A stretch of 64,000 nt of DNA, from positions 1 to 64,000 of the IMG/VR virus record IMGVR_UViG_3300033182_000581; one strand, written 5' to 3'. Origin of the DNA: a virus. The notes beneath the pieces were generated by a model. That model saw nothing but the letters and a program-made list of their open reading frames with translations. It ran no database searches and was not told where the DNA came from. Within the stretch, counting starts at the first letter, position 1. Every line of letters begins with the position of its first letter. Of this stretch, positions 1 to 64,000 are shown piece after piece. Both the position numbers and the translations under genes were made by a program.

Positions 1-1
1 A

Positions 2-1273
2 TTAGCAAGAATAATTCCGTTTGTACCAAATCAATCTAAATCATATGTTCAGAAAAGAGGATTAGAAATTTACGATGAACTTGAAAAAGATGAATCAGTA
101 AACGAAGGTAAGCACGATGCTATGTTAGACAAACTTGCTGACATCGTGAAAAGTGCTAAATCATTTATGGACATTGGTAAAGAATTGAAAAAGAATGGAA
201 TCAAGTATTCATTCGGTACTAATATGATACCAATGTATATAATTGATAAACCAGCTAAGATTGCAATTCTAAATAACAAATACGCAGATGGTGCTGAGAG
301 AGTTGTTGGTACTACCGCAATTGGTTTGATGGAAGGTATGGTTGCTGAAGTAACTAATGTTGATAAGGATGATAAAGAGAACGCAAAGAAGTTTACAAAA
401 GAATCAATGAAGTTAAGTGATATGATTAAGAAACCATCAGTAAACGAAGATACCAAAAAAAGATTTGATGTAGATTTCTATAAAGGTAATGGAGATAGAC
501 AAACATCACATGAAGAAATAATTAGAGGAGATAAATTTTCTGATGTAGTTTCTCAAGCAACTAAAGTTGCAAAATCAAAAGGAATGAATTATGTTGAATT
601 TTATTATAAAAATTCATTCATTGGTTCTATTGATAAGAGAAACAACTACACATTTAAAAAAGGTAGAGATTATCAAAAATCACCGTTATCAGTAAATGAA
701 GCTAAATACGATATTGGAATGGCTCGTAAAGGAAATGGATTAACCATTTACAACAAAGCAGAAGAAGAAGCAGGTGATTACAAAAACATCGCTCACGTTG
801 ATAACAAAGGTAAAATCAAATTCTACGATAAGAAACTTCCATCTAAGATTAAAAAACAAATCGAAGATGAAGCTAGGAAAATGATTGAATCAATGAATGA
901 AAATAAATCAACAAAACTAAAATCATTGTTGAACGAATCATTCGGAATTGGTGAACTACCATCATCTAAATTGATTAAGATGAAAGTATCTTTTTCAGAG
1001 ATTATGAATGAAGGAAGAGCATCTGCTAAGAAACTATTACAATCAGTAGTTAATGGTGAAACTGATAGAGTGGAAGGTATTAAACTTTCAAAAGAAATGG
1101 CACAATCATTTTTAGATTGGCAGAGATTATCACCTTATGGTAAGAAGTATGGTGATTTACCATTCAATATGTTATTCAAAGCAGCATTCAATTGGGGATT
1201 ACATAGACACGCTGATAAAAAATCCAAAGAGTACAAAGAGTTGGAAGCAAAAGCCAAAACGATGAAAAAATAA
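2..1273 (+). CDS. Head core/internal protein candidate, 5' end outside the window
   Basis: The frame is open to the left edge, so at least 423 residues are visible and the true start lies upstream; the internal ATG at 122 is not a convincing start. I do not recognise a catalytic domain. The protein is lysine-rich and repeatedly carries short x-N-E-small motifs (VNEG, VNED, VNEA, LNES, MNEG). These resemble the (L/I)xE cleavage sites used by T4-type prohead protease gp21. Its place directly upstream of scaffold and capsid genes fits a prohead core or injected internal protein. The C-terminal 110 residues (from about MNEGRAS) look like a compact domain with tryptophans and a lysine-rich tail. 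Head association is inferred from context; function is unknown. Confidence 0.5.
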   Translation, partial: LARIIPFVPNQSKSYVQKRGLEIYDELEKDESVNEGKHDAMLDKLADIVKSAKSFMDIGKELKKNGIKYSFGTNMIPMYIIDKPAKIAILNNKYADGAERVVGTTAIGLMEGMVAEVTNVDKDDKENAKKFTKESMKLSDMIKKPSVNEDTKKRFDVDFYKGNGDRQTSHEEIIRGDKFSDVVSQATKVAKSKGMNYVEFYYKNSFIGSIDKRNNYTFKKGRDYQKSPLSVNEAKYDIGMARKGNGLTIYNKAEEEAGDYKNIAHVDNKGKIKFYDKKLPSKIKKQIEDEARKMIESMNENKSTKLKSLLNESFGIGELPSSKLIKMKVSFSEIMNEGRASAKKLLQSVVNGETDRVEGIKLSKEMAQSFLDWQRLSPYGKKYGDLPFNMLFKAAFNWGLHRHADKKSKEYKELEAKAKTMKK

Positions 1274-1283
1274 GGATACGATT

Positions 1284-1577
1284 ATGAGTGATATGGATAG
1301 AATGCAAGAGATAAATGTTGATTTTTCAGCATTCATCAAAAAGAACCTTAAAAAGATTAAAATGTTACCTAAAGATAAACAAAAAGAATTTGGTAGACTC
1401 TTAGGTGATTTCAAAGAAGGCTTGGATAACTTATCAGAAGGAACTTATGAATCAGTAAGCGAAATGCAAATGATAAATAAAAAGACTGGTAAAGATGTTA
1501 CGAGACACGTTTTAGATTTGTTACAGGGTAAGATTAGTAAAAAAGAATTCGAAAAACTTACAGGTCTAAAAAAATAA
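1284..1577 (+). CDS. Hypothetical protein in head module
   Basis: A 97-residue lysine- and glutamate-rich, predicted mostly helical protein that I do not recognise. It starts 10 nt after the previous gene with an AGGA ribosome site about 7 nt before the ATG, so it is translated from the same operon. It contains LSEG and VSEM sequences that could be prohead-protease sites like those in its neighbour. It is the last gene before an intrinsic terminator. A small core or internal head protein is plausible from position alone. Confidence 0.55.
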   Translation: MSDMDRMQEINVDFSAFIKKNLKKIKMLPKDKQKEFGRLLGDFKEGLDNLSEGTYESVSEMQMINKKTGKDVTRHVLDLLQGKISKKEFEKLTGLKK

Positions 1578-1601
1578 AACATTTTAATTAAATTTATTTA
1601 G

Positions 1602-1610
1602 ATATTTATA
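1602..1610 (+). promoter_or_regulatory. Late-type promoter motif ATATTTATA before bS21
   Basis: Exact copy of the 9-bp motif that recurs upstream of structural operons here. It sits immediately upstream of a terminator hairpin. A transcript starting some 6-8 nt downstream would begin inside the stem and so would not form the terminator, while upstream transcripts would. Confidence 0.55.
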
Positions 1611-1646
1611 TACACCTATCATAAGTTTGGTAGGTGTATTTTTTTT
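1611..1646 (+). terminator. Intrinsic terminator
   Basis: Stem ACACCTATC pairs with GGTAGGTGT (one G-U pair) around a short loop and is followed by a run of T. It ends the first head operon 12 nt before the bS21 start codon. Confidence 0.8.
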
Positions 1647-1658
1647 AATATAGATTAT

Positions 1659-1919
1659 ATGCAAGAACAAAACAAAAAACGTTACAAAAAAGTGAGAAGA
1701 GAAGATATGGAAATTCCCGGTGCTCCATTAGGTGTAAAAGTTGTAAACAATCAGATTGAACCGGCTTTAAGACTTTGGAAAAGAAAAGTAAAAGATAGTG
1801 GTCATTTGGATGAGTTGAAAGAAAGACAACAATACACAAAACCAGCTGCTAAGAGAAGAAGGCAAAAACAATTGGCTGTTAGAGCTGAGTGGGTTCGTAG
1901 ACAAATAGAAAACTATTAA
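1659..1919 (+). CDS. rpsU: Phage-encoded ribosomal protein bS21
   Basis: An 86-residue basic protein. Residues about 26-82 match the small-subunit protein bS21: the N-xx-x-PALRLWKRK segment corresponds to the cellular D/E-x-ALRRFKR, followed by a HLDELKERQQYTKP segment like the cellular xLxExRRREFYEKP, then a basic RRRQKQLAVR helix. Cellular bS21 is usually 60-70 residues; this one has an extra basic N-terminal tail of about 25 residues. bS21 binds the 30S platform next to the 3' end of 16S rRNA and takes part in initiation. In Bacteroidota it helps hold the anti-Shine-Dalgarno out of reach. No Shine-Dalgarno is visible before this ATG, so unmodified host ribosomes could translate it. The identification is by motif; an effect on host translation is inferred. 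Confidence 0.88.
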   Translation: MQEQNKKRYKKVRREDMEIPGAPLGVKVVNNQIEPALRLWKRKVKDSGHLDELKERQQYTKPAAKRRRQKQLAVRAEWVRRQIENY

Positions 1920-1936
1920 ACACTTTTTTAGTGTTT
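1918..1936 (+). terminator. Weak hairpin after bS21
   Basis: A 7-bp stem (AAACACT / AGTGTTT) with a T5 loop overlaps the stop codon of bS21. Only a broken T-rich tail follows, so termination may be partial. Confidence 0.45.
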
Positions 1937-1950
1937 TCAATTTTAGTACA

Positions 1951-1959
1951 CTATTTATT
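1951..1959 (+). promoter_or_regulatory. Possible late-type promoter (CTATTTATT) for gp22-gp23
   Basis: Variant of the ATATTTATA motif 110 nt upstream of the gp22 start. It matches the consensus at seven of nine positions, so it is less certain than the exact copies. Confidence 0.35.
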
Positions 1960-1971
1960 AGAAATCAAAAT

Positions 1972-2038
1972 ACTATCTCTCCAATAGATAGTCAAAGATT
2001 ATTTGTATAAAATTCTATTAAGATTCCCAATAATCTTA
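1972..2038 (+). promoter_or_regulatory. Twin-hairpin leader of the scaffold-capsid mRNA
   Basis: Two 7-bp hairpins lie in the gp22 leader: ACTATCT / AGATAGT at 1972-1992 and TAAGATT / AATCTTA at 2019-2038. Both loops contain CCAAT (CTCCAAT and CCCAAT). An AAGGAG ribosome site follows at 2056-2061. Neither hairpin is followed by a T-run, so they do not look like terminators. They may stabilise the mRNA or bind a protein. Confidence 0.5.
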
Positions 2039-2068
2039 TTTCCGCAAGAAAATTTAAGGAGAACGAAA

Positions 2069-3106
2069 ATGGCAAGAAAAGACTTGTTATCAGAAGCAAT
2101 CGCTGATGCGAAAGCCGTTAAAGAAACTGCTCTAGCAAATGCGAAGTTGGCTTTGGAAGAAGCATTCACTCCAAAACTTCAATCAATGATTTCTGCTAAG
2201 TTAGCTGAAGAGGCTGATGAGGAAGAGGTTGACGAAGAATTAGATTCATCAGATTTAGGTGCTGGCGATAACGCTCAACCTGATGCAGATGCTGCTAGTT
2301 CATCTGATATTGAAAACGATGATGAATTGACTGAAGAAGAGGATGAGGAAGTTTCTGAAGAAGAAACAACTGAAGAAGGTTGGAACGAAGAAGAAGAAGT
2401 ATCCGAAGAAGATGATATGGAAGAAACTTACGAAGGTGAGGAAGAAGTATCTGAAGAAGATGATATGGAAGATTCTGAAGAAGAAGATGAGTACGAAGAA
2501 GATGATGAAGATGATTTAGATTTAGAATCTGTAATCGCTGAATTAGAAGCTGAGTTAGAAGAAGAGGATGATGAAGAAGTATCTGAAGAAGAAGATGAAG
2601 TATCTGAAGAAGAAGATGAAGTATCTGAAGAAGAAGATATGGATGACGAAGAAGAAATCGACTTGGATGAAGTTATCAGAACTCTGAAAGAAATGGAAGG
2701 TGAAGAAGAGGTAGCTGAAGAAGAAGAGATGGACGAAGAAGAAGATACTGCTGCCGAGTTAGAAGAAGCTTATAAGACTATCAACTCTTTGAGAAAAACA
2801 ATCAATGAAGTTAATTTGTTGAATGCTAAACTTCTTTACACTAACAAATTGTTCAGAACATTTGACTTGAACGAAAATCAGAAAGTTAAAGTTCTTGAAA
2901 ACTTTGATAGAACATCTTCAGTTCGTGAAGTAAAATTAGTTTTCTCTACATTGGCTGAGAACTTAAACGTAGCTAAGAAGAGAAAAGCAGTTGTAAAAGA
3001 GGGATACGCCTCTAAGGCAACAAAAAGTTCTGCACCTAAGAAACAAATTATTTCTGAAGGTAACGAAATGGCTGCAAGATGGAAAAAACTTGCGGGTTTA
3101 AAATAA
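2069..3106 (+). CDS. 22: Prohead core scaffolding protein gp22-like
   Basis: 345 residues from the ATG with a strong AAGGAG site 7 nt upstream; an in-frame start further upstream would begin inside the leader hairpins. The middle (about residues 50-235) is extremely acidic, made of SEEED/SEEDD repeats. It is flanked by a helical N-terminus and a C-terminal helical region ending in ARWKKLAGLK. An acidic, repetitive core protein encoded just before the major capsid gene is the signature of T4 gp22, which forms the prohead scaffold and is degraded by the gp21 protease; the ISEG sequence near the C-terminus is a candidate cleavage site. T4 gp22 is about 270 residues, so this one is enlarged by the acidic repeats. 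The assignment rests on order and composition. Confidence 0.8.
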   Translation: MARKDLLSEAIADAKAVKETALANAKLALEEAFTPKLQSMISAKLAEEADEEEVDEELDSSDLGAGDNAQPDADAASSSDIENDDELTEEEDEEVSEEETTEEGWNEEEEVSEEDDMEETYEGEEEVSEEDDMEDSEEEDEYEEDDEDDLDLESVIAELEAELEEEDDEEVSEEEDEVSEEEDEVSEEEDMDDEEEIDLDEVIRTLKEMEGEEEVAEEEEMDEEEDTAAELEEAYKTINSLRKTINEVNLLNAKLLYTNKLFRTFDLNENQKVKVLENFDRTSSVREVKLVFSTLAENLNVAKKRKAVVKEGYASKATKSSAPKKQIISEGNEMAARWKKLAGLK

Positions 3107-3131
3107 TATTATAAGGAAACGGAGAATAAAA

Positions 3132-4769
3132 ATGAATTTAAAAAACATTCTTAATGAAGGCGCTTCCCACCAGACACGTTTGAGTGAAGCAACTCGCGAG
3201 TTGGCTTCAAAGTGGGAAAAGACTGGTCTTTTAGAAGGAATCGACAACGAAATCGAAAGAGCCGGTGTTGCAACCCTTTTAGAAAACCAAGCACGTCAGT
3301 TAGTAAAAGAGGCATCAGCTACTGGTACTTCTGCTAACTCTGAAGAGTGGGCTGGTGTAGCTCTACCTTTGGTAAGACGTATTTTTAGTGAAATCGTAGC
3401 AAAAGACTTTGTAAGTGTTCAACCAATGAACCTTCCTTCAGGTCTTGTATTCTACTTAGATTTCAAATATGGAACAGGACAACCTGGTTTCACTACTGGT
3501 TCTGGAAAAGATTCACAAGCTGATTCTGTATTCGGTATCACCGAAACTACTTCAGACCCTTCTGGTGGTTTGTATGGTGCTGGTAGATTTGGATACTCAG
3601 TAAACGACCAAGTATCTGCTGCTCAAACTTTGGGTACTGCTGGTGCTAACAAATTCGTAACTGGTTCTGTATCTGCTGCTGATTACAACTACGATACTAA
3701 CTTCTCTCAATCTTACGCAAGTGAGATTGCAAGTGGTGAAGTATTTACTGCAGCTGTACCTACTGCATCTATCTCTGGATACGATGATAAAGGTATCAGA
3801 GCGTTCAGAGTAACATCTGCTGATGTAACTGACCAATTCCCACAATTTACTAAGTTGAGTGGTGGTGATGTTGTGTTCGTATTGCAAGGTACTTTAGATG
3901 CTACTAATGACTTGAGAGTTAAGTATCACAAACAACCAACTGATACTTCAAGAGGTGATTTCGAAGCAACTGGAACTTCATTGAGTGCTAATCCAGAAGT
4001 AGATATCGATATTCCTGAATTGAACGTAGAAATGAAGTCTTTACCAATCGTGGCTAAGACTCGTAAGTTGAAAGCACAATGGACTCCTGAATTCGCACAA
4101 GATTTGAATGCTTACCATTCAATCGATGCTGAAGCTGAATTGACTTCAATGTTATCTGAGTACATCTCACAAGAGATTGATTTCGAAATCTTAGATATGT
4201 TGATTCAAGATGCTAAGAGCACTGGTTACTGGTCAACTCAAGTTGGACGTGAGTGGAATGGTTCAGCATTTGCTGATTACTCTACTACTGGAGCTCAAGC
4301 TTCTGCATTCACTCAACAAGCATGGTTCCAGACTTTGGGTACTGTGATTGCTGGTGTATCTAACAAAATTCACCAAAAAACACTTCGTGGTGGTGCTAAC
4401 TTCTTAGTAGTATCTCCTGATGTTGCAACTATCATCGAATCTATCCCTGGATACGCTTCAACTGCCGATAATGGTGATGCTCAGTTCGCATTTGGTGTAA
4501 CTAAGATTGGTGCATTGAATAGTAGATTCCAAGTGTACAAAAACCCTTATATGAAAGAGAACGTAATCCTTATGGGTTATAGAGGAACTCAGTTCTTAGA
4601 GACTGGTGCAGTTTACTCTCCATACATCCCATTGATTATGACTCCATTAGTATATGACCCTAAGAACTTCACTCCAAGAAAAGGTGTAATGACTCGTTAC
4701 GCTAAGAAAATGTTGAGAGGTGAATTCTACGGTAAGGTATATGTAGATGGACTTCACAAAATTCAGTAA
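3132..4769 (+). CDS. 23: Major capsid protein gp23
   Basis: 545 residues, close to the T4 gp23 length, forming the HK97-fold hexamers of the head. Family signatures are the N-terminal delta region with LLENQ, the EEWAGVALPLVRRIF segment, PSGLVFYLDF, and the C-terminal TPRKGVMTRYAKKML. ILNEG at residues 5-9 and LLEG near residue 35 fit the prohead-protease consensus. It follows gp22 by 25 nt with GGAG upstream, in one operon closed by a strong terminator. Identification is very secure. Confidence 0.96.
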   Translation: MNLKNILNEGASHQTRLSEATRELASKWEKTGLLEGIDNEIERAGVATLLENQARQLVKEASATGTSANSEEWAGVALPLVRRIFSEIVAKDFVSVQPMNLPSGLVFYLDFKYGTGQPGFTTGSGKDSQADSVFGITETTSDPSGGLYGAGRFGYSVNDQVSAAQTLGTAGANKFVTGSVSAADYNYDTNFSQSYASEIASGEVFTAAVPTASISGYDDKGIRAFRVTSADVTDQFPQFTKLSGGDVVFVLQGTLDATNDLRVKYHKQPTDTSRGDFEATGTSLSANPEVDIDIPELNVEMKSLPIVAKTRKLKAQWTPEFAQDLNAYHSIDAEAELTSMLSEYISQEIDFEILDMLIQDAKSTGYWSTQVGREWNGSAFADYSTTGAQASAFTQQAWFQTLGTVIAGVSNKIHQKTLRGGANFLVVSPDVATIIESIPGYASTADNGDAQFAFGVTKIGALNSRFQVYKNPYMKENVILMGYRGTQFLETGAVYSPYIPLIMTPLVYDPKNFTPRKGVMTRYAKKMLRGEFYGKVYVDGLHKIQ

Positions 4770-4796
4770 TCATTAGATTATAGAATTTCTTAAATT

Positions 4797-4826
4797 AAGG
4801 GGAGCAGAAATGTTCCCCTTTTTTTA
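4797..4826 (+). terminator. Intrinsic terminator after gp23
   Basis: Stem AAGGGGA / TCCCCTT with a 10-nt loop, followed by a T-run. It is positioned directly after the capsid gene. Confidence 0.88.
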
Positions 4827-4856
4827 TGCAATTATATCTGAATCTATATCTTTGTG

Positions 4857-4865
4857 ATATTTATA
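4857..4865 (+). promoter_or_regulatory. Late-type promoter ATATTTATA for phoH
   Basis: Exact motif, 31 nt downstream of the terminator and 35 nt before the PhoH start codon. Confidence 0.6.
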
Positions 4866-4900
4866 CCAAAGGTTCTACAATAACTAAGGAATGGAAATAT

Positions 4901-5560
4901 ATGACGGAGAACAAATCTAAAACCCCGCCAAAAGGTAATGTAAAATTCTCATTAACATTATCTGAAGAACAAAAATTAGCAAAAGCAGAAATTTTAAAAC
5001 ACCCATTTAATTTTGTAGTAGGAAAGGCAGGTAGTGGTAAAACATTACTGGCAGTTCAGATTGCGTTGGATATGTTTTTTAAAAGACAGGTAAATCATAT
5101 TATCATAACAAGACCAACTGTTTCAAATGAAGATAATGGATTCCTTCCAGGTTCATTAGAAGAAAAGATGGAGCCGTGGTTAGTTCCAATTCGTTCAAAT
5201 ATGAGAAAAGTTTACAATAAACCTACCATTTTAGAGAAGATGGAAAGTGATGATAATATAGAATTAGTAAGTTTATCACATTTTAGAGGAAGAACTTTTG
5301 ATGATTCCATAATTATAGTAGATGAGTTCCAAAATCTTACCAAACAACAACTACTTATGGTATTAGGTAGGGTTGGTAAGGGCTCTACAATGATTCTTTG
5401 TGGTGATAAACAACAAATTGATTTAAAATTCGCAAATGATTCAGCAATACATGAAGTTCCGAAATTAAAAGGCTCAGATTGGGTATATGATATTGTATTA
5501 AAAGATAATCATAGACATGAATCTTTGGACGAAATCCTCAGACTCCTAACTGATTACTAA
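4901..5560 (+). CDS. phoH: PhoH-family P-loop ATPase
   Basis: 219 residues. Walker A GKAGSGKT lies at about residues 41-48, Walker B IIIVDEF at about 137-143, and the family segment ITRPTV follows the first strand. PhoH proteins are ATPases common in marine phages; their role in infection is unsettled and the link to phosphate is historical rather than proven. The start was chosen at MTENK, which has an AAGGA site; an in-frame extension upstream would read through the promoter. It forms its own short unit between the capsid and fibre genes. Confidence 0.9.
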   Translation: MTENKSKTPPKGNVKFSLTLSEEQKLAKAEILKHPFNFVVGKAGSGKTLLAVQIALDMFFKRQVNHIIITRPTVSNEDNGFLPGSLEEKMEPWLVPIRSNMRKVYNKPTILEKMESDDNIELVSLSHFRGRTFDDSIIIVDEFQNLTKQQLLMVLGRVGKGSTMILCGDKQQIDLKFANDSAIHEVPKLKGSDWVYDIVLKDNHRHESLDEILRLLTDY

Positions 5561-5568
5561 GTTTTGAT

Positions 5569-5577
5569 ATATTTATA
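5569..5577 (+). promoter_or_regulatory. Late-type promoter ATATTTATA
   Basis: Exact motif 8 nt after phoH and 29 nt before the GTG of the first fibre gene. Confidence 0.6.
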
Positions 5578-5606
5578 TAAAAGAAAACAATTTCAGGGGA
5601 TAAAAC

Positions 5607-6791
5607 GTGGCAGATTACACAGGTTCATTTAGTGGGTCATTCGAAGGTAGTGGTACTGGGTTAACAAACATAGATTACTACAATCTGAGTAACCTACCTA
5701 CTACGATTACACCATTTCAGAGAAATTCTATATCCGCAAATAATGCGTTTAGAGATAACTTTGCCGTAAACGTAAAGGATAGGTTAAATATTGAAGGTAT
5801 AATTAGCTCATCCGCCCAATTAACAACTGAATTTGATTTAAGATATGGTAACGAAGAGGGTGATAACTTAATTAGTGGTTCATCTCAGGTTGATTTTGAT
5901 GGTATATCAAATGTTCCAAGTGGATTAATATCCTCATCCGCACAAATTACGATTACCGAATCTCAGATTTCTGATTTAACCCATTACACAAACGCAGATG
6001 TACGAAGTGTGATGCGTGATGATTCGGTTGTTAGTTCATCAGCTCAAGTAATTGAACATTTACCTTCTGGTACTATTAGTTCATCGGCTCAGATTACGAT
6101 TACTGAATCTCAGATTTCTGATTTAACACATACTGATGTAAGTTCATTAAATACATTTAGTGGTTCTATTCAATCACAAGTGGATAGTTTAACATCAGTA
6201 ACATCATCATATCTAACCGCATTGCCAGATGTTGGTATTGTTAGTTCATCAAATCAGATTGAATCTGTCATTACAGATACATATATTTCCGAATCTGCCG
6301 CAAGAAGTGGGTTTGGGCCGGGTGGTGGAACATCCGATTATGATGAATTATCAAATGTACCATCTGGTATCATATCATCATCAGCACAAATTACTGCGTT
6401 GGGATATTCAACTACTGATAACGATAATCAAACTTTATCAATATCAGGTCAAATCTTAACAATATCAAATGGTAATAGTGTTACTTTACCTTCTGGTGGT
6501 GGTGGTGGTGGTTCATCAATATGGACAACTGGCTCACAAGACCCATTATCATATAATTGGTTACAAACACAAAATAACTTACAGGTAACTGGTAGTTTTG
6601 ATATTAAAGGTGATTTAACTGTAAATGGAAAATCCATATTTACACAAACATCTGCATCTGATAATGAATCTGCAGTTGTTATTGAAGGTAGAATGAAAAT
6701 AATAGAACAACAAATAGGTGATTATATAGCATCTGCATCTATTCAGATAGGAAATACTAAAGATACCATAGATTGTGGGGGGTTTTTCTAA
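5607..6791 (+). CDS. Fibre-like structural protein with SSSAQ repeats
   Basis: 394 residues from a GTG with AGGGGA upstream. The protein is low in charge and rich in Ser, Thr and Gly. It repeats a unit built on ISSSAQITITESQISDLTH and its shorter SGSSQ/SSSNQ forms six to eight times, which is typical of beta-helical fibre shafts. A Gly6 linker lies near residue 295, followed by a TGSFDIKGDLTVNG strand repeat and a C-terminus IDCGGFF. The same repeat occurs in the gene at 9512. It is inferred to be a virion fibre or baseplate-attached protein; receptor and position are unknown. Confidence 0.7.
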   Translation: MADYTGSFSGSFEGSGTGLTNIDYYNLSNLPTTITPFQRNSISANNAFRDNFAVNVKDRLNIEGIISSSAQLTTEFDLRYGNEEGDNLISGSSQVDFDGISNVPSGLISSSAQITITESQISDLTHYTNADVRSVMRDDSVVSSSAQVIEHLPSGTISSSAQITITESQISDLTHTDVSSLNTFSGSIQSQVDSLTSVTSSYLTALPDVGIVSSSNQIESVITDTYISESAARSGFGPGGGTSDYDELSNVPSGIISSSAQITALGYSTTDNDNQTLSISGQILTISNGNSVTLPSGGGGGGSSIWTTGSQDPLSYNWLQTQNNLQVTGSFDIKGDLTVNGKSIFTQTSASDNESAVVIEGRMKIIEQQIGDYIASASIQIGNTKDTIDCGGFF

Positions 6792-6798
6792 CAAATAA

Positions 6799-6807
6799 AT
6801 ATTTATG
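6799..6807 (+). promoter_or_regulatory. Late-type promoter variant ATATTTATG
   Basis: Eight of nine bases match the motif, 33 nt before the next fibre gene. Confidence 0.5.
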
Positions 6808-6840
6808 GATATAATCTTAGATAAGTAATAGGATAAAAGT

Positions 6841-9495
6841 ATGGCTCAAACGATAAAACATAGAAGAGGTTCGATATCCTCAGTTAGAAACATCACATCA
6901 TTTGGTGAAGCTGAAATTGTTATTGGTAGCGGTTCAGTTGACTCAAAAGTAGTAGGACCTGTTGTTTACATCGGTAAACCAGGTGGTACAACTGCGGCAA
7001 ATGATTATGTTCCAATTTCAAAAATGTATGTGGGTAGCGGGTTACCTTCAATAACTCCAGCACAATATGGTACAACATTAGATGGGTTACCATATTATGA
7101 TACAACAAACAAAAAGATTTATATTTTAGGTGCAAATGCGGATGGTACTTCTGGCCATACTGAAATATCTATTACATCTGCATCTATTGAAAACTTTAAT
7201 TCAGTAGTTGTATCTGCACTACCCGATGGAACTGTAAGTGGTTCATCTCAAATATCATTTTTAAGTATAAGTGATATTCCATCTGGAATTGTATCATCTT
7301 CAACACAAATTACCAATGTTATCACCGACTCATACATCTCAGCATCTGCTGCAGCAAGTGGATTCGGGTCAGGCGGTGGTGCTTCAGTTGGTGGAATCTT
7401 TATTCAAACAGGTTCAGTTTACGCAACCACAAATGATTTAGAAGTTACAGGTTCAATAAACGCAACCAATATTAATGCAGGAACTCCTACTTCTAATGCA
7501 TGGCAAACAAACTTAGAAGGTTCTTACTTTAATAACTTTACAAAAGATACTGATGTATCTGAGATTTTAAGATTTGTGGCTGGATTATTATCATCATCGG
7601 CAGCTAACCCAACTGCAAATACAAAAACATATAGTTCAATTAGTGAAAATAAATCTTTGGGTGCAACTTCTAATATTTCAGGTTACATTCCACAAGACCA
7701 GGATATTAATGATGTACAATATCTAATTGATAACGGATTCGCTGCAGTAGGTGGTACAATATTCCCTGGTAAAACAATTTATACATCAACAACACCATTG
7801 ATTTCATATTCATCTGTTGCGGGTGGTTCTACATCCGTACAATCATCAGCAGACTCTCAATTATTTGGGTTAGGTGGTTTAAGTAGTGGTGCTGGTACTG
7901 AGTTTAGAGTGAGTGGTTCACATTCATTTAGTTTTTATCAATCACAAACTGCGATTGATGGTGATACTGCAACTGAAACATCTGAATCATCACAAATATT
8001 AAGTAATTCAACATTAGATACTACATCAAATGGTGTTACACTTGGTAAAATTCAAACAGTCAACCCTGCAGTAATTCCTGCAGCATTCCAAGATGGTAAA
8101 TTTGCAACGGTATTTAGTAAAAACTTAGTAGATTGGACATCGGAATTATTAACATCGGTTTCTGCATCAGGTCAATACAAAATTAGTACAACAATTGGTA
8201 TTGGTACGGGTTCACAATCAGATTACACAACAAAATCAGCTGATGAAACAATTTTTTGGGCACCAATATCAACAATCACTTCAAATTTAGGTTCACAAAC
8301 ATTATCTTACTCTGGTGATACCACAACAGCATTAACTGCAACATCTGGTTCAATCTCTGGAGCACCATATTTAAGTGGTGGTACTTGGAATTTAGTTGTA
8401 ACTATGAGTGGTTTGTTTGAACCATTATATGCGGCATCTACAACATTGGGTGATGTTATCGTTACAAACCCATCTGCAAATGGAAGTATTGTTGTATCAA
8501 ACACATCAGGTGTAGATACATTATCAACCTCTGGTGGGGATGTATCAACCGCAAACGCAGTTTATGGTAGTGATGGTACTGTTAGAAGTACTGGTACTCA
8601 TCCATTTAGAACTGATGATTTTATTGTCGATGCAGTTTATACAATTAGTGGTACGGGAAATACGTTTGATGAAAGTGGTTTTACCGATACTGAGTTTAAT
8701 TTGGCAGTTAAAGGTAGAAATAGATTAGGTTCACAATCTACATTAGTTACTAAGAATGTGGCAATACATACCGCAGGTGATTTTGGTCAAATTGCTGATA
8801 GTGGTTCAATGGGATACTTTGGTGGTGGAACATCTTCACCAACTGGATTGGCAGAGACGTTCTTAACTGAAAGTTATAGAAGAGTAATTGGTTCACCAAC
8901 TGCGTTAACAACAACGTGGGATAAAGAAGCAAGTTTAACATTAGGTAATGGTGGTGATTTACAGGTTAAACCAGGATACTTAGTTAATCCTGAATCTGCA
9001 AATGGATATTGGTATCCTACTGGAAATTATAATTCAGCACATTACAAATGGTATCTAAGAGAATTCACTACTGGAGCAGGTGCAAACGCATCTACATTAA
9101 GAATTGATTTAGACCCTGATACTTCTGCAGATTTAACAACATTTGATGATACCACTGCTAATAAGATTGCAGTAGGGGTGATTTTTGAATCACAATTACC
9201 TGCAAATAGTGGTGATAGTAGAACAACTATATTTGATGTAGTTAAAGGTAACGCATCTTATGGTGGTTCATATGATAACCAATCATCAGATAATCAGTTG
9301 AATCCATTTAGTGGTGCGGTTGATTTACAAGGAGATTTCTCATCTCTAACTAATTCATCTGGTACATTGACAGTGGGATTAACAAACGCAATTGGACAGA
9401 CAATAAACGCAACATATGATAAAGTTTGGGTATTGATAAGATATACAGGAACACCATCTAATACGTTAGAAGGTATAACAGTATCGTTACCATAA
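6841..9495 (+). CDS. Large fibre/adhesin-like protein
   Basis: 884 residues starting with AGGA upstream. The N-terminus TIKHRRGSISSVRNI followed by GEAEIVIGSGS resembles the short N-terminal attachment module found on many phage fibre and structural proteins. SGSSQ/SSSTQ repeats follow to about residue 190, then a long Ser/Thr/Gly/Asn-rich beta region to the C-terminus. No enzyme motif was seen. Its place in a run of fibre genes supports a host-recognition or fibre role; the exact part of the virion is unknown. Confidence 0.65.
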   Translation: MAQTIKHRRGSISSVRNITSFGEAEIVIGSGSVDSKVVGPVVYIGKPGGTTAANDYVPISKMYVGSGLPSITPAQYGTTLDGLPYYDTTNKKIYILGANADGTSGHTEISITSASIENFNSVVVSALPDGTVSGSSQISFLSISDIPSGIVSSSTQITNVITDSYISASAAASGFGSGGGASVGGIFIQTGSVYATTNDLEVTGSINATNINAGTPTSNAWQTNLEGSYFNNFTKDTDVSEILRFVAGLLSSSAANPTANTKTYSSISENKSLGATSNISGYIPQDQDINDVQYLIDNGFAAVGGTIFPGKTIYTSTTPLISYSSVAGGSTSVQSSADSQLFGLGGLSSGAGTEFRVSGSHSFSFYQSQTAIDGDTATETSESSQILSNSTLDTTSNGVTLGKIQTVNPAVIPAAFQDGKFATVFSKNLVDWTSELLTSVSASGQYKISTTIGIGTGSQSDYTTKSADETIFWAPISTITSNLGSQTLSYSGDTTTALTATSGSISGAPYLSGGTWNLVVTMSGLFEPLYAASTTLGDVIVTNPSANGSIVVSNTSGVDTLSTSGGDVSTANAVYGSDGTVRSTGTHPFRTDDFIVDAVYTISGTGNTFDESGFTDTEFNLAVKGRNRLGSQSTLVTKNVAIHTAGDFGQIADSGSMGYFGGGTSSPTGLAETFLTESYRRVIGSPTALTTTWDKEASLTLGNGGDLQVKPGYLVNPESANGYWYPTGNYNSAHYKWYLREFTTGAGANASTLRIDLDPDTSADLTTFDDTTANKIAVGVIFESQLPANSGDSRTTIFDVVKGNASYGGSYDNQSSDNQLNPFSGAVDLQGDFSSLTNSSGTLTVGLTNAIGQTINATYDKVWVLIRYTGTPSNTLEGITVSLP

Positions 9496-9511
9496 TTAAA
9501 AGGATATAAAG

Positions 9512-10807
9512 ATGGCATATAATTCAAATAACAGGTCGGAAAGATTACTACAAAATAGAAGGTTCACAACCGATAATCTTACTTTAAGTCAAGAAGCATT
9601 TACTGATGTATTCGATTTAGGTGCAGGTGAAATTTATACTGATGATGGTCTCATTCCGACCGGGTCATCTCAGTTGCCATATAGTGGTTCATCCCAAAAC
9701 CTTTTAATTGTATCAGCAAGTGTTGTAAACCCTTCAATTGGAACGGATTTACCTATTCTAAAATATTGGTATAGAAAAAAACTAAAACCTGCGGGTGATG
9801 GTAATAGAGAAGTTTATTACTTTACAACTTCAGACCCTGCGGCAGTTGATGATACGGTAACATCTGACCAATTGATTGAAACTGACCAACAAACAAACTT
9901 TGTATCACCAAAATATATTATCGCAGCAAATAGTGTAAATAATACTGAGAGTTCAACTCCTGGTTATAAAGCAGTAGTTTATAAAGATACTGCATCATCT
10001 GCCGGAAGTATAACAAATGCTGCAGCAGACCCATCAACTTACACATTTGATTTTAAAACAGGTGTTTTGAGTTGGAATGATGGTTCGGCACCAGCATCTA
10101 ATGAATATGTTTACATTACGGTGTATCAATATGTTGGTAGAACACTTCGTTCTCAAATTGATGATGGTTCAATTGGTGGTGGCGGTGGTTCTACTGATAT
10201 TTCAGCCCTAAATACATTTACGGGTTCAATTCAAACTGAGGTAGATACTTTAACTGCAGCAACTTCATCGTATTTAACATCTGTACCCGCAGGTACTGTA
10301 AGTGGTTCATCACAAGTAGTTGATTTACTACCATCTGGTGTAATTAGTGGTTCATCTCAGATTACAATTACTGAATCTCAGATTTCAGATTTAGGCCACT
10401 TCACTATTTCAGATTTACCTTCAGGTACTGTAAGTTCATCAGCACAGATTACAATTACTGAATCACAAATTAGTGATTTAACTCATTACACAGATTCTGA
10501 TGTAAAAACAAAACTAAATACTGAAAATGTAATTAGTTCATCGGCACAAATAGTGAGTTCACTACCAGGTGGTCTTGTAAGTGGTTCGGCACAAATAATT
10601 TCTAACTTAGAAGGACAGAGTTTATCAGTTGCAACATTAACCGCTGAGACTTACATTGTAAGTTCATCAGTTACTCATATGACTACATCATTTAGTAGTG
10701 GTTCTACTATATTTGGTGATGATATTAATGATACACACCAGTTTACTGGTTCAATGTTTGTATCTGGTTCTATTTCATTTAGTGAAATCGATGGCGGTAC
10801 ATTCTAA
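9512..10807 (+). CDS. Fibre-like protein with SSSAQ repeats
   Basis: 431 residues with AAAAGGA upstream of the ATG. The N-terminal 220 residues form a distinct domain (RSERLLQNRRFTTDNL onward) containing a YVYITVYQYVGRTLRSQI strand pair. A Gly-rich hinge follows, then SGSSQ/SSSAQ units including ITITESQISDLTH, shared with the gene at 5607. The C-terminus EIDGGTF echoes the IDCGGFF end of that paralogue. It is likely a virion surface protein; the function is inferred from repeats and context. Confidence 0.66.
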   Translation: MAYNSNNRSERLLQNRRFTTDNLTLSQEAFTDVFDLGAGEIYTDDGLIPTGSSQLPYSGSSQNLLIVSASVVNPSIGTDLPILKYWYRKKLKPAGDGNREVYYFTTSDPAAVDDTVTSDQLIETDQQTNFVSPKYIIAANSVNNTESSTPGYKAVVYKDTASSAGSITNAAADPSTYTFDFKTGVLSWNDGSAPASNEYVYITVYQYVGRTLRSQIDDGSIGGGGGSTDISALNTFTGSIQTEVDTLTAATSSYLTSVPAGTVSGSSQVVDLLPSGVISGSSQITITESQISDLGHFTISDLPSGTVSSSAQITITESQISDLTHYTDSDVKTKLNTENVISSSAQIVSSLPGGLVSGSAQIISNLEGQSLSVATLTAETYIVSSSVTHMTTSFSSGSTIFGDDINDTHQFTGSMFVSGSISFSEIDGGTF

Positions 10808-10821
10808 GATAGGGGATAGGC

Positions 10822-11214
10822 GTGGCCGAAAACAGAATAAAATTAAAAAGGAGCTCAACCGCTGCAAGAGTACCCAATGTTAGTGATTTAACATTAGGTG
10901 AGTTGGCGGTAAATACTTATGATGGTAAGTTATTCTTTAAAAAGGATAATGGAACTGATTCTATTGAATCAATCGTTACCACCAATGCTCAAATTACAGG
11001 TTCTGTTGAATTAACTGGGGCATTAACCTCATCTCTTTCTTTGATTGAAAACAATACACCATCAACTGATATGTTTTTGGTAAAAATCAATGGAAATGAT
11101 AAAGTAAAAGTAAATTCAGAAGGAACTTTTGTAATAAAAGAATCCCTAACACTACCAACTGGAGAAAAAGGTGCAATAGCCGTTAGTGGAAGTGGATTTT
11201 TTATATATTTATAA
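10822..11214 (+). CDS. Short fibre-module protein
   Basis: 130 residues from a GTG with AGGGGA upstream. The N-terminal half contains IKLKRSSTAARVP, LGELAVNTYDGKLFFKK, a motif widespread at the start of phage tail-fibre and structural proteins. The C-terminal half has two short beta repeats (SVELTGAL, VKVNSEGTFVIKESL). It appears to be a stand-alone attachment or fibre-base module in the fibre cluster. Recognition of the motif is firm; the precise role is not known. Confidence 0.66.
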   Translation: MAENRIKLKRSSTAARVPNVSDLTLGELAVNTYDGKLFFKKDNGTDSIESIVTTNAQITGSVELTGALTSSLSLIENNTPSTDMFLVKINGNDKVKVNSEGTFVIKESLTLPTGEKGAIAVSGSGFFIYL

Positions 11215-11231
11215 GAAAGTATAAAACAAAC

Positions 11232-11240
11232 ATATTTATT
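11232..11240 (+). promoter_or_regulatory. Late-type promoter variant ATATTTATT
   Basis: Eight of nine bases of the motif, 38 nt before the next start codon, in the only gap of this part of the fibre cluster. Confidence 0.5.
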
Positions 11241-11278
11241 TAACACAAACATAAAGCTTAAAAAAAGAGGAAACAAAA

Positions 11279-12700
11279 ATGGCAGAATGGAAAAAAGTAA
11301 TTGTTTCGGGTTCATCACCTGAATTCGCGGCAATAACAGTAGACGGGACGGTAACCGCTAACGCATTTAGTGGTGATGGTTCAGGCCTTACAGGCGTAGC
11401 TGCAGGAAGTATCGATATCGATAACTTTAGTGCAGGAACAGTATTAGACCAAGCAGATGTATTCTTATATTCTGATGGTGGTACTGAAAAGAAAATTACA
11501 TTTAGTAATATCGAAGATGAAATCTTTGGTAACGTAAGTGGTGATGCCACTATCGCAGCAGGTGGTGCATTAACAATCGCAGCAGGTGCTGTTGAAAATT
11601 CAATGTTAGCAGGTTCAATCACTAATGCTAAATTATCAAACTCCGCAATCACAATTGCTGGAAACTCAACTTCATTGGGTGGCTCAATTACACAGGCAGC
11701 TATCTTAGATGGTTCAACTGTAATTTCATCTTCAATGAGTGTTACTAAATTAAGTGATGTAAGTTCAGCTGGTTCTGGTCAAATCATTACATCTGGAGAA
11801 AGAACTAAATTAAGTGGTATCGAAACAGGCGCAGATGTAACCGATGCAACTAACGTACAAGCCGCTGGTGCATTGATGGATTCAGAAGTAACTAACCTTG
11901 CACAAGTTAAAGCGTTTGATTCATCAGATTATGCTACTGCGGGTCAGGGGTCTAAAGCAGATTCTGCTCAACAACCACCATCAGAAGGTGCATTCGTAGA
12001 TGGAGATAAAACCAAATTAGATGGAATTGAATCTGGAGCAGATGTAACTGATACAGCAAATGTAACTGCAGCTGGTGCATTGATGGATACAGAAGTTGAT
12101 GCAGATATCAAAACTTTATCACTTCCAGCAAATACAACAATATCTTCATTCGGTAAAACACTTGTAGATGATGCCAATGCCGCAGCAGCAAGAACAACTT
12201 TAGGATTAGGTTCAATTGCAACTTTATCATCAATTGATATTAGTTCAAATACTAACTTAACTGCTGGTACTGGTGTAACTCTTACTGGAGATACCCTTTC
12301 AATCGGACAGGATGTGGCAACGAATGCAAACGTAACGTTTGCAAACATTACTGCAACTGGTGATTTGACTGTACAAGGTACTTTAACTTCACTTCAAACT
12401 ACAAACTTAAACGTAGAGGACCAATTAATTCTATTAGGTTCTGGTTCGGCTGATGCTAGAGATTTAGGTTTAGTCTTTGGTGGTTCAAACGGTACTGCCG
12501 GTCGCGGAGATGCATTCTTCTACGATATGGATACTGATAGACCCGCTTGGAGTAGTGGTGACGTATCATGGGACGATACTGAGGTCACACCTACTGCATT
12601 TATTCCAAGAGTATATGATGTAGATGGTTCATCTCATATTCCTGTTGCAGAAGTTGGTTCAATTCAAGTTTCAGGTGGAGAAGTATTTATCTACGGATAA
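11279..12700 (+). CDS. Tail-fibre-like protein with TKLDGIESGAD repeats
   Basis: 473 residues with GAGGAA upstream. It begins with WKKVIVSGSS, the same module that opens the 1,673-residue fibre at 13059, suggesting both are anchored to the same site. A DGTVTANAFSGDGSGLTG fibre motif follows. Two copies of TKLxGIExGADVTD...AAGALMD, a unit common in marine T4-like fibres, occupy about residues 178-275. The C-terminal 150 residues include a GDLTVQGTLTSLQTTNLNVEDQ segment as in other fibres. It ends at GGEVFIYG. Virion fibre or distal adhesin, partner unknown. Confidence 0.72.
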   Translation: MAEWKKVIVSGSSPEFAAITVDGTVTANAFSGDGSGLTGVAAGSIDIDNFSAGTVLDQADVFLYSDGGTEKKITFSNIEDEIFGNVSGDATIAAGGALTIAAGAVENSMLAGSITNAKLSNSAITIAGNSTSLGGSITQAAILDGSTVISSSMSVTKLSDVSSAGSGQIITSGERTKLSGIETGADVTDATNVQAAGALMDSEVTNLAQVKAFDSSDYATAGQGSKADSAQQPPSEGAFVDGDKTKLDGIESGADVTDTANVTAAGALMDTEVDADIKTLSLPANTTISSFGKTLVDDANAAAARTTLGLGSIATLSSIDISSNTNLTAGTGVTLTGDTLSIGQDVATNANVTFANITATGDLTVQGTLTSLQTTNLNVEDQLILLGSGSADARDLGLVFGGSNGTAGRGDAFFYDMDTDRPAWSSGDVSWDDTEVTPTAFIPRVYDVDGSSHIPVAEVGSIQVSGGEVFIYG

Positions 12701-12737
12701 TAATTATTGACTAATGAAATGGTTAAAAAGGTTATAT

Positions 12738-12926
12738 ATGGCAATAATTACTAAAAAGGAAGATACTGAAAAGGTAAGAAATAAAAAATTTGATAATTTG
12801 GACTTGAACAAAGATGAGTTAGAGTTCCTCTTAAATGTAATAGCCAACTCAACTTTTGAAGGAAAGGATGTTCAATTGGTTTATGAAACCGCAGTAAAAA
12901 TTCAAAAACAAATTTTAGAATTGTAA
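12738..12926 (+). CDS. Small conserved-looking hypothetical protein
   Basis: 62 residues from MAIITKKED, chosen over an in-frame ATG at 12714 because only the inner start has an AAAAGG site at suitable spacing. It is charged and helical with a LNKDELEFLLNVIANSTFEG core that I associate with small uncharacterised proteins of marine T4-like phages. It closes the operon before a strong terminator. Function unknown. Confidence 0.55.
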   Translation: MAIITKKEDTEKVRNKKFDNLDLNKDELEFLLNVIANSTFEGKDVQLVYETAVKIQKQILEL

Positions 12927-12929
12927 TAG

Positions 12930-12956
12930 AAACCCCCCATTTTGGGGGGTTTTTTG
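12930..12956 (+). terminator. Strong intrinsic terminator
   Basis: Stem AAACCCCCC / GGGGGGTTT with a 5-nt loop and a T-run. Confidence 0.92.
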
Positions 12957-12975
12957 TTTTAAAATATATTATTCC

Positions 12976-12984
12976 ATATTTATA
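12976..12984 (+). promoter_or_regulatory. Late-type promoter ATATTTATA for the long fibre operon
   Basis: Exact motif 19 nt after a terminator. The 74-nt leader that follows contains CCC-GAAA-GGG (13006-13015), a GNRA-type tetraloop hairpin, with a possible alternative pairing of GCCC to GGGC at 13020-13023. Confidence 0.55.
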
Positions 12985-13058
12985 TCAAATGACCCTTAAT
13001 GTTGGCCCGAAAGGGAAGTGGGCTTTTTAGTAACCAACCGCAATAAAGGAAAAAGGAT

Positions 13059-16000
13059 ATGCCAAATTGGAAAAAAGTAATTGTATCAGGTAGTGATGCA
13101 TCGTTAAACACATTAAGTGTAAGAAATGGGGCCCATATTACTGGGTCTTTAAATGTTTATAAATCAGGTTCATCTGTATTTAGTATTGATGGTTCTCAAG
13201 GTAGATTATTTGAGATAACTGACCAGCTATCTGGTTCGTTATTTGCGGTAAGTGATATTTCGGGTGTACCATCGTTCGAAGTATTTTCAGATGATACTGT
13301 AAAAATTGGGTCATTTAATTCAGAAGCAATTATTGTAGAAGGTAGTAGTGCTAGAGTAACAGGTTCATTTAGCGGTTCTGCTGAATTCGATACATTAAAG
13401 TTAAAATCATTATCTAACCAAAGTTCAGAAGCAACAGCAGTTGTAATCAATGGTTCAAATGTAGTTGGAACAAGAGAATTAGGTTCAAACGCATTTACCT
13501 CAACTACAATCCCAACTAATAACAACCAATTAACAAATGGTGCTGGATATATTACTTCCTATACAGATACAAACTATTATTTAGACGGTATTACTAAATC
13601 AGGTAATACTTTAACATTTAGTGTTAATGGTACTACTAATCCCACTTATACTTTTGGTTCAAACGCATTTACCTCAACTACAATTCCAACTAACAACAAC
13701 CAATTAACCAATGGTGCGGGTTACATCACAGGATTAAATTGGAGTGAAATTGGTGGTACACAAGATAGCATTAATGTTAGTGGGTTCAACAATGACGCGG
13801 GATACACCAGTAATGTTGGTGATATTACAGGCGTAACTGCCGGAACTGGATTAAGTGGTGGTGGTACTTCAGGTACAGTAACAATCACAAACTCAGATAG
13901 AGGGTCATCTCAAAACATATTTAAAAATGTAGCAGTATCGGGTCAAACATCTATTGTTGCCGATTCAAACAACGATACACTTACATTTGCAGCAGGTGCT
14001 GGAATTGGTCTTACAACCAACGCAACTACTGATACGATTACAATTACCAACTCAATCACTAACAACAACCAATTAACAAATGGAGCAGGTTACATTACTG
14101 ATGGTAATACCAATTGGAACAACTCATATGGATTCATTACGGGTGTTGATTGGGGTGAAATTGGTGGAACACAATCTGATATTAACATTAGTGGGTTCAC
14201 TAATGATAGTGGATTTACATCAAATACAGGTACTGTAACATCGGTAGCAAGTGGAACTGGATTGACAGGTGGTACAATCACAACATCAGGTACTCTTAGT
14301 TTAGCAACCGCAGGAGTGGGTGCTGGTACTTATGGTTCAACTGCAAACGGAACAAAAATCGATACAATTACAGTCGATGCATATGGTAGAATCACCGCAG
14401 TAGCGACTGGTGCTACTGGAACATCTACAACTTCAGGTACTGTAACATCGGTAGCAACAGGTACAGGTCTTACAGGTGGTACGATTACATCAACAGGTAC
14501 AATCTCACTTTCACATTTAGGTTTCCAAAACTTAACTGACCCCAATGATGATAGAATTGCATTCTGGGATGATTCAGCTGGAGCATTTGGATGGTTAGAT
14601 ATTGGTAGTGGATTATCCATTAGTGGAACTACCCTATCAAACACCATTACAAATAATAATCAGCTAACAAATGGAGCAGGTTACATTACTGATGGTAATA
14701 CCAATTGGAACAACTCATATGGATTCATTACGGGTGTTGATTGGAGTGAAATTGGTGGAACACAATCTGATATTAACATTAGTGGATTTACCAATGATGC
14801 AGGATACACTACTAATGTAGGTGATATCACAGGTGTAACCGCAGGAGATGGTTTAACAGGTGGTGGTTCATCGGGTGGAGTAACTCTAAACATTGGTGCT
14901 GGTACTGGTGTAACTGTCAATGCTAATGATATCGCAATTGGACAGGCGGTTGGTACATCGGATGATGTAGAATTTAATAATTTAACTCTTTCTGGTGATT
15001 TGACCGTAAATGGTGCAACCACCACAATTAGTACAACAAACACAGCAATTCAAGATAACTTAATCGAACTTAATAGTGGGGCTACATCAAACTCAAATGA
15101 TAGTGGTATCATTATTGAACGAGGTAGTACTGGTAATAACGCATTATTCATTTGGGATGAGTCAGCAGATAGATTTGCAGTAGGTACAACAACCGCAACC
15201 GCAGATTCGACTGGAAATATTACATTCTCAACTGCTAACTTACAAGCAAACACATTTGTAGGTGCATTGAGTGGAAACGCAACAACTGCAACCTCTGCTG
15301 GAAAATGGTCAACCTCAAGAACACTCACTTTGGGTGGAGATTTAAGTGGTAATGTTACATTTGATGGAAGTGCTAACTTTACACTAACCGCAGCAGTAGC
15401 AAACGATTCACATACTCACGATGGTAGATACTACACCGAATCGGAAGTAGATACTTTACTCGCCGCAAAAGATAATTACGGAAGTTGGACAGTTTCGGAT
15501 GGAACAAACACAACTGATATAAGTTCAGGCGGAACTTTAACTTTTAGTGCAGGTTCTAATGTGGATATTTCAGAGAGTGCGGGTACTGTAACAATCGACT
15601 CTACAAACACAACATATTCGGCTGGAAATGGTATTGGATTAAGTGGAACAACATTCTCAGTTGCAGCGGGTACAGGCCTTTCACAAGATGCAAGTGGTTT
15701 AAGTTTAGCAACCGCTGGTGCTGGTGCAGGAACATATGGTTCAACCGCAAATGGTACTAAGATTGATACAATTACAATTGATGCTTATGGTAGAGTAACT
15801 GCGGTAGCCACAGGAGCGACAGGTACTTCATCAACTTCAGGTACTGTAACTTCCGTTGCTACTGGAACTGGATTGACAGGTGGTACGATTACCTCAACAG
15901 GTACAATCTCACTTTCACATTTAGGTTTGGAATCCCTAACCGACCCTGACGATGATAGAATCTTCTTTTGGGATGATTCAGCTGGAGCGGCTAAATGGTT

Positions 16001-18080
16001 AGATATAGGTTCAGGTCTTTCAATTAGTGGAACAACATTAAGTAATTCAATCACCAACAACAACCAATTAACGAATGGTGCTGGATATATTACCGATGGT
16101 AATACCAATTGGAACAACTCATATGGGTTTATCACTGGAGTTGATTGGGGTGAAATTGGTGGAACACAATCAGATGTAAACATTAGTGGGTTCACTAATG
16201 ATAGTGGATTTACATCAAATACAGGTACTGTAACCTCAGTTGCAACTGGAACTGGACTAACGGGCGGAACAATCACATCGACTGGAACAATTTCCCTTTC
16301 ACATTTAGGTTTCCAAAACTTAACTGACCCGAATGATGATAGAATTGCGTTTTGGGATGATTCAGCTGGAGCATTTGGATGGTTAGATGCGGGTTCAAAC
16401 ATTACAATTAGTGGAACAACCATTTCAGCAACCAATACTACATACTCAGCAGGTTCACTTTTAGATTTAAGTGGTACTACATTTAATGTTGATTTATCAG
16501 AACTTACTGATATGACTCAAGCATGGTCAAACTCCACCGATGAATTTGTAGTATTAGATAGTGGTGTACAAAAAAGAAAGTTAAGTTCTGAGATATTTGG
16601 AAGTAATGCATTCAATAGTACAACAATTCCAACTAATAACAACCAATTAACAAATGGTGCGGGTTACATCACAGGATTAAATTGGAGTGAACTTGGCGGT
16701 GCACAATCTGATATTAACATTAGTGGATTTACTAATGATAGTGGATTCACATCAAATACAGGTACTGTAACCTCAGTAGGTGTAACTGCTGGAACAGGTC
16801 TTAGTGGTGGTGGTACAGTTACCACAACGGGAACTATTTCATTAGCAGTTGATTTATCAGAACTAACCGATATGACGGCAGCTATGGTTGGTACTGATGA
16901 ATTTATTGTATTAGATGCTGGTGCTGATAGAAGAAAAGCTGCAAATGAAATTCCGTTAAGTATATTTAGTAATGATAGTGGATTCATAACGAGTGTTGAT
17001 TGGAATGAGATTGGTGGAGCTCCTACTGATATTAATTTAAGTCAATTCACAAATGATTTAGCAGTTAGTGCATTTACCAATGATGTTGGATACACCACTA
17101 ATGTAGGTGATATCACTGGTGTAACTGCCGGAACTGGATTAAGTGGTGGTGGTACATCAGGTGGTGTAACACTTAACTTAGCAAACACAGCAGTAACTGC
17201 GGGTTCATATACAAACGCTGATATTACGGTAGATGCACAAGGTAGAATCACTGCAGCATCTAATGGTTCAGCAGGTGGGACTGGAGATATTACTTCAGTT
17301 AGATTAACTTCAGATAGTGGTTATGCTCAAGTTTTGTCTGGGGCTGCTAATTTCACTATTAATGGTGGTGGAACTGTTTCAACATCCGCAAGTGGTACAA
17401 CATTAACAATTACTGGCCCATCCAACGTAAGTGAATTAACTAATGATAGTGGTTATTATTCATCAGGAGATGCTGGAGATTTCAATTCACTTGCAGTGGG
17501 TAGTTCAGCTGCTATGAATCCAGGTGGTACTGCAACAAACCCAGCCATACACTTTGCAAATTCCAGTCTAACAACAAATAACGGAATATATAGTGCAAAT
17601 AGTAGTACCATTAATATATCTACCGCAGGTACTCAGAGAGCAACCTTTAATGGTAATGGTTTAAAAATTAATAATGGTGCATTGGGTGTAAGTGTTAATG
17701 CATCAACAACTGATGGTAGAATTGATGCTAGTAATGATATTGTAGCATACTCATCATCAGATAGAAGATGGAAAGAAAATATTAAACCAATTGATAACGC
17801 ATTAAATAAAATATTAAAAATTGGTGGATATGAATTCGATTGGAAAGAACTTTCAGAAGAAGAAAGAAAAACACAACATAGTAACGAAGGGCATGATGTT
17901 GGTGTAATAGCACAAGAAATCGAAGAAGTTCTTCCTGAAGTAGTTACTACGAGAGAAAACGGATTCAAAGGTGTTAAGTACGAAAAGATAGTACCATTAT
18001 TGATTGAAGGTATGAAAGAACAACAATCTCAAATTGAAGAACTTAAATCAGAAATCAGTAAACTTAAAGGAGAAGGATAA
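13059..18080 (+). CDS. Long tail fibre with C-terminal S74 intramolecular chaperone
   Basis: 1,673 residues with AAAGGA upstream. The WKKVIVSGSD module opens the protein. The shaft is built from repeats of NNNQLTNGAGYIT (six copies), xNWxEIGGTQSDINISGFTNDSG and GTVTSVATGTGLTGGT. The last roughly 108 residues are a peptidase S74/endosialidase chaperone domain: SSDRRWKENIKPI, where Ser and Lys form the self-cleavage dyad in this family, then GVIAQEIEEVLPEVV, VKYEKIVPLLIEGMKE and a final coiled coil. Such domains trimerise fibres and are then released by autocleavage. The S74 assignment is secure. Receptor specificity is unknown. Long direct DNA repeats make this gene prone to recombination. Confidence 0.9.
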   Translation: MPNWKKVIVSGSDASLNTLSVRNGAHITGSLNVYKSGSSVFSIDGSQGRLFEITDQLSGSLFAVSDISGVPSFEVFSDDTVKIGSFNSEAIIVEGSSARVTGSFSGSAEFDTLKLKSLSNQSSEATAVVINGSNVVGTRELGSNAFTSTTIPTNNNQLTNGAGYITSYTDTNYYLDGITKSGNTLTFSVNGTTNPTYTFGSNAFTSTTIPTNNNQLTNGAGYITGLNWSEIGGTQDSINVSGFNNDAGYTSNVGDITGVTAGTGLSGGGTSGTVTITNSDRGSSQNIFKNVAVSGQTSIVADSNNDTLTFAAGAGIGLTTNATTDTITITNSITNNNQLTNGAGYITDGNTNWNNSYGFITGVDWGEIGGTQSDINISGFTNDSGFTSNTGTVTSVASGTGLTGGTITTSGTLSLATAGVGAGTYGSTANGTKIDTITVDAYGRITAVATGATGTSTTSGTVTSVATGTGLTGGTITSTGTISLSHLGFQNLTDPNDDRIAFWDDSAGAFGWLDIGSGLSISGTTLSNTITNNNQLTNGAGYITDGNTNWNNSYGFITGVDWSEIGGTQSDINISGFTNDAGYTTNVGDITGVTAGDGLTGGGSSGGVTLNIGAGTGVTVNANDIAIGQAVGTSDDVEFNNLTLSGDLTVNGATTTISTTNTAIQDNLIELNSGATSNSNDSGIIIERGSTGNNALFIWDESADRFAVGTTTATADSTGNITFSTANLQANTFVGALSGNATTATSAGKWSTSRTLTLGGDLSGNVTFDGSANFTLTAAVANDSHTHDGRYYTESEVDTLLAAKDNYGSWTVSDGTNTTDISSGGTLTFSAGSNVDISESAGTVTIDSTNTTYSAGNGIGLSGTTFSVAAGTGLSQDASGLSLATAGAGAGTYGSTANGTKIDTITIDAYGRVTAVATGATGTSSTSGTVTSVATGTGLTGGTITSTGTISLSHLGLESLTDPDDDRIFFWDDSAGAAKWLDIGSGLSISGTTLSNSITNNNQLTNGAGYITDGNTNWNNSYGFITGVDWGEIGGTQSDVNISGFTNDSGFTSNTGTVTSVATGTGLTGGTITSTGTISLSHLGFQNLTDPNDDRIAFWDDSAGAFGWLDAGSNITISGTTISATNTTYSAGSLLDLSGTTFNVDLSELTDMTQAWSNSTDEFVVLDSGVQKRKLSSEIFGSNAFNSTTIPTNNNQLTNGAGYITGLNWSELGGAQSDINISGFTNDSGFTSNTGTVTSVGVTAGTGLSGGGTVTTTGTISLAVDLSELTDMTAAMVGTDEFIVLDAGADRRKAANEIPLSIFSNDSGFITSVDWNEIGGAPTDINLSQFTNDLAVSAFTNDVGYTTNVGDITGVTAGTGLSGGGTSGGVTLNLANTAVTAGSYTNADITVDAQGRITAASNGSAGGTGDITSVRLTSDSGYAQVLSGAANFTINGGGTVSTSASGTTLTITGPSNVSELTNDSGYYSSGDAGDFNSLAVGSSAAMNPGGTATNPAIHFANSSLTTNNGIYSANSSTINISTAGTQRATFNGNGLKINNGALGVSVNASTTDGRIDASNDIVAYSSSDRRWKENIKPIDNALNKILKIGGYEFDWKELSEEERKTQHSNEGHDVGVIAQEIEEVLPEVVTTRENGFKGVKYEKIVPLLIEGMKEQQSQIEELKSEISKLKGEG
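14074..14194 (+). repeat. Direct DNA repeat inside fibre gene, copy 1
   Basis: This 121-nt stretch recurs at 14665-14785, exactly 591 nt (197 codons) downstream, with a single mismatch (14154 G versus 14745 A). A third copy near 16065-16190 encodes nearly the same peptide with many synonymous changes. Confidence 0.9.
14665..14785 (+). repeat. Direct DNA repeat inside fibre gene, copy 2
   Basis: Second copy of the 121-nt repeat. Recombination between the two would remove or add 591 nt in frame. Confidence 0.9.
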
Positions 18081-18520
18081 TGGCACTAACAGCATCAGGT
18101 CAATTAAGTTTAGGTGATATTGCAACTGAAATGGGTGTATTATTTCTTTCAAATGTATCTCTCACTACCCAATCTACTACAGGTATCAATACAAACTCAT
18201 CATCATATCCAGATGGTTCAACACCTCATGCGGTATCAGAATTTTATTCGTATGACCATTTAGCAATTGGAACTACTTATAATGAATGGACAGGTGATGG
18301 GCCACATCCTGGTTCAGATGAGGCATGTGAAGTTGAAGAACCTGCAACATCATTCTACCACGATGGTAGTGGTGGAGACCCTACGACCGGTGATACCGTT
18401 TATACGGATAGTAGTGGAAATAATACAGCAGATGCAGGATATTACAGAACAGGTTGTTGTTACATTCAAGTAGATGATTCTGGTGTGGTTACTGATGATG
18501 TTGGAGAATGTGGACGTTAA
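18080..18520 (+). CDS. Cysteine-containing fibre-associated protein
   Basis: 146 residues; the ATG overlaps the fibre stop codon (TAATG) and has GGAGAAGGA upstream, so it is translationally coupled to the long fibre. The N-terminus TASGQLSLGDIATEMG is a short module often found in small structural or adhesin proteins near fibres. The rest is Gly/Asp/Ser-rich with four cysteines (ACEVEE, GCC, ECGR), unusual among these proteins. A fibre-tip or adhesin role is inferred from coupling and composition; partner and receptor are unknown. Confidence 0.6.
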   Translation: MALTASGQLSLGDIATEMGVLFLSNVSLTTQSTTGINTNSSSYPDGSTPHAVSEFYSYDHLAIGTTYNEWTGDGPHPGSDEACEVEEPATSFYHDGSGGDPTTGDTVYTDSSGNNTADAGYYRTGCCYIQVDDSGVVTDDVGECGR

Positions 18521-18538
18521 TAAAAGAAAATAAAGATT

Positions 18539-18793
18539 ATGTTTGAAAATAGAAATTATATGATTTTATCCACTTCTGAGACTGGAAGTGTTGATTTTAA
18601 TGAAGTATTAGAGACATCATCACAAACTTTAAGACTAAGTGTGGATGGTGCAAAGACATTTGTAAAATGGGAAGGTTCAACACCTTCATCTGTAAATTCT
18701 TTAACATCTAAAGAAGGACCTTACAATCACTCTGAGATTTTAAGTATATTATCTACTTCAGAGTGGACTGAGACTTCTGATTCAATGGTATAA
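18539..18793 (+). CDS. Small hypothetical protein in adhesin operon
   Basis: 84 residues, no clear Shine-Dalgarno. It contains VDFNEVLETSSQTLRLSVDG, TFVKWEG and EILSILSTSEWTE, a pattern I associate with short conserved proteins of marine T4-like phages, with no assigned function. It lies between the fibre-coupled protein and the LamG paralogues, 3 nt from the next ATG, so it is part of the same transcript. Confidence 0.6.
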   Translation: MFENRNYMILSTSETGSVDFNEVLETSSQTLRLSVDGAKTFVKWEGSTPSSVNSLTSKEGPYNHSEILSILSTSEWTETSDSMV

Positions 18794-18796
18794 TAA

Positions 18797-19549
18797 ATGG
18801 GATTTAGTAGAGGGCCAAATATTGTTAGAGATGGTTTAGTCTTAGCATTAGACCCTTCAAATGTTGAAAAACATGGAGCTTCACCATATAAAAACTTAGC
18901 AGGTAATGGTTCTATAACAAATAGTAATTTTACAACAACCGAAAATGTTTTTAGGTCTGATTGTGTAAGTAGCGCTACCGGAACAAGCGAATTCACATTC
19001 TCAGGAATAGAAATAAATACGGGAAGTACTACTGTTCAATGGTTTATGAAAGTCACAAGTAACCCAAATGTCGATGGTAATAATAATTGGAGAAGGTTGA
19101 TTGCACAAACTAGTGGTGTGAGAAGTCCCTTTGGGTTTGTACTTGAACAAAGTATGTACATTAATTTTACCTTACAAACTACAACGGGTAATAAAAGATT
19201 TTTAAACAATAGTTTTACACCATATGCTACAAGTCTAAATGTCTGGCAAATGCACACCTTTACATATAACAAATCAACAGGCACTTCCGCCTGTTATAGA
19301 AATAATACACTTCAACGTAGTGGAGCACAAACCGGAAATACTGGTGGGGCAAATGCTACAATTGCAGGTGAGGGTATGGTAAACCTAACCCCATCCACTA
19401 TTATGGGTATTTCAAATTCTAATGGGAGTAGTGGTGGTGATGCATGCTTACCCGCAGATTTGGGATATTGGTTAATATATGATAAAGCATTAACAGCTGA
19501 TGAAGTTACTCATAATTTTAATTTATTAAGAGGTCGGTATGGGATTTAG
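18797..19549 (+). CDS. LamG-like (jelly-roll) adhesin, paralogue 1
   Basis: 250 residues. It opens with MGFSRGPNIVRDGLVLALDP and closes with LGYWLIYDKALTADEVTHNF followed by RGRYGI, the start and end signatures of concanavalin/LamG-type beta-sandwich proteins encoded near phage fibres. Such domains bind glycans or other surface polymers. The last 11 nt overlap the next paralogue. It probably decorates a fibre or the virion surface; ligand unknown. Confidence 0.72.
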   Translation: MGFSRGPNIVRDGLVLALDPSNVEKHGASPYKNLAGNGSITNSNFTTTENVFRSDCVSSATGTSEFTFSGIEINTGSTTVQWFMKVTSNPNVDGNNNWRRLIAQTSGVRSPFGFVLEQSMYINFTLQTTTGNKRFLNNSFTPYATSLNVWQMHTFTYNKSTGTSACYRNNTLQRSGAQTGNTGGANATIAGEGMVNLTPSTIMGISNSNGSSGGDACLPADLGYWLIYDKALTADEVTHNFNLLRGRYGI

Positions 19550-20258
19550 TAGAGGACCAAATATTGTTAGAGATGGTTTAGTATTGGCTTTAGATGCAGC
19601 CTCTCCTAAGTCCTATCCCGGTAGTGGTACTACTTGGTATGATATCATAAATGGTAGTTCTTTTTTACCTGATAATGGGACACCTACTTATTTAAGTGGA
19701 ACTATGGTATGGGATTTAGAACGAGATAGTCAAAATAATTTTAAAAGTACAAACTCGGTATCGACTAAAACAGATAGTGAATATACGAGAATTGCATGGT
19801 TCAATCCAGAGACTGTTGTTACAGGAGGTCACCCTTGTTATATATTAGGTAATCGTATTGGGAACAATGGAGATTTAGTATTAGGTATAGCTAATTCTTC
19901 TTTATGTTACCATCAATATACTAATGCTAACTCTACTGGAGATGGTTCTCAAGATTATACTTTAAGTGGAACTGAAGATTTAGTTGCTGGTAACTGGTAT
20001 ATGGGTGCTTTTTCATTCAACCGTTCGACTACAACTTGTAAATTATATGTTAATGGAGTATTAGATACAACACACACAGGTACACGTCCTGTTGGTAATG
20101 GATACTCTGATGAGATTCTAATAGGTGGGGCTGATAGTTATATAGCAGGAAGAACTTTTGATGGTAAAATAGCTATCGCACAGCATTATAATAGAGTCTT
20201 AACAGACTCAGAAATTTCACAACACTATAATGCATTTAAATCAAGATTTGGATTATAA
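19539..20258 (+). CDS. LamG-like adhesin, paralogue 2
   Basis: 239 residues. The first 19 residues match paralogue 1 exactly in the GFSRGPNIVRDGLVLALD part, and the DNA of this segment is nearly identical, while the rest has diverged. The fold signature AIAQHYNRVLTDSEISQHYN followed by SRFGL closes the domain. YPGSGTTWYDI replaces the middle of paralogue 1. It overlaps its neighbours by 11 nt and 1 nt, implying coupled translation. Likely a glycan- or polymer-binding surface protein. Confidence 0.72.
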   Translation: MGFSRGPNIVRDGLVLALDAASPKSYPGSGTTWYDIINGSSFLPDNGTPTYLSGTMVWDLERDSQNNFKSTNSVSTKTDSEYTRIAWFNPETVVTGGHPCYILGNRIGNNGDLVLGIANSSLCYHQYTNANSTGDGSQDYTLSGTEDLVAGNWYMGAFSFNRSTTTCKLYVNGVLDTTHTGTRPVGNGYSDEILIGGADSYIAGRTFDGKIAIAQHYNRVLTDSEISQHYNAFKSRFGL

Positions 20259-20956
20259 TGTTTGTAGGTCCTAACATAGTAACTGATGGATTGATACTAT
20301 CGATAGACTTTGCATCACATAGGTCATATCCTGGTAGTGGTACTACTGTTTATGATTTAAGTGGCCAAAATTGTAATCTATCACTAAACAACGCACCTAC
20401 TTTCAATAATTCAAATGGAGGTGTCATTGAGTTTGATGGTTCTAATGAGTATTTAGAAGCAACTACAAATGTACCACCTCTTGGTGGTAATCCACGAACT
20501 ATGATGACAATGTTTAATGCAAGTTCATCCATATATGGATGTATGTTTGGGTTTGGTAAGAATCCAGATGGAGTAGGTGGTTCATATAAATCATTTGAAC
20601 TATGGAATTATCATAGTGCAAGTGGGTTACGAGTTCATCTTACCGGGTATAATATGGCACCTGGAACGAATTATGTATTAGCCAACAACACTAATAAATG
20701 GTTGATGGCATCATTACATTATTCAAATAGTACTCTGACCTTTAGAATTATAGATAATGGTACAATATACACAGGAACTGGCTCACCAACCATTGACACT
20801 CAAACGAATTGTATTAGAATAAATAAATCTGCATATGGTACTGAGGCGGGTGGTATGTTGGGTAAGTTTGCAAGTTTTCATACTTACAATAGAGACCTTA
20901 GTGAATCGGAGGTACTTCAAAACTATAACGCACAAAAATCAAGATTCGGATTATAA
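20258..20956 (+). CDS. LamG-like adhesin, paralogue 3
   Basis: 232 residues, start overlapping the previous stop (TAATG). It shares GPNIVTDGLILSID, YPGSGTTVYDLSG and the closing ASFHTYNRDLSESEVLQNYN followed by SRFGL with paralogue 2, to which it is closer than to paralogue 1 in this segment. It contains the FDGSNEYLEA strand typical of LamG domains. It is the last of the adhesin operon and is followed by a new promoter. Confidence 0.72.
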   Translation: MFVGPNIVTDGLILSIDFASHRSYPGSGTTVYDLSGQNCNLSLNNAPTFNNSNGGVIEFDGSNEYLEATTNVPPLGGNPRTMMTMFNASSSIYGCMFGFGKNPDGVGGSYKSFELWNYHSASGLRVHLTGYNMAPGTNYVLANNTNKWLMASLHYSNSTLTFRIIDNGTIYTGTGSPTIDTQTNCIRINKSAYGTEAGGMLGKFASFHTYNRDLSESEVLQNYNAQKSRFGL

Positions 20957-20964
20957 GAATCCAC

Positions 20965-20973
20965 CATATTTAT
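20965..20973 (+). promoter_or_regulatory. Late-type promoter ATATTTATA for neck genes
   Basis: Exact motif 24 nt before the ATG. The following ACAAACACTAAG is nearly repeated after the motif at 23516. Confidence 0.6.
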
Positions 20974-20997
20974 ATACAAACACTAAGGAGAATATAA

Positions 20998-22161
20998 ATG
21001 GCAGTAAACATTCCAATATGGCCAGGTTCATCATCATTCACATCAGGTGATACACCATTTGGTTATTACGATTCAGATTCAGAGTTCATTACTGATGTTG
21101 ATAATATTGCATCTTGGTGTGCCAAACGATTAGGATATCCTATTGTTGATATTGAATTACAAGATATCAACTTTTATGCTTGTGTTGAAGAAGCAGTTAC
21201 TGAATACTCAACTCAAGTGAATCAATTTAATATTAGAGAGAATCTTTTAAACCTAAAGGGAAGTTCAACTGGTTCAAATCTATCACAAACACAACTAAAC
21301 GCAAACTTAGGTGGATTAATTTCATTAGCTAAAGATTATGGAACTGAAGCAGGTAGTGGTGGCAGAGTAACTTACTATACAGGTTCATTTACACTAACAT
21401 CAGGAAAGCAGGTGTATGATTTAACAGATTCATCAAATGTAACGTTAGAGAGTGGAACTGCCGGCGTTGATGCAATCGAAATCAAAAAGGTATTACACAA
21501 CGCACCACCTGCGATGGTAAGATACTTTGACCCATTCATTGGTACTGGTTTAGGTTCACAACAAATGATGGATACGTTTGGGTGGGGTAACTACTCACCG
21601 GGTGTATCATTTATGATGCAACCACTTTATGATGACCTTCTACGTTTACAAGCCATTGAATTTAACGATATGGTTCGTAAATCTCAATATGGATTCGATA
21701 TTCACAATAATAGAATTAGAATCTTCCCAAGACCAGAATCGGGTGACCACGGATTAAAGGTATATTTTCATTATATTTTAGAATCTGATAGAAGTAACTC
21801 AGTAGTATCTAATTCAGTAGTATCTGATTACTCAAATGCACCATTTGATAGAATTACATACTCACGAATCAACCACGTTGGTAAGAGATGGATTCAAAAA
21901 TACGCATTAGCATTAGCGAAAGAAATGTTGGGTGCAGTAAGGGCTAAATTTAGTTCTATACCAATCCCTAACTCAGATGTAACATTAGATGGTGCAGATT
22001 TAAGAAGCGAAGCTGCATCAGAAAAAGAAATCTTAATCTCAGAATTAAGAGAAAACTTAGAGGCAACCTCACGTAAGGCATTACTACAAGCACAGCAAGA
22101 AGAATCCGAAGCAATGGAACAAACATTGAATAGAGTTCCTCGTGCTATTTATATAGGATAA
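20998..22161 (+). CDS. 13: Neck protein, gp13-like
   Basis: 387 residues with AAGGAG upstream. The opening NIPIWPGSSSF and DVDNIASWCAKRLGYPIVDIELQD are characteristic of the neck protein encoded before gp14 in marine T4-like phages. It would seal the portal vertex after packaging and join head to tail. It is longer than T4 gp13 (about 309 residues), with a Ser/Gly-rich insertion around residues 85-125. Identification rests on these segments and on the gp13-gp14-gp15 order. Confidence 0.68.
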   Translation: MAVNIPIWPGSSSFTSGDTPFGYYDSDSEFITDVDNIASWCAKRLGYPIVDIELQDINFYACVEEAVTEYSTQVNQFNIRENLLNLKGSSTGSNLSQTQLNANLGGLISLAKDYGTEAGSGGRVTYYTGSFTLTSGKQVYDLTDSSNVTLESGTAGVDAIEIKKVLHNAPPAMVRYFDPFIGTGLGSQQMMDTFGWGNYSPGVSFMMQPLYDDLLRLQAIEFNDMVRKSQYGFDIHNNRIRIFPRPESGDHGLKVYFHYILESDRSNSVVSNSVVSDYSNAPFDRITYSRINHVGKRWIQKYALALAKEMLGAVRAKFSSIPIPNSDVTLDGADLRSEAASEKEILISELRENLEATSRKALLQAQQEESEAMEQTLNRVPRAIYIG

Positions 22162-22165
22162 AGAA

Positions 22166-22690
22166 ATGGCATTATTTGGTGGAGAAAGAGATGCATCTTT
22201 GTTCAGAAAAATCAACAAAGAACTGATTACTGATATTATTGATACCGAAATCTACTACTATAAGATTATTTTGGATGATACTAAAAGAAATCTTTATGGG
22301 GAAGGTAAGGATAAAGTATTTTATAATCCAGTAAAAATTCCAACATTGGTTGATAGAACAAACGCGGAACAAATCTTTGATGAATTTGGTTCATCTTACA
22401 CCAGAAATGTAAACTTCTATTTTCTAAGAGATACTTTAGTAGAAAAGAATGTATATCCAGAAGTTGGTGATGTAATCGTATGGAATGATGAACAACATAT
22501 TGTAGATGTAACATTCACAAACCAATTCTTCGCAGGAAAGAACCCTGATACGTGGGATGGTGGTGATTCACAAGGTTATAACATATCTATTATATGTGAA
22601 ACTCATGTAACGAGAAAAACACAACTTAAATTAGAAGATGATTTCCGATTTGGGAACAATGATAATAACGATTTACCAGTAGGTGTATAA
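22166..22690 (+). CDS. 14: Neck protein, gp14-like
   Basis: 174 residues beginning ALFGGERDASLFRKINKELI, with a YYYKIILDDTKRNLYGE segment and the VGDVIVWNDEQHIVD...QFFAGKNPD part that I recognise from gp14-like neck proteins of marine myophages. It is shorter than T4 gp14 (about 256 residues). It lies 4 nt after gp13 and its stop overlaps the gp15 start (TAATG). It would complete the neck together with gp13. Confidence 0.68.
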   Translation: MALFGGERDASLFRKINKELITDIIDTEIYYYKIILDDTKRNLYGEGKDKVFYNPVKIPTLVDRTNAEQIFDEFGSSYTRNVNFYFLRDTLVEKNVYPEVGDVIVWNDEQHIVDVTFTNQFFAGKNPDTWDGGDSQGYNISIICETHVTRKTQLKLEDDFRFGNNDNNDLPVGV

Positions 22691-23496
22691 TGGCAATAAA
22701 GTATAGACAAAATAGAGATGAAAAGATTGATTTAGGTAGAACTCAGAGTTCTTTCTCAGATGACCCTAAATTAAATAAATCACAACAGATTTCTCGTAGA
22801 AATGATGATGTAAAAAATTCACAAGTCGGTTTATACGATATTGATTTGGCATTTAAAGATTTTTTAGAGAAAGATGTAAGACCTACTATTGAAGAAAGTG
22901 GTAAATATATTGCAGTACCTGTAATGTACGCATCTCCTGAAAATTGGGCATCTGCACAAAAAGATGGGTATCTTAGAGATACAAATGGTAAGGTTTTAAC
23001 TCCACTAATTTCATTTAAAAGAAATTCATTAGATATTAACACCGAATATTCAAAATTGAAGGTGATGACTGATGCGGATACATCAAGAGCGTTTGTAAGA
23101 AAATATACACCTCAAAATAAATACGACCAATTCTCACAATTAATAGATAGTAGAGATTACTACGAATATCACATAGTAGATACACCTGATTATGTAAATA
23201 TTCAGTATGATGTGATTATGTGGTGTGATTATATGGAAGATTTAAACAAATTAGTAGAACAGGTAATATATTTTCAAGGTGGTGCCTTTGGAGAACGATA
23301 TAAATTCCAAATCAAAGGTGAATCTTACTCATTCGAAACTACAAATGGTGTAGGTGAAGAACGATTTGTAAGAAGTAATGTAACTCTTACTGCAAAAGCA
23401 TATATTATACCTGAAGATAGAGGTAAGAGAACGATGAATTCTCAAAAAGTATTCGGTGCATCAAAAATAGTTTGGAATACAGGTTTAGATACCTAA
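22690..23496 (+). CDS. 15: Tail terminator / sheath stabiliser gp15-like
   Basis: 268 residues, against 272 in T4 gp15. The YIAVPVMYASPENWAS segment aligns with the T4 FIRVPITYASKEHF region, and YDVIMWCDYMEDLNKLVEQV aligns with the T4 YELSIFTRYEDDMFQIVEQI region. gp15 caps the tail tube and sheath and connects to the neck. Coupled to gp14 by a 1-nt overlap, it ends the neck operon. Confidence 0.8.
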   Translation: MAIKYRQNRDEKIDLGRTQSSFSDDPKLNKSQQISRRNDDVKNSQVGLYDIDLAFKDFLEKDVRPTIEESGKYIAVPVMYASPENWASAQKDGYLRDTNGKVLTPLISFKRNSLDINTEYSKLKVMTDADTSRAFVRKYTPQNKYDQFSQLIDSRDYYEYHIVDTPDYVNIQYDVIMWCDYMEDLNKLVEQVIYFQGGAFGERYKFQIKGESYSFETTNGVGEERFVRSNVTLTAKAYIIPEDRGKRTMNSQKVFGASKIVWNTGLDT

Positions 23497-23515
23497 TGTT
23501 TCTAAATAAATTTTC

Positions 23516-23524
23516 ATATTTATA
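23516..23524 (+). promoter_or_regulatory. Late-type promoter ATATTTATA
   Basis: Exact motif 36 nt before the coiled-coil gene, followed by ATAAACACTAAG as at 20965. Confidence 0.6.
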
Positions 23525-23560
23525 TAAACACTAAGTTTAACTTAATAAAATAAACACGTT

Positions 23561-23860
23561 ATGGCAGAAGTAAAAGAAGTCAAAGAAACAGAAGTAATTA
23601 AATTCGAAAAAGAAGAAATCGAAAAAATTGATAAGTTCAGAACTGAATTTTCAGAAGTTACTGCAAGATTGGGTGAAGTTGAAATTGAACTAACATTAGT
23701 TGAAACTCAAAAAGCAAACATTGAGAATTATAAAGCTCAATTAAAACAAAAATACTTAGAAATGAGAGAGGCTGAAATCAAATTAGCCGGAGAACTTAAA
23801 GAAAAGTATGGTGAAGGTGAGTTCGATATCAACACAGGTATATTTACACCCAACGTATAA
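23561..23860 (+). CDS. Small coiled-coil protein between neck and sheath genes
   Basis: 99 residues, Glu/Lys-rich, with heptad-like spacing over about residues 15-85 (EKEEIEKIDKFRTEF onward, then LVETQKANIENYKAQLKQKY), predicting a long helix or coiled coil. It has its own promoter and another lies before gp18. No family recognised beyond resemblance to short coiled-coil proteins at this place in related phages. A tail assembly helper is possible but not supported directly. Confidence 0.6.
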   Translation: MAEVKEVKETEVIKFEKEEIEKIDKFRTEFSEVTARLGEVEIELTLVETQKANIENYKAQLKQKYLEMREAEIKLAGELKEKYGEGEFDINTGIFTPNV

Positions 23861-23885
23861 ATATAATCGTTTCTGATTTTTTGGA

Positions 23886-23894
23886 GTATTTATA
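23886..23894 (+). promoter_or_regulatory. Late-type promoter variant GTATTTATA for gp18
   Basis: Eight of nine bases match, 36 nt before the tail sheath start. Confidence 0.55.
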
Positions 23895-23930
23895 GATATA
23901 TAAAACCAAAGAAAATAATAGGAGAAAAAA

Positions 23931-26330
23931 ATGGCAGAAAGAATAGTAAGTCCTGGTGTATTTACAAGAGAAAAGGACTTGTCATTTCTACCTCAAGGGA
24001 TTGGTGAAATTGGAGCAGCGTTAATTGGGTCGACCGTAAAGGGGCCTGCATTCGTTCCAACTCAAGTACAGTCTTTCCAAGAGTTTCAGCAGGTATTTGG
24101 TGGTTTAACGGAAGATTCATACCTACCATACACTGCTCAATCTTATTTGGAAGATGCTGGAACTGCAACAATCGTTAGGGTATTAGGACAAGATGGATAT
24201 ACTCTGGAGAATCCAGTTGGACTAATCATTTCATCATCAGAAGGACAGAAGTTGGCTGCGGTATTACACCCAACTACTGGTATCGTATCTGATACAGATG
24301 TGTTCGATTCAAGTACAGTTGCAGACCAATTCGGCTCATCTGATGTATCGGCATCAATATTTACATTAACAATTACAGGTTCTGAAGCAGCAGAGGCTGT
24401 ATTCTCAGCATCTTTAAATCCAACTAATGCTAACTACTTTACCAAAACGTTTGGATTCTCTGCAAGAGGTTCACAAGATGCGTATGTACAATCAAACTTT
24501 AAAGTATTCCAATCGGCATCATTTGCAACTGGTGAAATTCCTGTTGTAACTTTAGATGTTGCTAAAGATATTGATTACTCAAAAGCTTATACTGAGGCAT
24601 CTACTCCTTGGATTACTTCTCAAAAAGTTGGTGGTAACACTACTAATTTGATTAAGTTCCATACTTTATCACATGGTAACCCAACTAACTACGAATTTAA
24701 GATTGGTATTCAGGATGTTAAACCAGCAGGAACTGTTGCAGGTTCTGAGTATGGTTCATTTACTGTAATTGTAAGAAGAGTAGACCAAGATAAAGTAAAT
24801 GGTTCTCCATTTGTAGGTGTTGTTGATTCTGATATCAGACCTAACTTAGTTGAATCATTCCAAAATGTTAACTTAGACCCTAATTCTCCAAACTTTATCG
24901 CGAGAGTTATTGGTGATAAGTACATTACTGTTGATTCAAATGGTAAATTATCAACAAATGGTGATTATCCAAATAATTCAGCAAATATTAGAGTTGAAGT
25001 ATCTGATGCAGTTAAGAATGAAGCAATTGACCCTTCATTAGTACCTTTCGGATTCGCAGCATTACAAAATCCTTACGGAACTGCGTTTACGTTACCTAAC
25101 CCATCATACGTTGTATCACAATCAATTAACAATTCATATAATCCTAAAAAATTCTATGGATTCGATTTTGATTTTGCAACTACTGATAACTTAAACTATT
25201 TGGCGCCAACACCTGATTCATCAACTGCAACTGCAGGTACTGCGTTCTACTTAGGTGATTACAATCAGAATAGTGGTGCAAACTATCCTTCATCCGATTC
25301 CCCATACACCAGAGCCATTGATTTGAACGATTCTAATACTGCATTAGATTCTCGTAAGTTCTTAGTTCCTTTCCAGGGTGGTTTTGATGGATACAAACCA
25401 AATAGAATTGTAAAAACCGCAGGTGATATCATCGCAGGTAACACTCAAGGATATGATTGTTCATCTAATACCGCAACAGGTACTATTGCGTTTAGAAAAG
25501 CTATTAACGCAGTTTCTAATCCAGATGAATTTGATATCAATATGTTAGTAATTCCTGGTCTTATCCATAGATTACACTCTTCAGTAACCACATTCGCTAA
25601 AGATATGTGTGAGGATAGACAAGATACATTCTATGTAATGGATGCATCTGGGTGGGGTGATTCAATTTCAACGGCAACCAATGCAGTTCAATCATTTGAT
25701 TCAAACTATGTAGCATCTTACTACCCTTGGGTTAAGATTTTGAATACTGATAAGAACAAACCAGTATGGGTGCCACCATCAGTTGTACTACCTGGCGTAA
25801 TCGCATTTACTGACCAAGTTGCCGCAGAGTGGTTCGCTCCAGCAGGTTTGAATAGAGGTGGATTAACTTCAGTAATTGAAGCTAAGACAAGATTGACAAG
25901 AGCGGAAAGAGATACACTTTACGAAGGTAGATTGAATCCTATCGCTACATTCCCTGGACAGGGTGTAACTGTGTTTGGACAGAAAACACTACAAGCAAAA
26001 CCTTCAGCATTGGATAGAATCAATGTAAGAAGATTGTTGATTGCAGTGAAGAAGTTCATCGCATCTTCGACTCGTTACTTAGTGTTCGAAAACAACACAG
26101 CGGCTACGAGAAACAGATTCTTATCAATCGTTAATCCTTATTTGGAATCAATCCAACAAAGACAAGGGTTATATGCATTTAGAGTGATTATGGATGAAAC
26201 CAATAATACTCCAGATGTAATTGATAGAAACATTATGGTAGGTGAAATCTTCTTACAACCAGCTAAGACTGCTGAGTTTATTGTTCTTGATTTCAACGTA
26301 TTACCAACTGGGGCAGCATTCCCAGAATAA
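23931..26330 (+). CDS. 18: Tail sheath protein gp18
   Basis: 799 residues with AGGAG upstream; T4 gp18 has 659. Family signatures are the N-terminal IVSPGVFTREKDLS, GAALIGSTVKGPAFVPTQV and FGGLTEDSYLPYTAQSYL. The C-terminal conserved half has PGVIAFTDQVAAEWFAPAGLNRGGL, VFGQKTLQ and RLLIAVKKFIASSTRYLVFE, then RFLSIVNPYLESIQQRQGLY. This subunit forms the contractile sheath. The extra length lies mainly in the surface-exposed middle (about residues 100-480). Very secure. Confidence 0.96.
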   Translation: MAERIVSPGVFTREKDLSFLPQGIGEIGAALIGSTVKGPAFVPTQVQSFQEFQQVFGGLTEDSYLPYTAQSYLEDAGTATIVRVLGQDGYTLENPVGLIISSSEGQKLAAVLHPTTGIVSDTDVFDSSTVADQFGSSDVSASIFTLTITGSEAAEAVFSASLNPTNANYFTKTFGFSARGSQDAYVQSNFKVFQSASFATGEIPVVTLDVAKDIDYSKAYTEASTPWITSQKVGGNTTNLIKFHTLSHGNPTNYEFKIGIQDVKPAGTVAGSEYGSFTVIVRRVDQDKVNGSPFVGVVDSDIRPNLVESFQNVNLDPNSPNFIARVIGDKYITVDSNGKLSTNGDYPNNSANIRVEVSDAVKNEAIDPSLVPFGFAALQNPYGTAFTLPNPSYVVSQSINNSYNPKKFYGFDFDFATTDNLNYLAPTPDSSTATAGTAFYLGDYNQNSGANYPSSDSPYTRAIDLNDSNTALDSRKFLVPFQGGFDGYKPNRIVKTAGDIIAGNTQGYDCSSNTATGTIAFRKAINAVSNPDEFDINMLVIPGLIHRLHSSVTTFAKDMCEDRQDTFYVMDASGWGDSISTATNAVQSFDSNYVASYYPWVKILNTDKNKPVWVPPSVVLPGVIAFTDQVAAEWFAPAGLNRGGLTSVIEAKTRLTRAERDTLYEGRLNPIATFPGQGVTVFGQKTLQAKPSALDRINVRRLLIAVKKFIASSTRYLVFENNTAATRNRFLSIVNPYLESIQQRQGLYAFRVIMDETNNTPDVIDRNIMVGEIFLQPAKTAEFIVLDFNVLPTGAAFPE

Positions 26331-26344
26331 TAGATAATTGATTA

Positions 26345-26381
26345 AGTTCCCCATTTCGGTGGGGAACTCAATCTTTTTTTT
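26345..26381 (+). terminator. Intrinsic terminator after gp18
   Basis: Stem AGTTCCCCA / TGGGGAACT with a T-run at 26374-26381. Confidence 0.88.
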
Positions 26382-26390
26382 AAAAGAACA

Positions 26391-26399
26391 ATATTTATA
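26391..26399 (+). promoter_or_regulatory. Late-type promoter ATATTTATA for gp19
   Basis: Exact motif 9 nt after the terminator and 28 nt before the tail tube start. Confidence 0.62.
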
Positions 26400-26427
26400 A
26401 TAAAGAAAAGATAACGGAGTAATATAA

Positions 26428-26916
26428 ATGGCACAATTATTAGACCCAACTGAAGTAATGTTCACATCATTCGAACCGAAGATGTCGAACCGCTTTATTA
26501 TGTATGTAGAGGGTATCCCTGCGTATCTAATCAAAGCAGCCAATAGACCTGAGATAACAAATGGTAAAGTAACTATCGACCATATCAACGTAAGGAGATA
26601 TGTAAAAGGTAGAAGTGAGTGGAGTGATTTAACGATTTCTCTTTACGACCCCGTAGTTCCATCGGCAGCACAAGCTACAATGGAGTGGGTACGTTTACAC
26701 CACGAATCAGTAACTGGTAGAGATGGTTACTCTGACTTCTACAAAAAAGATATCACTTTTAACAGTTTGGGTCCTGTTGGTGATAAAGTAGAAGAATGGA
26801 CACTTAAAGGAGCTTACATCCAAACAGCAAAATTCTCAGATATGGATTACACTGGTGAAGATTTAGCAACTGTTGATTTAACACTTACATACGATTACGC
26901 AATACTACAATACTAA
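26428..26916 (+). CDS. 19: Tail tube protein gp19
   Basis: 162 residues, essentially the T4 gp19 length (163), with CGGAG upstream. Signatures are NRFIMYVEGIPAYLIKAANRPE, the VRRYVKGRSEWSDLTISLYDP segment and the C-terminal EDLATVDLTLTYDYAILQY. It forms the hexameric inner tube. It has its own promoter and terminator, allowing high independent expression. Confidence 0.95.
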   Translation: MAQLLDPTEVMFTSFEPKMSNRFIMYVEGIPAYLIKAANRPEITNGKVTIDHINVRRYVKGRSEWSDLTISLYDPVVPSAAQATMEWVRLHHESVTGRDGYSDFYKKDITFNSLGPVGDKVEEWTLKGAYIQTAKFSDMDYTGEDLATVDLTLTYDYAILQY

Positions 26917-26950
26917 TTTCGGATTGTTGTACTACAAAATGAAAATTGAG

Positions 26951-26979
26951 AACCCCAACATTTTTGTTGGGGTTTTTTG
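26951..26979 (+). terminator. Intrinsic terminator after gp19
   Basis: Perfect 10-bp stem AACCCCAACA / TGTTGGGGTT, followed by a T-run. Confidence 0.92.
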
Positions 26980-26998
26980 TTTAATTATTTTTATTTTC

Positions 26999-27007
26999 AT
27001 ATTTATT
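26999..27007 (+). promoter_or_regulatory. Late-type promoter variant ATATTTATT
   Basis: Eight of nine bases match, 20 nt after the terminator and 47 nt before the next gene. Confidence 0.5.
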
Positions 27008-27054
27008 GATAGGTTAACCAACAAATACAAGTTTTAAAACAAAAGAGTAATGTT

Positions 27055-27942
27055 ATGAGTACAGACAAACTACAAGATGATTATTCATCGAACATCTCCA
27101 ACGAAGAGATGGTGGAAATTGCTAAACAACAATACGAACAAAAGCAAGTTTCCGATTACAAATTCCCTACTGAAATCGTAGATTTACCATCTAAGGGATT
27201 GATTTATCCTGAAGATAACCCACTTTCATCAGGTAAGGTTGAAATGAAGTATATGACTGCTAAAGAGGAAGATATCCTTACTACACAATCATATATCAAA
27301 GATGGTACTGTGTTGGATAGATTGTTCCAATCACTTATTATTTCAAATGGAGAAGGATTACCAATCAAATATGTTGATTTGGTAACAGGTGATAAAAACG
27401 CAATTATGATTGCTGCAAGAGTATTAGGTTATGGTAAAGATTATGAGGTGGAGATTACCGACCCATTTACTAATAACAAACAAACTGATACAATTGATTT
27501 AACTCAGTTTGAAAACAAAGAGTATGATGGCTCTAATCAAACTGAACTTCATAAAAACGAATTTGAGTTTACTTTACCACGTGCACAGCGTAAAATTACT
27601 TTTATGGCGATGACTGAAAGTAAAGAACGTAAAGTGAAACACCAAATCGAAGAGATGAAGAAAAAGAATCGTAAGTTAAAAGATAATACTTCAAGAGATT
27701 TAACAACCAGATTGAAGAATATGATTCTTTCAGTAGATGGCGAAACAGATGCCAAATACATTAACAACTTTGTGGATAACGAATTGTTTGCATTAGACTC
27801 ACAGGCACTCAGAGCATACATTAACGAATCAATCCCAGATGTTGATATGAGATACGAATTTATATCTGAGGAGACCGGGGAAGGGAGAGAGATGCTACTG
27901 CCGATGGATGTCGGGTTTTTTTGGCCTTCCGCAAAATTATAG
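27055..27942 (+). CDS. 26: T4-type baseplate / tail assembly protein, gp26-like
   Basis: 295 residues. The DLPSKGLIYPEDNPLSSGKVE, MKYMTAKEEDILTTQSYIKDG and GDKNAIMIAARVLGYGKDYEVE segments are typical of the T4 bacteriophage base plate family (gp26-like). It sits between the tail tube and the tape-measure-like gene, where tail assembly chaperones are found in other tailed phages. Its 3' end is unusually G-rich and runs into GGGTTTTTTTGG, where the next frame (27908-28132) overlaps it by 35 nt. This suggests a ribosomal frameshift product in addition to the 295-residue form. Family assignment is good; frameshifting is inferred. Confidence 0.8.
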   Translation: MSTDKLQDDYSSNISNEEMVEIAKQQYEQKQVSDYKFPTEIVDLPSKGLIYPEDNPLSSGKVEMKYMTAKEEDILTTQSYIKDGTVLDRLFQSLIISNGEGLPIKYVDLVTGDKNAIMIAARVLGYGKDYEVEITDPFTNNKQTDTIDLTQFENKEYDGSNQTELHKNEFEFTLPRAQRKITFMAMTESKERKVKHQIEEMKKKNRKLKDNTSRDLTTRLKNMILSVDGETDAKYINNFVDNELFALDSQALRAYINESIPDVDMRYEFISEETGEGREMLLPMDVGFFWPSAKL

Positions 27943-28132
27943 AAAGCATCTACACGCCCATATCTTTGACCTCATTTATCATGGAAATGGTGGATTCACT
28001 TTTCAGGATGTTTACAACTTCCCAATTTGGGTTAGAAAATTCTACATCAACAAAATTATAGAATTTAAACAAAACGAAAAGGAAGCTCACGATAAAGAAA
28101 TGAGAAAGGCAAAGGCAAAAGCTAGAAGATAA
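27908..28132 (+). CDS. Overlapping downstream frame; gp51-like position or frameshift extension
   Basis: 74 codons from an ATG inside the end of the gp26-like gene, in the +1 frame. The content QNYRKHLHAHIFDLIYHGNGGFTFQDVYNFPIWVRKFYINKIIEF looks like the short protein that follows gp26 in marine T4-like phages, placed like baseplate assembly catalyst gp51 of T4. The nearest Shine-Dalgarno-like sequence is 18 nt upstream, too far for an ordinary start. The frame may therefore be reached by frameshifting, giving a C-terminally extended chaperone, or by re-initiation. A terminator follows directly. Confidence 0.7.
   Translation: MSGFFGLPQNYRKHLHAHIFDLIYHGNGGFTFQDVYNFPIWVRKFYINKIIEFKQNEKEAHDKEMRKAKAKARR
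27913..27924 (+). promoter_or_regulatory. Candidate frameshift site GGGTTTTTTTGG
   Basis: A 7-T run in the last codons of the gp26-like gene. A +1 or -2 shift on it continues into the 74-codon downstream frame without a stop. A purine-rich tract (GGGGAAGGGAGAGAG, 27877-27891) lies upstream. Confidence 0.45.
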
Positions 28133-28136
28133 TAGA

Positions 28137-28163
28137 AAACCCAACTTATTTGTTGGGTTTTTC
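28137..28163 (+). terminator. Intrinsic terminator
   Basis: Stem AAACCCAAC / GTTGGGTTT with a TTATTT loop; the T-tail runs into the next promoter. Confidence 0.85.
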
Positions 28164-28164
28164 T

Positions 28165-28173
28165 ATATTTATA
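28165..28173 (+). promoter_or_regulatory. Late-type promoter ATATTTATA for tape-measure operon
   Basis: Exact motif 1 nt after the terminator and 23 nt before the next ATG, the tightest terminator-promoter junction of the window. Confidence 0.62.
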
Positions 28174-28196
28174 CATATAACAATGGAGTAACTACT

Positions 28197-28391
28197 ATGG
28201 CTAAAAAATTATCAATAAAAGAAAGATTAAAAGACCCCATTCTTAGAGAGGGTTTATTTGATGGTATCTTTAAAGCTATCGCTAAAGGTAAATTAAAAGC
28301 AAAGGAAAAAGAAATTAAAGATTTACTTGTAGCAAAGTATGGTTCGTGGGATAAAGTTCCCGATTGGAGAAAAGAATACTTTGGGCTATAA
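28197..28391 (+). CDS. Small basic hypothetical protein
   Basis: 64 residues with TGGAG 9 nt before the ATG, so expression is likely. It is lysine-rich and helical, with KERLKDPILREGLFDGIFKA and a C-terminal YGSWDKVPDWRKEYFGL. Not recognised. It is the first gene of the tape-measure operon, 19 nt before the long gene, so a tail assembly role is possible only by position. Confidence 0.6.
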   Translation: MAKKLSIKERLKDPILREGLFDGIFKAIAKGKLKAKEKEIKDLLVAKYGSWDKVPDWRKEYFGL

Positions 28392-28410
28392 ACTAATAAG
28401 GATACTTTAA

Positions 28411-31400
28411 GTGGCTAAAGAATCAGGTAAAGAAATTAAGAATAATCTTCAGGAAGCTAACAAATTTGCTCGTAATTTAAAAGAGGAATTTTTAGCACTG
28501 GATGGTATTAGTGATGTTACTAAAGGTAAGATGGCTAAAATGACCGATTCCCTTCGAATGCAAGCGGATATCGGAGACCAACTTAATGCCCTAATTCAAG
28601 AAAGACAGGCATTTATTGAAGAGGAAGTTAAAAATGGTCGTATAATTAGCGATAAAGCACTTGAAATCTTAGACACTGAAATTGAATTATTAGAAAAGAG
28701 AAAAGAACAAAAAGACCTTCAAGAAGAAATAAAAGATATAGGTAAGGATTTTGCAACTGATTTAGGTAGTGCGTTGGGTGTATCCAGTGGGTTGGTAGAT
28801 GCATTTATGAAACTATCAGTAGCCGCAATTGGACTTGCGATTCTCAAAGAGGTTGTTGGGTATATTGCAGATGGTGTAGCTAGGGCAAAAGAATTAAAAC
28901 ATGAATTAGGTATAAGTGCCGCAGCAGCAGGTGAATTGGAAGCCAATGTTGCTATGGCCAAAGTTCAAACTGGATTTTTAACATATTCTACTGAAGAACT
29001 CAGAGCAGCAGCAGATGCGGTTGTAGAAGCAACTGGTAGAATAAACGTTTCACCCGAAACTATTGCAAATGTTACTGAAATGGGGCATTTGTTATCAGAC
29101 GGTAATGATGCAGCAGTATCATTAAATAGAACACTTACCAACTCAGGTGTTGATGCAGGTGCACTTACTGAAGAAGTAAAAAGTATGGCCGAAAGTATGG
29201 GTATGGAAGCAGGCCCTGCTATGGATTATTTGGCAGCCAGTCAAAACGAATTGGTTGGTATGACCAAAGAACAAATACTTCTTAAAGCCAAAGAAGGTAT
29301 AGAGATGAAGAAACTCGGTGTCGATATGAAAAAGGCACGAGATATAGCATCTTCGGCATTAGATATAGAACAATCCTTAAAAGATGAAATGAAACTCCGA
29401 ACCATGTTAGGTAAGGAAATTTCGTTTAACGAATTAAGAGCAGCACAAGCATCTGGAGATGCATTAGCAGTAGCACAAGCTCAGAAAAACTTAGTAGACC
29501 AATTAGGCCCATCATTACAAGGTAACCTTCAGGTTCAACGAATGGTTAGTGAAGCGACAGGTATGACTACCGATGAATTACTAAATATTCAGAACGCAAC
29601 TGCAGAAAACACAAAAGCAGCACAGGATGGTAATAAACCAATTGAGGAAGGTAATAAGGCTTTAGGGTTTATGGCACAACATTGGAAGGCAATTTTGGCT
29701 GGTATACTTGTAGTAGTTGGTGCGTTATTCTTAATGGGAAAAATCAAACTACCTGGAATGGGTGGTGGTGGAAACCCAGTAGCAGATTTTATAGGTAAGT
29801 TTGGAACATCTGATGTGTTAAAAGGTGCCGCCGCAATGGTAATGGTGAGTGTTGCTATGTTTGTAATGGCTAAGGCAATATCCGCGATGCCAACTGAGGT
29901 AGGCCCATATGTTGGAATGGCAGTTGGATTAGGATTGATGTTAGGAGCACTTTATCTACTTGCCAAATTCCCAACCGCAGATTTAATCAAAGGAGCTTTA
30001 GCATTAGTATTGGTAGGTGTATCCTTAATTCCATTTGCCTTCGCTATGAGTTTGATTGCAGGTATTGATATACAATCAATCTTAGCGGTTGCAGCAGGTA
30101 TTGTAATATTCGCCGCAGAAATTATGTTATTGGGTGCAATAATGTTTACTGGTATTGGGGCATTGGTATTTGGTGCGGGTATTTTAGCACTGATAGCATT
30201 GGGTGCCGCAATGATTATATTAGGTATTGGTATTGTAATATTTAATAAAGGAATGAGTGGGTTAGGTGATAACATTCAAATCTTTGTTGATTCTATGGCA
30301 GGTATAATTGAAAATGCACCTCAGTTATTAATAGCAGCAGCAGTATTAGGTGCATTTGGAATCGCGTTATTACCATTGGCAGTTGCTCTACTATTAGTTG
30401 GCCCTGCGATGTTCATTTTTGGATTAGGACTCTCGATGGTGGGTACATTCCTACCAATAGTTGCAGAACTATTACCAATACTAATGACGAATTTAATTGA
30501 ATTAGCAGTGTACGCTCCAATGTTATTACTTGCATCAGCAGGTTTACTTGCGTTTGGATTCTCCCTATTACCATTATCATTTGCACTTATACTCGCAACA
30601 CCAGCCATATTGTTATTTAGTATAGCAATGTTGGCGTTAGGAGTGGGATTATCTTTAATAACGGGTAGTATTGATAGGATTGGTGAACAAATTCCTATGT
30701 TAGTAGACCAAATACCTCAATTAGTGGATGCGTTTTCAGGATTTGTAGGAATCTTACCATCATTACTTCTAATAGGCCCTGCATTACTTTTATTTGGGTT
30801 CTCATTACTACCATTATCGTTTTCACTATTACTGGCAACACCAATCATAATGTTGTTTGGTACTGCTATGGCGGTATTGGGTATGGGATTGAATGTAGCC
30901 GCCGATGCTATGGCTAAGATGGGTGCTTCAATTGATATCTTTATTGAAAGTATGTTAAAATTGGCGGTAATAGCACCTATAATAGAGTACTTAACACCAG
31001 TTTTATTTGTTTTAGGATTGGCATTAGGTGTTTTAGGAATTGGTATGACGATGGCATCAATACCAATGATATTCTTTAGTTTTGCATTAGATATTTTGGC
31101 AGAATCACTACCACCTATGATAGTGATGTTACCAATATTTACTGCAAATGTAATTATGTTGGTACAACAATTACCATTCATTGTAGCAACCGCAGCTGCG
31201 TTTAACTACTTAACTGCATCACTCATAGGATTAACTGCTGCTATGGTAATATTTACACCAATATTTTCTTTTGGAACATTGGTAACCGCCGCGTTAGTAC
31301 CTGCTATGTTATTCGCATCATTTGGTACTACAATGTGGGCAGCATCTGTACAATTCTTATCAGCATCGTTTGAAACACTTATACCAAATCTAATGGCGTT

Positions 31401-31794
31401 CTTAACCGCAATCCCAATGATGGGTATGTTAGTAACTCTGATACCTGGACTTGTAGCATTATCAGGTGCATTCTTCTTATTGAGTACATCATTGTTTACT
31501 TTAGGTGCTGGTTTAGGATTTATAGGAGTGTTCCTACCTGTACTTGCAGCGTTGGGTATATTACTTCCAACTGTAGCAGGTGCTTTCGGATTTGGAGATG
31601 ATGAATCAGAATCTTCATCTATTAGTGGTGATAGCGGTGCATCGATGAATGATGTAGTAGAGGAACTTAAAGCATTGAGAGAAGATATTCAACAACAACC
31701 GATACTTATTAAAGTGGATGGTAAAGTTGTATCTGCTATGAGTAAGGTTCAGGCTAGAAAACAAAGTGTTCGTAATAGTGGGTATGGGGGATAA
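28411..31794 (+). CDS. Tail tape measure protein candidate (gp29 position)
   Basis: 1,127 residues from a GTG with AAGGA upstream. The N-terminal 430 residues are charged and helical. Residues about 430-1050 are very hydrophobic, with repeated units of LLxFGFSLLPLSFxLLLATP followed by small-residue helices. The C-terminus is again polar with a coiled segment. Length, hydrophobic repeats and position after tube and chaperone genes are those of tape measure proteins, which set tail length and are ejected during infection. T4 gp29 is about 590 residues, so a longer tail would be predicted if the usual ruler relation holds. Sequence homology to gp29 itself was not seen. Confidence 0.72.
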   Translation: MAKESGKEIKNNLQEANKFARNLKEEFLALDGISDVTKGKMAKMTDSLRMQADIGDQLNALIQERQAFIEEEVKNGRIISDKALEILDTEIELLEKRKEQKDLQEEIKDIGKDFATDLGSALGVSSGLVDAFMKLSVAAIGLAILKEVVGYIADGVARAKELKHELGISAAAAGELEANVAMAKVQTGFLTYSTEELRAAADAVVEATGRINVSPETIANVTEMGHLLSDGNDAAVSLNRTLTNSGVDAGALTEEVKSMAESMGMEAGPAMDYLAASQNELVGMTKEQILLKAKEGIEMKKLGVDMKKARDIASSALDIEQSLKDEMKLRTMLGKEISFNELRAAQASGDALAVAQAQKNLVDQLGPSLQGNLQVQRMVSEATGMTTDELLNIQNATAENTKAAQDGNKPIEEGNKALGFMAQHWKAILAGILVVVGALFLMGKIKLPGMGGGGNPVADFIGKFGTSDVLKGAAAMVMVSVAMFVMAKAISAMPTEVGPYVGMAVGLGLMLGALYLLAKFPTADLIKGALALVLVGVSLIPFAFAMSLIAGIDIQSILAVAAGIVIFAAEIMLLGAIMFTGIGALVFGAGILALIALGAAMIILGIGIVIFNKGMSGLGDNIQIFVDSMAGIIENAPQLLIAAAVLGAFGIALLPLAVALLLVGPAMFIFGLGLSMVGTFLPIVAELLPILMTNLIELAVYAPMLLLASAGLLAFGFSLLPLSFALILATPAILLFSIAMLALGVGLSLITGSIDRIGEQIPMLVDQIPQLVDAFSGFVGILPSLLLIGPALLLFGFSLLPLSFSLLLATPIIMLFGTAMAVLGMGLNVAADAMAKMGASIDIFIESMLKLAVIAPIIEYLTPVLFVLGLALGVLGIGMTMASIPMIFFSFALDILAESLPPMIVMLPIFTANVIMLVQQLPFIVATAAAFNYLTASLIGLTAAMVIFTPIFSFGTLVTAALVPAMLFASFGTTMWAASVQFLSASFETLIPNLMAFLTAIPMMGMLVTLIPGLVALSGAFFLLSTSLFTLGAGLGFIGVFLPVLAALGILLPTVAGAFGFGDDESESSSISGDSGASMNDVVEELKALREDIQQQPILIKVDGKVVSAMSKVQARKQSVRNSGYGG

Positions 31795-31797
31795 TAA

Positions 31798-34700
31798 ATG
31801 GCGTTAAAAGATTTAAAATCAGACCTTTCAAAATTTAGGATGCCAAAGAAAGAACCTTTGGAGGGAAACGCCCGCGTTGATGTTAATAAAAATCAAAATT
31901 TAACACCATTGGATTCTCTTGTAAATGGATTACCAACCCCATCAAAACCTAATAAAACAACTGATAAAAGGGGAGTTGATGTTAATAAAACAAATCAAAC
32001 TCCAATTACACCTAATTATGATGGTTACTACAAACAAACACCACCAGGTTCTCCAAAGATAGAATCTGTAACTAAAATAGAACCATTCAAAGGGGAAACA
32101 ACACCTCCTGAAATAAAACAAGGTGATAAATTCAAAGGTGAAACATCAGTTGAACCAATGAATAGGGAATCTAAGTTCTTAGGTGAAACAACACCAACGA
32201 GAGATAATAATACACCTGTATCACCAAATTGGGAAGGGTATTATACAGACCAAATACCTAATGCAACTGATACATCTAAGATAAAACAAGGTGATAAATT
32301 CAAAGGTGAAACAAATCCAACACCAATGGATAATTCGGAAAAGTTCAAAGGGGAAACAACACCTACTGAAATAAATCAAACCGAAAAGTTCAAAGGTGAA
32401 ACAACACCTACTGAAATAAATCAAACCGAAAAGTTCAAAGGGGAAACAGACCCTAAACCAATGAGCTTAGAGGAAAGATTCTTAGGTGAAACAGAACCTA
32501 ATAAAATGGATAACTCACCAAATTATTTAGGCCAAACCGAACCTAACAAAATGGATAATTCCGAAAAGTTCTTAGGAGAAACAAATCCAACTCAAATGGA
32601 TAATTCCGAAAAGTTCTTAGGAGAAACAACTCCTAAGAGTGAGAACAATACTGGTCAATTCTTAGGTGAAACAAACCCAACTCCTATGAGTTTGGAAGAA
32701 CGATTTTTAGGTGAAACAACACCAAACGAAGTAAATCAGAATGAAAAGTTCAAAGGAGAAACTGAACCTACTGAAGTAACACAAGGTGATAAGTTCAAAG
32801 GTAGTGTTGAAGTTGAAAAAGTAACACAAGGTGATAAGTTCAAAGGTGAAACTGAACCTACTGAATTTAATAATACATCAAACTTTGTTAGGTTTAGTAA
32901 TGAAGAGATTTCATCTCCATTTGCTACTGAACCTAATAAGATGAATTTGGATGCTAAGTTCTTAGGTGAAACTGATACTAAACCAATGAGTTTAGAGGAA
33001 AGGTTCTTAGGAGAAACTACACCAACTCATAAAGATAGTACAGGACAATTCTTAGGTGAAACCACTCCTACTGAAGTAGAACAGGGTGATAAGTTTAAAG
33101 GTGAAACTGAGCCTACTGTTATGAGTTTGGGTGATAAGTTTAAAGGTGAAACAACACCTGATAGATTTCCATACATTCTAAGACAAGAGAATCAGGGTAA
33201 AGAGCCAGGTGAAGTTAATTATTTTTCTGATATACATGCAACTGGATTTACATCGAAATTTGAAAGTAAAGAGCAGAGTAAGTTTGTTGGTATCAACCCA
33301 GACAATACTCAGTTTGATGGAGCAACATCTCTATATGGTAAACTTGGTTTAACAAACTTTATTGTTGATGATGACGCGACTGGGTTCACTAAAGATATGT
33401 TCCCAATTGGTAGTTCTAAAAAACCATCACAATTTATAGGTGTTGATTCGGCAGGAACTATTTTTGATGAAAAGGCATCCGATTATAGTAACACTAAAAG
33501 TTTATACGAAGGGTTATCTTATAGACCTGGTTATGGTAGATTTAAGTTTGATAAAGAAACTGGAAACGTACAACGATATTCCGAAAGTAACAAATACTTA
33601 ATAGATAATGAGTTGACACGATTAGGAATTTCTCAACTACAAGAAATGAGAAGTTCACCATCATTCTTAGATAAGATGTATGATAAATACAACCTAAGAG
33701 ATGACTCATTTAATTTAGGAACTGCTGCATTTGCCCATCCACTAATTTTAAGAGGTATCCAAAGACAAGGTATTGATAAAGGTGAACCACAGAAGTGGGG
33801 ATTTGGATTCCCAGTAGACGATGGTTTAGTTAGAGGTGGTATTGTAACTGCAACGGATAGGGCAGTTGTAGATGCAGTACGATTGGGTAAATGGATGATT
33901 TCAGTACAAGGTTTATTGTGGGGAATCAAAAACTTAGGGTTACAACAATCGAATCCAAATGTAGAAACTGTAACTGGTAAACGATTAACAAAAGTTTGGA
34001 CTCCTATAAACACAATCGCATCATCAATTAGTGGATTTATTGGATTACATCCACGTAGACATGGAATCTTACCATTACCAGAATCTGCAAATCCTGAAAA
34101 ATATGAAACTGTACAAAAAGGTAAACGGATTACGCATATTGAAGACCCAGCATTAGCAGCTCCAATTACAGGAAACCGATTGGTTGGGTTATGGGCAGAA
34201 TCATTCATAACAATTAAGGATACTTCAAAATCACAAACATTTAATGGCTCACCATTTGCAAGATTACAATCATTAGGAGGCCCTAATTCATTATATGGGT
34301 TGATTCCAGGTGGTAGAGTTCCTACTCGAAATGAAAATACACGACCTAATGATTTCATTGGATACACTATATTCAATCAATACGCAACGTTTAGATTGGA
34401 GAGTGATGGTAGTAGAGTTGTAGAAGGAAGTACCAAAGCATTAGATGTTTTAAACTTAGGAACATCTGAAGATAATTTTGGTAAGAAAACCAAGTTAGGT
34501 AAGAAAATAAAAAGTTATACAAAGTTTGCACCAAATCAAAAATCAACATCAGACCCTAATTTTGCCATTAACAAAATGGCAGGTAAAAATTATGATGATG
34601 AATCACCATATAACCCAAAAGGAGAACAATTTGACCCTGATAAGACTCCTTTAGGCGTAAAAGCAAACGACCTACCAGCTTCTTTTAAGAATAATACTAA

Positions 34701-35517
34701 AAATACTGAAGGTAAATCACATCCAATAGAAAAGAACGATACTGCAGCCGAAATCATAAAAAATTATGAAACTATGGCGTATGGTAGTATTCCAAAAAGA
34801 GAGGCTGGAAATCCTTCGTTTAATGATTTTAGAAGTTCATTGGCGGGTGATGAAAAGAAAAGAGCCGATAAATCAGATTATACCAATAAACACATCCATA
34901 CAAGAGTTGGGTTTGCAAATTATGGGCCGGGAAGAGATTTAAAAGATTGGTCTGATGGGTTAACCGCCGACCCCATAATTAGGAATGAGATTGGTAAGTT
35001 CGCGCAAAACGATTTAGTGCACTTTTGGGTTCAAGAATATTCAGAAGGTGTTGCATCACAAATACAATTTAGAGGAACAATCACAGGTCTTACTGATACA
35101 TTCTCACCATCGTGGGATGCTATTAAATTTGGTGGTAGAGCAGACCAGGGATACAAATATGGTACATTCGAAAGAAGTGTATCATTTAACTTCCAAGTTT
35201 ATGCAACATCGAGAGATGATATGGCCCCTATGTGGAAGAAGTTAGAAAGATTATCCACTATGACAATGCCACAATACGCAGGTACGGAAGGTTATAATGG
35301 TACTTTGGTTAAGTTTAGAGTCGGTGATTTGTATAAAAGTAAATTAGCATTTATTGATTCACTAACATATACAATTTCAGATGATGCGCCGTGGGATATT
35401 AATTTAGATGGTAAATTAGGTGAACTTCCAATGGGAGTTGAAGTTGCTATCGGATTTAAAGTATTAGATGCTAAAAGACCTCAATACAAACAAACGGTAT
35501 ATGATTGGAGTATTTAA
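31798..35517 (+). CDS. Baseplate protein with about 21 F-K/L-G-E-T repeats, gp48/gp54-like C-terminus
   Basis: 1,239 residues with GGGGGA upstream, 3 nt after the tape measure gene. Residues about 95-455 hold roughly 21 copies of a 14-17-residue unit centred on KFKGET or RFLGET. The middle (about 470-1000) contains glycine-rich unknown regions. The C-terminal 200 residues (LVHFWVQEYSEGVASQIQFRG onward, then GYKYGTFERSVSFNFQVYA, YNGTLVKFRVGDLYKSKLAF and DDAPWDINLDG) resemble tail tube cap or tube-initiator proteins of T4-like baseplates. The C-terminal resemblance and gene order support a tube-proximal baseplate role; the repeat function is unknown. Confidence 0.6.
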   Translation: MALKDLKSDLSKFRMPKKEPLEGNARVDVNKNQNLTPLDSLVNGLPTPSKPNKTTDKRGVDVNKTNQTPITPNYDGYYKQTPPGSPKIESVTKIEPFKGETTPPEIKQGDKFKGETSVEPMNRESKFLGETTPTRDNNTPVSPNWEGYYTDQIPNATDTSKIKQGDKFKGETNPTPMDNSEKFKGETTPTEINQTEKFKGETTPTEINQTEKFKGETDPKPMSLEERFLGETEPNKMDNSPNYLGQTEPNKMDNSEKFLGETNPTQMDNSEKFLGETTPKSENNTGQFLGETNPTPMSLEERFLGETTPNEVNQNEKFKGETEPTEVTQGDKFKGSVEVEKVTQGDKFKGETEPTEFNNTSNFVRFSNEEISSPFATEPNKMNLDAKFLGETDTKPMSLEERFLGETTPTHKDSTGQFLGETTPTEVEQGDKFKGETEPTVMSLGDKFKGETTPDRFPYILRQENQGKEPGEVNYFSDIHATGFTSKFESKEQSKFVGINPDNTQFDGATSLYGKLGLTNFIVDDDATGFTKDMFPIGSSKKPSQFIGVDSAGTIFDEKASDYSNTKSLYEGLSYRPGYGRFKFDKETGNVQRYSESNKYLIDNELTRLGISQLQEMRSSPSFLDKMYDKYNLRDDSFNLGTAAFAHPLILRGIQRQGIDKGEPQKWGFGFPVDDGLVRGGIVTATDRAVVDAVRLGKWMISVQGLLWGIKNLGLQQSNPNVETVTGKRLTKVWTPINTIASSISGFIGLHPRRHGILPLPESANPEKYETVQKGKRITHIEDPALAAPITGNRLVGLWAESFITIKDTSKSQTFNGSPFARLQSLGGPNSLYGLIPGGRVPTRNENTRPNDFIGYTIFNQYATFRLESDGSRVVEGSTKALDVLNLGTSEDNFGKKTKLGKKIKSYTKFAPNQKSTSDPNFAINKMAGKNYDDESPYNPKGEQFDPDKTPLGVKANDLPASFKNNTKNTEGKSHPIEKNDTAAEIIKNYETMAYGSIPKREAGNPSFNDFRSSLAGDEKKRADKSDYTNKHIHTRVGFANYGPGRDLKDWSDGLTADPIIRNEIGKFAQNDLVHFWVQEYSEGVASQIQFRGTITGLTDTFSPSWDAIKFGGRADQGYKYGTFERSVSFNFQVYATSRDDMAPMWKKLERLSTMTMPQYAGTEGYNGTLVKFRVGDLYKSKLAFIDSLTYTISDDAPWDINLDGKLGELPMGVEVAIGFKVLDAKRPQYKQTVYDWSI
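32085..33161 (+). repeat. Region encoding about 21 FxGET repeats
   Basis: Degenerate tandem DNA/protein repeat. The consensus unit is (K/R)F(K/L)GETxPTxMxxx. Some neighbouring units are almost identical in DNA (for example around 32345-32445), indicating recent duplication. Confidence 0.88.
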
Positions 35518-35520
35518 GAT

Positions 35521-35817
35521 ATGAACAGATACGAAAACATACAGATATTAAAAACTGAATTGGGTAAGAGATATAAAAAAACTATTAAATATCCTATCAT
35601 TGAAAAGAATGAAAATGATATTTATATAGTAGGTTCACAAGGTGATAGATTGGATAATATTGCACACAAATATTATAAAGATAGTACGTTATGGTGGATT
35701 ATAGCTCGAGCTAATAACATTGGTAAGGGTAGTTTATCAGTACCAATCGGAACACAAATAAGAATTCCATATAACTATCTAAACATTATTGATGAATATA
35801 GAAAACTAAACGGATAA
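35521..35817 (+). CDS. LysM-like baseplate protein, gp53-like
   Basis: 98 residues. IVGSQGDRLDNIAHKYYKDSTLWWIIARANN is a LysM-type fold segment, followed by VPIGTQIRIPYNYLNII, as in the T4 gp53 family and P2 gpX-like tail proteins. It is half the length of T4 gp53 (196). It lies in the baseplate operon 3 nt after the previous gene. It probably joins wedge or hub parts and may contact peptidoglycan. Confidence 0.75.
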   Translation: MNRYENIQILKTELGKRYKKTIKYPIIEKNENDIYIVGSQGDRLDNIAHKYYKDSTLWWIIARANNIGKGSLSVPIGTQIRIPYNYLNIIDEYRKLNG

Positions 35818-35823
35818 TAAGTT

Positions 35824-37662
35824 ATGTCATTTAATTTTACACCTGGATTTGGTATTGCAGGCCCTACTTTAGAGAAAAGGGTAGATAAGATTAAAGGTAG
35901 AGAGGTTAATTGGAATTATCAAAAATACGCATACTTTTATCTAACTACATCAGACTACAGCCCACCATCGGTCGGCGATGCAAAGGATTCGGATTCAGTA
36001 TTTAATTTAATACCACGAAAAGGATTTTCTGTTGGGATTCCACCAACTGGTGGCCACCTATCACTTTATACAAGTCCTGAGGAAAACGCAAGACGATTCA
36101 AAAAACACATAACATCCGCAACTATTACATTAGATGGTGGTGGTGATATCTATAACTCATTTATTAGAGAGTTTGAAATTGAATTTAAAGTATATACACT
36201 TGCTGATTTAGAATTAGTTGAAAACGACCTTTTTAAATTGGGTGCTAAAGCAACCGTAAAATATGGGTGGAAAGGTTCATCGGAAGCGGGTGAATCTGCT
36301 GAGGCCACAATATCAATTTACAATTTTGGGTATTCAATGGATGCGGATGGTTCTTTTAATTGTAATATTAAAGGATTAGAAGGAGATGCATTTGCAGGTG
36401 CTACAAGGGTCGGTGGTACTATAAAACTAACACCCGATGAATCCAAAACCCTAAGTGAAGAAGGTGCAAACCCCGCAAACCTATCTATGGCACTTATCGC
36501 AAAATATAAAACTGCACATGGTTTATCTGCAGATGACGATGCATCGGATTCAAGTGTTGGATGGGGAAGTCTTATAAAGAAAAACCACGATGGTGTTGAT
36601 TATTATATGTTAGGTATCAAAGAAGTTGGCCAGGGTGAAGGTATACTTGGTAGGGTACTTGATGCCCCACTTAGAGTTGCTATGGTAAGATTAGAAGATA
36701 TAGTAAACCTTGCAAATAAGCTAAGTGGTGATTCTGAAGATAAATCATTTCAGTTTCACGGAACACATCATACCATTTCACCATCACGTTCAGAATATGG
36801 CTCTGCAGACCCAAGAAAGTTTATATTACCTGGTGCTATGGCAGATTATGGTAAGGGAGCGGAAGATATCAAACGTAATGCACCTTCGGGTAATAGTATC
36901 AAAAATATTTTAGTTTCAATAACACATCTAACAAAAAAATTTGATTCTTTAAGTACTACTGTAAATGAAAAACAACAACCACCTGTTGTATCAAAATTAT
37001 TAAAGGCAATTGGCGCTGATTTAAAACGTTTAACAGGTGGTTTGGTTGATTTACAAATTGTACCTTTAGACCCCAAAAATCCAGATGGTACATATGAGAT
37101 ATTTAATAATACTGAGATTCAAAAACTACCACCAAAACCACCATTTGTATTTCCGGGAATTGGTGAAGATTCTATCGTAAAAGAAATTAGTATAGATACT
37201 GAATTTGATATGGATACTATGTTAATGATGACAGTTGGTAATGTTAAAAGTGGTGCATTTAATCTGCGACCACTACAAGTAGCATATCCGGAAATACCAA
37301 AAATACCACTATCCCCAAAAAAGAAAGAGGCTAAAAAAGAGGCAAAAGAAGCCCCAACTAAAAAAGGAATTGGTAAAGATGGTATTGATGATGAACGTGC
37401 AAGTTCTATTGCATCGGGTATGGCACAAGTATTGGCAGATGACCCAAATGGTACAATGGTAACAATTCCATTACAAATAAAATTAGGTATCAAAATAGAT
37501 GGTATAGAAGGAATTAACTTTTTAGCACCTGTAAGTGTAGATAGATTACCATCTAGATATAAGGATAATTGTAAGTTTTTAGTTACTGCGTTAGAACATT
37601 CATTTGATGGAGATGGTGGATGGGAAACTGATATTAAAACTGCTATGAAGATAGGTAAGTAA
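35824..37662 (+). CDS. Baseplate hub-like structural protein
   Basis: 612 residues. ITSATITLDGGGDIYNSFIREFEIEF, AKATVKYGWKG and ISIYNFGYSMDADGSFNCNIKGLEG form a beta-rich pattern seen in hub or spike-base proteins of contractile tails. A Lys/Glu/Ala linker lies near residue 500, followed by a conserved IPLQIKLGIKIDGIEGINF and a final VTALEHSFDGDGGWETDI, resembling gp27/gpD-type hub ends. No lysozyme motif was seen. The call is from fold pattern and operon position; orthology to gp27 or gp5 is not established. Confidence 0.55.
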   Translation: MSFNFTPGFGIAGPTLEKRVDKIKGREVNWNYQKYAYFYLTTSDYSPPSVGDAKDSDSVFNLIPRKGFSVGIPPTGGHLSLYTSPEENARRFKKHITSATITLDGGGDIYNSFIREFEIEFKVYTLADLELVENDLFKLGAKATVKYGWKGSSEAGESAEATISIYNFGYSMDADGSFNCNIKGLEGDAFAGATRVGGTIKLTPDESKTLSEEGANPANLSMALIAKYKTAHGLSADDDASDSSVGWGSLIKKNHDGVDYYMLGIKEVGQGEGILGRVLDAPLRVAMVRLEDIVNLANKLSGDSEDKSFQFHGTHHTISPSRSEYGSADPRKFILPGAMADYGKGAEDIKRNAPSGNSIKNILVSITHLTKKFDSLSTTVNEKQQPPVVSKLLKAIGADLKRLTGGLVDLQIVPLDPKNPDGTYEIFNNTEIQKLPPKPPFVFPGIGEDSIVKEISIDTEFDMDTMLMMTVGNVKSGAFNLRPLQVAYPEIPKIPLSPKKKEAKKEAKEAPTKKGIGKDGIDDERASSIASGMAQVLADDPNGTMVTIPLQIKLGIKIDGIEGINFLAPVSVDRLPSRYKDNCKFLVTALEHSFDGDGGWETDIKTAMKIGK

Positions 37663-38294
37663 TGGCTGATAAACGAAAAAGAATATATTATACAAAGGCA
37701 CAAATCACTAATGGTTTAAAAACTCCTGGTGGTGAGTGGATGTACACCGATGGTACTGAATATATTGGTCAATACCATAGATATACTACTGGTGAAGTAT
37801 TTACAGATGCATCATATGTAGAGGGTAAGTCCAGAATCCTAATACCATTTGTTAATTTGAAAGAAAAATTTGAAGATAACGAATTGGGTATTGATTTTGC
37901 CAAAAACTTTGAATATGATGGTTTAAAACCAGATTACGTTAAAAAAAGTTTAACACCAAACTCAAAATCAGAACAACCCAAAGATAAAGATTATACTAAT
38001 GGGTATATGATACGATATTTTGCTCATAAACGAAATGATAATCAAATAATAGAACTAAATAGTGAAGGATATGGTCAAGTGGGTACTGAAGATGGATTAG
38101 ATAAAGCAATTTGGGAAAATTTTAAAATCAAATGGAAAATATCAGGTCCTGATAAGGATATATTAGATTCACAAGGTAACATAAAAGAAAGTGGTATTAT
38201 TGATACTAATATCAGAACCATCAATTACGAATCAGAGAAGTATCCTGCAATAAAAGATTATATCACCGATTTTAGGCAATTCTCTAAAGCCTAA
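37662..38294 (+). CDS. Baseplate-operon hypothetical protein
   Basis: 210 residues, start overlapping the previous stop codon by one base (TAATG), so coupled to the hub-like gene. RIYYTKAQITNGLKTPGGEW and GTEYIGQYHRYTTGEVFTDASY form a recognisable N-terminal domain. The remainder is polar. I have no firm family; the motif is one I associate with baseplate-adjacent proteins in marine T4-like phages. It is the last gene of the late block before the promoter type changes. Confidence 0.6.
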   Translation: MADKRKRIYYTKAQITNGLKTPGGEWMYTDGTEYIGQYHRYTTGEVFTDASYVEGKSRILIPFVNLKEKFEDNELGIDFAKNFEYDGLKPDYVKKSLTPNSKSEQPKDKDYTNGYMIRYFAHKRNDNQIIELNSEGYGQVGTEDGLDKAIWENFKIKWKISGPDKDILDSQGNIKESGIIDTNIRTINYESEKYPAIKDYITDFRQFSKA

Positions 38295-38296
38295 AA

Positions 38297-38353
38297 CTTA
38301 ACGATTTCTTAACATTAGAAATTTGGAAAATCAAAGCACATTTCTTATCTTTA
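38297..38353 (+). promoter_or_regulatory. Promoter with TTAAC direct-repeat element, copy 1
   Basis: Upstream element CTTAAC-GATTT-CTTAAC, then ATTAGAAATTTGG, then N19 and a -7 element TATCTTTA at 38346-38353. The TTAAC units are 11 bp apart, one helical turn. The core is shared with copies at 38719 and 55233. Confidence 0.7.
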
Positions 38354-38376
38354 CTATGTAATAAAAGAGATAAGTT

Positions 38377-38715
38377 ATGATAGTAAAGAACGAAAGATTC
38401 CAAGTGACCAACGAATTGATTGGTAAGTACATCAACCGAGTGTTGTATTCAGATGTTGACCCTGTGGGTAAGATTGTAGGTATCAAAGGTAAGACCAAGG
38501 TACTGATTCAGCCAGTTTACGCTAGTGAGAACAAAACCAAAACGGAATACATCCCAGGTGGTTTTGCTGGACATTGTACGAATATGTATGACCAATCATA
38601 TGAGTTCTACGAAGATGGTGAGGTCTTTGAGGCCAGTTTGAGTAAGAGTTCTATGAAGAACCGATTTTGGGTTATTGGCGACAATCCTCGTAAATTCTAC
38701 GACTACAACTTCTAA
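38377..38715 (+). CDS. Hypothetical protein under TTAAC-type promoter
   Basis: 112 residues, weak GAGATAAG-type leader. VTNELIGKYINRVLYSDVDPVGKIVGIKGKTKVLIQPV suggests a small beta-barrel, and the C-terminus KNRFWVIGDNPRKFYDYNF is aromatic. Not recognised. It is the only gene between two copies of the TTAAC promoter, so it is regulated separately from the late genes upstream. DNA style changes here too, with more CGA/CGT arginine codons than in the late genes. Confidence 0.6.
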   Translation: MIVKNERFQVTNELIGKYINRVLYSDVDPVGKIVGIKGKTKVLIQPVYASENKTKTEYIPGGFAGHCTNMYDQSYEFYEDGEVFEASLSKSSMKNRFWVIGDNPRKFYDYNF

Positions 38716-38718
38716 AAG

Positions 38719-38774
38719 TTTAACAATTTCTTAACATTAGAAATTTGGAAAAGTAAAAAAAAGTGGTACTTTAG
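38719..38774 (+). promoter_or_regulatory. Promoter with TTAAC direct-repeat element, copy 2
   Basis: TTTAAC-AATTT-CTTAAC, ATTAGAAATTTGG, 18-nt spacer, then TACTTTAG at 38767-38774. The -7 region overlaps a short inverted repeat TACT-TT-AGTA. Confidence 0.7.
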
Positions 38775-38813
38775 TACTGTAAGATTGAGAGTTAAACAAT
38801 AAATAAATAAAAA

Positions 38814-39086
38814 ATGACTTACGCAGAATTAAATCAGATGAGTATTGAACAACTACGAGCGTTAAACTCAAAAGTAGTTGAAGTAATTAAGATGAAACGC
38901 AGTGAGGCTGCAATGGACATTAAGGAAGAACTTTATGTTGGTGCTAATGTAAAAGTTAACCATCCCAAGTTGATGGGTAAACAACTCCGAGTCGAGAAAA
39001 TCAACCGAACTAAAGCAGTTCTCAAAGTGTTGAATGGTTACGGAACTTATACTGTTCCAATGAGTATGATTGAAGTAAATAAGTAA
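38814..39086 (+). CDS. Small KOW-like conserved phage protein
   Basis: 90 residues with no Shine-Dalgarno (an A/T-rich leader precedes the ATG). MSIEQLRALNSKVVEVIK is helical. VGANVKVNHPKLMGKQLRVEKINRTKAVLKVLNG followed by TYTVPMSMIE is a small beta-barrel resembling KOW/SH3-type nucleic-acid-binding modules. I associate the sequence with conserved small proteins of marine T4-like phages without a known function. It is the first of five very short genes read as one operon. Confidence 0.68.
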   Translation: MTYAELNQMSIEQLRALNSKVVEVIKMKRSEAAMDIKEELYVGANVKVNHPKLMGKQLRVEKINRTKAVLKVLNGYGTYTVPMSMIEVNK

Positions 39087-39089
39087 GAT

Positions 39090-39308
39090 ATGGCTATTGT
39101 AAGTAAACCCCAAACAATCGGAATCGAAATAGATTTGACAGGCCCACAAGGTAACGCTTTTTACCTTTTGGGTACTGCTAAGAACCTCGCCAAACAATTA
39201 GGTTTGAATGGTAACCAAATTATGGAAGAAATGATGAGTGGTGATTACGAAAACCTTCTTCAAGTGTTTGATAAGAACTTCGGTTCAATAGTAACCCTTT
39301 ACCGATAA
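39090..39308 (+). CDS. Small conserved phage protein
   Basis: 72 residues, 3 nt after the previous gene. IEIDLTGPQGNAFYLLGTAKNLAKQLGLN and MMSGDYENLLQVFDKNFGSIVTLYR are a pattern I recognise from widespread short proteins of T4-like marine phages; no function is known. It is co-transcribed with its neighbours from the TTAAC promoter. Confidence 0.68.
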   Translation: MAIVSKPQTIGIEIDLTGPQGNAFYLLGTAKNLAKQLGLNGNQIMEEMMSGDYENLLQVFDKNFGSIVTLYR

Positions 39309-39311
39309 ATT

Positions 39312-39527
39312 ATGTTAGTAACTAAAAAATCCCCTATTAGTGGAAATTTAAATTCAATGGAGCTTCCAATTACGGAAGCTCAGTTGGAGGCTCACCGAAA
39401 TGGTGAGTTGGTTCAGAATGTGTTCCCAACACTTTCAGTTGAGGAGCGTGAGTTTTTGGCGAGTGGTATCTCTCCAAAAGAGTGGAACGATTTGTTTGGT
39501 AATTATACGGAAGATGAGTTGGTATAA
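39312..39527 (+). CDS. Small conserved phage protein
   Basis: 71 residues, 3 nt after the previous stop. It has KSPISGNLNSMELPITEAQLEAHRNGELVQNVFP and LSVEEREFLASGISPKEWNDLFG, typical of small uncharacterised phage proteins. The N-terminal segment has no cysteines, unlike some zinc-ribbon relatives. Its last 14 nt overlap the SWIM gene. Confidence 0.66.
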   Translation: MLVTKKSPISGNLNSMELPITEAQLEAHRNGELVQNVFPTLSVEEREFLASGISPKEWNDLFGNYTEDELV

Positions 39528-39726
39528 AGCACCACCCAATACTTCATGGTATTATCGTGAAATGGGTAGTAGGAACAAAAAGACTGGAAAGTTATCTTAC
39601 TATACCGTAAAGGTAACCGATTACAAAATTGTAGATTGTGAATGTAAAGCAAGAGAGTTCAATCGTTACTCACCTTGTAAACATATGAAACGATTACATC
39701 AAAAATTATCACATTTAGATATATGA
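39514..39726 (+). CDS. SWIM-type zinc-finger microprotein
   Basis: 70 residues starting at MSWYKAPPN inside the previous gene. A longer in-frame reading from 39400 is only a shadow of that gene. DCECKAREFNRYSPCKHMKRL fits the SWIM signature CxC-x10-CxH, a zinc-binding module that mediates DNA or protein contacts. YYTVKVTDYKIVDCEC is the usual preceding strand pair. It is almost only a SWIM domain, without helicase or transposase partners. Function inferred only as nucleic-acid or protein binding. Confidence 0.78.
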   Translation: MSWYKAPPNTSWYYREMGSRNKKTGKLSYYTVKVTDYKIVDCECKAREFNRYSPCKHMKRLHQKLSHLDI

Positions 39727-39800
39727 GTTGGTATCAATTAGAAATAGAAGCAGATAAGTACGAAGAGTTGCAGGAATTACTTTTGGAATTATCAGAATAA
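39723..39800 (+). CDS. 25-residue microprotein
   Basis: Starts with ATGA overlap on the SWIM stop codon and encodes MSWYQLEIEADKYEELQELL plus LELSE, a single acidic helix. The first four residues (MSWY) repeat those of the SWIM protein. The -33 box of the next promoter lies inside it. Coupled translation is plausible; function unknown. Confidence 0.5.
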   Translation: MSWYQLEIEADKYEELQELLLELSE

Positions 39801-39813
39801 TTTCGTATATTTG
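39782..39813 (+). promoter_or_regulatory. Host-type promoter TTTGG-N19-TATATTTG, leaderless
   Basis: -33 TTTGG at 39782-39786 and -7 TATATTTG at 39806-39813. The ATG follows 4 nt later, so the mRNA is predicted to start at or next to the start codon. Confidence 0.72.
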
Positions 39814-39817
39814 TTAG

Positions 39818-41077
39818 ATGATTGAATTTGTAACTGAGGGAAATATCAGTATGGAGAAGATGTATATCCACCCAATATGGGCGGATATCCATTTACATGC
39901 GACTCAGAACAAACTATCATTATTATATATCTATGATATTGAGAAGGGTAGGGAGCTTGTAGTAAACATCGGTAATTTCGATTATCACAAATCATCGTTG
40001 GATGATATCTCTCTAAATTGTGAGGAAGGGTATATATTGGGTAAAAAATCATTCTTAAATCTGGTCGACCTTCCAAACACTTATGATGCCGATTTGGTAA
40101 AGTACCTACAAGTGAATGATGTATTAGAAAGGGGCCAGACTCCCACCCATTCTCATTTTCATAGAAAGTTCCACAATCTAAAGTGGGTAAACAACTTAAT
40201 ACCAATTTCTAAACACATAGAATCTATCAGAGAGACAAGAGATGAATTCCTTCAGTATTACGATTTGGGTGGGGGAATCACCGAAGGTGTGAAGAAATTT
40301 GAAAATTTCTATATCAAGCCATTACATTCCGTAGAAAAGAATGGTCTTTGGACGGAGAGAGGGATGGAGTGGAGTGAGTATTATCCATATACCTTAACAT
40401 CACGTCCTTCAAATAGGTTTGGGGGAGTAAACTATGCCGCACTTAATAAAGATGATGGTAGTAGAGATAGATTTATTAGTAGGTTCGAAGGGGGTAAGTT
40501 GGTACAATTTGATTATGATGGGTATCACCCACGTATCATTGGTAGAATGGTAGGAGAACCTATTCCAAAAGAAGTATCCGCTCACCAAGCCTTAGCAGAT
40601 ATGTATGGGGTATCGTATGAAGAATCCAAAGGAATCACATTCCGTCAATTGTATGGTGGGGTGCAGGAAGAATATAGAAATATTCCTTTTTTTAAGAAAG
40701 TTTCACACCAAATTGATAAAATGTGGATGGAGTTCAATCGTAAGGGTTGGGTAGAAACTCCATTAGGTAGAAAGTTGATGAAATCAAATCTAAAGGATAT
40801 GAATGCTAACAAACTATTCAACTATATGTTACAAGCAACGGAAACGGAGTTGAATATGAATATCCTTTCAAAAGTGGTAAATTATTTAAAAGATAAAGAA
40901 TCAAAAATGGTGTTATATACATATGATTCATATTTATTAGATATACATCCTAATGAGATTAGTGTATTAAATGATTTAAAGATACTTATAGAGGGGAACG
41001 GATTCCCTACGAAAGTAGAAATCGGTGATACCTATTCAGAAATGGAATCGATTAACATAGAAAACACACAAAGGTAA
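39818..41077 (+). CDS. Divergent family A DNA polymerase-like protein
   Basis: 419 residues. The polymerase signature runs in order: TSRPSNRFGGVNYAAL (like RLSSxxPNLQN), motif A VQFDYDGYHPRI with Asp232, motif B K271-GITFRQLYGG, NYMLQATETELNMN (like VQGTAADxxK) and motif C YTYDSYL with Asp370. The usual motif C is HDE; here it is YDS, losing the second carboxylate. The first 180 residues do not show a clear 3'-5' exonuclease. The phage also encodes a full family B replicase (gp43), so this may be a repair, primer-extension or non-catalytic paralogue. It begins right after the -7 element, predicting leaderless translation; an inner ATG at 39851 is the alternative start. Confidence 0.78.
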   Translation: MIEFVTEGNISMEKMYIHPIWADIHLHATQNKLSLLYIYDIEKGRELVVNIGNFDYHKSSLDDISLNCEEGYILGKKSFLNLVDLPNTYDADLVKYLQVNDVLERGQTPTHSHFHRKFHNLKWVNNLIPISKHIESIRETRDEFLQYYDLGGGITEGVKKFENFYIKPLHSVEKNGLWTERGMEWSEYYPYTLTSRPSNRFGGVNYAALNKDDGSRDRFISRFEGGKLVQFDYDGYHPRIIGRMVGEPIPKEVSAHQALADMYGVSYEESKGITFRQLYGGVQEEYRNIPFFKKVSHQIDKMWMEFNRKGWVETPLGRKLMKSNLKDMNANKLFNYMLQATETELNMNILSKVVNYLKDKESKMVLYTYDSYLLDIHPNEISVLNDLKILIEGNGFPTKVEIGDTYSEMESINIENTQR

Positions 41078-41079
41078 AT

Positions 41080-43470
41080 ATGACTAATTTTCTTGATGAG
41101 ATTATAAGAGCGTGGTGGGTTGAAGTAGGTACAGACCTAACAAACCCCACATCTGATGCATCTATCAAAGGTCTAAAAAAAGTTTTGAGAGAGGACTTTG
41201 AATTTGATAACGATGTTATTACATACATAGTTGAAAGTATTGCGAATCGACCTTCAAACTTCTCATTGAAGGTAGGAAAATCTTCTGGGATTGATGTTGG
41301 TAAAAATCAAACAGCGGTATCCGCACAATTACATCCTAATTGGGAAGAAGAAGAGGGTGATATCTATCAGACGGTAGATTTGGCTGAAGAGGATGAAGAG
41401 GATAAGGAAGATGAAAAGAAAGATGGTGATAGACCTGATTCTGGTGATGATAAAAAGAAGGCTGAAAAAGATATTCAAAAGTCGTCATTAACTGCGTTGG
41501 AAAAAGATAAGTTAAAAAAAGAGGCGATTGATGATAAATTGCTAAAAACAAAACTAAAAAACCCAACTACTGGTAATATGAATCAAGTCAACACTTTATT
41601 AGGTAAAAAGAAATCAGACCCTGCAGCATATAAAGTAGGTAGAGATTTTTTAGGTGATAAGGGTGTATCTGATGATGAAATCGAAAAACAGGCAGATGTA
41701 TCAAACGATGATACACCAACTGAATCAGGTGTTGATAGAAGTGGGTTTGATAAAAAAGATAAAACACACAAAGATAATCCCAACGGACCAACTCGTAAAG
41801 AGATTTTAGATAATTTAAATAGTGGGAATCTCGATGTTCTTTCGGAGTATCAAGATGGTGTTGCACAAAACAGAGAAAAGGGTATTGCAGGTGCCGGAGG
41901 GCCAGTTGCGAGTGAAGGTGAATCAAAATATTGTTCAGCGGTAGATACTAATTTTGATAAATGGGAATCTGAAAATGAAGATGCTATAAATGAAACTACA
42001 TCTAAATTTAAAGAGATAAAAAAATCAGCAGATGAAAAACGTACTGCATCACATTTAGGTTTAGACCCCGATAGTGATGAATTTAACAACTATCTTGCTA
42101 AAAGAGAAGTTTGGTCAAATCAACAATTGGATAAATTAAAGGCAGATAAGGATTCTGTTTTTTACAAAAACTTCAAAGGTGATGAAGGTGCGTATAAAGA
42201 TTGGATGAAAGTGGCATATGATGGTGGAAGAACAACACAGCGTGCCATAAAAGAATCTTCAATTGATACAACAAAACCACATAAAACAATTCAATCAACT
42301 TCTGAGGTAGACCAGGCAGTACAGGCACATTTAGAAGATTCCGTTAAGAATGCAAAATCTCCAGAGGATAAGAAACACGCAGAAACCCAACTAAAAAACT
42401 TTAATAAGTTCAAAGGGTATCATGATACATATGTTATTGGTAAGGATGAGAATGGTAGAACAACCTATATGGGTATCTCAAACAAAAAAGATGACCAGCT
42501 AAGAGACCCTCAGAACAATACAACACCTGCAGCACGATTTGAATCATTAAAAAAGAGTTATGGTAAAGATGTTGCAGATGGTGTAACAAATTCTTTAAAT
42601 AAAAACATAGATAGAGTTTCCAACGTACAACAAAATACTGTCAAAGCAGCAAGTAATATGGAAGTTACTGATGATTTTGTAGCAGTATGTGAAACTAAGG
42701 AAATGAAAAAATATATGAATGGTCTTAGAGGTAGAAAAGATATGAAAAAGTATCTTGAATCTAAAGGGATGGATATTACTAAAGTGAGTAATAAAGAACT
42801 TTTAGTTGAGATGAATAATAAGGCCAAAGAATTAATTGATGAGGGAAAACCAGTACCTTACAACCCATATGGTAAGATTGCAATTAAAGTTGGTGAGTTT
42901 TCTAAAGTTGATAAATTTAAAAAACAATATCCAGATATTAACTTTGATGATTCTTCAGTAACAGGTTCAATTGATATAAAACAAAAAGAACAAAGTGTAG
43001 TTACCGATTCTCACAAATCATTGGTATCTGATTTAACAGATGCAGATAAACCAGATGGTTATTCTGAAGATAACCCTAATGCAGATAATGGAAAACACCA
43101 ACAAGCATACATTAGTGGTGTATTAGATGCATGTCATATTGATACATACATAGATATGGATTCAGATGATGGTATGTTACTTCAAATGGGTATCAATGGT
43201 GTAAAACCATCTATGATTAGAAATTGTGTTGCTGAAAGAAGTGGATTCAAAGGTGATACATCAACACCCGAAGGTAAGGCCGCATTAAAAAGTCATTTAA
43301 GAAAAAGATGTAGAGTTACTCCAGGTGAATCTTCTGTAAAAATTATGGATAATGGTAAAGAAGTAGATTTATTTGAAGATACTTGGAGAACTGCAGGAAC
43401 TTCTCAGAAAGTTGCTACTCACTTTGGTGGTGCTATGAGAAAATGTTTACAGAAAAAAGCAGCCAGATAA
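41080..43470 (+). CDS. Large charged protein of unknown function
   Basis: 796 residues, 2 nt after the polymerase-like gene. The N-terminal 60 residues are a helical domain (FLDEIIRAWWVEVGTDLTNP). The middle (about 90-400) is very rich in Asp, Glu and Lys and probably extended. The C-terminal 250 residues are more ordered, with IDMDSDDGMLLQMGINGVK, AERSGF, HLRKRCRVTPGESSV and AGTSQKVATHFGGAMRKCL. No enzymatic motif recognised. Co-transcription with the family A-like polymerase links them, but a structural or internal virion role cannot be excluded. Confidence 0.6.
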   Translation: MTNFLDEIIRAWWVEVGTDLTNPTSDASIKGLKKVLREDFEFDNDVITYIVESIANRPSNFSLKVGKSSGIDVGKNQTAVSAQLHPNWEEEEGDIYQTVDLAEEDEEDKEDEKKDGDRPDSGDDKKKAEKDIQKSSLTALEKDKLKKEAIDDKLLKTKLKNPTTGNMNQVNTLLGKKKSDPAAYKVGRDFLGDKGVSDDEIEKQADVSNDDTPTESGVDRSGFDKKDKTHKDNPNGPTRKEILDNLNSGNLDVLSEYQDGVAQNREKGIAGAGGPVASEGESKYCSAVDTNFDKWESENEDAINETTSKFKEIKKSADEKRTASHLGLDPDSDEFNNYLAKREVWSNQQLDKLKADKDSVFYKNFKGDEGAYKDWMKVAYDGGRTTQRAIKESSIDTTKPHKTIQSTSEVDQAVQAHLEDSVKNAKSPEDKKHAETQLKNFNKFKGYHDTYVIGKDENGRTTYMGISNKKDDQLRDPQNNTTPAARFESLKKSYGKDVADGVTNSLNKNIDRVSNVQQNTVKAASNMEVTDDFVAVCETKEMKKYMNGLRGRKDMKKYLESKGMDITKVSNKELLVEMNNKAKELIDEGKPVPYNPYGKIAIKVGEFSKVDKFKKQYPDINFDDSSVTGSIDIKQKEQSVVTDSHKSLVSDLTDADKPDGYSEDNPNADNGKHQQAYISGVLDACHIDTYIDMDSDDGMLLQMGINGVKPSMIRNCVAERSGFKGDTSTPEGKAALKSHLRKRCRVTPGESSVKIMDNGKEVDLFEDTWRTAGTSQKVATHFGGAMRKCLQKKAAR

Positions 43471-43484
43471 TACGGAGAAAATGA

Positions 43485-43874
43485 GTGAGAACACAACTAT
43501 TATGTACCTTCACAACTGAAGATTTGTTTGAGGGGATACTTAAAAATATATTTAATTCCTATGAATTGTTCAGCAGGAAGATATTCATACTTAAATTAGA
43601 CCCATCCAAAGAGTTGGTGATAAGCTATAACATTATACCAAATAGAGAGACCAGATTTTTATCATCTACTATAATGGTACATAGAAAAAAAGAAAGTAAT
43701 ACGATATATACCATCAACGCATTGAATCGTTTGATTGAGAATTTGAATGGTGGTGTATTGGATAAATCATATCAGATAGAGTGGAATGATTACCGCAATT
43801 CTATGATTCTAACTGATGGTGATGGGTATAAGATTATGAAAACGAATTTGTTTAGAATAATTGATGTTAATTAA
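43485..43874 (+). CDS. Hypothetical protein ending the polymerase-like operon
   Basis: 129 residues from a GTG placed 7 nt after GGAG. An ATG at 43481 in another frame gives only 12 codons. TTEDLFEGILKNIFNSYELFSRKIFIL and NTIYTINALNRLIENLNGGVL, IEWNDYRNSMILTDGDGYK are the recognisable segments, seen in short conserved phage proteins without function. An ATATTTATA motif follows, then the gp32 promoters. Confidence 0.62.
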   Translation: MRTQLLCTFTTEDLFEGILKNIFNSYELFSRKIFILKLDPSKELVISYNIIPNRETRFLSSTIMVHRKKESNTIYTINALNRLIENLNGGVLDKSYQIEWNDYRNSMILTDGDGYKIMKTNLFRIIDVN

Positions 43875-43883
43875 AAAATTTTG

Positions 43884-43892
43884 ATATTTATA
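43884..43892 (+). promoter_or_regulatory. ATATTTATA motif upstream of the gp32 region
   Basis: Exact late-type motif followed by AGGAG but no convincing gene. It lies immediately before two host-type promoters, so gp32 may be transcribed in both phases. Confidence 0.5.
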
Positions 43893-43903
43893 TAGGAGAA
43901 AGG

Positions 43904-43935
43904 TTTGGTAATCCCAAATCTTTTTCGTATATTTG
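43904..43935 (+). promoter_or_regulatory. Host-type promoter P1 for gp32
   Basis: TTTGG at 43904-43908, N19, TATATTTG at 43928-43935. The -33 region overlaps an inverted repeat TTTGG-TAATC-CCAAA. A CAACAC/GTGTTG hairpin (43945-43970) lies in the leader. Confidence 0.72.
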
Positions 43936-43991
43936 TAACCATATCAACACATGGGAGTAAATGCGTGTTGAGAATAAAAAGTGAAATATAA

Positions 43992-44023
43992 TTTGGATAA
44001 TTGAAAAATTATTCGTATATTTG
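43992..44023 (+). promoter_or_regulatory. Host-type promoter P2 for gp32
   Basis: TTTGG at 43992-43996, N19, TATATTTG at 44016-44023, with a 38-nt leader carrying GGAG. The spacer is nearly identical to that of the promoter at 51524. Confidence 0.75.
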
Positions 44024-44061
44024 TATCAATATAAGTTTAACAATTAAAAAATGGAGTAATT

Positions 44062-44856
44062 ATGGCAATCGATTTGAATGCAATCCGAAACCGTCTGGAC
44101 AGTCTGCAGACGAAAACTACAAAGACTGACAATTTATGGAAGCCAAAACCTGGCAAACAACAAGTAAGAATCGTTCCTTACGTTCACAATCCATCAAACC
44201 CTTTTATTGAATTGTTTTTCCACTACAACTTTGGTGGTAAAAACATCCTATCACCTCAAACGCATGGTGAGGCAGACCCATTAGTGGAGTTTGCTGACCA
44301 ATTGAAAGCAACTGGTGATAGAAATGATTGGAATCTATCAAAACAATTAACACCTAAGATGAGAACTTACGTTCCTGTATTGGTTCGTGGTGAAGAATCA
44401 GAGGGAGTTAAGTTTTGGGGATTTGGTAAGACAGTGTATCAAGAACTTCTTGCCTTCTTTGCTGACCCAGATTATGGTGATTTAACTGACCCAACAAGTG
44501 GTAGAGATATTACAGTTGAGTTTAAAACCGCTAAAGAGTTGGGTAAGAATTATCCTGAAACTTACATCAGAGTAAAACCTAACCAAACACCAATTACTGA
44601 AGATAGTAACGTGTTGAATCGGTTGAAAGAACAAATTGAACTACCTAATATGTTCAAAAAGTATTCTTATGATGAAATGAAATCGTTGTTGGAAACTTGG
44701 TTGGAAACTGGTCAGGTAGGTGATTCTGAAGAAGAGGAAACTCAACCAACTCAATCACAATCAAATGATTCACCATTCAATGATGAACCACAGGCAGTAT
44801 CTAACGCAACCACTGCTAATGTAAAAGATGCGTTTGACGATTTATTTAACAACTAA
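44062..44856 (+). CDS. 32: Single-stranded DNA-binding protein gp32
   Basis: 264 residues. WKPKPGKQQVRIVPYVHNPSNPFIELFFHYNFG is the gp32 OB-fold signature. The C-terminal tail is acidic and flexible (EEEETQPTQSQSNDSP, ending FDDLFNN), as used by gp32 to recruit replication partners. No cysteine is present, so the zinc-binding loop of T4 gp32 is absent. It lies downstream of two host-type promoters with a good GGAG site, unlike most early genes here. It leads the recombination-replication operon. Confidence 0.9.
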   Translation: MAIDLNAIRNRLDSLQTKTTKTDNLWKPKPGKQQVRIVPYVHNPSNPFIELFFHYNFGGKNILSPQTHGEADPLVEFADQLKATGDRNDWNLSKQLTPKMRTYVPVLVRGEESEGVKFWGFGKTVYQELLAFFADPDYGDLTDPTSGRDITVEFKTAKELGKNYPETYIRVKPNQTPITEDSNVLNRLKEQIELPNMFKKYSYDEMKSLLETWLETGQVGDSEEEETQPTQSQSNDSPFNDEPQAVSNATTANVKDAFDDLFNN

Positions 44857-44868
44857 TATTAGGGTATA

Positions 44869-45990
44869 ATGGCTAAAACAAATAGAGATGAATTATCTTC
44901 ACTTCTAGCCGATAACCTTAATAAGAAGTTCAAAGGACAACAAAAAGTTGCATATTTCTTAGATGGCTCCGAGCAGACACCCACCGACCTTACTGAGTGG
45001 GTGTCCACCGGAGATGATATGTTAGATTTAGCAATTTCAAATCGACCTAATGGTGGATTTCCCGTTGGAAGAATTGTTGAAGTTACAGGTTTAGAAGCGA
45101 GTGGAAAATCACTCCTATCAGCACATACATTGGCAAATACACAAAAGAAGGGTGGATTGGCAGTGTACATTGATACGGAGAACGCAATTAATCAAGAATT
45201 CTTAGAGGCATTAGGTGTTGATACCAAAAAGTTACTTTATGTACCTTTGGAAACAGTTGAAGATATCTTCGATGCAATGGATTCTATTATCGAATCTATC
45301 CGAAAATCTGATAAGGATAGATTGGTAACTATCGTAGTTGATTCAGTAGCAGCAGCAACCACTAAAGTGGAACTATCTGCCGATTACGACCAAGCAGGTT
45401 ACGCAACTCAAAAGGCGATTATCATTTCAAAGGCAATGAGAAAGATTACAAATCTTATTGGTAGAGAAAGAATTTTGGTGGTATTTACGAACCAACTAAG
45501 AGTTAGAATGGGTGTATCATTTGGAGACCCCTACACTACATCAGGTGGTAAAGCATTAGGTTTCCACGCTAGTTGTAGATTGAGAATGAAACAAATGGGT
45601 AAACTCAATTCTAAAGTGGGTGGTGTTGACCAGACAGTTGGTATCAAAACCAGAGTTCAGGTCATTAAGAACCGAATGGGCCCACCACTCAGAGCAGTAG
45701 ATTTTGATATCTACTTTGATAGAGGTATTGATAGATATGGTTCATGGTTAAGTACTATGAAAACATATAAGTTGGTAACTCAGGCAGGTGCATGGTACAC
45801 ATGGACTGATGAAGGAACTGGTGAGGTGATTAAATTCCAAGCCAAAGACTTCTCAGACCTTTTGGAAGAACGACCAGAAATCAAAGAATCGATGTATAAC
45901 CAAATATGTGATACATATATTTTAGGTTATAAGGAAGCGGAAAGTAATGCAAACATAGACTCAACAGAATTTGATGATACAATCGACTAA
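44869..45990 (+). CDS. uvsX: UvsX recombinase (RecA family)
   Basis: 373 residues, 12 nt after gp32. Walker A GLEASGKS lies at about 74-81, VYIDTENAINQEF is the RecA catalytic-glutamate region, LVTIVVDSVAAAT is Walker B, and TNQLRVRMGVSFGDP and TSGGKALGFHASCRLRM form the L1/L2 DNA-binding part. It catalyses strand exchange on gp32-coated DNA, used in T4-like phages for recombination-dependent replication. The acidic C-terminus fits the family. Confidence 0.95.
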   Translation: MAKTNRDELSSLLADNLNKKFKGQQKVAYFLDGSEQTPTDLTEWVSTGDDMLDLAISNRPNGGFPVGRIVEVTGLEASGKSLLSAHTLANTQKKGGLAVYIDTENAINQEFLEALGVDTKKLLYVPLETVEDIFDAMDSIIESIRKSDKDRLVTIVVDSVAAATTKVELSADYDQAGYATQKAIIISKAMRKITNLIGRERILVVFTNQLRVRMGVSFGDPYTTSGGKALGFHASCRLRMKQMGKLNSKVGGVDQTVGIKTRVQVIKNRMGPPLRAVDFDIYFDRGIDRYGSWLSTMKTYKLVTQAGAWYTWTDEGTGEVIKFQAKDFSDLLEERPEIKESMYNQICDTYILGYKEAESNANIDSTEFDDTID

Positions 45991-47011
45991 TTACAAAGAA
46001 ATGTTAAATAACTTATCAAATACATCCAATGGTAATGTGAATGATAAAGTTATGATTGTTGATGGCCTCAACCTATTTATTCGCGTTTTTGGGGCTGTGC
46101 CAACATTAAATGATGATGGAGAGCACGTTGGGGGGATAACAGGGTTTCTGTTATCTCTCGGTGCTCTTATCAGAAAGAACAAACCTACAAGAGTTTTGGT
46201 GGTTTTTGATGGTAAGGGTGGTTCTCATCGTAGAAAGAAGTTGTGGAAGGGATACAAAGAAGGTAGAACTGGTCTTACTAAGGTAAATAGATTGGCAGGT
46301 TATGAAGATTTAGAGGACCAGGCCGAATCTATGAAACGTAATTTTAATACCTTAATAAAATACTTAGAATTTCTACCTATCGATTTGTGTTACATAGACC
46401 ACATTGAGGCAGATGATGTGATGGCGTATGCCGCAAAACACATCTTCCAAAAAGAAGTTTTGATAGTATCTTCTGATAAAGATTTTTTACAATTAGTTGA
46501 TGATAGAATTTCAGTATATCTACCAACTAAAAAGAAATGGATGGGCAAAGATGATGTAAAAGAGTTATTTGGAGTTCCACCACACAATTTAGTTTATTAT
46601 AGAATATTCGATGGTGATAAATCCGATAATATTCCCGGTGTAAGGGGTATTGGGCCAAAAACCTTAGTAAATAAATTAGATTTTCTTCAATCAGATGAAC
46701 TTACATTAGATACCCTATTTGAAAAGGTATCTCAGATGGATGATGAAAAACTAAAGAACAAAATTTTAGAGAATAAAGATATTCTTCAGTTAAATTATGA
46801 TTTAATGCAGCTATCCAATCCTATTATGGGTTCTGCCATCACATCTAATGTTAGAAATATCATAAATTCACCTATCAATGGGTTGAATTCTTTTCAATTC
46901 AAAAAAGAGTTTATGATTGATAAATTGTACACCGCATTTAAGAACGTAGAAACGTGGTTGGTGAACACATGGGGTGATTTAGATAGGTATTCAAAACAAA
47001 CCAGAAAATAG
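45974..47011 (+). CDS. rnh: 5'-3' exonuclease / RNase H (FEN-like)
   Basis: 345 residues from the ATG at 45974, overlapping UvsX by 17 nt; a TTG at 45971 or the ATG at 46001 are alternatives since no Shine-Dalgarno decides. MIVDGLNLF, RVLVVFDGKGGSHRRKK, DHIEADDVMAYAA, LIVSSDKDFLQLV and GDKSDNIPGVRGIGPKTLVNK are the acidic metal-binding and helix-3-turn-helix motifs of flap/5' nucleases, to which T4 RNase H belongs. It would remove RNA primers from Okazaki fragments. Confidence 0.9.
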   Translation: MIQSTNYKEMLNNLSNTSNGNVNDKVMIVDGLNLFIRVFGAVPTLNDDGEHVGGITGFLLSLGALIRKNKPTRVLVVFDGKGGSHRRKKLWKGYKEGRTGLTKVNRLAGYEDLEDQAESMKRNFNTLIKYLEFLPIDLCYIDHIEADDVMAYAAKHIFQKEVLIVSSDKDFLQLVDDRISVYLPTKKKWMGKDDVKELFGVPPHNLVYYRIFDGDKSDNIPGVRGIGPKTLVNKLDFLQSDELTLDTLFEKVSQMDDEKLKNKILENKDILQLNYDLMQLSNPIMGSAITSNVRNIINSPINGLNSFQFKKEFMIDKLYTAFKNVETWLVNTWGDLDRYSKQTRK

Positions 47012-47012
47012 G

Positions 47013-47044
47013 TTTGTTTATTTAAAATAAAATTCGTATATTTG
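47013..47044 (+). promoter_or_regulatory. Host-type promoter, leaderless, for gp41
   Basis: TTTGT at 47013-47017, N19, TATATTTG at 47037-47044; ATG 6 nt later at 47051. Confidence 0.7.
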
Positions 47045-47050
47045 TATCCT

Positions 47051-48409
47051 ATGGATAAATTTGGAAATAAGTTTGGAACAAGCTTTCAGATTAAGATAAT
47101 CTCAGCGCTACTATCTGATAGGATATTCCTTCAGACAGTTTACGATATTATCAAACCTGAATACTTTGATTCAGAATCTAATGAGTGGATTGTAAAGAAG
47201 ATTCTATCTCATTTTGATGGATATAATGAACTTCCAACATTAGATGTATTCAAAGTTGAGGTATCTAAGATTGAGAGAGATGTTCTAAAACAATCCATTG
47301 TAGATAATCTAAAGCAGATTTGGAATGGGTTGGAATCTGATGATTTAGATTATGTAAAAGAGAAAACCTTAGAATTTTGTAAAAATCAAGAGGTTAAGAA
47401 CGCAATCTTAGAATCAGTTACTCTTTTAGAGGAAGGTAAGTTCGATATCATCAAATCAAAGATTGATGATGCGATGAAAGCCGGACAGGATACTGATGTA
47501 GGGCATGAATACAAAGTTCATGTCAAAGAAAGATATGAATCTACTGTTAGGGATGTGATTCCAACGGGATGGGATGTGATTGATGAGTTAGCAGATGGTG
47601 GTTTTGGTAAAGGTGAGTTGATAATGTTTGCAGCACCACCGGGTATTGGTAAGTCTTGGGCATTGATAAATGTAGGAATGGCTGCGGCGAAGAAAGGTAA
47701 GACCGTAGTACATTATACATTAGAATTGAATGAAGGTTATGTAGGTCAAAGATATGATGCGGTTCTGACTGGTACGGCAGTTCCGAATCTAAAGTACAAC
47801 ATTGAAGATGTACAACAACAGGTTAGTAATCTGAGTGGTGAGTTGATTATTAAATACTGGCCTACCAAAACCGCCTCTATTAACGCATTAAGGGCATCTT
47901 TGGATAAATTGAAACTGCAGGGTAAACAACCTGATGTAATCATTGTGGATTATGCAGATTTGATTAAAGGTAATAGTAGAAAAGAAAGACACGAAGAATT
48001 AGAAGAGATTGTAGAATCACTCAGAGGTATTGCGGGTGAGTATGAATGTCCTCTATTTACAGCATCTCAAATTAACCGAAGTGGGGCTGATGATGATATT
48101 ATCACAGGTACTAAAATTGCAGGTTCATTCTCCAAATTGATGACTGCTGATTTTGTTGTTTCACTAAGTAGAAAGATTGAAGATAAGTTGGCTGGGACTG
48201 GTAGATGGCACGTTATCAAAAATCGATTTGGGCCTGATGGTATGACTTTACCATCTAAAGCGAATATGAGTAATGGTAGAATTAACATATATTCAGATGA
48301 TTCCATTGATGGTAAAAAGACCCAAAGTGATATGTTAAAGGGGGAGAGTTTAGTAAGAAAGAATTTGTTACAAAAATACAACGAAATGAAGGGTGATATT
48401 GATGTTTAA
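47051..48409 (+). CDS. 41: Replicative DNA helicase gp41 (DnaB-like)
   Basis: 452 residues from the ATG; an in-frame TTG at 47042 lies inside the -7 element and is unlikely. Walker A APPGIGKS is at about residues 195-202, VIIVDYADLIKGNSRKERHEEL is Walker B, and PLFTASQINRSG is the sensor segment, all DnaB-superfamily motifs. It unwinds the fork ahead of gp43 and loads primase. The start codon follows the -7 box by 6 nt, so the mRNA is probably leaderless. Confidence 0.92.
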   Translation: MDKFGNKFGTSFQIKIISALLSDRIFLQTVYDIIKPEYFDSESNEWIVKKILSHFDGYNELPTLDVFKVEVSKIERDVLKQSIVDNLKQIWNGLESDDLDYVKEKTLEFCKNQEVKNAILESVTLLEEGKFDIIKSKIDDAMKAGQDTDVGHEYKVHVKERYESTVRDVIPTGWDVIDELADGGFGKGELIMFAAPPGIGKSWALINVGMAAAKKGKTVVHYTLELNEGYVGQRYDAVLTGTAVPNLKYNIEDVQQQVSNLSGELIIKYWPTKTASINALRASLDKLKLQGKQPDVIIVDYADLIKGNSRKERHEELEEIVESLRGIAGEYECPLFTASQINRSGADDDIITGTKIAGSFSKLMTADFVVSLSRKIEDKLAGTGRWHVIKNRFGPDGMTLPSKANMSNGRINIYSDDSIDGKKTQSDMLKGESLVRKNLLQKYNEMKGDIDV

Positions 48410-48412
48410 TCA

Positions 48413-48421
48413 GTATTTATA
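48413..48421 (+). promoter_or_regulatory. Late-type motif variant GTATTTATA before nrdB
   Basis: Eight of nine bases, 44 nt before NrdB. It is one of only two such motifs in the replication half. Confidence 0.45.
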
Positions 48422-48465
48422 ATCACTCAATAAAAGTTTAATAGAAGTAAAATCAGGAAAAAGTA

Positions 48466-49458
48466 ATGGCAATATTTAAGGAAAGAGTACCCTTCAAACC
48501 TTTCGAATATCCAGTATATTATACTGAGGGCTGGTTGAAACAAGCACAAGCCTTTTGGTTACATACTGAGATTCCGATGCAAGGTGATGTGAAGGATTGG
48601 AATGAGAACCTAAACGAATCAGAAAAGAATTTAGTAGGAAATATCCTATTAGGATTTGCACAAACTGAATGTGCAGTATCCGATTATTGGACAACTATGG
48701 TAACACAATGGTTTCCAAAGCATGAGATTAAACAAATGGCTATGATGTTTGGTTCACAGGAAACAATTCACGCAACAGCATACTCTTACCTTAATGAAAC
48801 ATTGGGTTTAGAAGATTTTGAAGCATTCCTACACGAACCTGCGATTGCAGAAAAGTTTGAATATTTAACGGCAGTATCATCTAATTGGACACATAAAGAT
48901 TTAGAGTCAAATCCAATAGCAAGAAAGGAAGTAGCACGTTCGTTAGCAATATTCTCAGCATTTGCAGAAGGTGTATCTCTATATAGTTCTTTTGCTGTAC
49001 TGTATTCCTTCCAAATGAGAAATCTTTTGAAAGGAATTGGTCAGCAGATGAAATGGAGTGTAAGAGATGAATCTCTACATTCTAAAATGGGATGTCAATT
49101 ATTCCGACATATGTGTGATGAATATCCTGAATTGTTGGAAGAAGTTAAAGATGATGTACTCCAAGCAGCACAATATATGGTTGAGATGGAACACAACTTT
49201 ATCGATAAGATGTTTGAGATGGGTGATTTAGAAAATATGAAATCAGCTGATTTAAAACACTTTATCTCAAAAAGAGGAAATGAAAAGTTAAAAGAGTTAG
49301 GATACGAACCTACATTTGAATATAATGATAAGAAAGCATCTGAATTGGATTGGTTCTATCATTTAACAGGAGGAACAACACATACCGATTTCTTTGCAGT
49401 AAGACCTACGGATTACTCTAAAGCAAATGAGGGTGAAGATTTTAACGATATTTGGTAA
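48466..49458 (+). CDS. nrdB: Ribonucleotide reductase class I small subunit NrdB
   Basis: 330 residues. Diiron ligands and radical site are visible: Glu68 in TECAV, Glu99 and His102 in SQETIHATAY, and the radical tyrosine candidate Tyr106, four residues after His102 as in E. coli NrdB (His118, Tyr122). The second pair lies in SAFAEGVSL and RDESLHSKM. With NrdA it makes deoxynucleotides for replication. B precedes A here, the reverse of T4. AGGA lies before the ATG. Confidence 0.95.
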   Translation: MAIFKERVPFKPFEYPVYYTEGWLKQAQAFWLHTEIPMQGDVKDWNENLNESEKNLVGNILLGFAQTECAVSDYWTTMVTQWFPKHEIKQMAMMFGSQETIHATAYSYLNETLGLEDFEAFLHEPAIAEKFEYLTAVSSNWTHKDLESNPIARKEVARSLAIFSAFAEGVSLYSSFAVLYSFQMRNLLKGIGQQMKWSVRDESLHSKMGCQLFRHMCDEYPELLEEVKDDVLQAAQYMVEMEHNFIDKMFEMGDLENMKSADLKHFISKRGNEKLKELGYEPTFEYNDKKASELDWFYHLTGGTTHTDFFAVRPTDYSKANEGEDFNDIW

Positions 49459-49464
49459 AAAGTT

Positions 49465-51237
49465 ATGAAGAATTACGGAGAAGAATTAGGCTGGGAACTC
49501 GGAGTAGATTTTCCAGATTGGGCTAATACGGAAATATATGTAAAAACAATCTCAAAAGGTTATCTATTGGCGGGTGAAACTCCTAAAGATGCATATTGGA
49601 GAGTATCAACATCAGTTGCCCGTAGATTAGGTAAACCACAAATGGCATCTAAGTTTTTTGATTATATTTGGAGAGGTTGGTTAAATCTTGCAACACCTGT
49701 ATTATCAAACACTGGTACTGATAGAGGATTACCAATTAGTTGTTTTGGTATTGATGTGGGTGATTCAATTCAAGAGATAGGTAATAAGAACTTAGAGATG
49801 ATGTTACTCGCCAAACATGGGGGTGGTGTAGGTATTGGCATCAATCAAATCAGACCTGCCGGGAGTAAGATTACACAAAATGGTACATCTGATGGTGTAG
49901 TTCCATTTGCTAAGATTTATGATTCCACAATCCTTGCAACAAATCAGGGTTCAGTTCGTAGAGGTGCCGCATCGGTGAATCTAAACATCGAACATGGTGA
50001 TTTTGATGAGTGGATTGAAATCAGAGAACCTAAAGGTGATGTGAATCGACAATGTTTGAATTTACATCAATGTGTTATCGTTGGTGATAAGTTTATGAGA
50101 AGATTGGAAGATGGTGATGAAGAGGCTCGTAGAAGATGGGGTAAAGTACTTCAGAAGAGAAAGGCAACTGGCGAACCTTACATTATGTATAAGGGTAATG
50201 TAAACAAACAAAACCCAGAAGCATACAAACAAAATGGATTGAAAGTGTTTATGACGAACATTTGTTCTGAGATTGCACTTCATACTGATGAATCACATTC
50301 ATTTGTATGCTGTTTATCATCTCTTAACCTATCTAAGTATGATGAGTGGAAACATACAGACCTTATCTATACGGCAACTTGGTTCTTAGATGGTGTATTG
50401 GAAGAGTTCATCCAACGGGCGAAAAATATGAGAGGGTTTGAAAACTCAGTTCGTTCTGCTGAAAAAGGTAGAGCATTGGGCTTGGGTGTATTAGGATGGC
50501 ATACCTACCTACAACAAAAAGGTATTCCATTTGATTCACTTCCAGCCCAATTTGAAACTCGTAGAATCTTTTCTCAACTAAAGATTGAATCAGAAAGGGC
50601 GAGTAGAGATATGGCGTTGGAATATGGTGAACCACTATGGTGTGTTGGTACAGGTATGAGAAACACTCACCTAAGAGCAGTTGCACCAACGGTATCAAAC
50701 TCTAAGTTGGCTGGTAATGTATCACCAGGTATTGAACCTTGGGCAGCCAATGTATTCACCGAACAAACTGCAAAGGGTACATTTATTCGTAAAAACAAAG
50801 AGTTAGAGAAAGTTCTCAGAAAGGTTGGTATCAACAACAAAGAAACGTGGGATAAGATTCTTACCGACGGTGGCTCAATTCAGGGGATTGATGAATTAGA
50901 TAATTGGGTATATTGTGATGGTAGAGTTATGAATGTATCCGATTGTGAAGAGGGTAAAGAGGTCGATAGAGTTAAAGATGTATTTAAAACCTTTAAAGAA
51001 ATCAATCAGTTAGAGTTGGTTAGACAGGCAGGTGTAAGACAACAATACATCGACCAATCAGTATCGTTGAATTTGGCATTCCCATCGGTGGCAACTCCAA
51101 AGTGGATGAACCAAGTTCATATGGAAGCGTGGAAACAAGGTGTAAAAACCTTATATTATACCAGAACTGAATCAGTTTTGAGAGGTGATATTGCAGCACA
51201 GGCGATGAACCCAGATTGTATCAGTTGTGATGGATAA
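49465..51237 (+). CDS. nrdA: Ribonucleotide reductase class I large subunit NrdA
   Basis: 590 residues, 6 nt after NrdB without a Shine-Dalgarno. The active-site pair is PISCFG and FVCCLSSLNL, the N-x-C-x-E triad is in TNICSEIAL, and the tyrosine pair is in TLYYTRTESVLRG. The C-terminus CISCDG is the redox CxxC tail. The N-terminal ATP-cone of long NrdA proteins is missing, so dATP feedback inhibition is probably lost, which would favour unrestricted dNTP production. Confidence 0.95.
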   Translation: MKNYGEELGWELGVDFPDWANTEIYVKTISKGYLLAGETPKDAYWRVSTSVARRLGKPQMASKFFDYIWRGWLNLATPVLSNTGTDRGLPISCFGIDVGDSIQEIGNKNLEMMLLAKHGGGVGIGINQIRPAGSKITQNGTSDGVVPFAKIYDSTILATNQGSVRRGAASVNLNIEHGDFDEWIEIREPKGDVNRQCLNLHQCVIVGDKFMRRLEDGDEEARRRWGKVLQKRKATGEPYIMYKGNVNKQNPEAYKQNGLKVFMTNICSEIALHTDESHSFVCCLSSLNLSKYDEWKHTDLIYTATWFLDGVLEEFIQRAKNMRGFENSVRSAEKGRALGLGVLGWHTYLQQKGIPFDSLPAQFETRRIFSQLKIESERASRDMALEYGEPLWCVGTGMRNTHLRAVAPTVSNSKLAGNVSPGIEPWAANVFTEQTAKGTFIRKNKELEKVLRKVGINNKETWDKILTDGGSIQGIDELDNWVYCDGRVMNVSDCEEGKEVDRVKDVFKTFKEINQLELVRQAGVRQQYIDQSVSLNLAFPSVATPKWMNQVHMEAWKQGVKTLYYTRTESVLRGDIAAQAMNPDCISCDG

Positions 51238-51282
51238 AGAAGTTATTTAAGATATGTTTAAAATTTTAATGAAGGTAAAAGA

Positions 51283-51522
51283 ATGAAGTATTTGTATTTT
51301 TCAGCAGCATGGTGTGGCCCTTGTAGAACATTAGGCCCGATTATGAATCAGGTTTCATCAGAAGTTCCTGTACAAAAAGTAGATGTTGATTCTGAGTATG
51401 AGTTAGCACAAAAGTTTAACGTAAGAAACATCCCAACTGTGGTGTTGGTAAATGGTGATTCTGAATTGAAACGATTTGTTGGAGTACAAAGTAAAGATAC
51501 CTACATAAACGCAGTAAAATAA
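51283..51522 (+). CDS. trx: Thioredoxin-like protein
   Basis: 79 residues with AAGG upstream. WCGPC at residues 10-14 is the redox site, with the VDVDSEYELAQKFNVRNIPTVVLVNG segment including the cis-proline loop. It is shorter than cellular thioredoxins (about 105), as in phage forms. Its place after NrdA suggests it is the electron donor that re-reduces the CxxC tail. Confidence 0.92.
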   Translation: MKYLYFSAAWCGPCRTLGPIMNQVSSEVPVQKVDVDSEYELAQKFNVRNIPTVVLVNGDSELKRFVGVQSKDTYINAVK

Positions 51523-51523
51523 A

Positions 51524-51555
51524 TTTGGATAATTAAAAAATTATTCGTATATTAG
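51524..51555 (+). promoter_or_regulatory. Host-type promoter, leaderless, for MazG-like gene
   Basis: TTTGG at 51524-51528, N19, TATATTAG at 51548-51555; ATG 5 nt later. The spacer is almost the same as in gp32 P2. Confidence 0.7.
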
Positions 51556-51560
51556 TAGTT

Positions 51561-51983
51561 ATGAAAAAGCAATTACAACAATTATTGGAATTCCAAAGAG
51601 CGTATAATTCTACGAGAAACACCAAACCAACCTTAATCTCAGAAGATGATTATGTACTAAGATATAAGTTGGGTAAAGAGGAACTGATAGAATATTTTGA
51701 TGCGTGTAAAGATGGAAACTTAACTGAGGTGGCAGATGCACTCGCAGACCAATTGTACATCCTTTTGGGTACAATGATTTCCCACGGTATGCAAGATGTA
51801 ATCGAAGATATCTTTGATGAAGTACATCGTTCAAATATGAGTAAGTTAGGTTCAGATGGTAAACCCATTTATAGAGAAGATGGTAAGATTCTCAAAGGGC
51901 CTAACTTTTCACCACCTAATATATCTAAGTATCTTTCAAATAATGGTCAAATAGAAATCCCATTGGATGAAAAGGTACATTAA
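51561..51983 (+). CDS. MazG-like nucleotide pyrophosphohydrolase
   Basis: 140 residues. YFDACKDGNLTEVADALADQLYILLGT contains the E-x-D all-alpha NTP pyrophosphohydrolase pattern (EVADALAD), followed by IFDEVHRSNMSKLGSDGKPI and a KGPNFSPPNI tail typical of phage MazG/PRA-PH-like enzymes. Such proteins hydrolyse NTPs or dNTPs, often non-canonical ones, or modulate (p)ppGpp. Adjacent to nucleotide genes, it could clean or shape the dNTP pool. Confidence 0.8.
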   Translation: MKKQLQQLLEFQRAYNSTRNTKPTLISEDDYVLRYKLGKEELIEYFDACKDGNLTEVADALADQLYILLGTMISHGMQDVIEDIFDEVHRSNMSKLGSDGKPIYREDGKILKGPNFSPPNISKYLSNNGQIEIPLDEKVH

Positions 51984-51984
51984 G

Positions 51985-52188
51985 ATGGTAGGTAAGGCCG
52001 CGTGGATGTTTGATAATAGGTTGAGGGGCGAAAATCATCCCAACGCTAAACTATCATCTGAAGATGTAGTTAAGATTAGAGAATTGCATTCCAAAGGGTT
52101 CTCAGTAAGAGTTATTGCAAAAAACTTTAAAGTATCCAATTGGAATATCAAACGTATAGTAGATAGAAAAACGTGGGTTCACATTTAA
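51985..52188 (+). CDS. Small helix-turn-helix protein
   Basis: 67 residues from MVGKAAW, chosen for the AAAGG site; an in-frame ATG at 51967 lies inside the previous gene. NAKLSSEDVVKIRELHSKG followed by SVRVIAKNFKVSNWNIKRIV is a helix-turn-helix of the type seen in homing-endonuclease tails and phage regulators, ending KTWVHI. No HNH or GIY-YIG nuclease is attached. It may be a transcription regulator of the following cluster or a remnant of a mobile endonuclease. Confidence 0.72.
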   Translation: MVGKAAWMFDNRLRGENHPNAKLSSEDVVKIRELHSKGFSVRVIAKNFKVSNWNIKRIVDRKTWVHI

Positions 52189-52204
52189 TAGAAATAAATA
52201 AGTT

Positions 52205-52903
52205 ATGACATTAATAGAAGCAACTTCTCCAGGTGATGCATGGGTAAAAGTATCAAAACATCTTTTAGAAAATGGAGTTAGAGTAGGTAACCTAACTGAA
52301 GAACTAAATGTAATGACAGAAATCACCGAATTCAAATCGGATGATTGGTTCGATGGCCATTTTAGAGAAGTTATGGGTGATGATAGAATTGATTTTGCCA
52401 AAACGGTAACATTCCTTAAACCAGAACCTAAAAAATCAGATAATGCATTCTTTGAAGCAGAAGAAGGGTTGGATTATAAATTTATCAAAGACCACTATCA
52501 CCAATCTTATTGGGGTAGAATGGTTAGTTGGAGAGGTGAATTCAATCAGATTGAGAATGTAATAAAAATTCTTTCGACTGGGAAGGCAGTTAAACGTTGT
52601 GAGTTGATTATATTCGACCCCACAAAAGATGCACGAAACCCATACTCACAACCTTGTATGGTTATGATTGATTTAAAACCAAGAGATGGTAAGTTATATC
52701 TAACATCCGTTCTTCGTTCAAATAGAGTATCTAAATCTGGTTATGCAGATTATACCGCATTAGTAGAGATGGGTAATTTCCTTTCTGAGCAGAGTGGTTT
52801 GGAATTGGGTAAGGTAAGTGTACTTGCGTGTTCTTGTCATATTGGTGATATGAATGAAGAAAAAAAGAAAACCATTAAATTACTAGAAATTTTAGGTAAG
52901 TAA
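52205..52903 (+). CDS. Thymidylate synthase-fold enzyme with cytosine-type Asp
   Basis: 232 residues, SD-less. The C-terminal half aligns without gaps to thymidylate synthase in E. coli numbering: Cys151 = Cys146 (QPC for PPC), Arg171-Ser172 = Arg166-Ser167, His212 = His207. The uracil-selecting Asn177 is replaced by Asp182, the residue found in dCMP hydroxymethylases such as T4 gp42. Asp169 and Tyr209 are also changed (Arg174, Gly214). It may therefore act on dCMP, by methyl or hydroxymethyl transfer, rather than dUMP. The alignment was made by eye. It begins a tight run with the amidotransferase and PLP genes, suggesting modified nucleotide synthesis. Confidence 0.72.
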   Translation: MTLIEATSPGDAWVKVSKHLLENGVRVGNLTEELNVMTEITEFKSDDWFDGHFREVMGDDRIDFAKTVTFLKPEPKKSDNAFFEAEEGLDYKFIKDHYHQSYWGRMVSWRGEFNQIENVIKILSTGKAVKRCELIIFDPTKDARNPYSQPCMVMIDLKPRDGKLYLTSVLRSNRVSKSGYADYTALVEMGNFLSEQSGLELGKVSVLACSCHIGDMNEEKKKTIKLLEILGK

Positions 52904-52904
52904 T

Positions 52905-54410
52905 ATGTGTGGTATAGTTACAACAATAGGTTACGATACATCAGATGTAAATGTGATGTTAGATGCAATTGAGCATAGAGGTAGAGATTATAGAGGTATC
53001 AATGAATTTGAAGTAAATGGTAAAAAGGTAGTTTTAGGACATAACCGATTATCCATCAATGATACATCTTCTGCCGGAAATCAACCTATGGAGTACGATG
53101 GTGTTTGGTTAGTAGTTAATGGTGAAATTTGGAACTATCCACAACTTCGAAAAGAATATGAAGAGAGAGGGTATAAATTCAAATCAAATTCAGATTCAGA
53201 GATTATTTTATTCTTATATAAAGAGGGTGAGTTAAAACGTCTGAATGGTATGTTTTCATTTGTTATTTTTGACGGAAGTAAACTAATCGTATCTCGCGAT
53301 TGGGTTGGTAAAATTCCATTGTATATCCACAACACTAACAAATACATTATTGCGAGTGAGATTAAGGCTATACAAACTCAAAACGGAATCAATGATATTA
53401 AGATAGTTCCTAAAAACACCTTAATTGAGATTGATTTGAATACAGATGAGTTTATTGTACATAAAGATTACTACTTTAACTTTTCATCAGAAGTTACTCA
53501 TGTAACATCACATGAAGATGTGGCAGAAACAACATTTAAATTATTAGAATCTGCAGTTGATAAAAGGTTAATATCAGATGTACCTATTGCAACATCTCTA
53601 AGTGGTGGTATTGATTCAGCAATCATTACTTACCTATTGGCACAGAGAATTCCAAATATAAAAGCATATACTATTGCGTTTGACCAGGAATCAAAAGATT
53701 TACAAAAGGCAAGGGTTTGTGCAGAATCAATAGGAATTGAATTAGTTGAGGTGTTTGTACCTCGCGATGAAAAGATTATCAAACAAAGATTTATGGAATC
53801 TATCAAAGTGATTGAGTTTCCATCAACCGTTCAAATGGAAGTTGGTATCCTACAATCATTCATAGCTGAAGAAATGGCCAAAGATGGTATCAAAGTAGCA
53901 TTTAGTGGTGAGGGTTCTGATGAATCATATGGTTCTTACGGAACGTTCAGAATGTTCAGTAAGAAACCAGATTGGAGTGGTGTTAGAAAAAAACTATTTG
54001 AAAAACAACACTATGGTAATCTACTCAGAGGTAATACTATTTTTATGAATTATGGTACTATCGAATTGAGGTGTCCATTCTTTGATACGGATTTCTTAGA
54101 TTATACCACCAACCTTACCGATGAGTTCTTATCTCACAAAGGACAGTGGAAATTACCACTTGCAAATGCGTTTAGAGGTAAATTACCAGATGAGATATTA
54201 GACCAGGAGAAACGTGCGTTTCAGAAAGGCACTAACTTTAAACAATACATAGAGGATATTATTCTTAATGATGCTGAGATAAACTTCAATAACCGAAAAA
54301 ATATGATTCACGTTATTGGTGATAATTTCAAAAGAATACATGGGTTTCCACATAAAAAACTAAGAGAAGAAGTAACATCAAATAATATTGGTATCTATCA
54401 ATGGGTTTAA
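52905..54410 (+). CDS. asnB: Glutamine-dependent asparagine synthetase-like protein
   Basis: 501 residues, 1 nt after the previous stop. The N-terminal Ntn-glutaminase has nucleophile Cys2 (MCGIV), HNRLSIND, VNGEIWNY and SDSEIIL. The synthetase half has the PP-loop SLSGGIDSA at about 231-239, SGEGSDESYG, and RCPFFDTDFLD, so both domains look active. Canonical AsnB makes asparagine from aspartate, glutamine and ATP. In a phage it could supply asparagine, or amidate another carboxyl such as a modified base intermediate, given its TS-like and PLP neighbours. Substrate is not determined by sequence. Confidence 0.88.
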   Translation: MCGIVTTIGYDTSDVNVMLDAIEHRGRDYRGINEFEVNGKKVVLGHNRLSINDTSSAGNQPMEYDGVWLVVNGEIWNYPQLRKEYEERGYKFKSNSDSEIILFLYKEGELKRLNGMFSFVIFDGSKLIVSRDWVGKIPLYIHNTNKYIIASEIKAIQTQNGINDIKIVPKNTLIEIDLNTDEFIVHKDYYFNFSSEVTHVTSHEDVAETTFKLLESAVDKRLISDVPIATSLSGGIDSAIITYLLAQRIPNIKAYTIAFDQESKDLQKARVCAESIGIELVEVFVPRDEKIIKQRFMESIKVIEFPSTVQMEVGILQSFIAEEMAKDGIKVAFSGEGSDESYGSYGTFRMFSKKPDWSGVRKKLFEKQHYGNLLRGNTIFMNYGTIELRCPFFDTDFLDYTTNLTDEFLSHKGQWKLPLANAFRGKLPDEILDQEKRAFQKGTNFKQYIEDIILNDAEINFNNRKNMIHVIGDNFKRIHGFPHKKLREEVTSNNIGIYQWV

Positions 54411-55237
54411 AAGGATTTAACGAAGAAACTCCATTAGAGGAGTACAAAGTAAAAGGTCGTTCTGTTTGGGTAAAGAGAGATGACCTAATGGGTGATGGTG
54501 TTAGTTTACCGCCGTGGGGTAAGATTGGCGCAGTTTATGAACTTGTTAAAAAGTATGTAGATAGAAATAGACCATTAACTCACTTATCAGTAGATGGTTC
54601 TTGGACAGGTTGGGTTCTTGCAGCAATATGTGAAGATTTAGGAATTGAGTTCCACGTTTCGTATCCAGACTCTAAAAAGATTAGTAGAGTTTATTTGGAT
54701 ATGATACAAGAAATGTATCCATCAGTACATATGAATCCCATCAAACCAAATATGATGCAGATTATGTATAACTCTTTAAAAAGTACAGCTAAAGAGAATG
54801 GTTGGCAGATGTTACCATATGCGTTTGACCACGAATTTTATAGAGAATACCTTAAAGAAAGAATACAACCATATAAACATTTTAAAAATTTAGTTGTATC
54901 TTCGGGTAGTGGTGTAACTCTTTCTGGTCTTATGATGGGGTATTATGATGAAGAGTTAAAACAATTTTTTGTTAAGACTGATAAAAAAGTATGGACAACG
55001 TGCGTATCATCTGAAAGTTCAATTCGAAAAATGTTATTAAAAAGTGGTGTTGGGCAAGTACCGATTGATATTAGAAAATCAGAGTATGGTTTTGATGATA
55101 GATTAGAAGGTTATGAAGCACCATTCCCATGTAATCAGTTTTGGGATATTAAACAATGGCATTGGTTAGAAAACAACATTGATTCTTTAGAAGGTGATAT
55201 CCTTTTTTGGAACATCGGTGGCCTTTACAAATTTTAA
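54401..55237 (+). CDS. PLP-dependent fold-type II enzyme (ACC deaminase / D-cysteine desulfhydrase-like)
   Basis: 278 residues, overlapping the amidotransferase by 10 nt. VWVKRDDLMG and PPWGKIGAVYEL match the KREDL...GNK-x-R region of the family, making Lys41 the likely Schiff-base lysine, although the usual GNKxR is altered to WGKIG. LSVDGSWTGW matches the substrate loop and VVSSGSGVTLSG is the PLP phosphate-binding loop. It is shorter than the 330-residue cellular enzymes. It probably handles a small amino acid in the pathway started by its two neighbours. The stop codon overlaps a TTAAC promoter. Confidence 0.76.
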   Translation: MGLKGFNEETPLEEYKVKGRSVWVKRDDLMGDGVSLPPWGKIGAVYELVKKYVDRNRPLTHLSVDGSWTGWVLAAICEDLGIEFHVSYPDSKKISRVYLDMIQEMYPSVHMNPIKPNMMQIMYNSLKSTAKENGWQMLPYAFDHEFYREYLKERIQPYKHFKNLVVSSGSGVTLSGLMMGYYDEELKQFFVKTDKKVWTTCVSSESSIRKMLLKSGVGQVPIDIRKSEYGFDDRLEGYEAPFPCNQFWDIKQWHWLENNIDSLEGDILFWNIGGLYKF

Positions 55238-55289
55238 CAATTTCTTAACATTAGAAATTTGGATATTACAAAAACTTTTTGTATATTAA
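55233..55289 (+). promoter_or_regulatory. Promoter with TTAAC direct-repeat element, copy 3
   Basis: TTTAAC-AATTT-CTTAAC, ATTAGAAATTTGG, N19, TATATTAA at 55282-55289. It shares its core from the second TTAAC through TTTGGA exactly with copies at 38297 and 38719, 16.5 kb away, and overlaps the upstream stop codon. Confidence 0.75.
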
Positions 55290-55318
55290 CACTGTATTAA
55301 GAAATTAAAAATTGAAAT

Positions 55319-56950
55319 ATGAAGTTAATAAAGGAACATAACTGTGAGAGTATGGTTTGGACTCTGCAGGGTCAACCATTGGAACATGGTTTCGATGGTC
55401 AAAACTTCCTCATGGAGTGGGATGATAACTCGATTGGTTACGGTGGTAACTCCGTTATAAATAAGTTATTTAAAGATTCTAATGGTAGATGGTCTATTAT
55501 TAGGGGACAACAAGGTGGTTCTTGTACCGATGAAAGATTTATCTACGGATTTATCGATAAGAAAAAAAGAAACAACGAAGAGCGAAATAGAAGTGAATCC
55601 AGTGGTTTAGCCGAGATGGGTGGTTCAGTTTCAACTCATAACTTTAGTACTAACGAAGTAGTTGGTTATGTAACTCCTGATAGGAAATTTAGAATAGCGA
55701 AATTCGAATACGGATTTCCAAATGGTTTAGAAACATCGGAAGTAACCCCTTCCGATTTTGTAAAACTACAATCATTAAAGGTTAGTATTTACGAAGTTTC
55801 AAAAGAAGAATATTTGAATGAACATGGTCTTGGAAAATCGTTCAACGGATGGTTTAATAAATCTCTCCTTTTTAAAGGAACACGATTAAGACCTGATTTT
55901 TACGGATTGGTTGATTTTTCATCAATGAGATATCAGTTTAGAACTGGTAAGAAGTTGAAGTATGAACTTCATGTTGAAGGTGAAGAACCAATTTCACTTC
56001 CAACTAAAAGATTTTACTTCCCATGTAATTCAGGTGAGCCAGTAACTCACTACTCTCAAATGTTAGAAGTTGAGGATACTGAAGGTGAAACACTCCACAC
56101 AATCCATTGTGGTTCTGATGTGTACGAAGGAACTTTACATAGTTATGAAACAATCAGAGCATCTCAGACTGATAAGTTGATGAAGTTAGAGAATATGGCA
56201 GGTGGTCAACACATGATTCACCCAACTCACTCTAAGAAGTTAGATTTTCCAACCATCGATGTAATCGACGCGAGTGGTACTTATATTACTACCGTTCCAT
56301 TGTTTACTACGAGTAGATGGGATGAGTTCTACAACAATAGAAAGTGGTTCTTTGTTCTCACATCCGATTCAGCAGTACCATTCGCAAGAATGAAGAATCA
56401 GTTCTCTAATATGGAGTTTCCAATTGAGTTAAGAGCATATGTTAAGAGATTGGCTAAAAAACTTGATTTAGGTCATACAGGCTCTAAAAAGATGCTAAAG
56501 AAGATTGAGGATGCAGAGGTTCAAAATTATGTAGATTGTTTAAAAGATGAAAATAACCCATCACATGCTACAGTTCTCCTTAATACTGAAAAGATTATTG
56601 GTGGTAAGATTGAAGTTAATAACATCGTTAGAGAGTGTACTACATATTCATTCAACACCGATTTAATTTTTAATTCAAATCACGAACACTTAGTTGAGTG
56701 GCAGAAAGATGGAATGGATGATGAACACATCACAGAGTTTATTGCCAGATTGGTGATGCCACGACATAAGTTCAAAACACTAACATGGGTTCATGGTGGT
56801 GAATCATCCAATTTGATTGGTAAGTTAAAAGAAGTAATAGAGGGTGGTAGAGTTAACCTTAATGGTATTGAGAAAATTCAAACAGTTAATAAGAAAGATT
56901 TCTATACTACTAAAGGTTATCAAAACGTAACAATCATTTATCAGAAATAA
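55319..56950 (+). CDS. Orphan 543-residue protein under TTAAC promoter
   Basis: No family recognised. The N-terminal 65 residues (MVWTLQGQPLEHGFDGQNFL, WDDNSIGYGGNSVI) could be a small beta domain. The middle has CGSDVYEGTLHSYETIRASQ and FPTIDVIDASGTYITTVPLF. The C-terminal 130 residues contain HLVEWQKDGMDDEHITEFIARL and KFKTLTWVHGGESSNLIGKL. It is soluble, mixed alpha/beta, with seven scattered cysteines. It sits between the PLP enzyme and the methyltransferase paralogues, but under its own regulated promoter. Confidence 0.62.
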   Translation: MKLIKEHNCESMVWTLQGQPLEHGFDGQNFLMEWDDNSIGYGGNSVINKLFKDSNGRWSIIRGQQGGSCTDERFIYGFIDKKKRNNEERNRSESSGLAEMGGSVSTHNFSTNEVVGYVTPDRKFRIAKFEYGFPNGLETSEVTPSDFVKLQSLKVSIYEVSKEEYLNEHGLGKSFNGWFNKSLLFKGTRLRPDFYGLVDFSSMRYQFRTGKKLKYELHVEGEEPISLPTKRFYFPCNSGEPVTHYSQMLEVEDTEGETLHTIHCGSDVYEGTLHSYETIRASQTDKLMKLENMAGGQHMIHPTHSKKLDFPTIDVIDASGTYITTVPLFTTSRWDEFYNNRKWFFVLTSDSAVPFARMKNQFSNMEFPIELRAYVKRLAKKLDLGHTGSKKMLKKIEDAEVQNYVDCLKDENNPSHATVLLNTEKIIGGKIEVNNIVRECTTYSFNTDLIFNSNHEHLVEWQKDGMDDEHITEFIARLVMPRHKFKTLTWVHGGESSNLIGKLKEVIEGGRVNLNGIEKIQTVNKKDFYTTKGYQNVTIIYQK

Positions 56951-56974
56951 ATGTACAAAATTGATATATAAAAT

Positions 56975-58204
56975 ATGACAGAAATACAACAATATTTTGA
57001 GAAGTTTAAAGATATGGAGCCATACTTAGAAATCAATGAAGAAGAATGGTCTTACATAAAAGAAACTTTCCCAAAAGATGAGGTAAAAGAAGTATTGGCG
57101 GATATTCTTATGGATTATCCACTACCAACTTCTGAAATAAGTGAAGTTGATGCATATAATGATTTTATGAAACTAAAAGGAATTCGTTGGAATGAACTTT
57201 TAGTAGAAGATGAGTGGTTTCCACGAAAAGCATCCGAATCAAAATATCCACTAATCTTCAGAGGTAAACCACAATATATTCGTAGATTAAATACAGGTAA
57301 TAATGCATCAAATCATTTTCAACAAGAAAATCGTTGGGGTGTAGATGGAACTGTATCACCTGGCCCAAAACGAACATGGGAAACGAGAAAGTTTATGGTT
57401 ACTCTAATCGGTGGGTTATACACTCTTAAATTTCCAAAGGTTACCCGAAACGAATTGAGAGTTTGTTTAAGTTTAAGAAAATACATTTGTTCACAATTCA
57501 AACCAAATGTTGCAAAGGTATTCTATGAAATGATGGGTTCTGAGAACGTATTAGATTTTAGTGCAGGGTGGGGTGATAGATTCGCTGGATTTATGGCAGC
57601 AACAAACACCAAACATTATGTAGGGTTAGACCCTCGTAAAGAAAACCATCCTTACTATCATATGCAAGGTGAGTTCTATGATAAACACTTAGGGTTCTTT
57701 GAAGGTAACAAAGATTGGGAGTTTCATATCACTGCAGCAGAAGATTTTGATTTTACTCCTTATGATAATCATTTCGATATGGTGTTTACATCACCACCTT
57801 ACTTTTCAGTAGAGAGGTATTCATATGATGATAATCAGAGTTGGGTTCGATACAAAACGATTGATGATTGGAACAAAAACTTCCTACATAAAACTATTGA
57901 AAAGCTTTGGCCATCGATTAAGAAGGGTGGTTACATCGCAGTTAACATCGCTGATGTATATGCATCATCTGGCGGTGAGAGAAAGTATATGGAAATAACA
58001 AACCCAATGAATGATTTTATTAAATCGTTAGGTGGTACTTATGAAGGGTGTTTAGGTATGGAAATGGCTAAACGACCAGGTTCAGTTGGTGCAGGATTGG
58101 TAATCGAAGAGGATAGAGATAGATATACTGAAGAAGAATTAAGAAAGCATGATGAAAATGTTGGTAAAACATTTTGTGAACCAATTTGGATTTGGAAGAA
58201 GTAG
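56975..58204 (+). CDS. SPPY-type SAM-dependent methyltransferase, paralogue 1
   Basis: 409 residues. Motif I is VLDFSAGWGDRFAGF at 192-206, with YVGLDP at 215-220 as motif II. Motif IV is FTSPPYF at 271-277, the (S/N/D)PPY signature of amino-group DNA methyltransferases that modify N6-adenine or N4-cytosine. The N-terminal 190 residues are a separate domain shared with paralogue 2 and may recognise the target. Base specificity cannot be read from the motif. It may protect phage DNA or complete a hypermodified base. Its stop overlaps the GTG start of paralogue 2. Confidence 0.82.
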   Translation: MTEIQQYFEKFKDMEPYLEINEEEWSYIKETFPKDEVKEVLADILMDYPLPTSEISEVDAYNDFMKLKGIRWNELLVEDEWFPRKASESKYPLIFRGKPQYIRRLNTGNNASNHFQQENRWGVDGTVSPGPKRTWETRKFMVTLIGGLYTLKFPKVTRNELRVCLSLRKYICSQFKPNVAKVFYEMMGSENVLDFSAGWGDRFAGFMAATNTKHYVGLDPRKENHPYYHMQGEFYDKHLGFFEGNKDWEFHITAAEDFDFTPYDNHFDMVFTSPPYFSVERYSYDDNQSWVRYKTIDDWNKNFLHKTIEKLWPSIKKGGYIAVNIADVYASSGGERKYMEITNPMNDFIKSLGGTYEGCLGMEMAKRPGSVGAGLVIEEDRDRYTEEELRKHDENVGKTFCEPIWIWKK

Positions 58205-59409
58205 TGGATATTAAAGAAGTTTTTAAGAAATATTATAATATGAAACCATATCTTCAGATTGAAGAAGATGAGTGGCAACATATTATTACTACTTATGAAA
58301 AAGATGAGGTGGTTGATGAACTCGCCAAATGTTTACATACATACCCATGTCCAATACCAGAAATATCTGAAGAAGAAACTCTTAAATCTTTAAAGTTATT
58401 AAAAGGTGTAAAGTGGCCTAAATTACTTATTGAAAAGGAGTGGTTTCCTCGAAATGAGAGAAAATCAAAATACCCTTTAACCGAAAAATACTTTAAAAGA
58501 GATAATAGCGGAAACAACGCATCAAACCCATTTCACATTGAAAATAGATGGAAGGTGGATTGGACACGTAGTCCATCTGGTTGGAGAACCTGGCAGACGG
58601 TAGATGGTATCAAAACAATTGTTCGTGCATTTTGGAGTTTAGAGCAGGTTTTAACAAAAGTAGATTTACAATCAATTAGAATGGCAACCACTCTACGCAA
58701 GTATGTGGCTTCTCAATTTAAACCATCGATTGCAAAAGTATTTTATGATTATTTTAAATCAGAAAATGTATTAGATTTTTCAGCAGGTTGGGGTGATAGG
58801 TTGGCCGGGTTCTATTGTGGTGAAACTACAAAACATTATGTTGGTATTGACCCCAATACATTAAATCATCCAAATTATAAAAAACAGATTGAGTTCTATA
58901 AGAAACATCAAACTTTTTTTGAAGAACCAAAGCAGGTGGATTTAATTTGTATGCCCGCAGAAGATGTAGATTTTTCTAAGTACGAAAACCACTTTGATAC
59001 TGTATTTACATCCCCACCATATTTCGATGTTGAACGATATTCGGATGAGGATACACAAAGTTGGGTAAGGTATAAAAATATAGATGATTGGAATAAAAAC
59101 TTTTTACATAAAACACTTGGTAATATCATTCCAGCTGTAAAAAAAGGTGGTATATTGGCAATCAATATTGCGGATGTTTGGTCTGCAAAAGATAAGGATT
59201 ACTTTGAGATTTGTAATCCTATGAATGAGTTTTTAGAATCACAAGGATTAACATATTATGGTTGTATCGGAATGGAGATGACAAAGAGATTTAATTCAGG
59301 TGGTGCAGGAAATGCTAAGAGTGAGTATTTTGAGGAACATTTAAAAGAAACAACTGAAGAGAAAAAAGATGTTGCTTTTGGTGAACCGATTTGGATTTTT
59401 AAAAAATAA
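58204..59409 (+). CDS. SPPY-type SAM-dependent methyltransferase, paralogue 2
   Basis: 401 residues from a GTG overlapping the previous stop (TAGTG), chosen because it aligns with the start of paralogue 1; in-frame TTG codons upstream are less likely. It shares KPYLQIEEDEW, WFPRN, NTGNNASN-like SGNNASNPF, FKPSIAKVFY, VLDFSAGWGDRLAGF and FTSPPYFDVERYS with paralogue 1. The two differ enough to recognise different targets. The -33 box of the gp43 promoter lies in its last codons. Confidence 0.82.
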   Translation: MDIKEVFKKYYNMKPYLQIEEDEWQHIITTYEKDEVVDELAKCLHTYPCPIPEISEEETLKSLKLLKGVKWPKLLIEKEWFPRNERKSKYPLTEKYFKRDNSGNNASNPFHIENRWKVDWTRSPSGWRTWQTVDGIKTIVRAFWSLEQVLTKVDLQSIRMATTLRKYVASQFKPSIAKVFYDYFKSENVLDFSAGWGDRLAGFYCGETTKHYVGIDPNTLNHPNYKKQIEFYKKHQTFFEEPKQVDLICMPAEDVDFSKYENHFDTVFTSPPYFDVERYSDEDTQSWVRYKNIDDWNKNFLHKTLGNIIPAVKKGGILAINIADVWSAKDKDYFEICNPMNEFLESQGLTYYGCIGMEMTKRFNSGGAGNAKSEYFEEHLKETTEEKKDVAFGEPIWIFKK

Positions 59410-59421
59410 TTTGTATATTTA
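59390..59421 (+). promoter_or_regulatory. Host-type promoter, leaderless, for gp43
   Basis: TTTGG at 59390-59394 inside the methyltransferase gene, N19, TATATTTA at 59414-59421; ATG 4 nt later at 59426. Confidence 0.7.
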
Positions 59422-59425
59422 ACGT

Positions 59426-61933
59426 ATGTATCAAAATGTGTATTGGGAAAAAGAGGGGGGAATCGTCCATTGTTGGGATGATGAGAAAGGTTACTTTACA
59501 AAGAAGTATAGAAATTATGCTTATGTAAGGGATGGTAATGGTTCTTATCAATCCATTTATGGTGAAAGATTAAAGAAAATCAACTTTTGGAAAAAGGAAG
59601 ATAATCTGAAACTTTACGAATCAGATGTAAATGAGATGACCCGTTTCCTAATTGATGAGTATGGTGATTCTGATGAAGTATCAAACGGACATGTAATTAT
59701 GACATTTGATATTGAGGTAGAAATGAATTCAGGCCTACCAGATACCAATGAAGCCCAAAACACAATGACATCAGTTGCGTTCCACGACTCTGCAACAAAT
59801 GATTACTTTGTATATGTTGTAAATGAAGGTGAAGAGATAAATAAAACCATTAAGGGTGCAAAGGTTCGTTCATTCCGTTCTGAAGAAGATATGTTAATTG
59901 CATTCTTAAACAGTTGGGAAGAGATTTCACCCACTATCATCACCGGGTGGAACATTGATTTCTTTGATGTTACTTATCTATACAATCGATTGAAGAGATT
60001 GTTTGGTACATCAACTGCAAACAGATTATCACCAATCAAAAAAGTACATTGGAATAAGTATCGTAATAGATATATCATTGCAGGTGTATCTGCATTAGAT
60101 TATATTGCGTTGTATAAAAACTTCACATATACAGAACTACCTAATTACCGATTAGACACTGTCGCAAGAGAAGAACTAAACAGAGGTAAGGTTGAGTACG
60201 ATGGGAACTTAGACCAACTATTTAGAGATGATTTAGAAAAGTTTATTGAGTATAACTTAGTGGATGTGGAGTTGGTTGTTGATATGGATAAGAAACTTCA
60301 GTTCATTGATTTGGCACGTGCAATTTGCCATGCAGGACACGTATTCTATGAAGATTTCCTATTCTCATCAAAGTGGTTAGAAGGTGCGATTCTAACATTC
60401 CTAAGAAGAAGTGGTAGGGTGGCACCTGATAAACCGCAAAGGAAACAATCAACTGATGGTGGTTCGGATTCATTTGCTGGTGCGTATGTAAAAGAACCAA
60501 AACCTGGTCTTTACAAATGGATATATGATTTGGATTTAACATCACTATACCCATCTATTATTATGACAATAAACATATCACCCGAAACAAAGGTGGGTAA
60601 AGTAAAGGGATATTCTGTTGATTCTCATATGAAATCCCAAATAGAATCATATAGTATTGTTGAAGATAGTGGTAGAGAATTACCAGCTATGGAAAAATCA
60701 AAGTTTGAAGATTTTATTTCTAATACAAACCTATCCATAGCATCAAATGGTGTACTATATACGCAGGATAAGGTAGGTGTAATACCTGAGATTCTTAACG
60801 TATGGTTTGATAAGAGGGTTGAGTATAAAGACCTGATGAAGAAATATGGTAAAGAGGGTAATACCAAATTGTACAACTTCTATTCCCAAAGACAGTTAGT
60901 TCAAAAGATTATGTTGAACTCACTTTATGGAGTATTGGGATTACCATCATTTAGATTCTATGATGTGGATAACGCAGAGGCCGTAACACTTACAGGTCAA
61001 ACTGTAATTAAAACAACTGAGTTGATTGCAAACCAATATTATAGTCAAAATATTGGAGAAACAAAAGATTACAACATATATGTTGATACTGATTCTGTAT
61101 TCTATGAGGCAGCACCATTGGTTAAATCGAGAAATCCAAACATAGATGTAAACTCAGATGAACAAATGATTCCTGCAATTCTATCGGTTGCTAAGGAAGT
61201 ACAAGACCACATTAATAAAACTTATGATGTGATGTCAAAACGTATGTTCAATGTGGCTAATCATAGATTTGATATTAAGCAGGAAACTATTGCAAAGGGT
61301 GGTTTTTGGGTATCAAAGAAAAGATACGCTCAATGGATTATCAACGATAATACTGTGAATTGTGATAAGTTGGATGTGAAAGGGTTGGATGTTAAACGTA
61401 GTTCATTCCCAACTTATTTCAAAGAAGTGATGAGTACCGTACTGATGGATATTCTAAAGGATGAGGATAAAGATAAAATTGATGATTATATTCTATCTAA
61501 GAGAGATGAAATGAAAACTATCAACTTTATCGATATAGCAAAGAACTCAGCAGTTAAGGATATGAGTAAGTACCAATTTAAGAATCAGGCAATTGGTGAG
61601 TTTATGAAAGGAACACCTGCACACGTTAAGGCAGCACTTACATATAACCAATTACTGAAGTATTATAATGCACCTTACAAATACGAACCGATGAAAGATG
61701 GTGATAAGATTAAGTGGGTGTATTTAAAAAACAACCCATTAGGATTAGGTTCTGTTGGGTTAACGGGTTATAACGACCCAAAAGAGATTTTGGATTTGGT
61801 GGAACAATACATTGATTATGACTTAATCTGGCAAAAAGAATTAGAAAATAAGTTAGATGATTTCTACAATGCAATGGATTGGGAGAAACCAAATCCAAAT
61901 ATGGCTAAAGCATCAAAGTTTTTTGGATTTTAA
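59426..61933 (+). CDS. 43: Family B DNA polymerase gp43
   Basis: 835 residues; T4 gp43 has 898. Exonuclease motifs are MTFDIEVEM (Exo I, about 92-100), ITGWNIDFFDVTYLYNR (Exo II) and YNLVDVELVVDMD (Exo III). Polymerase motifs are YDLDLTSLYPSII (motif A, about 366-378), KIMLNSLYGVLG (motif B, about 492-503) and YVDTDSVFY (motif C, about 551-559). All catalytic acidic residues are present, so it is the replicase with proofreading. The ATG is 4 nt from the -7 element, predicting leaderless mRNA. Confidence 0.96.
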   Translation: MYQNVYWEKEGGIVHCWDDEKGYFTKKYRNYAYVRDGNGSYQSIYGERLKKINFWKKEDNLKLYESDVNEMTRFLIDEYGDSDEVSNGHVIMTFDIEVEMNSGLPDTNEAQNTMTSVAFHDSATNDYFVYVVNEGEEINKTIKGAKVRSFRSEEDMLIAFLNSWEEISPTIITGWNIDFFDVTYLYNRLKRLFGTSTANRLSPIKKVHWNKYRNRYIIAGVSALDYIALYKNFTYTELPNYRLDTVAREELNRGKVEYDGNLDQLFRDDLEKFIEYNLVDVELVVDMDKKLQFIDLARAICHAGHVFYEDFLFSSKWLEGAILTFLRRSGRVAPDKPQRKQSTDGGSDSFAGAYVKEPKPGLYKWIYDLDLTSLYPSIIMTINISPETKVGKVKGYSVDSHMKSQIESYSIVEDSGRELPAMEKSKFEDFISNTNLSIASNGVLYTQDKVGVIPEILNVWFDKRVEYKDLMKKYGKEGNTKLYNFYSQRQLVQKIMLNSLYGVLGLPSFRFYDVDNAEAVTLTGQTVIKTTELIANQYYSQNIGETKDYNIYVDTDSVFYEAAPLVKSRNPNIDVNSDEQMIPAILSVAKEVQDHINKTYDVMSKRMFNVANHRFDIKQETIAKGGFWVSKKRYAQWIINDNTVNCDKLDVKGLDVKRSSFPTYFKEVMSTVLMDILKDEDKDKIDDYILSKRDEMKTINFIDIAKNSAVKDMSKYQFKNQAIGEFMKGTPAHVKAALTYNQLLKYYNAPYKYEPMKDGDKIKWVYLKNNPLGLGSVGLTGYNDPKEILDLVEQYIDYDLIWQKELENKLDDFYNAMDWEKPNPNMAKASKFFGF

Positions 61934-61965
61934 TTTGGATAGTTCAAAAAGTTTTTGTATATTTG
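61934..61965 (+). promoter_or_regulatory. Host-type promoter for gp45
   Basis: TTTGG at 61934-61938, N19, TATATTTG at 61958-61965, with a 30-nt A/T-rich leader lacking Shine-Dalgarno. Confidence 0.74.
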
Positions 61966-61995
61966 TATCAATTAATTATTTAAAAGTTTAAAATT

Positions 61996-62709
61996 ATGGA
62001 AAAAGTTCGTGTAAACCGATTTATTCAGAAGTACAACCTTGCTGGGTTAATCGAATCTGTGAAGTGGGGTGTCGAGGGAGACACATTAACCACGCAATTT
62101 ATTTCAGATGACAAATCCGTGCTAGGTAATGTTACTATGACAGGTTTTGATTTTGAAGATGGTGAGTATGGTATTTACGATACCACAAAGTTCACCAAAA
62201 TGTTATCAGTATTATCAAATGATGTAGATATCACTCCATCTAAGTTTGATGGTAAGGTAACTGCCATTGATTTATCTGATAAAGGTACATCGGCAACTTA
62301 TATGTTGGCAGACCTCTCAGTTATTCCAGTTGTTCCTGATTTGAAACAACTACCACCATTCGATGTTCAAATTGATATCGATTCTACATTTGTAGATAGA
62401 TTCAATAAGGCAAAGAGTGCTCTTTCTGATGAGAAAAACTTTACATTCCAATGTAAGGGTGGTAATGGTAAAATCATCATTGGTTATTCTAAAACCAATA
62501 CTAACAGAATCTCTATTGATGTAAATTGTAAATGTGAAAACGATGTAGATGGTATTTCATTCTCAGCAGATTTCTTAAAAGAAATTCTAAATGCAAATAG
62601 AGATGCATCTTCGGCATCATTAAAGATTTCAACACAAGGATTGGCTAACCTAAAATTCGATGTAGACAATTATACATCTGAATATTACTTAGTAGAGGTA
62701 CAATCATAA
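61996..62709 (+). CDS. 45: Sliding clamp gp45
   Basis: 237 residues, near the T4 gp45 length (228). The two-domain clamp layout is visible: FDFEDGEYGIYDTTKFTKMLSVL with VDITPSKFDG in the first half, and DSTFVDRFNKAKSAL, NGKIIIGYSK and a C-terminal LKFDVDNYTSEYYLVEVQS in the second, matching IYDLNGFLGILSLV and related gp45 segments. The trimeric ring gives gp43 processivity and in T4 also activates late transcription. It is coupled to the following gene by TAATG. Confidence 0.85.
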   Translation: MEKVRVNRFIQKYNLAGLIESVKWGVEGDTLTTQFISDDKSVLGNVTMTGFDFEDGEYGIYDTTKFTKMLSVLSNDVDITPSKFDGKVTAIDLSDKGTSATYMLADLSVIPVVPDLKQLPPFDVQIDIDSTFVDRFNKAKSALSDEKNFTFQCKGGNGKIIIGYSKTNTNRISIDVNCKCENDVDGISFSADFLKEILNANRDASSASLKISTQGLANLKFDVDNYTSEYYLVEVQS

Positions 62710-64000
62710 TGAATCATTTTTACGAACGTTCACAGTTTTCCACATTTAAATCCAATACAACTTATCATCAGTTACTACAAATGACTGATGATGAGTTTGT
62801 GGATTGGGCTCGTACGCTTCGTAAAGAGGTTACAGAGCAGTGGGATGAAAGAGGTACTCCACCTGTTATAGGTAAGAATGAGAAAGGTATCATAACTTCT
62901 ATGAAAAAACTTAAATCCAACTCTGCAGATTATTGGGAGAAAGATTTGAGTGGAGATAGTGGTTCATTGGGTATCATCAAAAATTTCAATAAAGATGCAT
63001 CAGTTGTAAATCAGTTTTTCCCAACAATGTTAAAAACTAAGATTTCAATTGGTAAATCTGCAGATGGTGGGTTGAGTATTTATGACCATTTCTCAGACCC
63101 CGATATGGAAGATAAGTTCGTAAAGATTATGAAACGGTCTGTAAAAAGGGATTCAATGTATTCCTGGTCGCGTTCTATTGTTAATAAGAGGGATGAGAAC
63201 CCATTTTGGAATGGTCAAACTGGATATGATTTTGTAAAAGAAGTACATGATGGTAAAATATTCAATGGGAAATATTCTAATTACTCAATAGTTCTTGCAA
63301 AGGTAAAAGAAGATACTTTAGAGAATTATGGAACTTTCAACGCAGAGTATGTTGGGTTTAGTAATCTTTATTTATCTGCAGATGAAGTTAATGAACTAAA
63401 AGATGGTGGGTATCTGAACCAAACCCAATTATCAAACATCGATAAAATAGAACCATCATATGAACTAAAAGATGGTACTAAGAAGAATTATCACTATTTA
63501 ATTCGATGGTATGATAAGACAGTTGGTATATTCCCTAAAATACTTCAGGTATTTAGATTAGGATGTGGACAACCCGCAGTTAACTTCCCGGCCCTTACTG
63601 CTAAATGGATTTATGAAAACTATACATCACATATTGAGCAAGATGAACCATTAAACATTTATGATTCATCTGCAGGTTGGGGTGGTAGAATTATGGGTGC
63701 TATGAGTAGTAGAAAGAAAATCCACTACATTGGAACTGACCCAAATCCCGATAACTTTATTGATGAATTAGGTATCACACGATATGAATATCTTGCAGAT
63801 TTCTACAATAAAAATTGTGTTGATGATTTCTCAGATAAACTAACAACATTCTTTAATGTAGAAAAACAATCTAATACATATGATGTTTATCAAGAGGGTT
63901 CTGAATTAATTCAACATAATCCAAACTTTCAGAAGTATAAAGGTAAGTTGGATTTGGCGTTCACATCACCGCCGTACTTTAATAGAGAACAATATTCACA
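62709..64000 (+). CDS. SPPY-type SAM-dependent methyltransferase, paralogue 3, 3' end outside window
   Basis: At least 430 residues are visible; the gene runs off the right edge. The start overlaps the gp45 stop (TAATG). Motif I is IYDSSAGWGGRIMGA at about 316-330, followed by YIGTDPNPDN, and motif IV is AFTSPPYFNREQYS at the window end, all as in paralogues 1 and 2. The N-terminal 310 residues differ from theirs and are longer, so the target may differ. FRLGCGQPAVNFPALTAKWI precedes the catalytic domain. DNA amino-methyltransferase is the best guess; the substrate is unknown. Confidence 0.8.
   Translation, partial: MNHFYERSQFSTFKSNTTYHQLLQMTDDEFVDWARTLRKEVTEQWDERGTPPVIGKNEKGIITSMKKLKSNSADYWEKDLSGDSGSLGIIKNFNKDASVVNQFFPTMLKTKISIGKSADGGLSIYDHFSDPDMEDKFVKIMKRSVKRDSMYSWSRSIVNKRDENPFWNGQTGYDFVKEVHDGKIFNGKYSNYSIVLAKVKEDTLENYGTFNAEYVGFSNLYLSADEVNELKDGGYLNQTQLSNIDKIEPSYELKDGTKKNYHYLIRWYDKTVGIFPKILQVFRLGCGQPAVNFPALTAKWIYENYTSHIEQDEPLNIYDSSAGWGGRIMGAMSSRKKIHYIGTDPNPDNFIDELGITRYEYLADFYNKNCVDDFSDKLTTFFNVEKQSNTYDVYQEGSELIQHNPNFQKYKGKLDLAFTSPPYFNREQYS

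Follow-up and report, generated by a model that had tools for sequence, protein, structure and literature searches.

A basic, N-terminally extended phage bS21 and Shine-Dalgarno-led late genes: a possible time-ordered initiation switch in T4-like phages of Bacteroidota

The window analysed here is a stretch of 64,000 nucleotides from a viral record of 169 kb (IMGVR_UViG_3300033182_000581, positions 1 to 64,000), which by its sequence belongs to a T4-like, gp23-bearing phage. The initial annotation, made from the letters alone, placed a gene for ribosomal protein bS21 upstream of the late genes and proposed that its product could replace the host copy and release, or re-tune, the anti-Shine-Dalgarno (anti-SD) sequence of the ribosome. 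The position given for the gene holds, as the scaffold and gp23 genes follow downstream, and the locus is laid out as listed below.

1601..1610, + strand: late-promoter-like motif GATATTTATA upstream of bS21 (enrichment and strand bias of TATTTATA, conservation in relatives)
1610..1646, + strand: terminator-like hairpin (stem 1610-1639) followed by a T-run, between the promoter-like motif and the bS21 ATG (fold)
1659..1919, + strand: phage bS21, 86 aa, with a basic 21-residue extension (PF01165, alignment, leader duplex)
1918..1936, + strand: terminator-like hairpin at the bS21 stop codon, AAACACTTTTTTAGTGTTTTC (sequence; the same in L002)
2056..2061, + strand: Shine-Dalgarno (SD) sequence AAGGAG of the putative scaffold gene (-8.2 kcal/mol)
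2069..3106, + strand: acidic putative scaffold/prohead core gene, the first after bS21 and SD-led (position before gp23, composition)
3113..3124, + strand: SD of the capsid gene, AAGGAAACGGAG (-9.6 kcal/mol)
3132..4769, + strand: major capsid protein gp23 (PF07068, 263 bits)
4901..37662, + strand: remainder of the window's late/structural genes, among them PhoH, tail fibre, adaptor and tail sheath; SD-enriched at about -11
39818..62709, + strand: replication and nucleotide-metabolism genes (DNA polymerase, UvsX, DnaB, RNR), largely without SD

The putative scaffold gene at 2069-3106 has no Pfam or PHROG match. The structural and SD-led genes fall at the two ends of the record (0-38 and 133-169 kb), the arrangement of a circularly permuted genome that was cut in its late cluster. 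The record (G000) also encodes a GroEL-type chaperonin at 99170-100777 (L004:15170-16774; phrog_5725, E 1.7e-160), and four tRNA genes (Leu-taa, Arg-tct, Ser-tga, Leu-tag) lie at 13185-14251 of L005.

The bS21 assignment is secured by a match to PF01165 (Ribosomal_S21) over residues 26-76, at 47.5 bits against a cut-off of 27; a search of the whole 169,380-base record found this single bS21, and a 93%-identical copy on another viral contig likewise adjoins gp23. Alignment to Flavobacterium johnsoniae bS21, with which the window's protein shares 29% identity, sets the beginning of the core at about residue 22. The N-terminal extension thus comprises 21 residues, not the 25 first stated, while its basic character stands, with a net charge of +4 for the segment preceding the core. 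The comparison of anti-SD pocket residues, confined to the Tyr54 position, used the bS21 sequence of 7JIL and a Flavobacteriaceae bS21: Arg75 of the phage protein aligns with F. johnsoniae Tyr54, so that the aromatic residue which in Bacteroidia-type proteins stacks on A1534, and contributes to anti-SD sequestration, is absent and this contact is lost. The predicted structure (pLDDT 83) has helices at 33-47, 49-55 and 62-85, and its best Foldseek matches are bS21m chains, but at an E value of 0.1. As the annotation had it, the gene itself lacks an SD: the leader, TTTTTTTTAATATAGAT, forms an anti-SD duplex of -0.4 kcal/mol, unlike the strong SD that precedes many Flavobacteriales rpsU genes. 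The rpsU of a Flavobacteriaceae metagenome-assembled genome (MAG), for instance, carries GAGAGGAGGTG.

Upstream of the gene, the motif TATTTATA is 20-fold enriched ahead of late genes, shows a strand bias of 30:6 in the record and is conserved before bS21 in relatives. The region 1608-1700 folds at -17.8 kcal/mol (z -3.4), and inspection of L042, L047 and L050 finds the hairpin kept with its stem sequences changed; throughout the window's clade the order is (G/A)ATATTTATA, a hairpin with a T-run, about 12 bases and the bS21 ATG. At T4 late promoters, transcription starts about six bases past the motif. A similar start here would fall inside the 5' arm of the hairpin, which would then block read-through from upstream and spare the bS21 transcript. 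The stretch 1601-1658 may be an overlapping promoter and terminator that isolates the bS21 unit, an arrangement found clade-wide with altered stems.

Within the phage, SD use divides along the same lines as gene class: the late genes next to bS21 do carry SDs, a point absent from the initial annotation. Genes were called with a simple hexamer-based gene finder that ignores SDs, so the signal is no artefact of start choice, and bases -20 to -4 before each start were tested for pairing to the 16S tail, ACCUCCUUUCU. Late genes, taken as those at 0-38 and 133-169 kb with a boundary chosen after the data had been seen, have a mean duplex energy of -4.80 kcal/mol (n=58), against -2.19 for early genes (n=131; p=2.7e-8) and -2.2 to -2.5 for internal ATGs. 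Their sites are of the AAGGAG type and peak at -11, and early genes, like the bS21 gene, mostly lack them, a pattern that recurs in relatives of the phage; 15% of early genes carry SD-like sites (-5.5 kcal/mol or lower), about the internal-ATG rate of 14%. Two further partitions agree: structural and DNA-metabolism genes classed by PHROG differ (p=0.010, 7 each), and genes directly behind TATTTATA average -3.85 (n=20) against -0.83 (n=19) for genes behind early promoters of the kind described below (p=0.002). With regard to site composition, AGGAG is enriched 14-fold and the G-U-compatible AGGGG 4.7-fold, whereas AGGCG (0.9-fold) and AGGTG (0.4-fold) are not, which fits base pairing with the 16S tail; strong GGAGG-type sites are hardly enriched. 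Scrambled anti-SD sequences overlap the true one (-2.08 for the true sequence against -1.27 +/- 0.39, minimum -2.27), a weak control given that the sites are purine-rich and scrambled versions also score.

The early promoters speak to the identity of the host. Over the whole record, the + strand has 19 GTATATT[TA]GTA elements, 18 of them within 43-131 kb, the early/middle region, and the - strand has 0; in the 18 measured, TTGG stands upstream of the -7 element at constant spacing. The 19 early promoters match TTTG-N19-TATATTTG. Those in the window are the following.

43927..43937, + strand: early promoter -7 element GTATATTTGTA, the leftmost of the window's five, preceded at a constant distance by TTTGG
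44015, 47036, 51547 and 61957: the other GTATATTTGTA early promoter elements in the window

The Bacteroidota housekeeping sigma factor recognises a -33/-7 consensus of TTTG/TANNTTTG (PMC6847099), and promoters of this sigABfr type are what the phage carries. Together with the Flavobacterium phages among its relatives, this match makes the Bacteroidota host named by the initial annotation very probable. Host assignment through MAG contigs with related capsids was dropped, as these were too few and mixed. Several early genes begin 0-5 bases past the -7 element GTATATTTGTA, in the window at 47036 and 51547 and elsewhere in the record at 65405, 68168, 92280, 97572, 116231, 118300 and 151117; their mRNAs would be leaderless or nearly so, unlike most F. 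johnsoniae mRNAs, which have leaders.

The nearest capsids are those of Mel-JY01 (60%; recorded host Microcystis) and Flavobacterium phages (immuto, 55%), followed by an uncultured 484-kb phage (54%) and Rhodothermus phage RM378 (38%). In Mel-JY01 and the 484-kb phage bS21 lies close to gp23, and searches of the whole records of immuto and RM378 found no bS21. The stated host of Mel-JY01 (L009, PP395634.1) is worth a second look, as its nearest capsid relatives belong to a family for which the other host evidence largely indicates Bacteroidota. For a broader comparison, viral contigs were scanned three times on the basis of the capsid; with a small set of named phages and some MAG contigs added, this yielded 112 dereplicated loci, counted only where bS21 status and late SD use were readable, with an SD threshold of -0.5 kcal/mol relative to internal ATGs. 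Loci scored as lacking bS21 have 3.6 kb or more of unbroken sequence ahead of gp23, and for immuto, G006, G018, G019, G020 and G021 the search extended over the whole record or contig. Both bS21 and late SDs occur in 55 loci and neither in 50, leaving seven discordant ones, five with bS21 only and two with SDs only; in the first 95 loci the corresponding counts were 42, 49, 4 and 0. Bearers of bS21 without SDs include L083, L256 and L310. L278 and L281 have SD-led late genes and no detected bS21, and the 48-kb contig of L281 contains none. In bS21-less relatives such as L010, L160, L170 and L196, late genes avoid anti-SD complementarity beyond chance, at 1-3 kcal/mol weaker than internal ATGs.

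The comparison was also made with the promoter class matched. TATTTATA is strand-biased in most phages with and without bS21 (G006 being an exception), and bS21-less relatives such as Flavobacterium phage immuto share the motif and lack the SDs. Genes directly behind it average -3.30 kcal/mol in seven pooled bS21-bearing phages (n=123, 38% at -5.5 or lower) and +1.08 in three bS21-less ones (n=46, 0%; p=1.8e-12), so that the same promoter-like class has SDs only alongside bS21; genes after sigABfr-type promoters in the seven bS21-bearing phages average -0.52 (n=51, 6%). An SD-less bS21 gene, SD-led late genes and the near-exclusive occurrence of late SDs in bS21-bearing relatives form the pattern that release or re-tuning of the anti-SD would predict.

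On the capsid tree, bS21 status changes about 4-6 times, at least 4 of them on well-supported branches. In phylogenetically independent pairs, SD use shifts in the same direction or does not differ, and never goes the opposite way, yet such pairs are too few for a significant sign test (median p 0.25 for the first 95 loci, 0.5 for the 112). This small number of independent changes, like the scrambled control that is not sharply separated, leaves some room for a different origin of the late purine-rich sites: they could be a legacy of a T4-like ancestor whose host used SDs, or could have a binding partner other than the anti-SD, such as the extension of phage bS21 or an RNA-binding protein of the phage, with bS21 a separate adaptation. 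We regard this as improbable, since bS21-less lineages nested in or beside bS21-bearing clades have no SD (L073, L095), and placement at -11 with acceptance of G-U but not C/U variants fits 16S pairing.

Phage bS21 proteins are of several kinds, and the link to SD use differs among them. Among 31 dereplicated phages whose bS21 extension is at least 14 aa, the bS21 gene averages +0.49 kcal/mol and never has an SD (0/31), while the capsid gene of the same phages averages -6.95 and has one in 30 of 31 (paired p=5.9e-7). At position 54, some of these phages have R, V or E and others Y. The loss of the tyrosine as the determinant of SD use was ruled out, as SD-using relatives carry R, K or Y there; the initial reading is upheld in part, for the Tyr54 contact is lost from the window's protein, although this by itself does not explain SD use, since many SD-using relatives keep the tyrosine. 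The extension as a universal requirement for SD use was ruled out as well, by a separate clade with unextended, non-aromatic bS21 (L259, L266, L280, L300 and others) in which an SD precedes bS21 too. Across the genomes compared, the N-terminal extension stays linked to late-only SD use.

The unextended clade bears on a further alternative, namely that bS21-bearing phages simply infect SD-using bacteria and bS21-less ones SD-blind Bacteroidota, the correlation then arising through the host alone. G016, its fully read member, uses SDs genome-wide, including before bS21, and has no sigABfr-type promoter class, from which its host is probably SD-using; bS21 has its own SD in 11 of the 15 loci with an extension under 10, and Mel-JY01, recorded from Microcystis, together with its kin (extension 10-13) resembles this clade in having an SD before bS21. 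For the extended class such a host effect nonetheless appears unlikely. The window's phage, G003 and G004 have sigABfr-type promoters with SD-less genes behind them, which indicates a host that is SD-blind for early genes, and an SD-using host would not yield SD-less early genes along with an SD-less bS21 in 31 of 31 extended-bS21 loci. Less probable still is that phage bS21 merely tops up or mimics host bS21 late in infection with mRNA choice unchanged: host-like phage bS21s do exist (Tyr/His54 kept; extension 0-3 in 15 and 9 in 2), their phages are SD-free (0/17 dereplicated loci, and likewise the huge phages with host-like bS21) and an essentially normal function has been proposed for them (PMC9723584), but the window's bS21 is of another class, extended, with Arg in place of Tyr54, sharing 29% identity with F. 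johnsoniae bS21 and accompanied by SD-led late genes.

In Bacteroidia ribosomes, the anti-SD is hidden in a pocket of bS21, bS18 and bS6, and SDs go unused (PMC9976891). In F. johnsoniae, strong-SD reporters are translated more when host bS21 carries Y54A, is truncated at its C-terminus or is depleted; bS21 mutation helps only strong SDs and not the weak SD AGGA, and ribosomes without bS21 initiate more poorly on SD-less mRNA (PMC9976891). Against this background, the comparative data suggest that extended phage bS21 on balance probably makes SD-blind host ribosomes SD-competent for late genes, and we lean, if only slightly, towards a time-ordered initiation switch by T4-like phages in SD-blind Bacteroidota, in which early genes and the N-extended bS21 are SD-less and late genes SD-led. 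Specifically, the divergent, extended bS21 would be made from a late transcript without an SD, one open to translation by host ribosomes that are still unmodified and SD-blind, and would take the place of host bS21 on the 30S platform. With part of the Bacteroidia sequestration surface missing and a basic extension near the SD/anti-SD helix, the 16S 3' tail might be left free, or SD-anti-SD pairing stabilised, and the altered ribosomes would recognise AAGGAG-type sites before structural genes and initiate preferentially there. Since a weak SD is not aided by host bS21 mutation and the phage sites are intermediate, a phage bS21 that only failed to hold back the tail might be insufficient for AAGGAG, and the protein would have to do more than lose Tyr54; for this additional role the extension, which by its position would lie close to the mRNA/anti-SD helix, is the obvious candidate. 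As a corollary, SD-competent ribosomes should over-translate host rpsU with its very strong SD, which would oppose the takeover.

Several elements of this model have precedents. That a phage copy may replace host bS21 has been published (PMC6375957, PMC7162821, PMC9723584), as have basic N-terminal extensions of phage bS21 (PMC7162821). The jumbo myophages of Bacteroidetes (Chen et al. 2022, PMC9723584) likewise encode bS21 beside capsid/terminase genes, with late expression and a proposed ribosome exchange in a Bacteroidetes host. Their bS21, however, has retained an aromatic residue at position 54, has its greatest similarity to Bacteroidetes bS21 and lies in the terminase-capsid region on the strand opposite to the structural genes, whereas the window's has Arg75 and a 21-aa extension, shares its strand with the neighbouring capsid gene and accompanies SD-led late genes; an SD analysis of phage genes was not found in that paper. 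Mizuno et al. (2019, PMC6375957) showed that E. coli 70S ribosomes take up the bS21 of Pelagibacter phage HTVC008M, but this protein belongs to a different host phylum and is 36% identical over residues 21-85 of the window's protein. Huge-phage rpS21 (Al-Shayeb et al. 2020, PMC7162821) also has an extension rich in basic residues, with no link to SDs reported, and the host-like huge-phage bS21s examined here are unextended and SD-free. A functional parallel is rpsU autoregulation in F. johnsoniae (McNutt et al. 2023, PMC9976891), where loss or change of bS21 unmasks the anti-SD and favours an SD-led mRNA; that case concerns one host gene with a very strong SD, whereas here the SDs are moderate, stand before many late phage genes and accompany a substitute bS21. 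Searches of open-licence papers found none that connects phage bS21 with SD use in late genes. The new part is comparative, namely the association of N-terminally extended phage bS21 with late genes that carry SDs, in hosts that are probably SD-blind.

The role of phage bS21 has been open since at least 2019, and earlier proposals were generic, invoking replacement of the host copy or favouring of phage mRNA. The co-occurrence of extended bS21 with late SDs, in a phylum with ribosomes that conceal the anti-SD, names an mRNA feature that could be selected, and the idea can be tested directly with existing F. johnsoniae reporters. If true, this would be a case of a virus creating a specialised ribosome in nature, and it might serve as a tool for SD-dependent expression in Bacteroidota.
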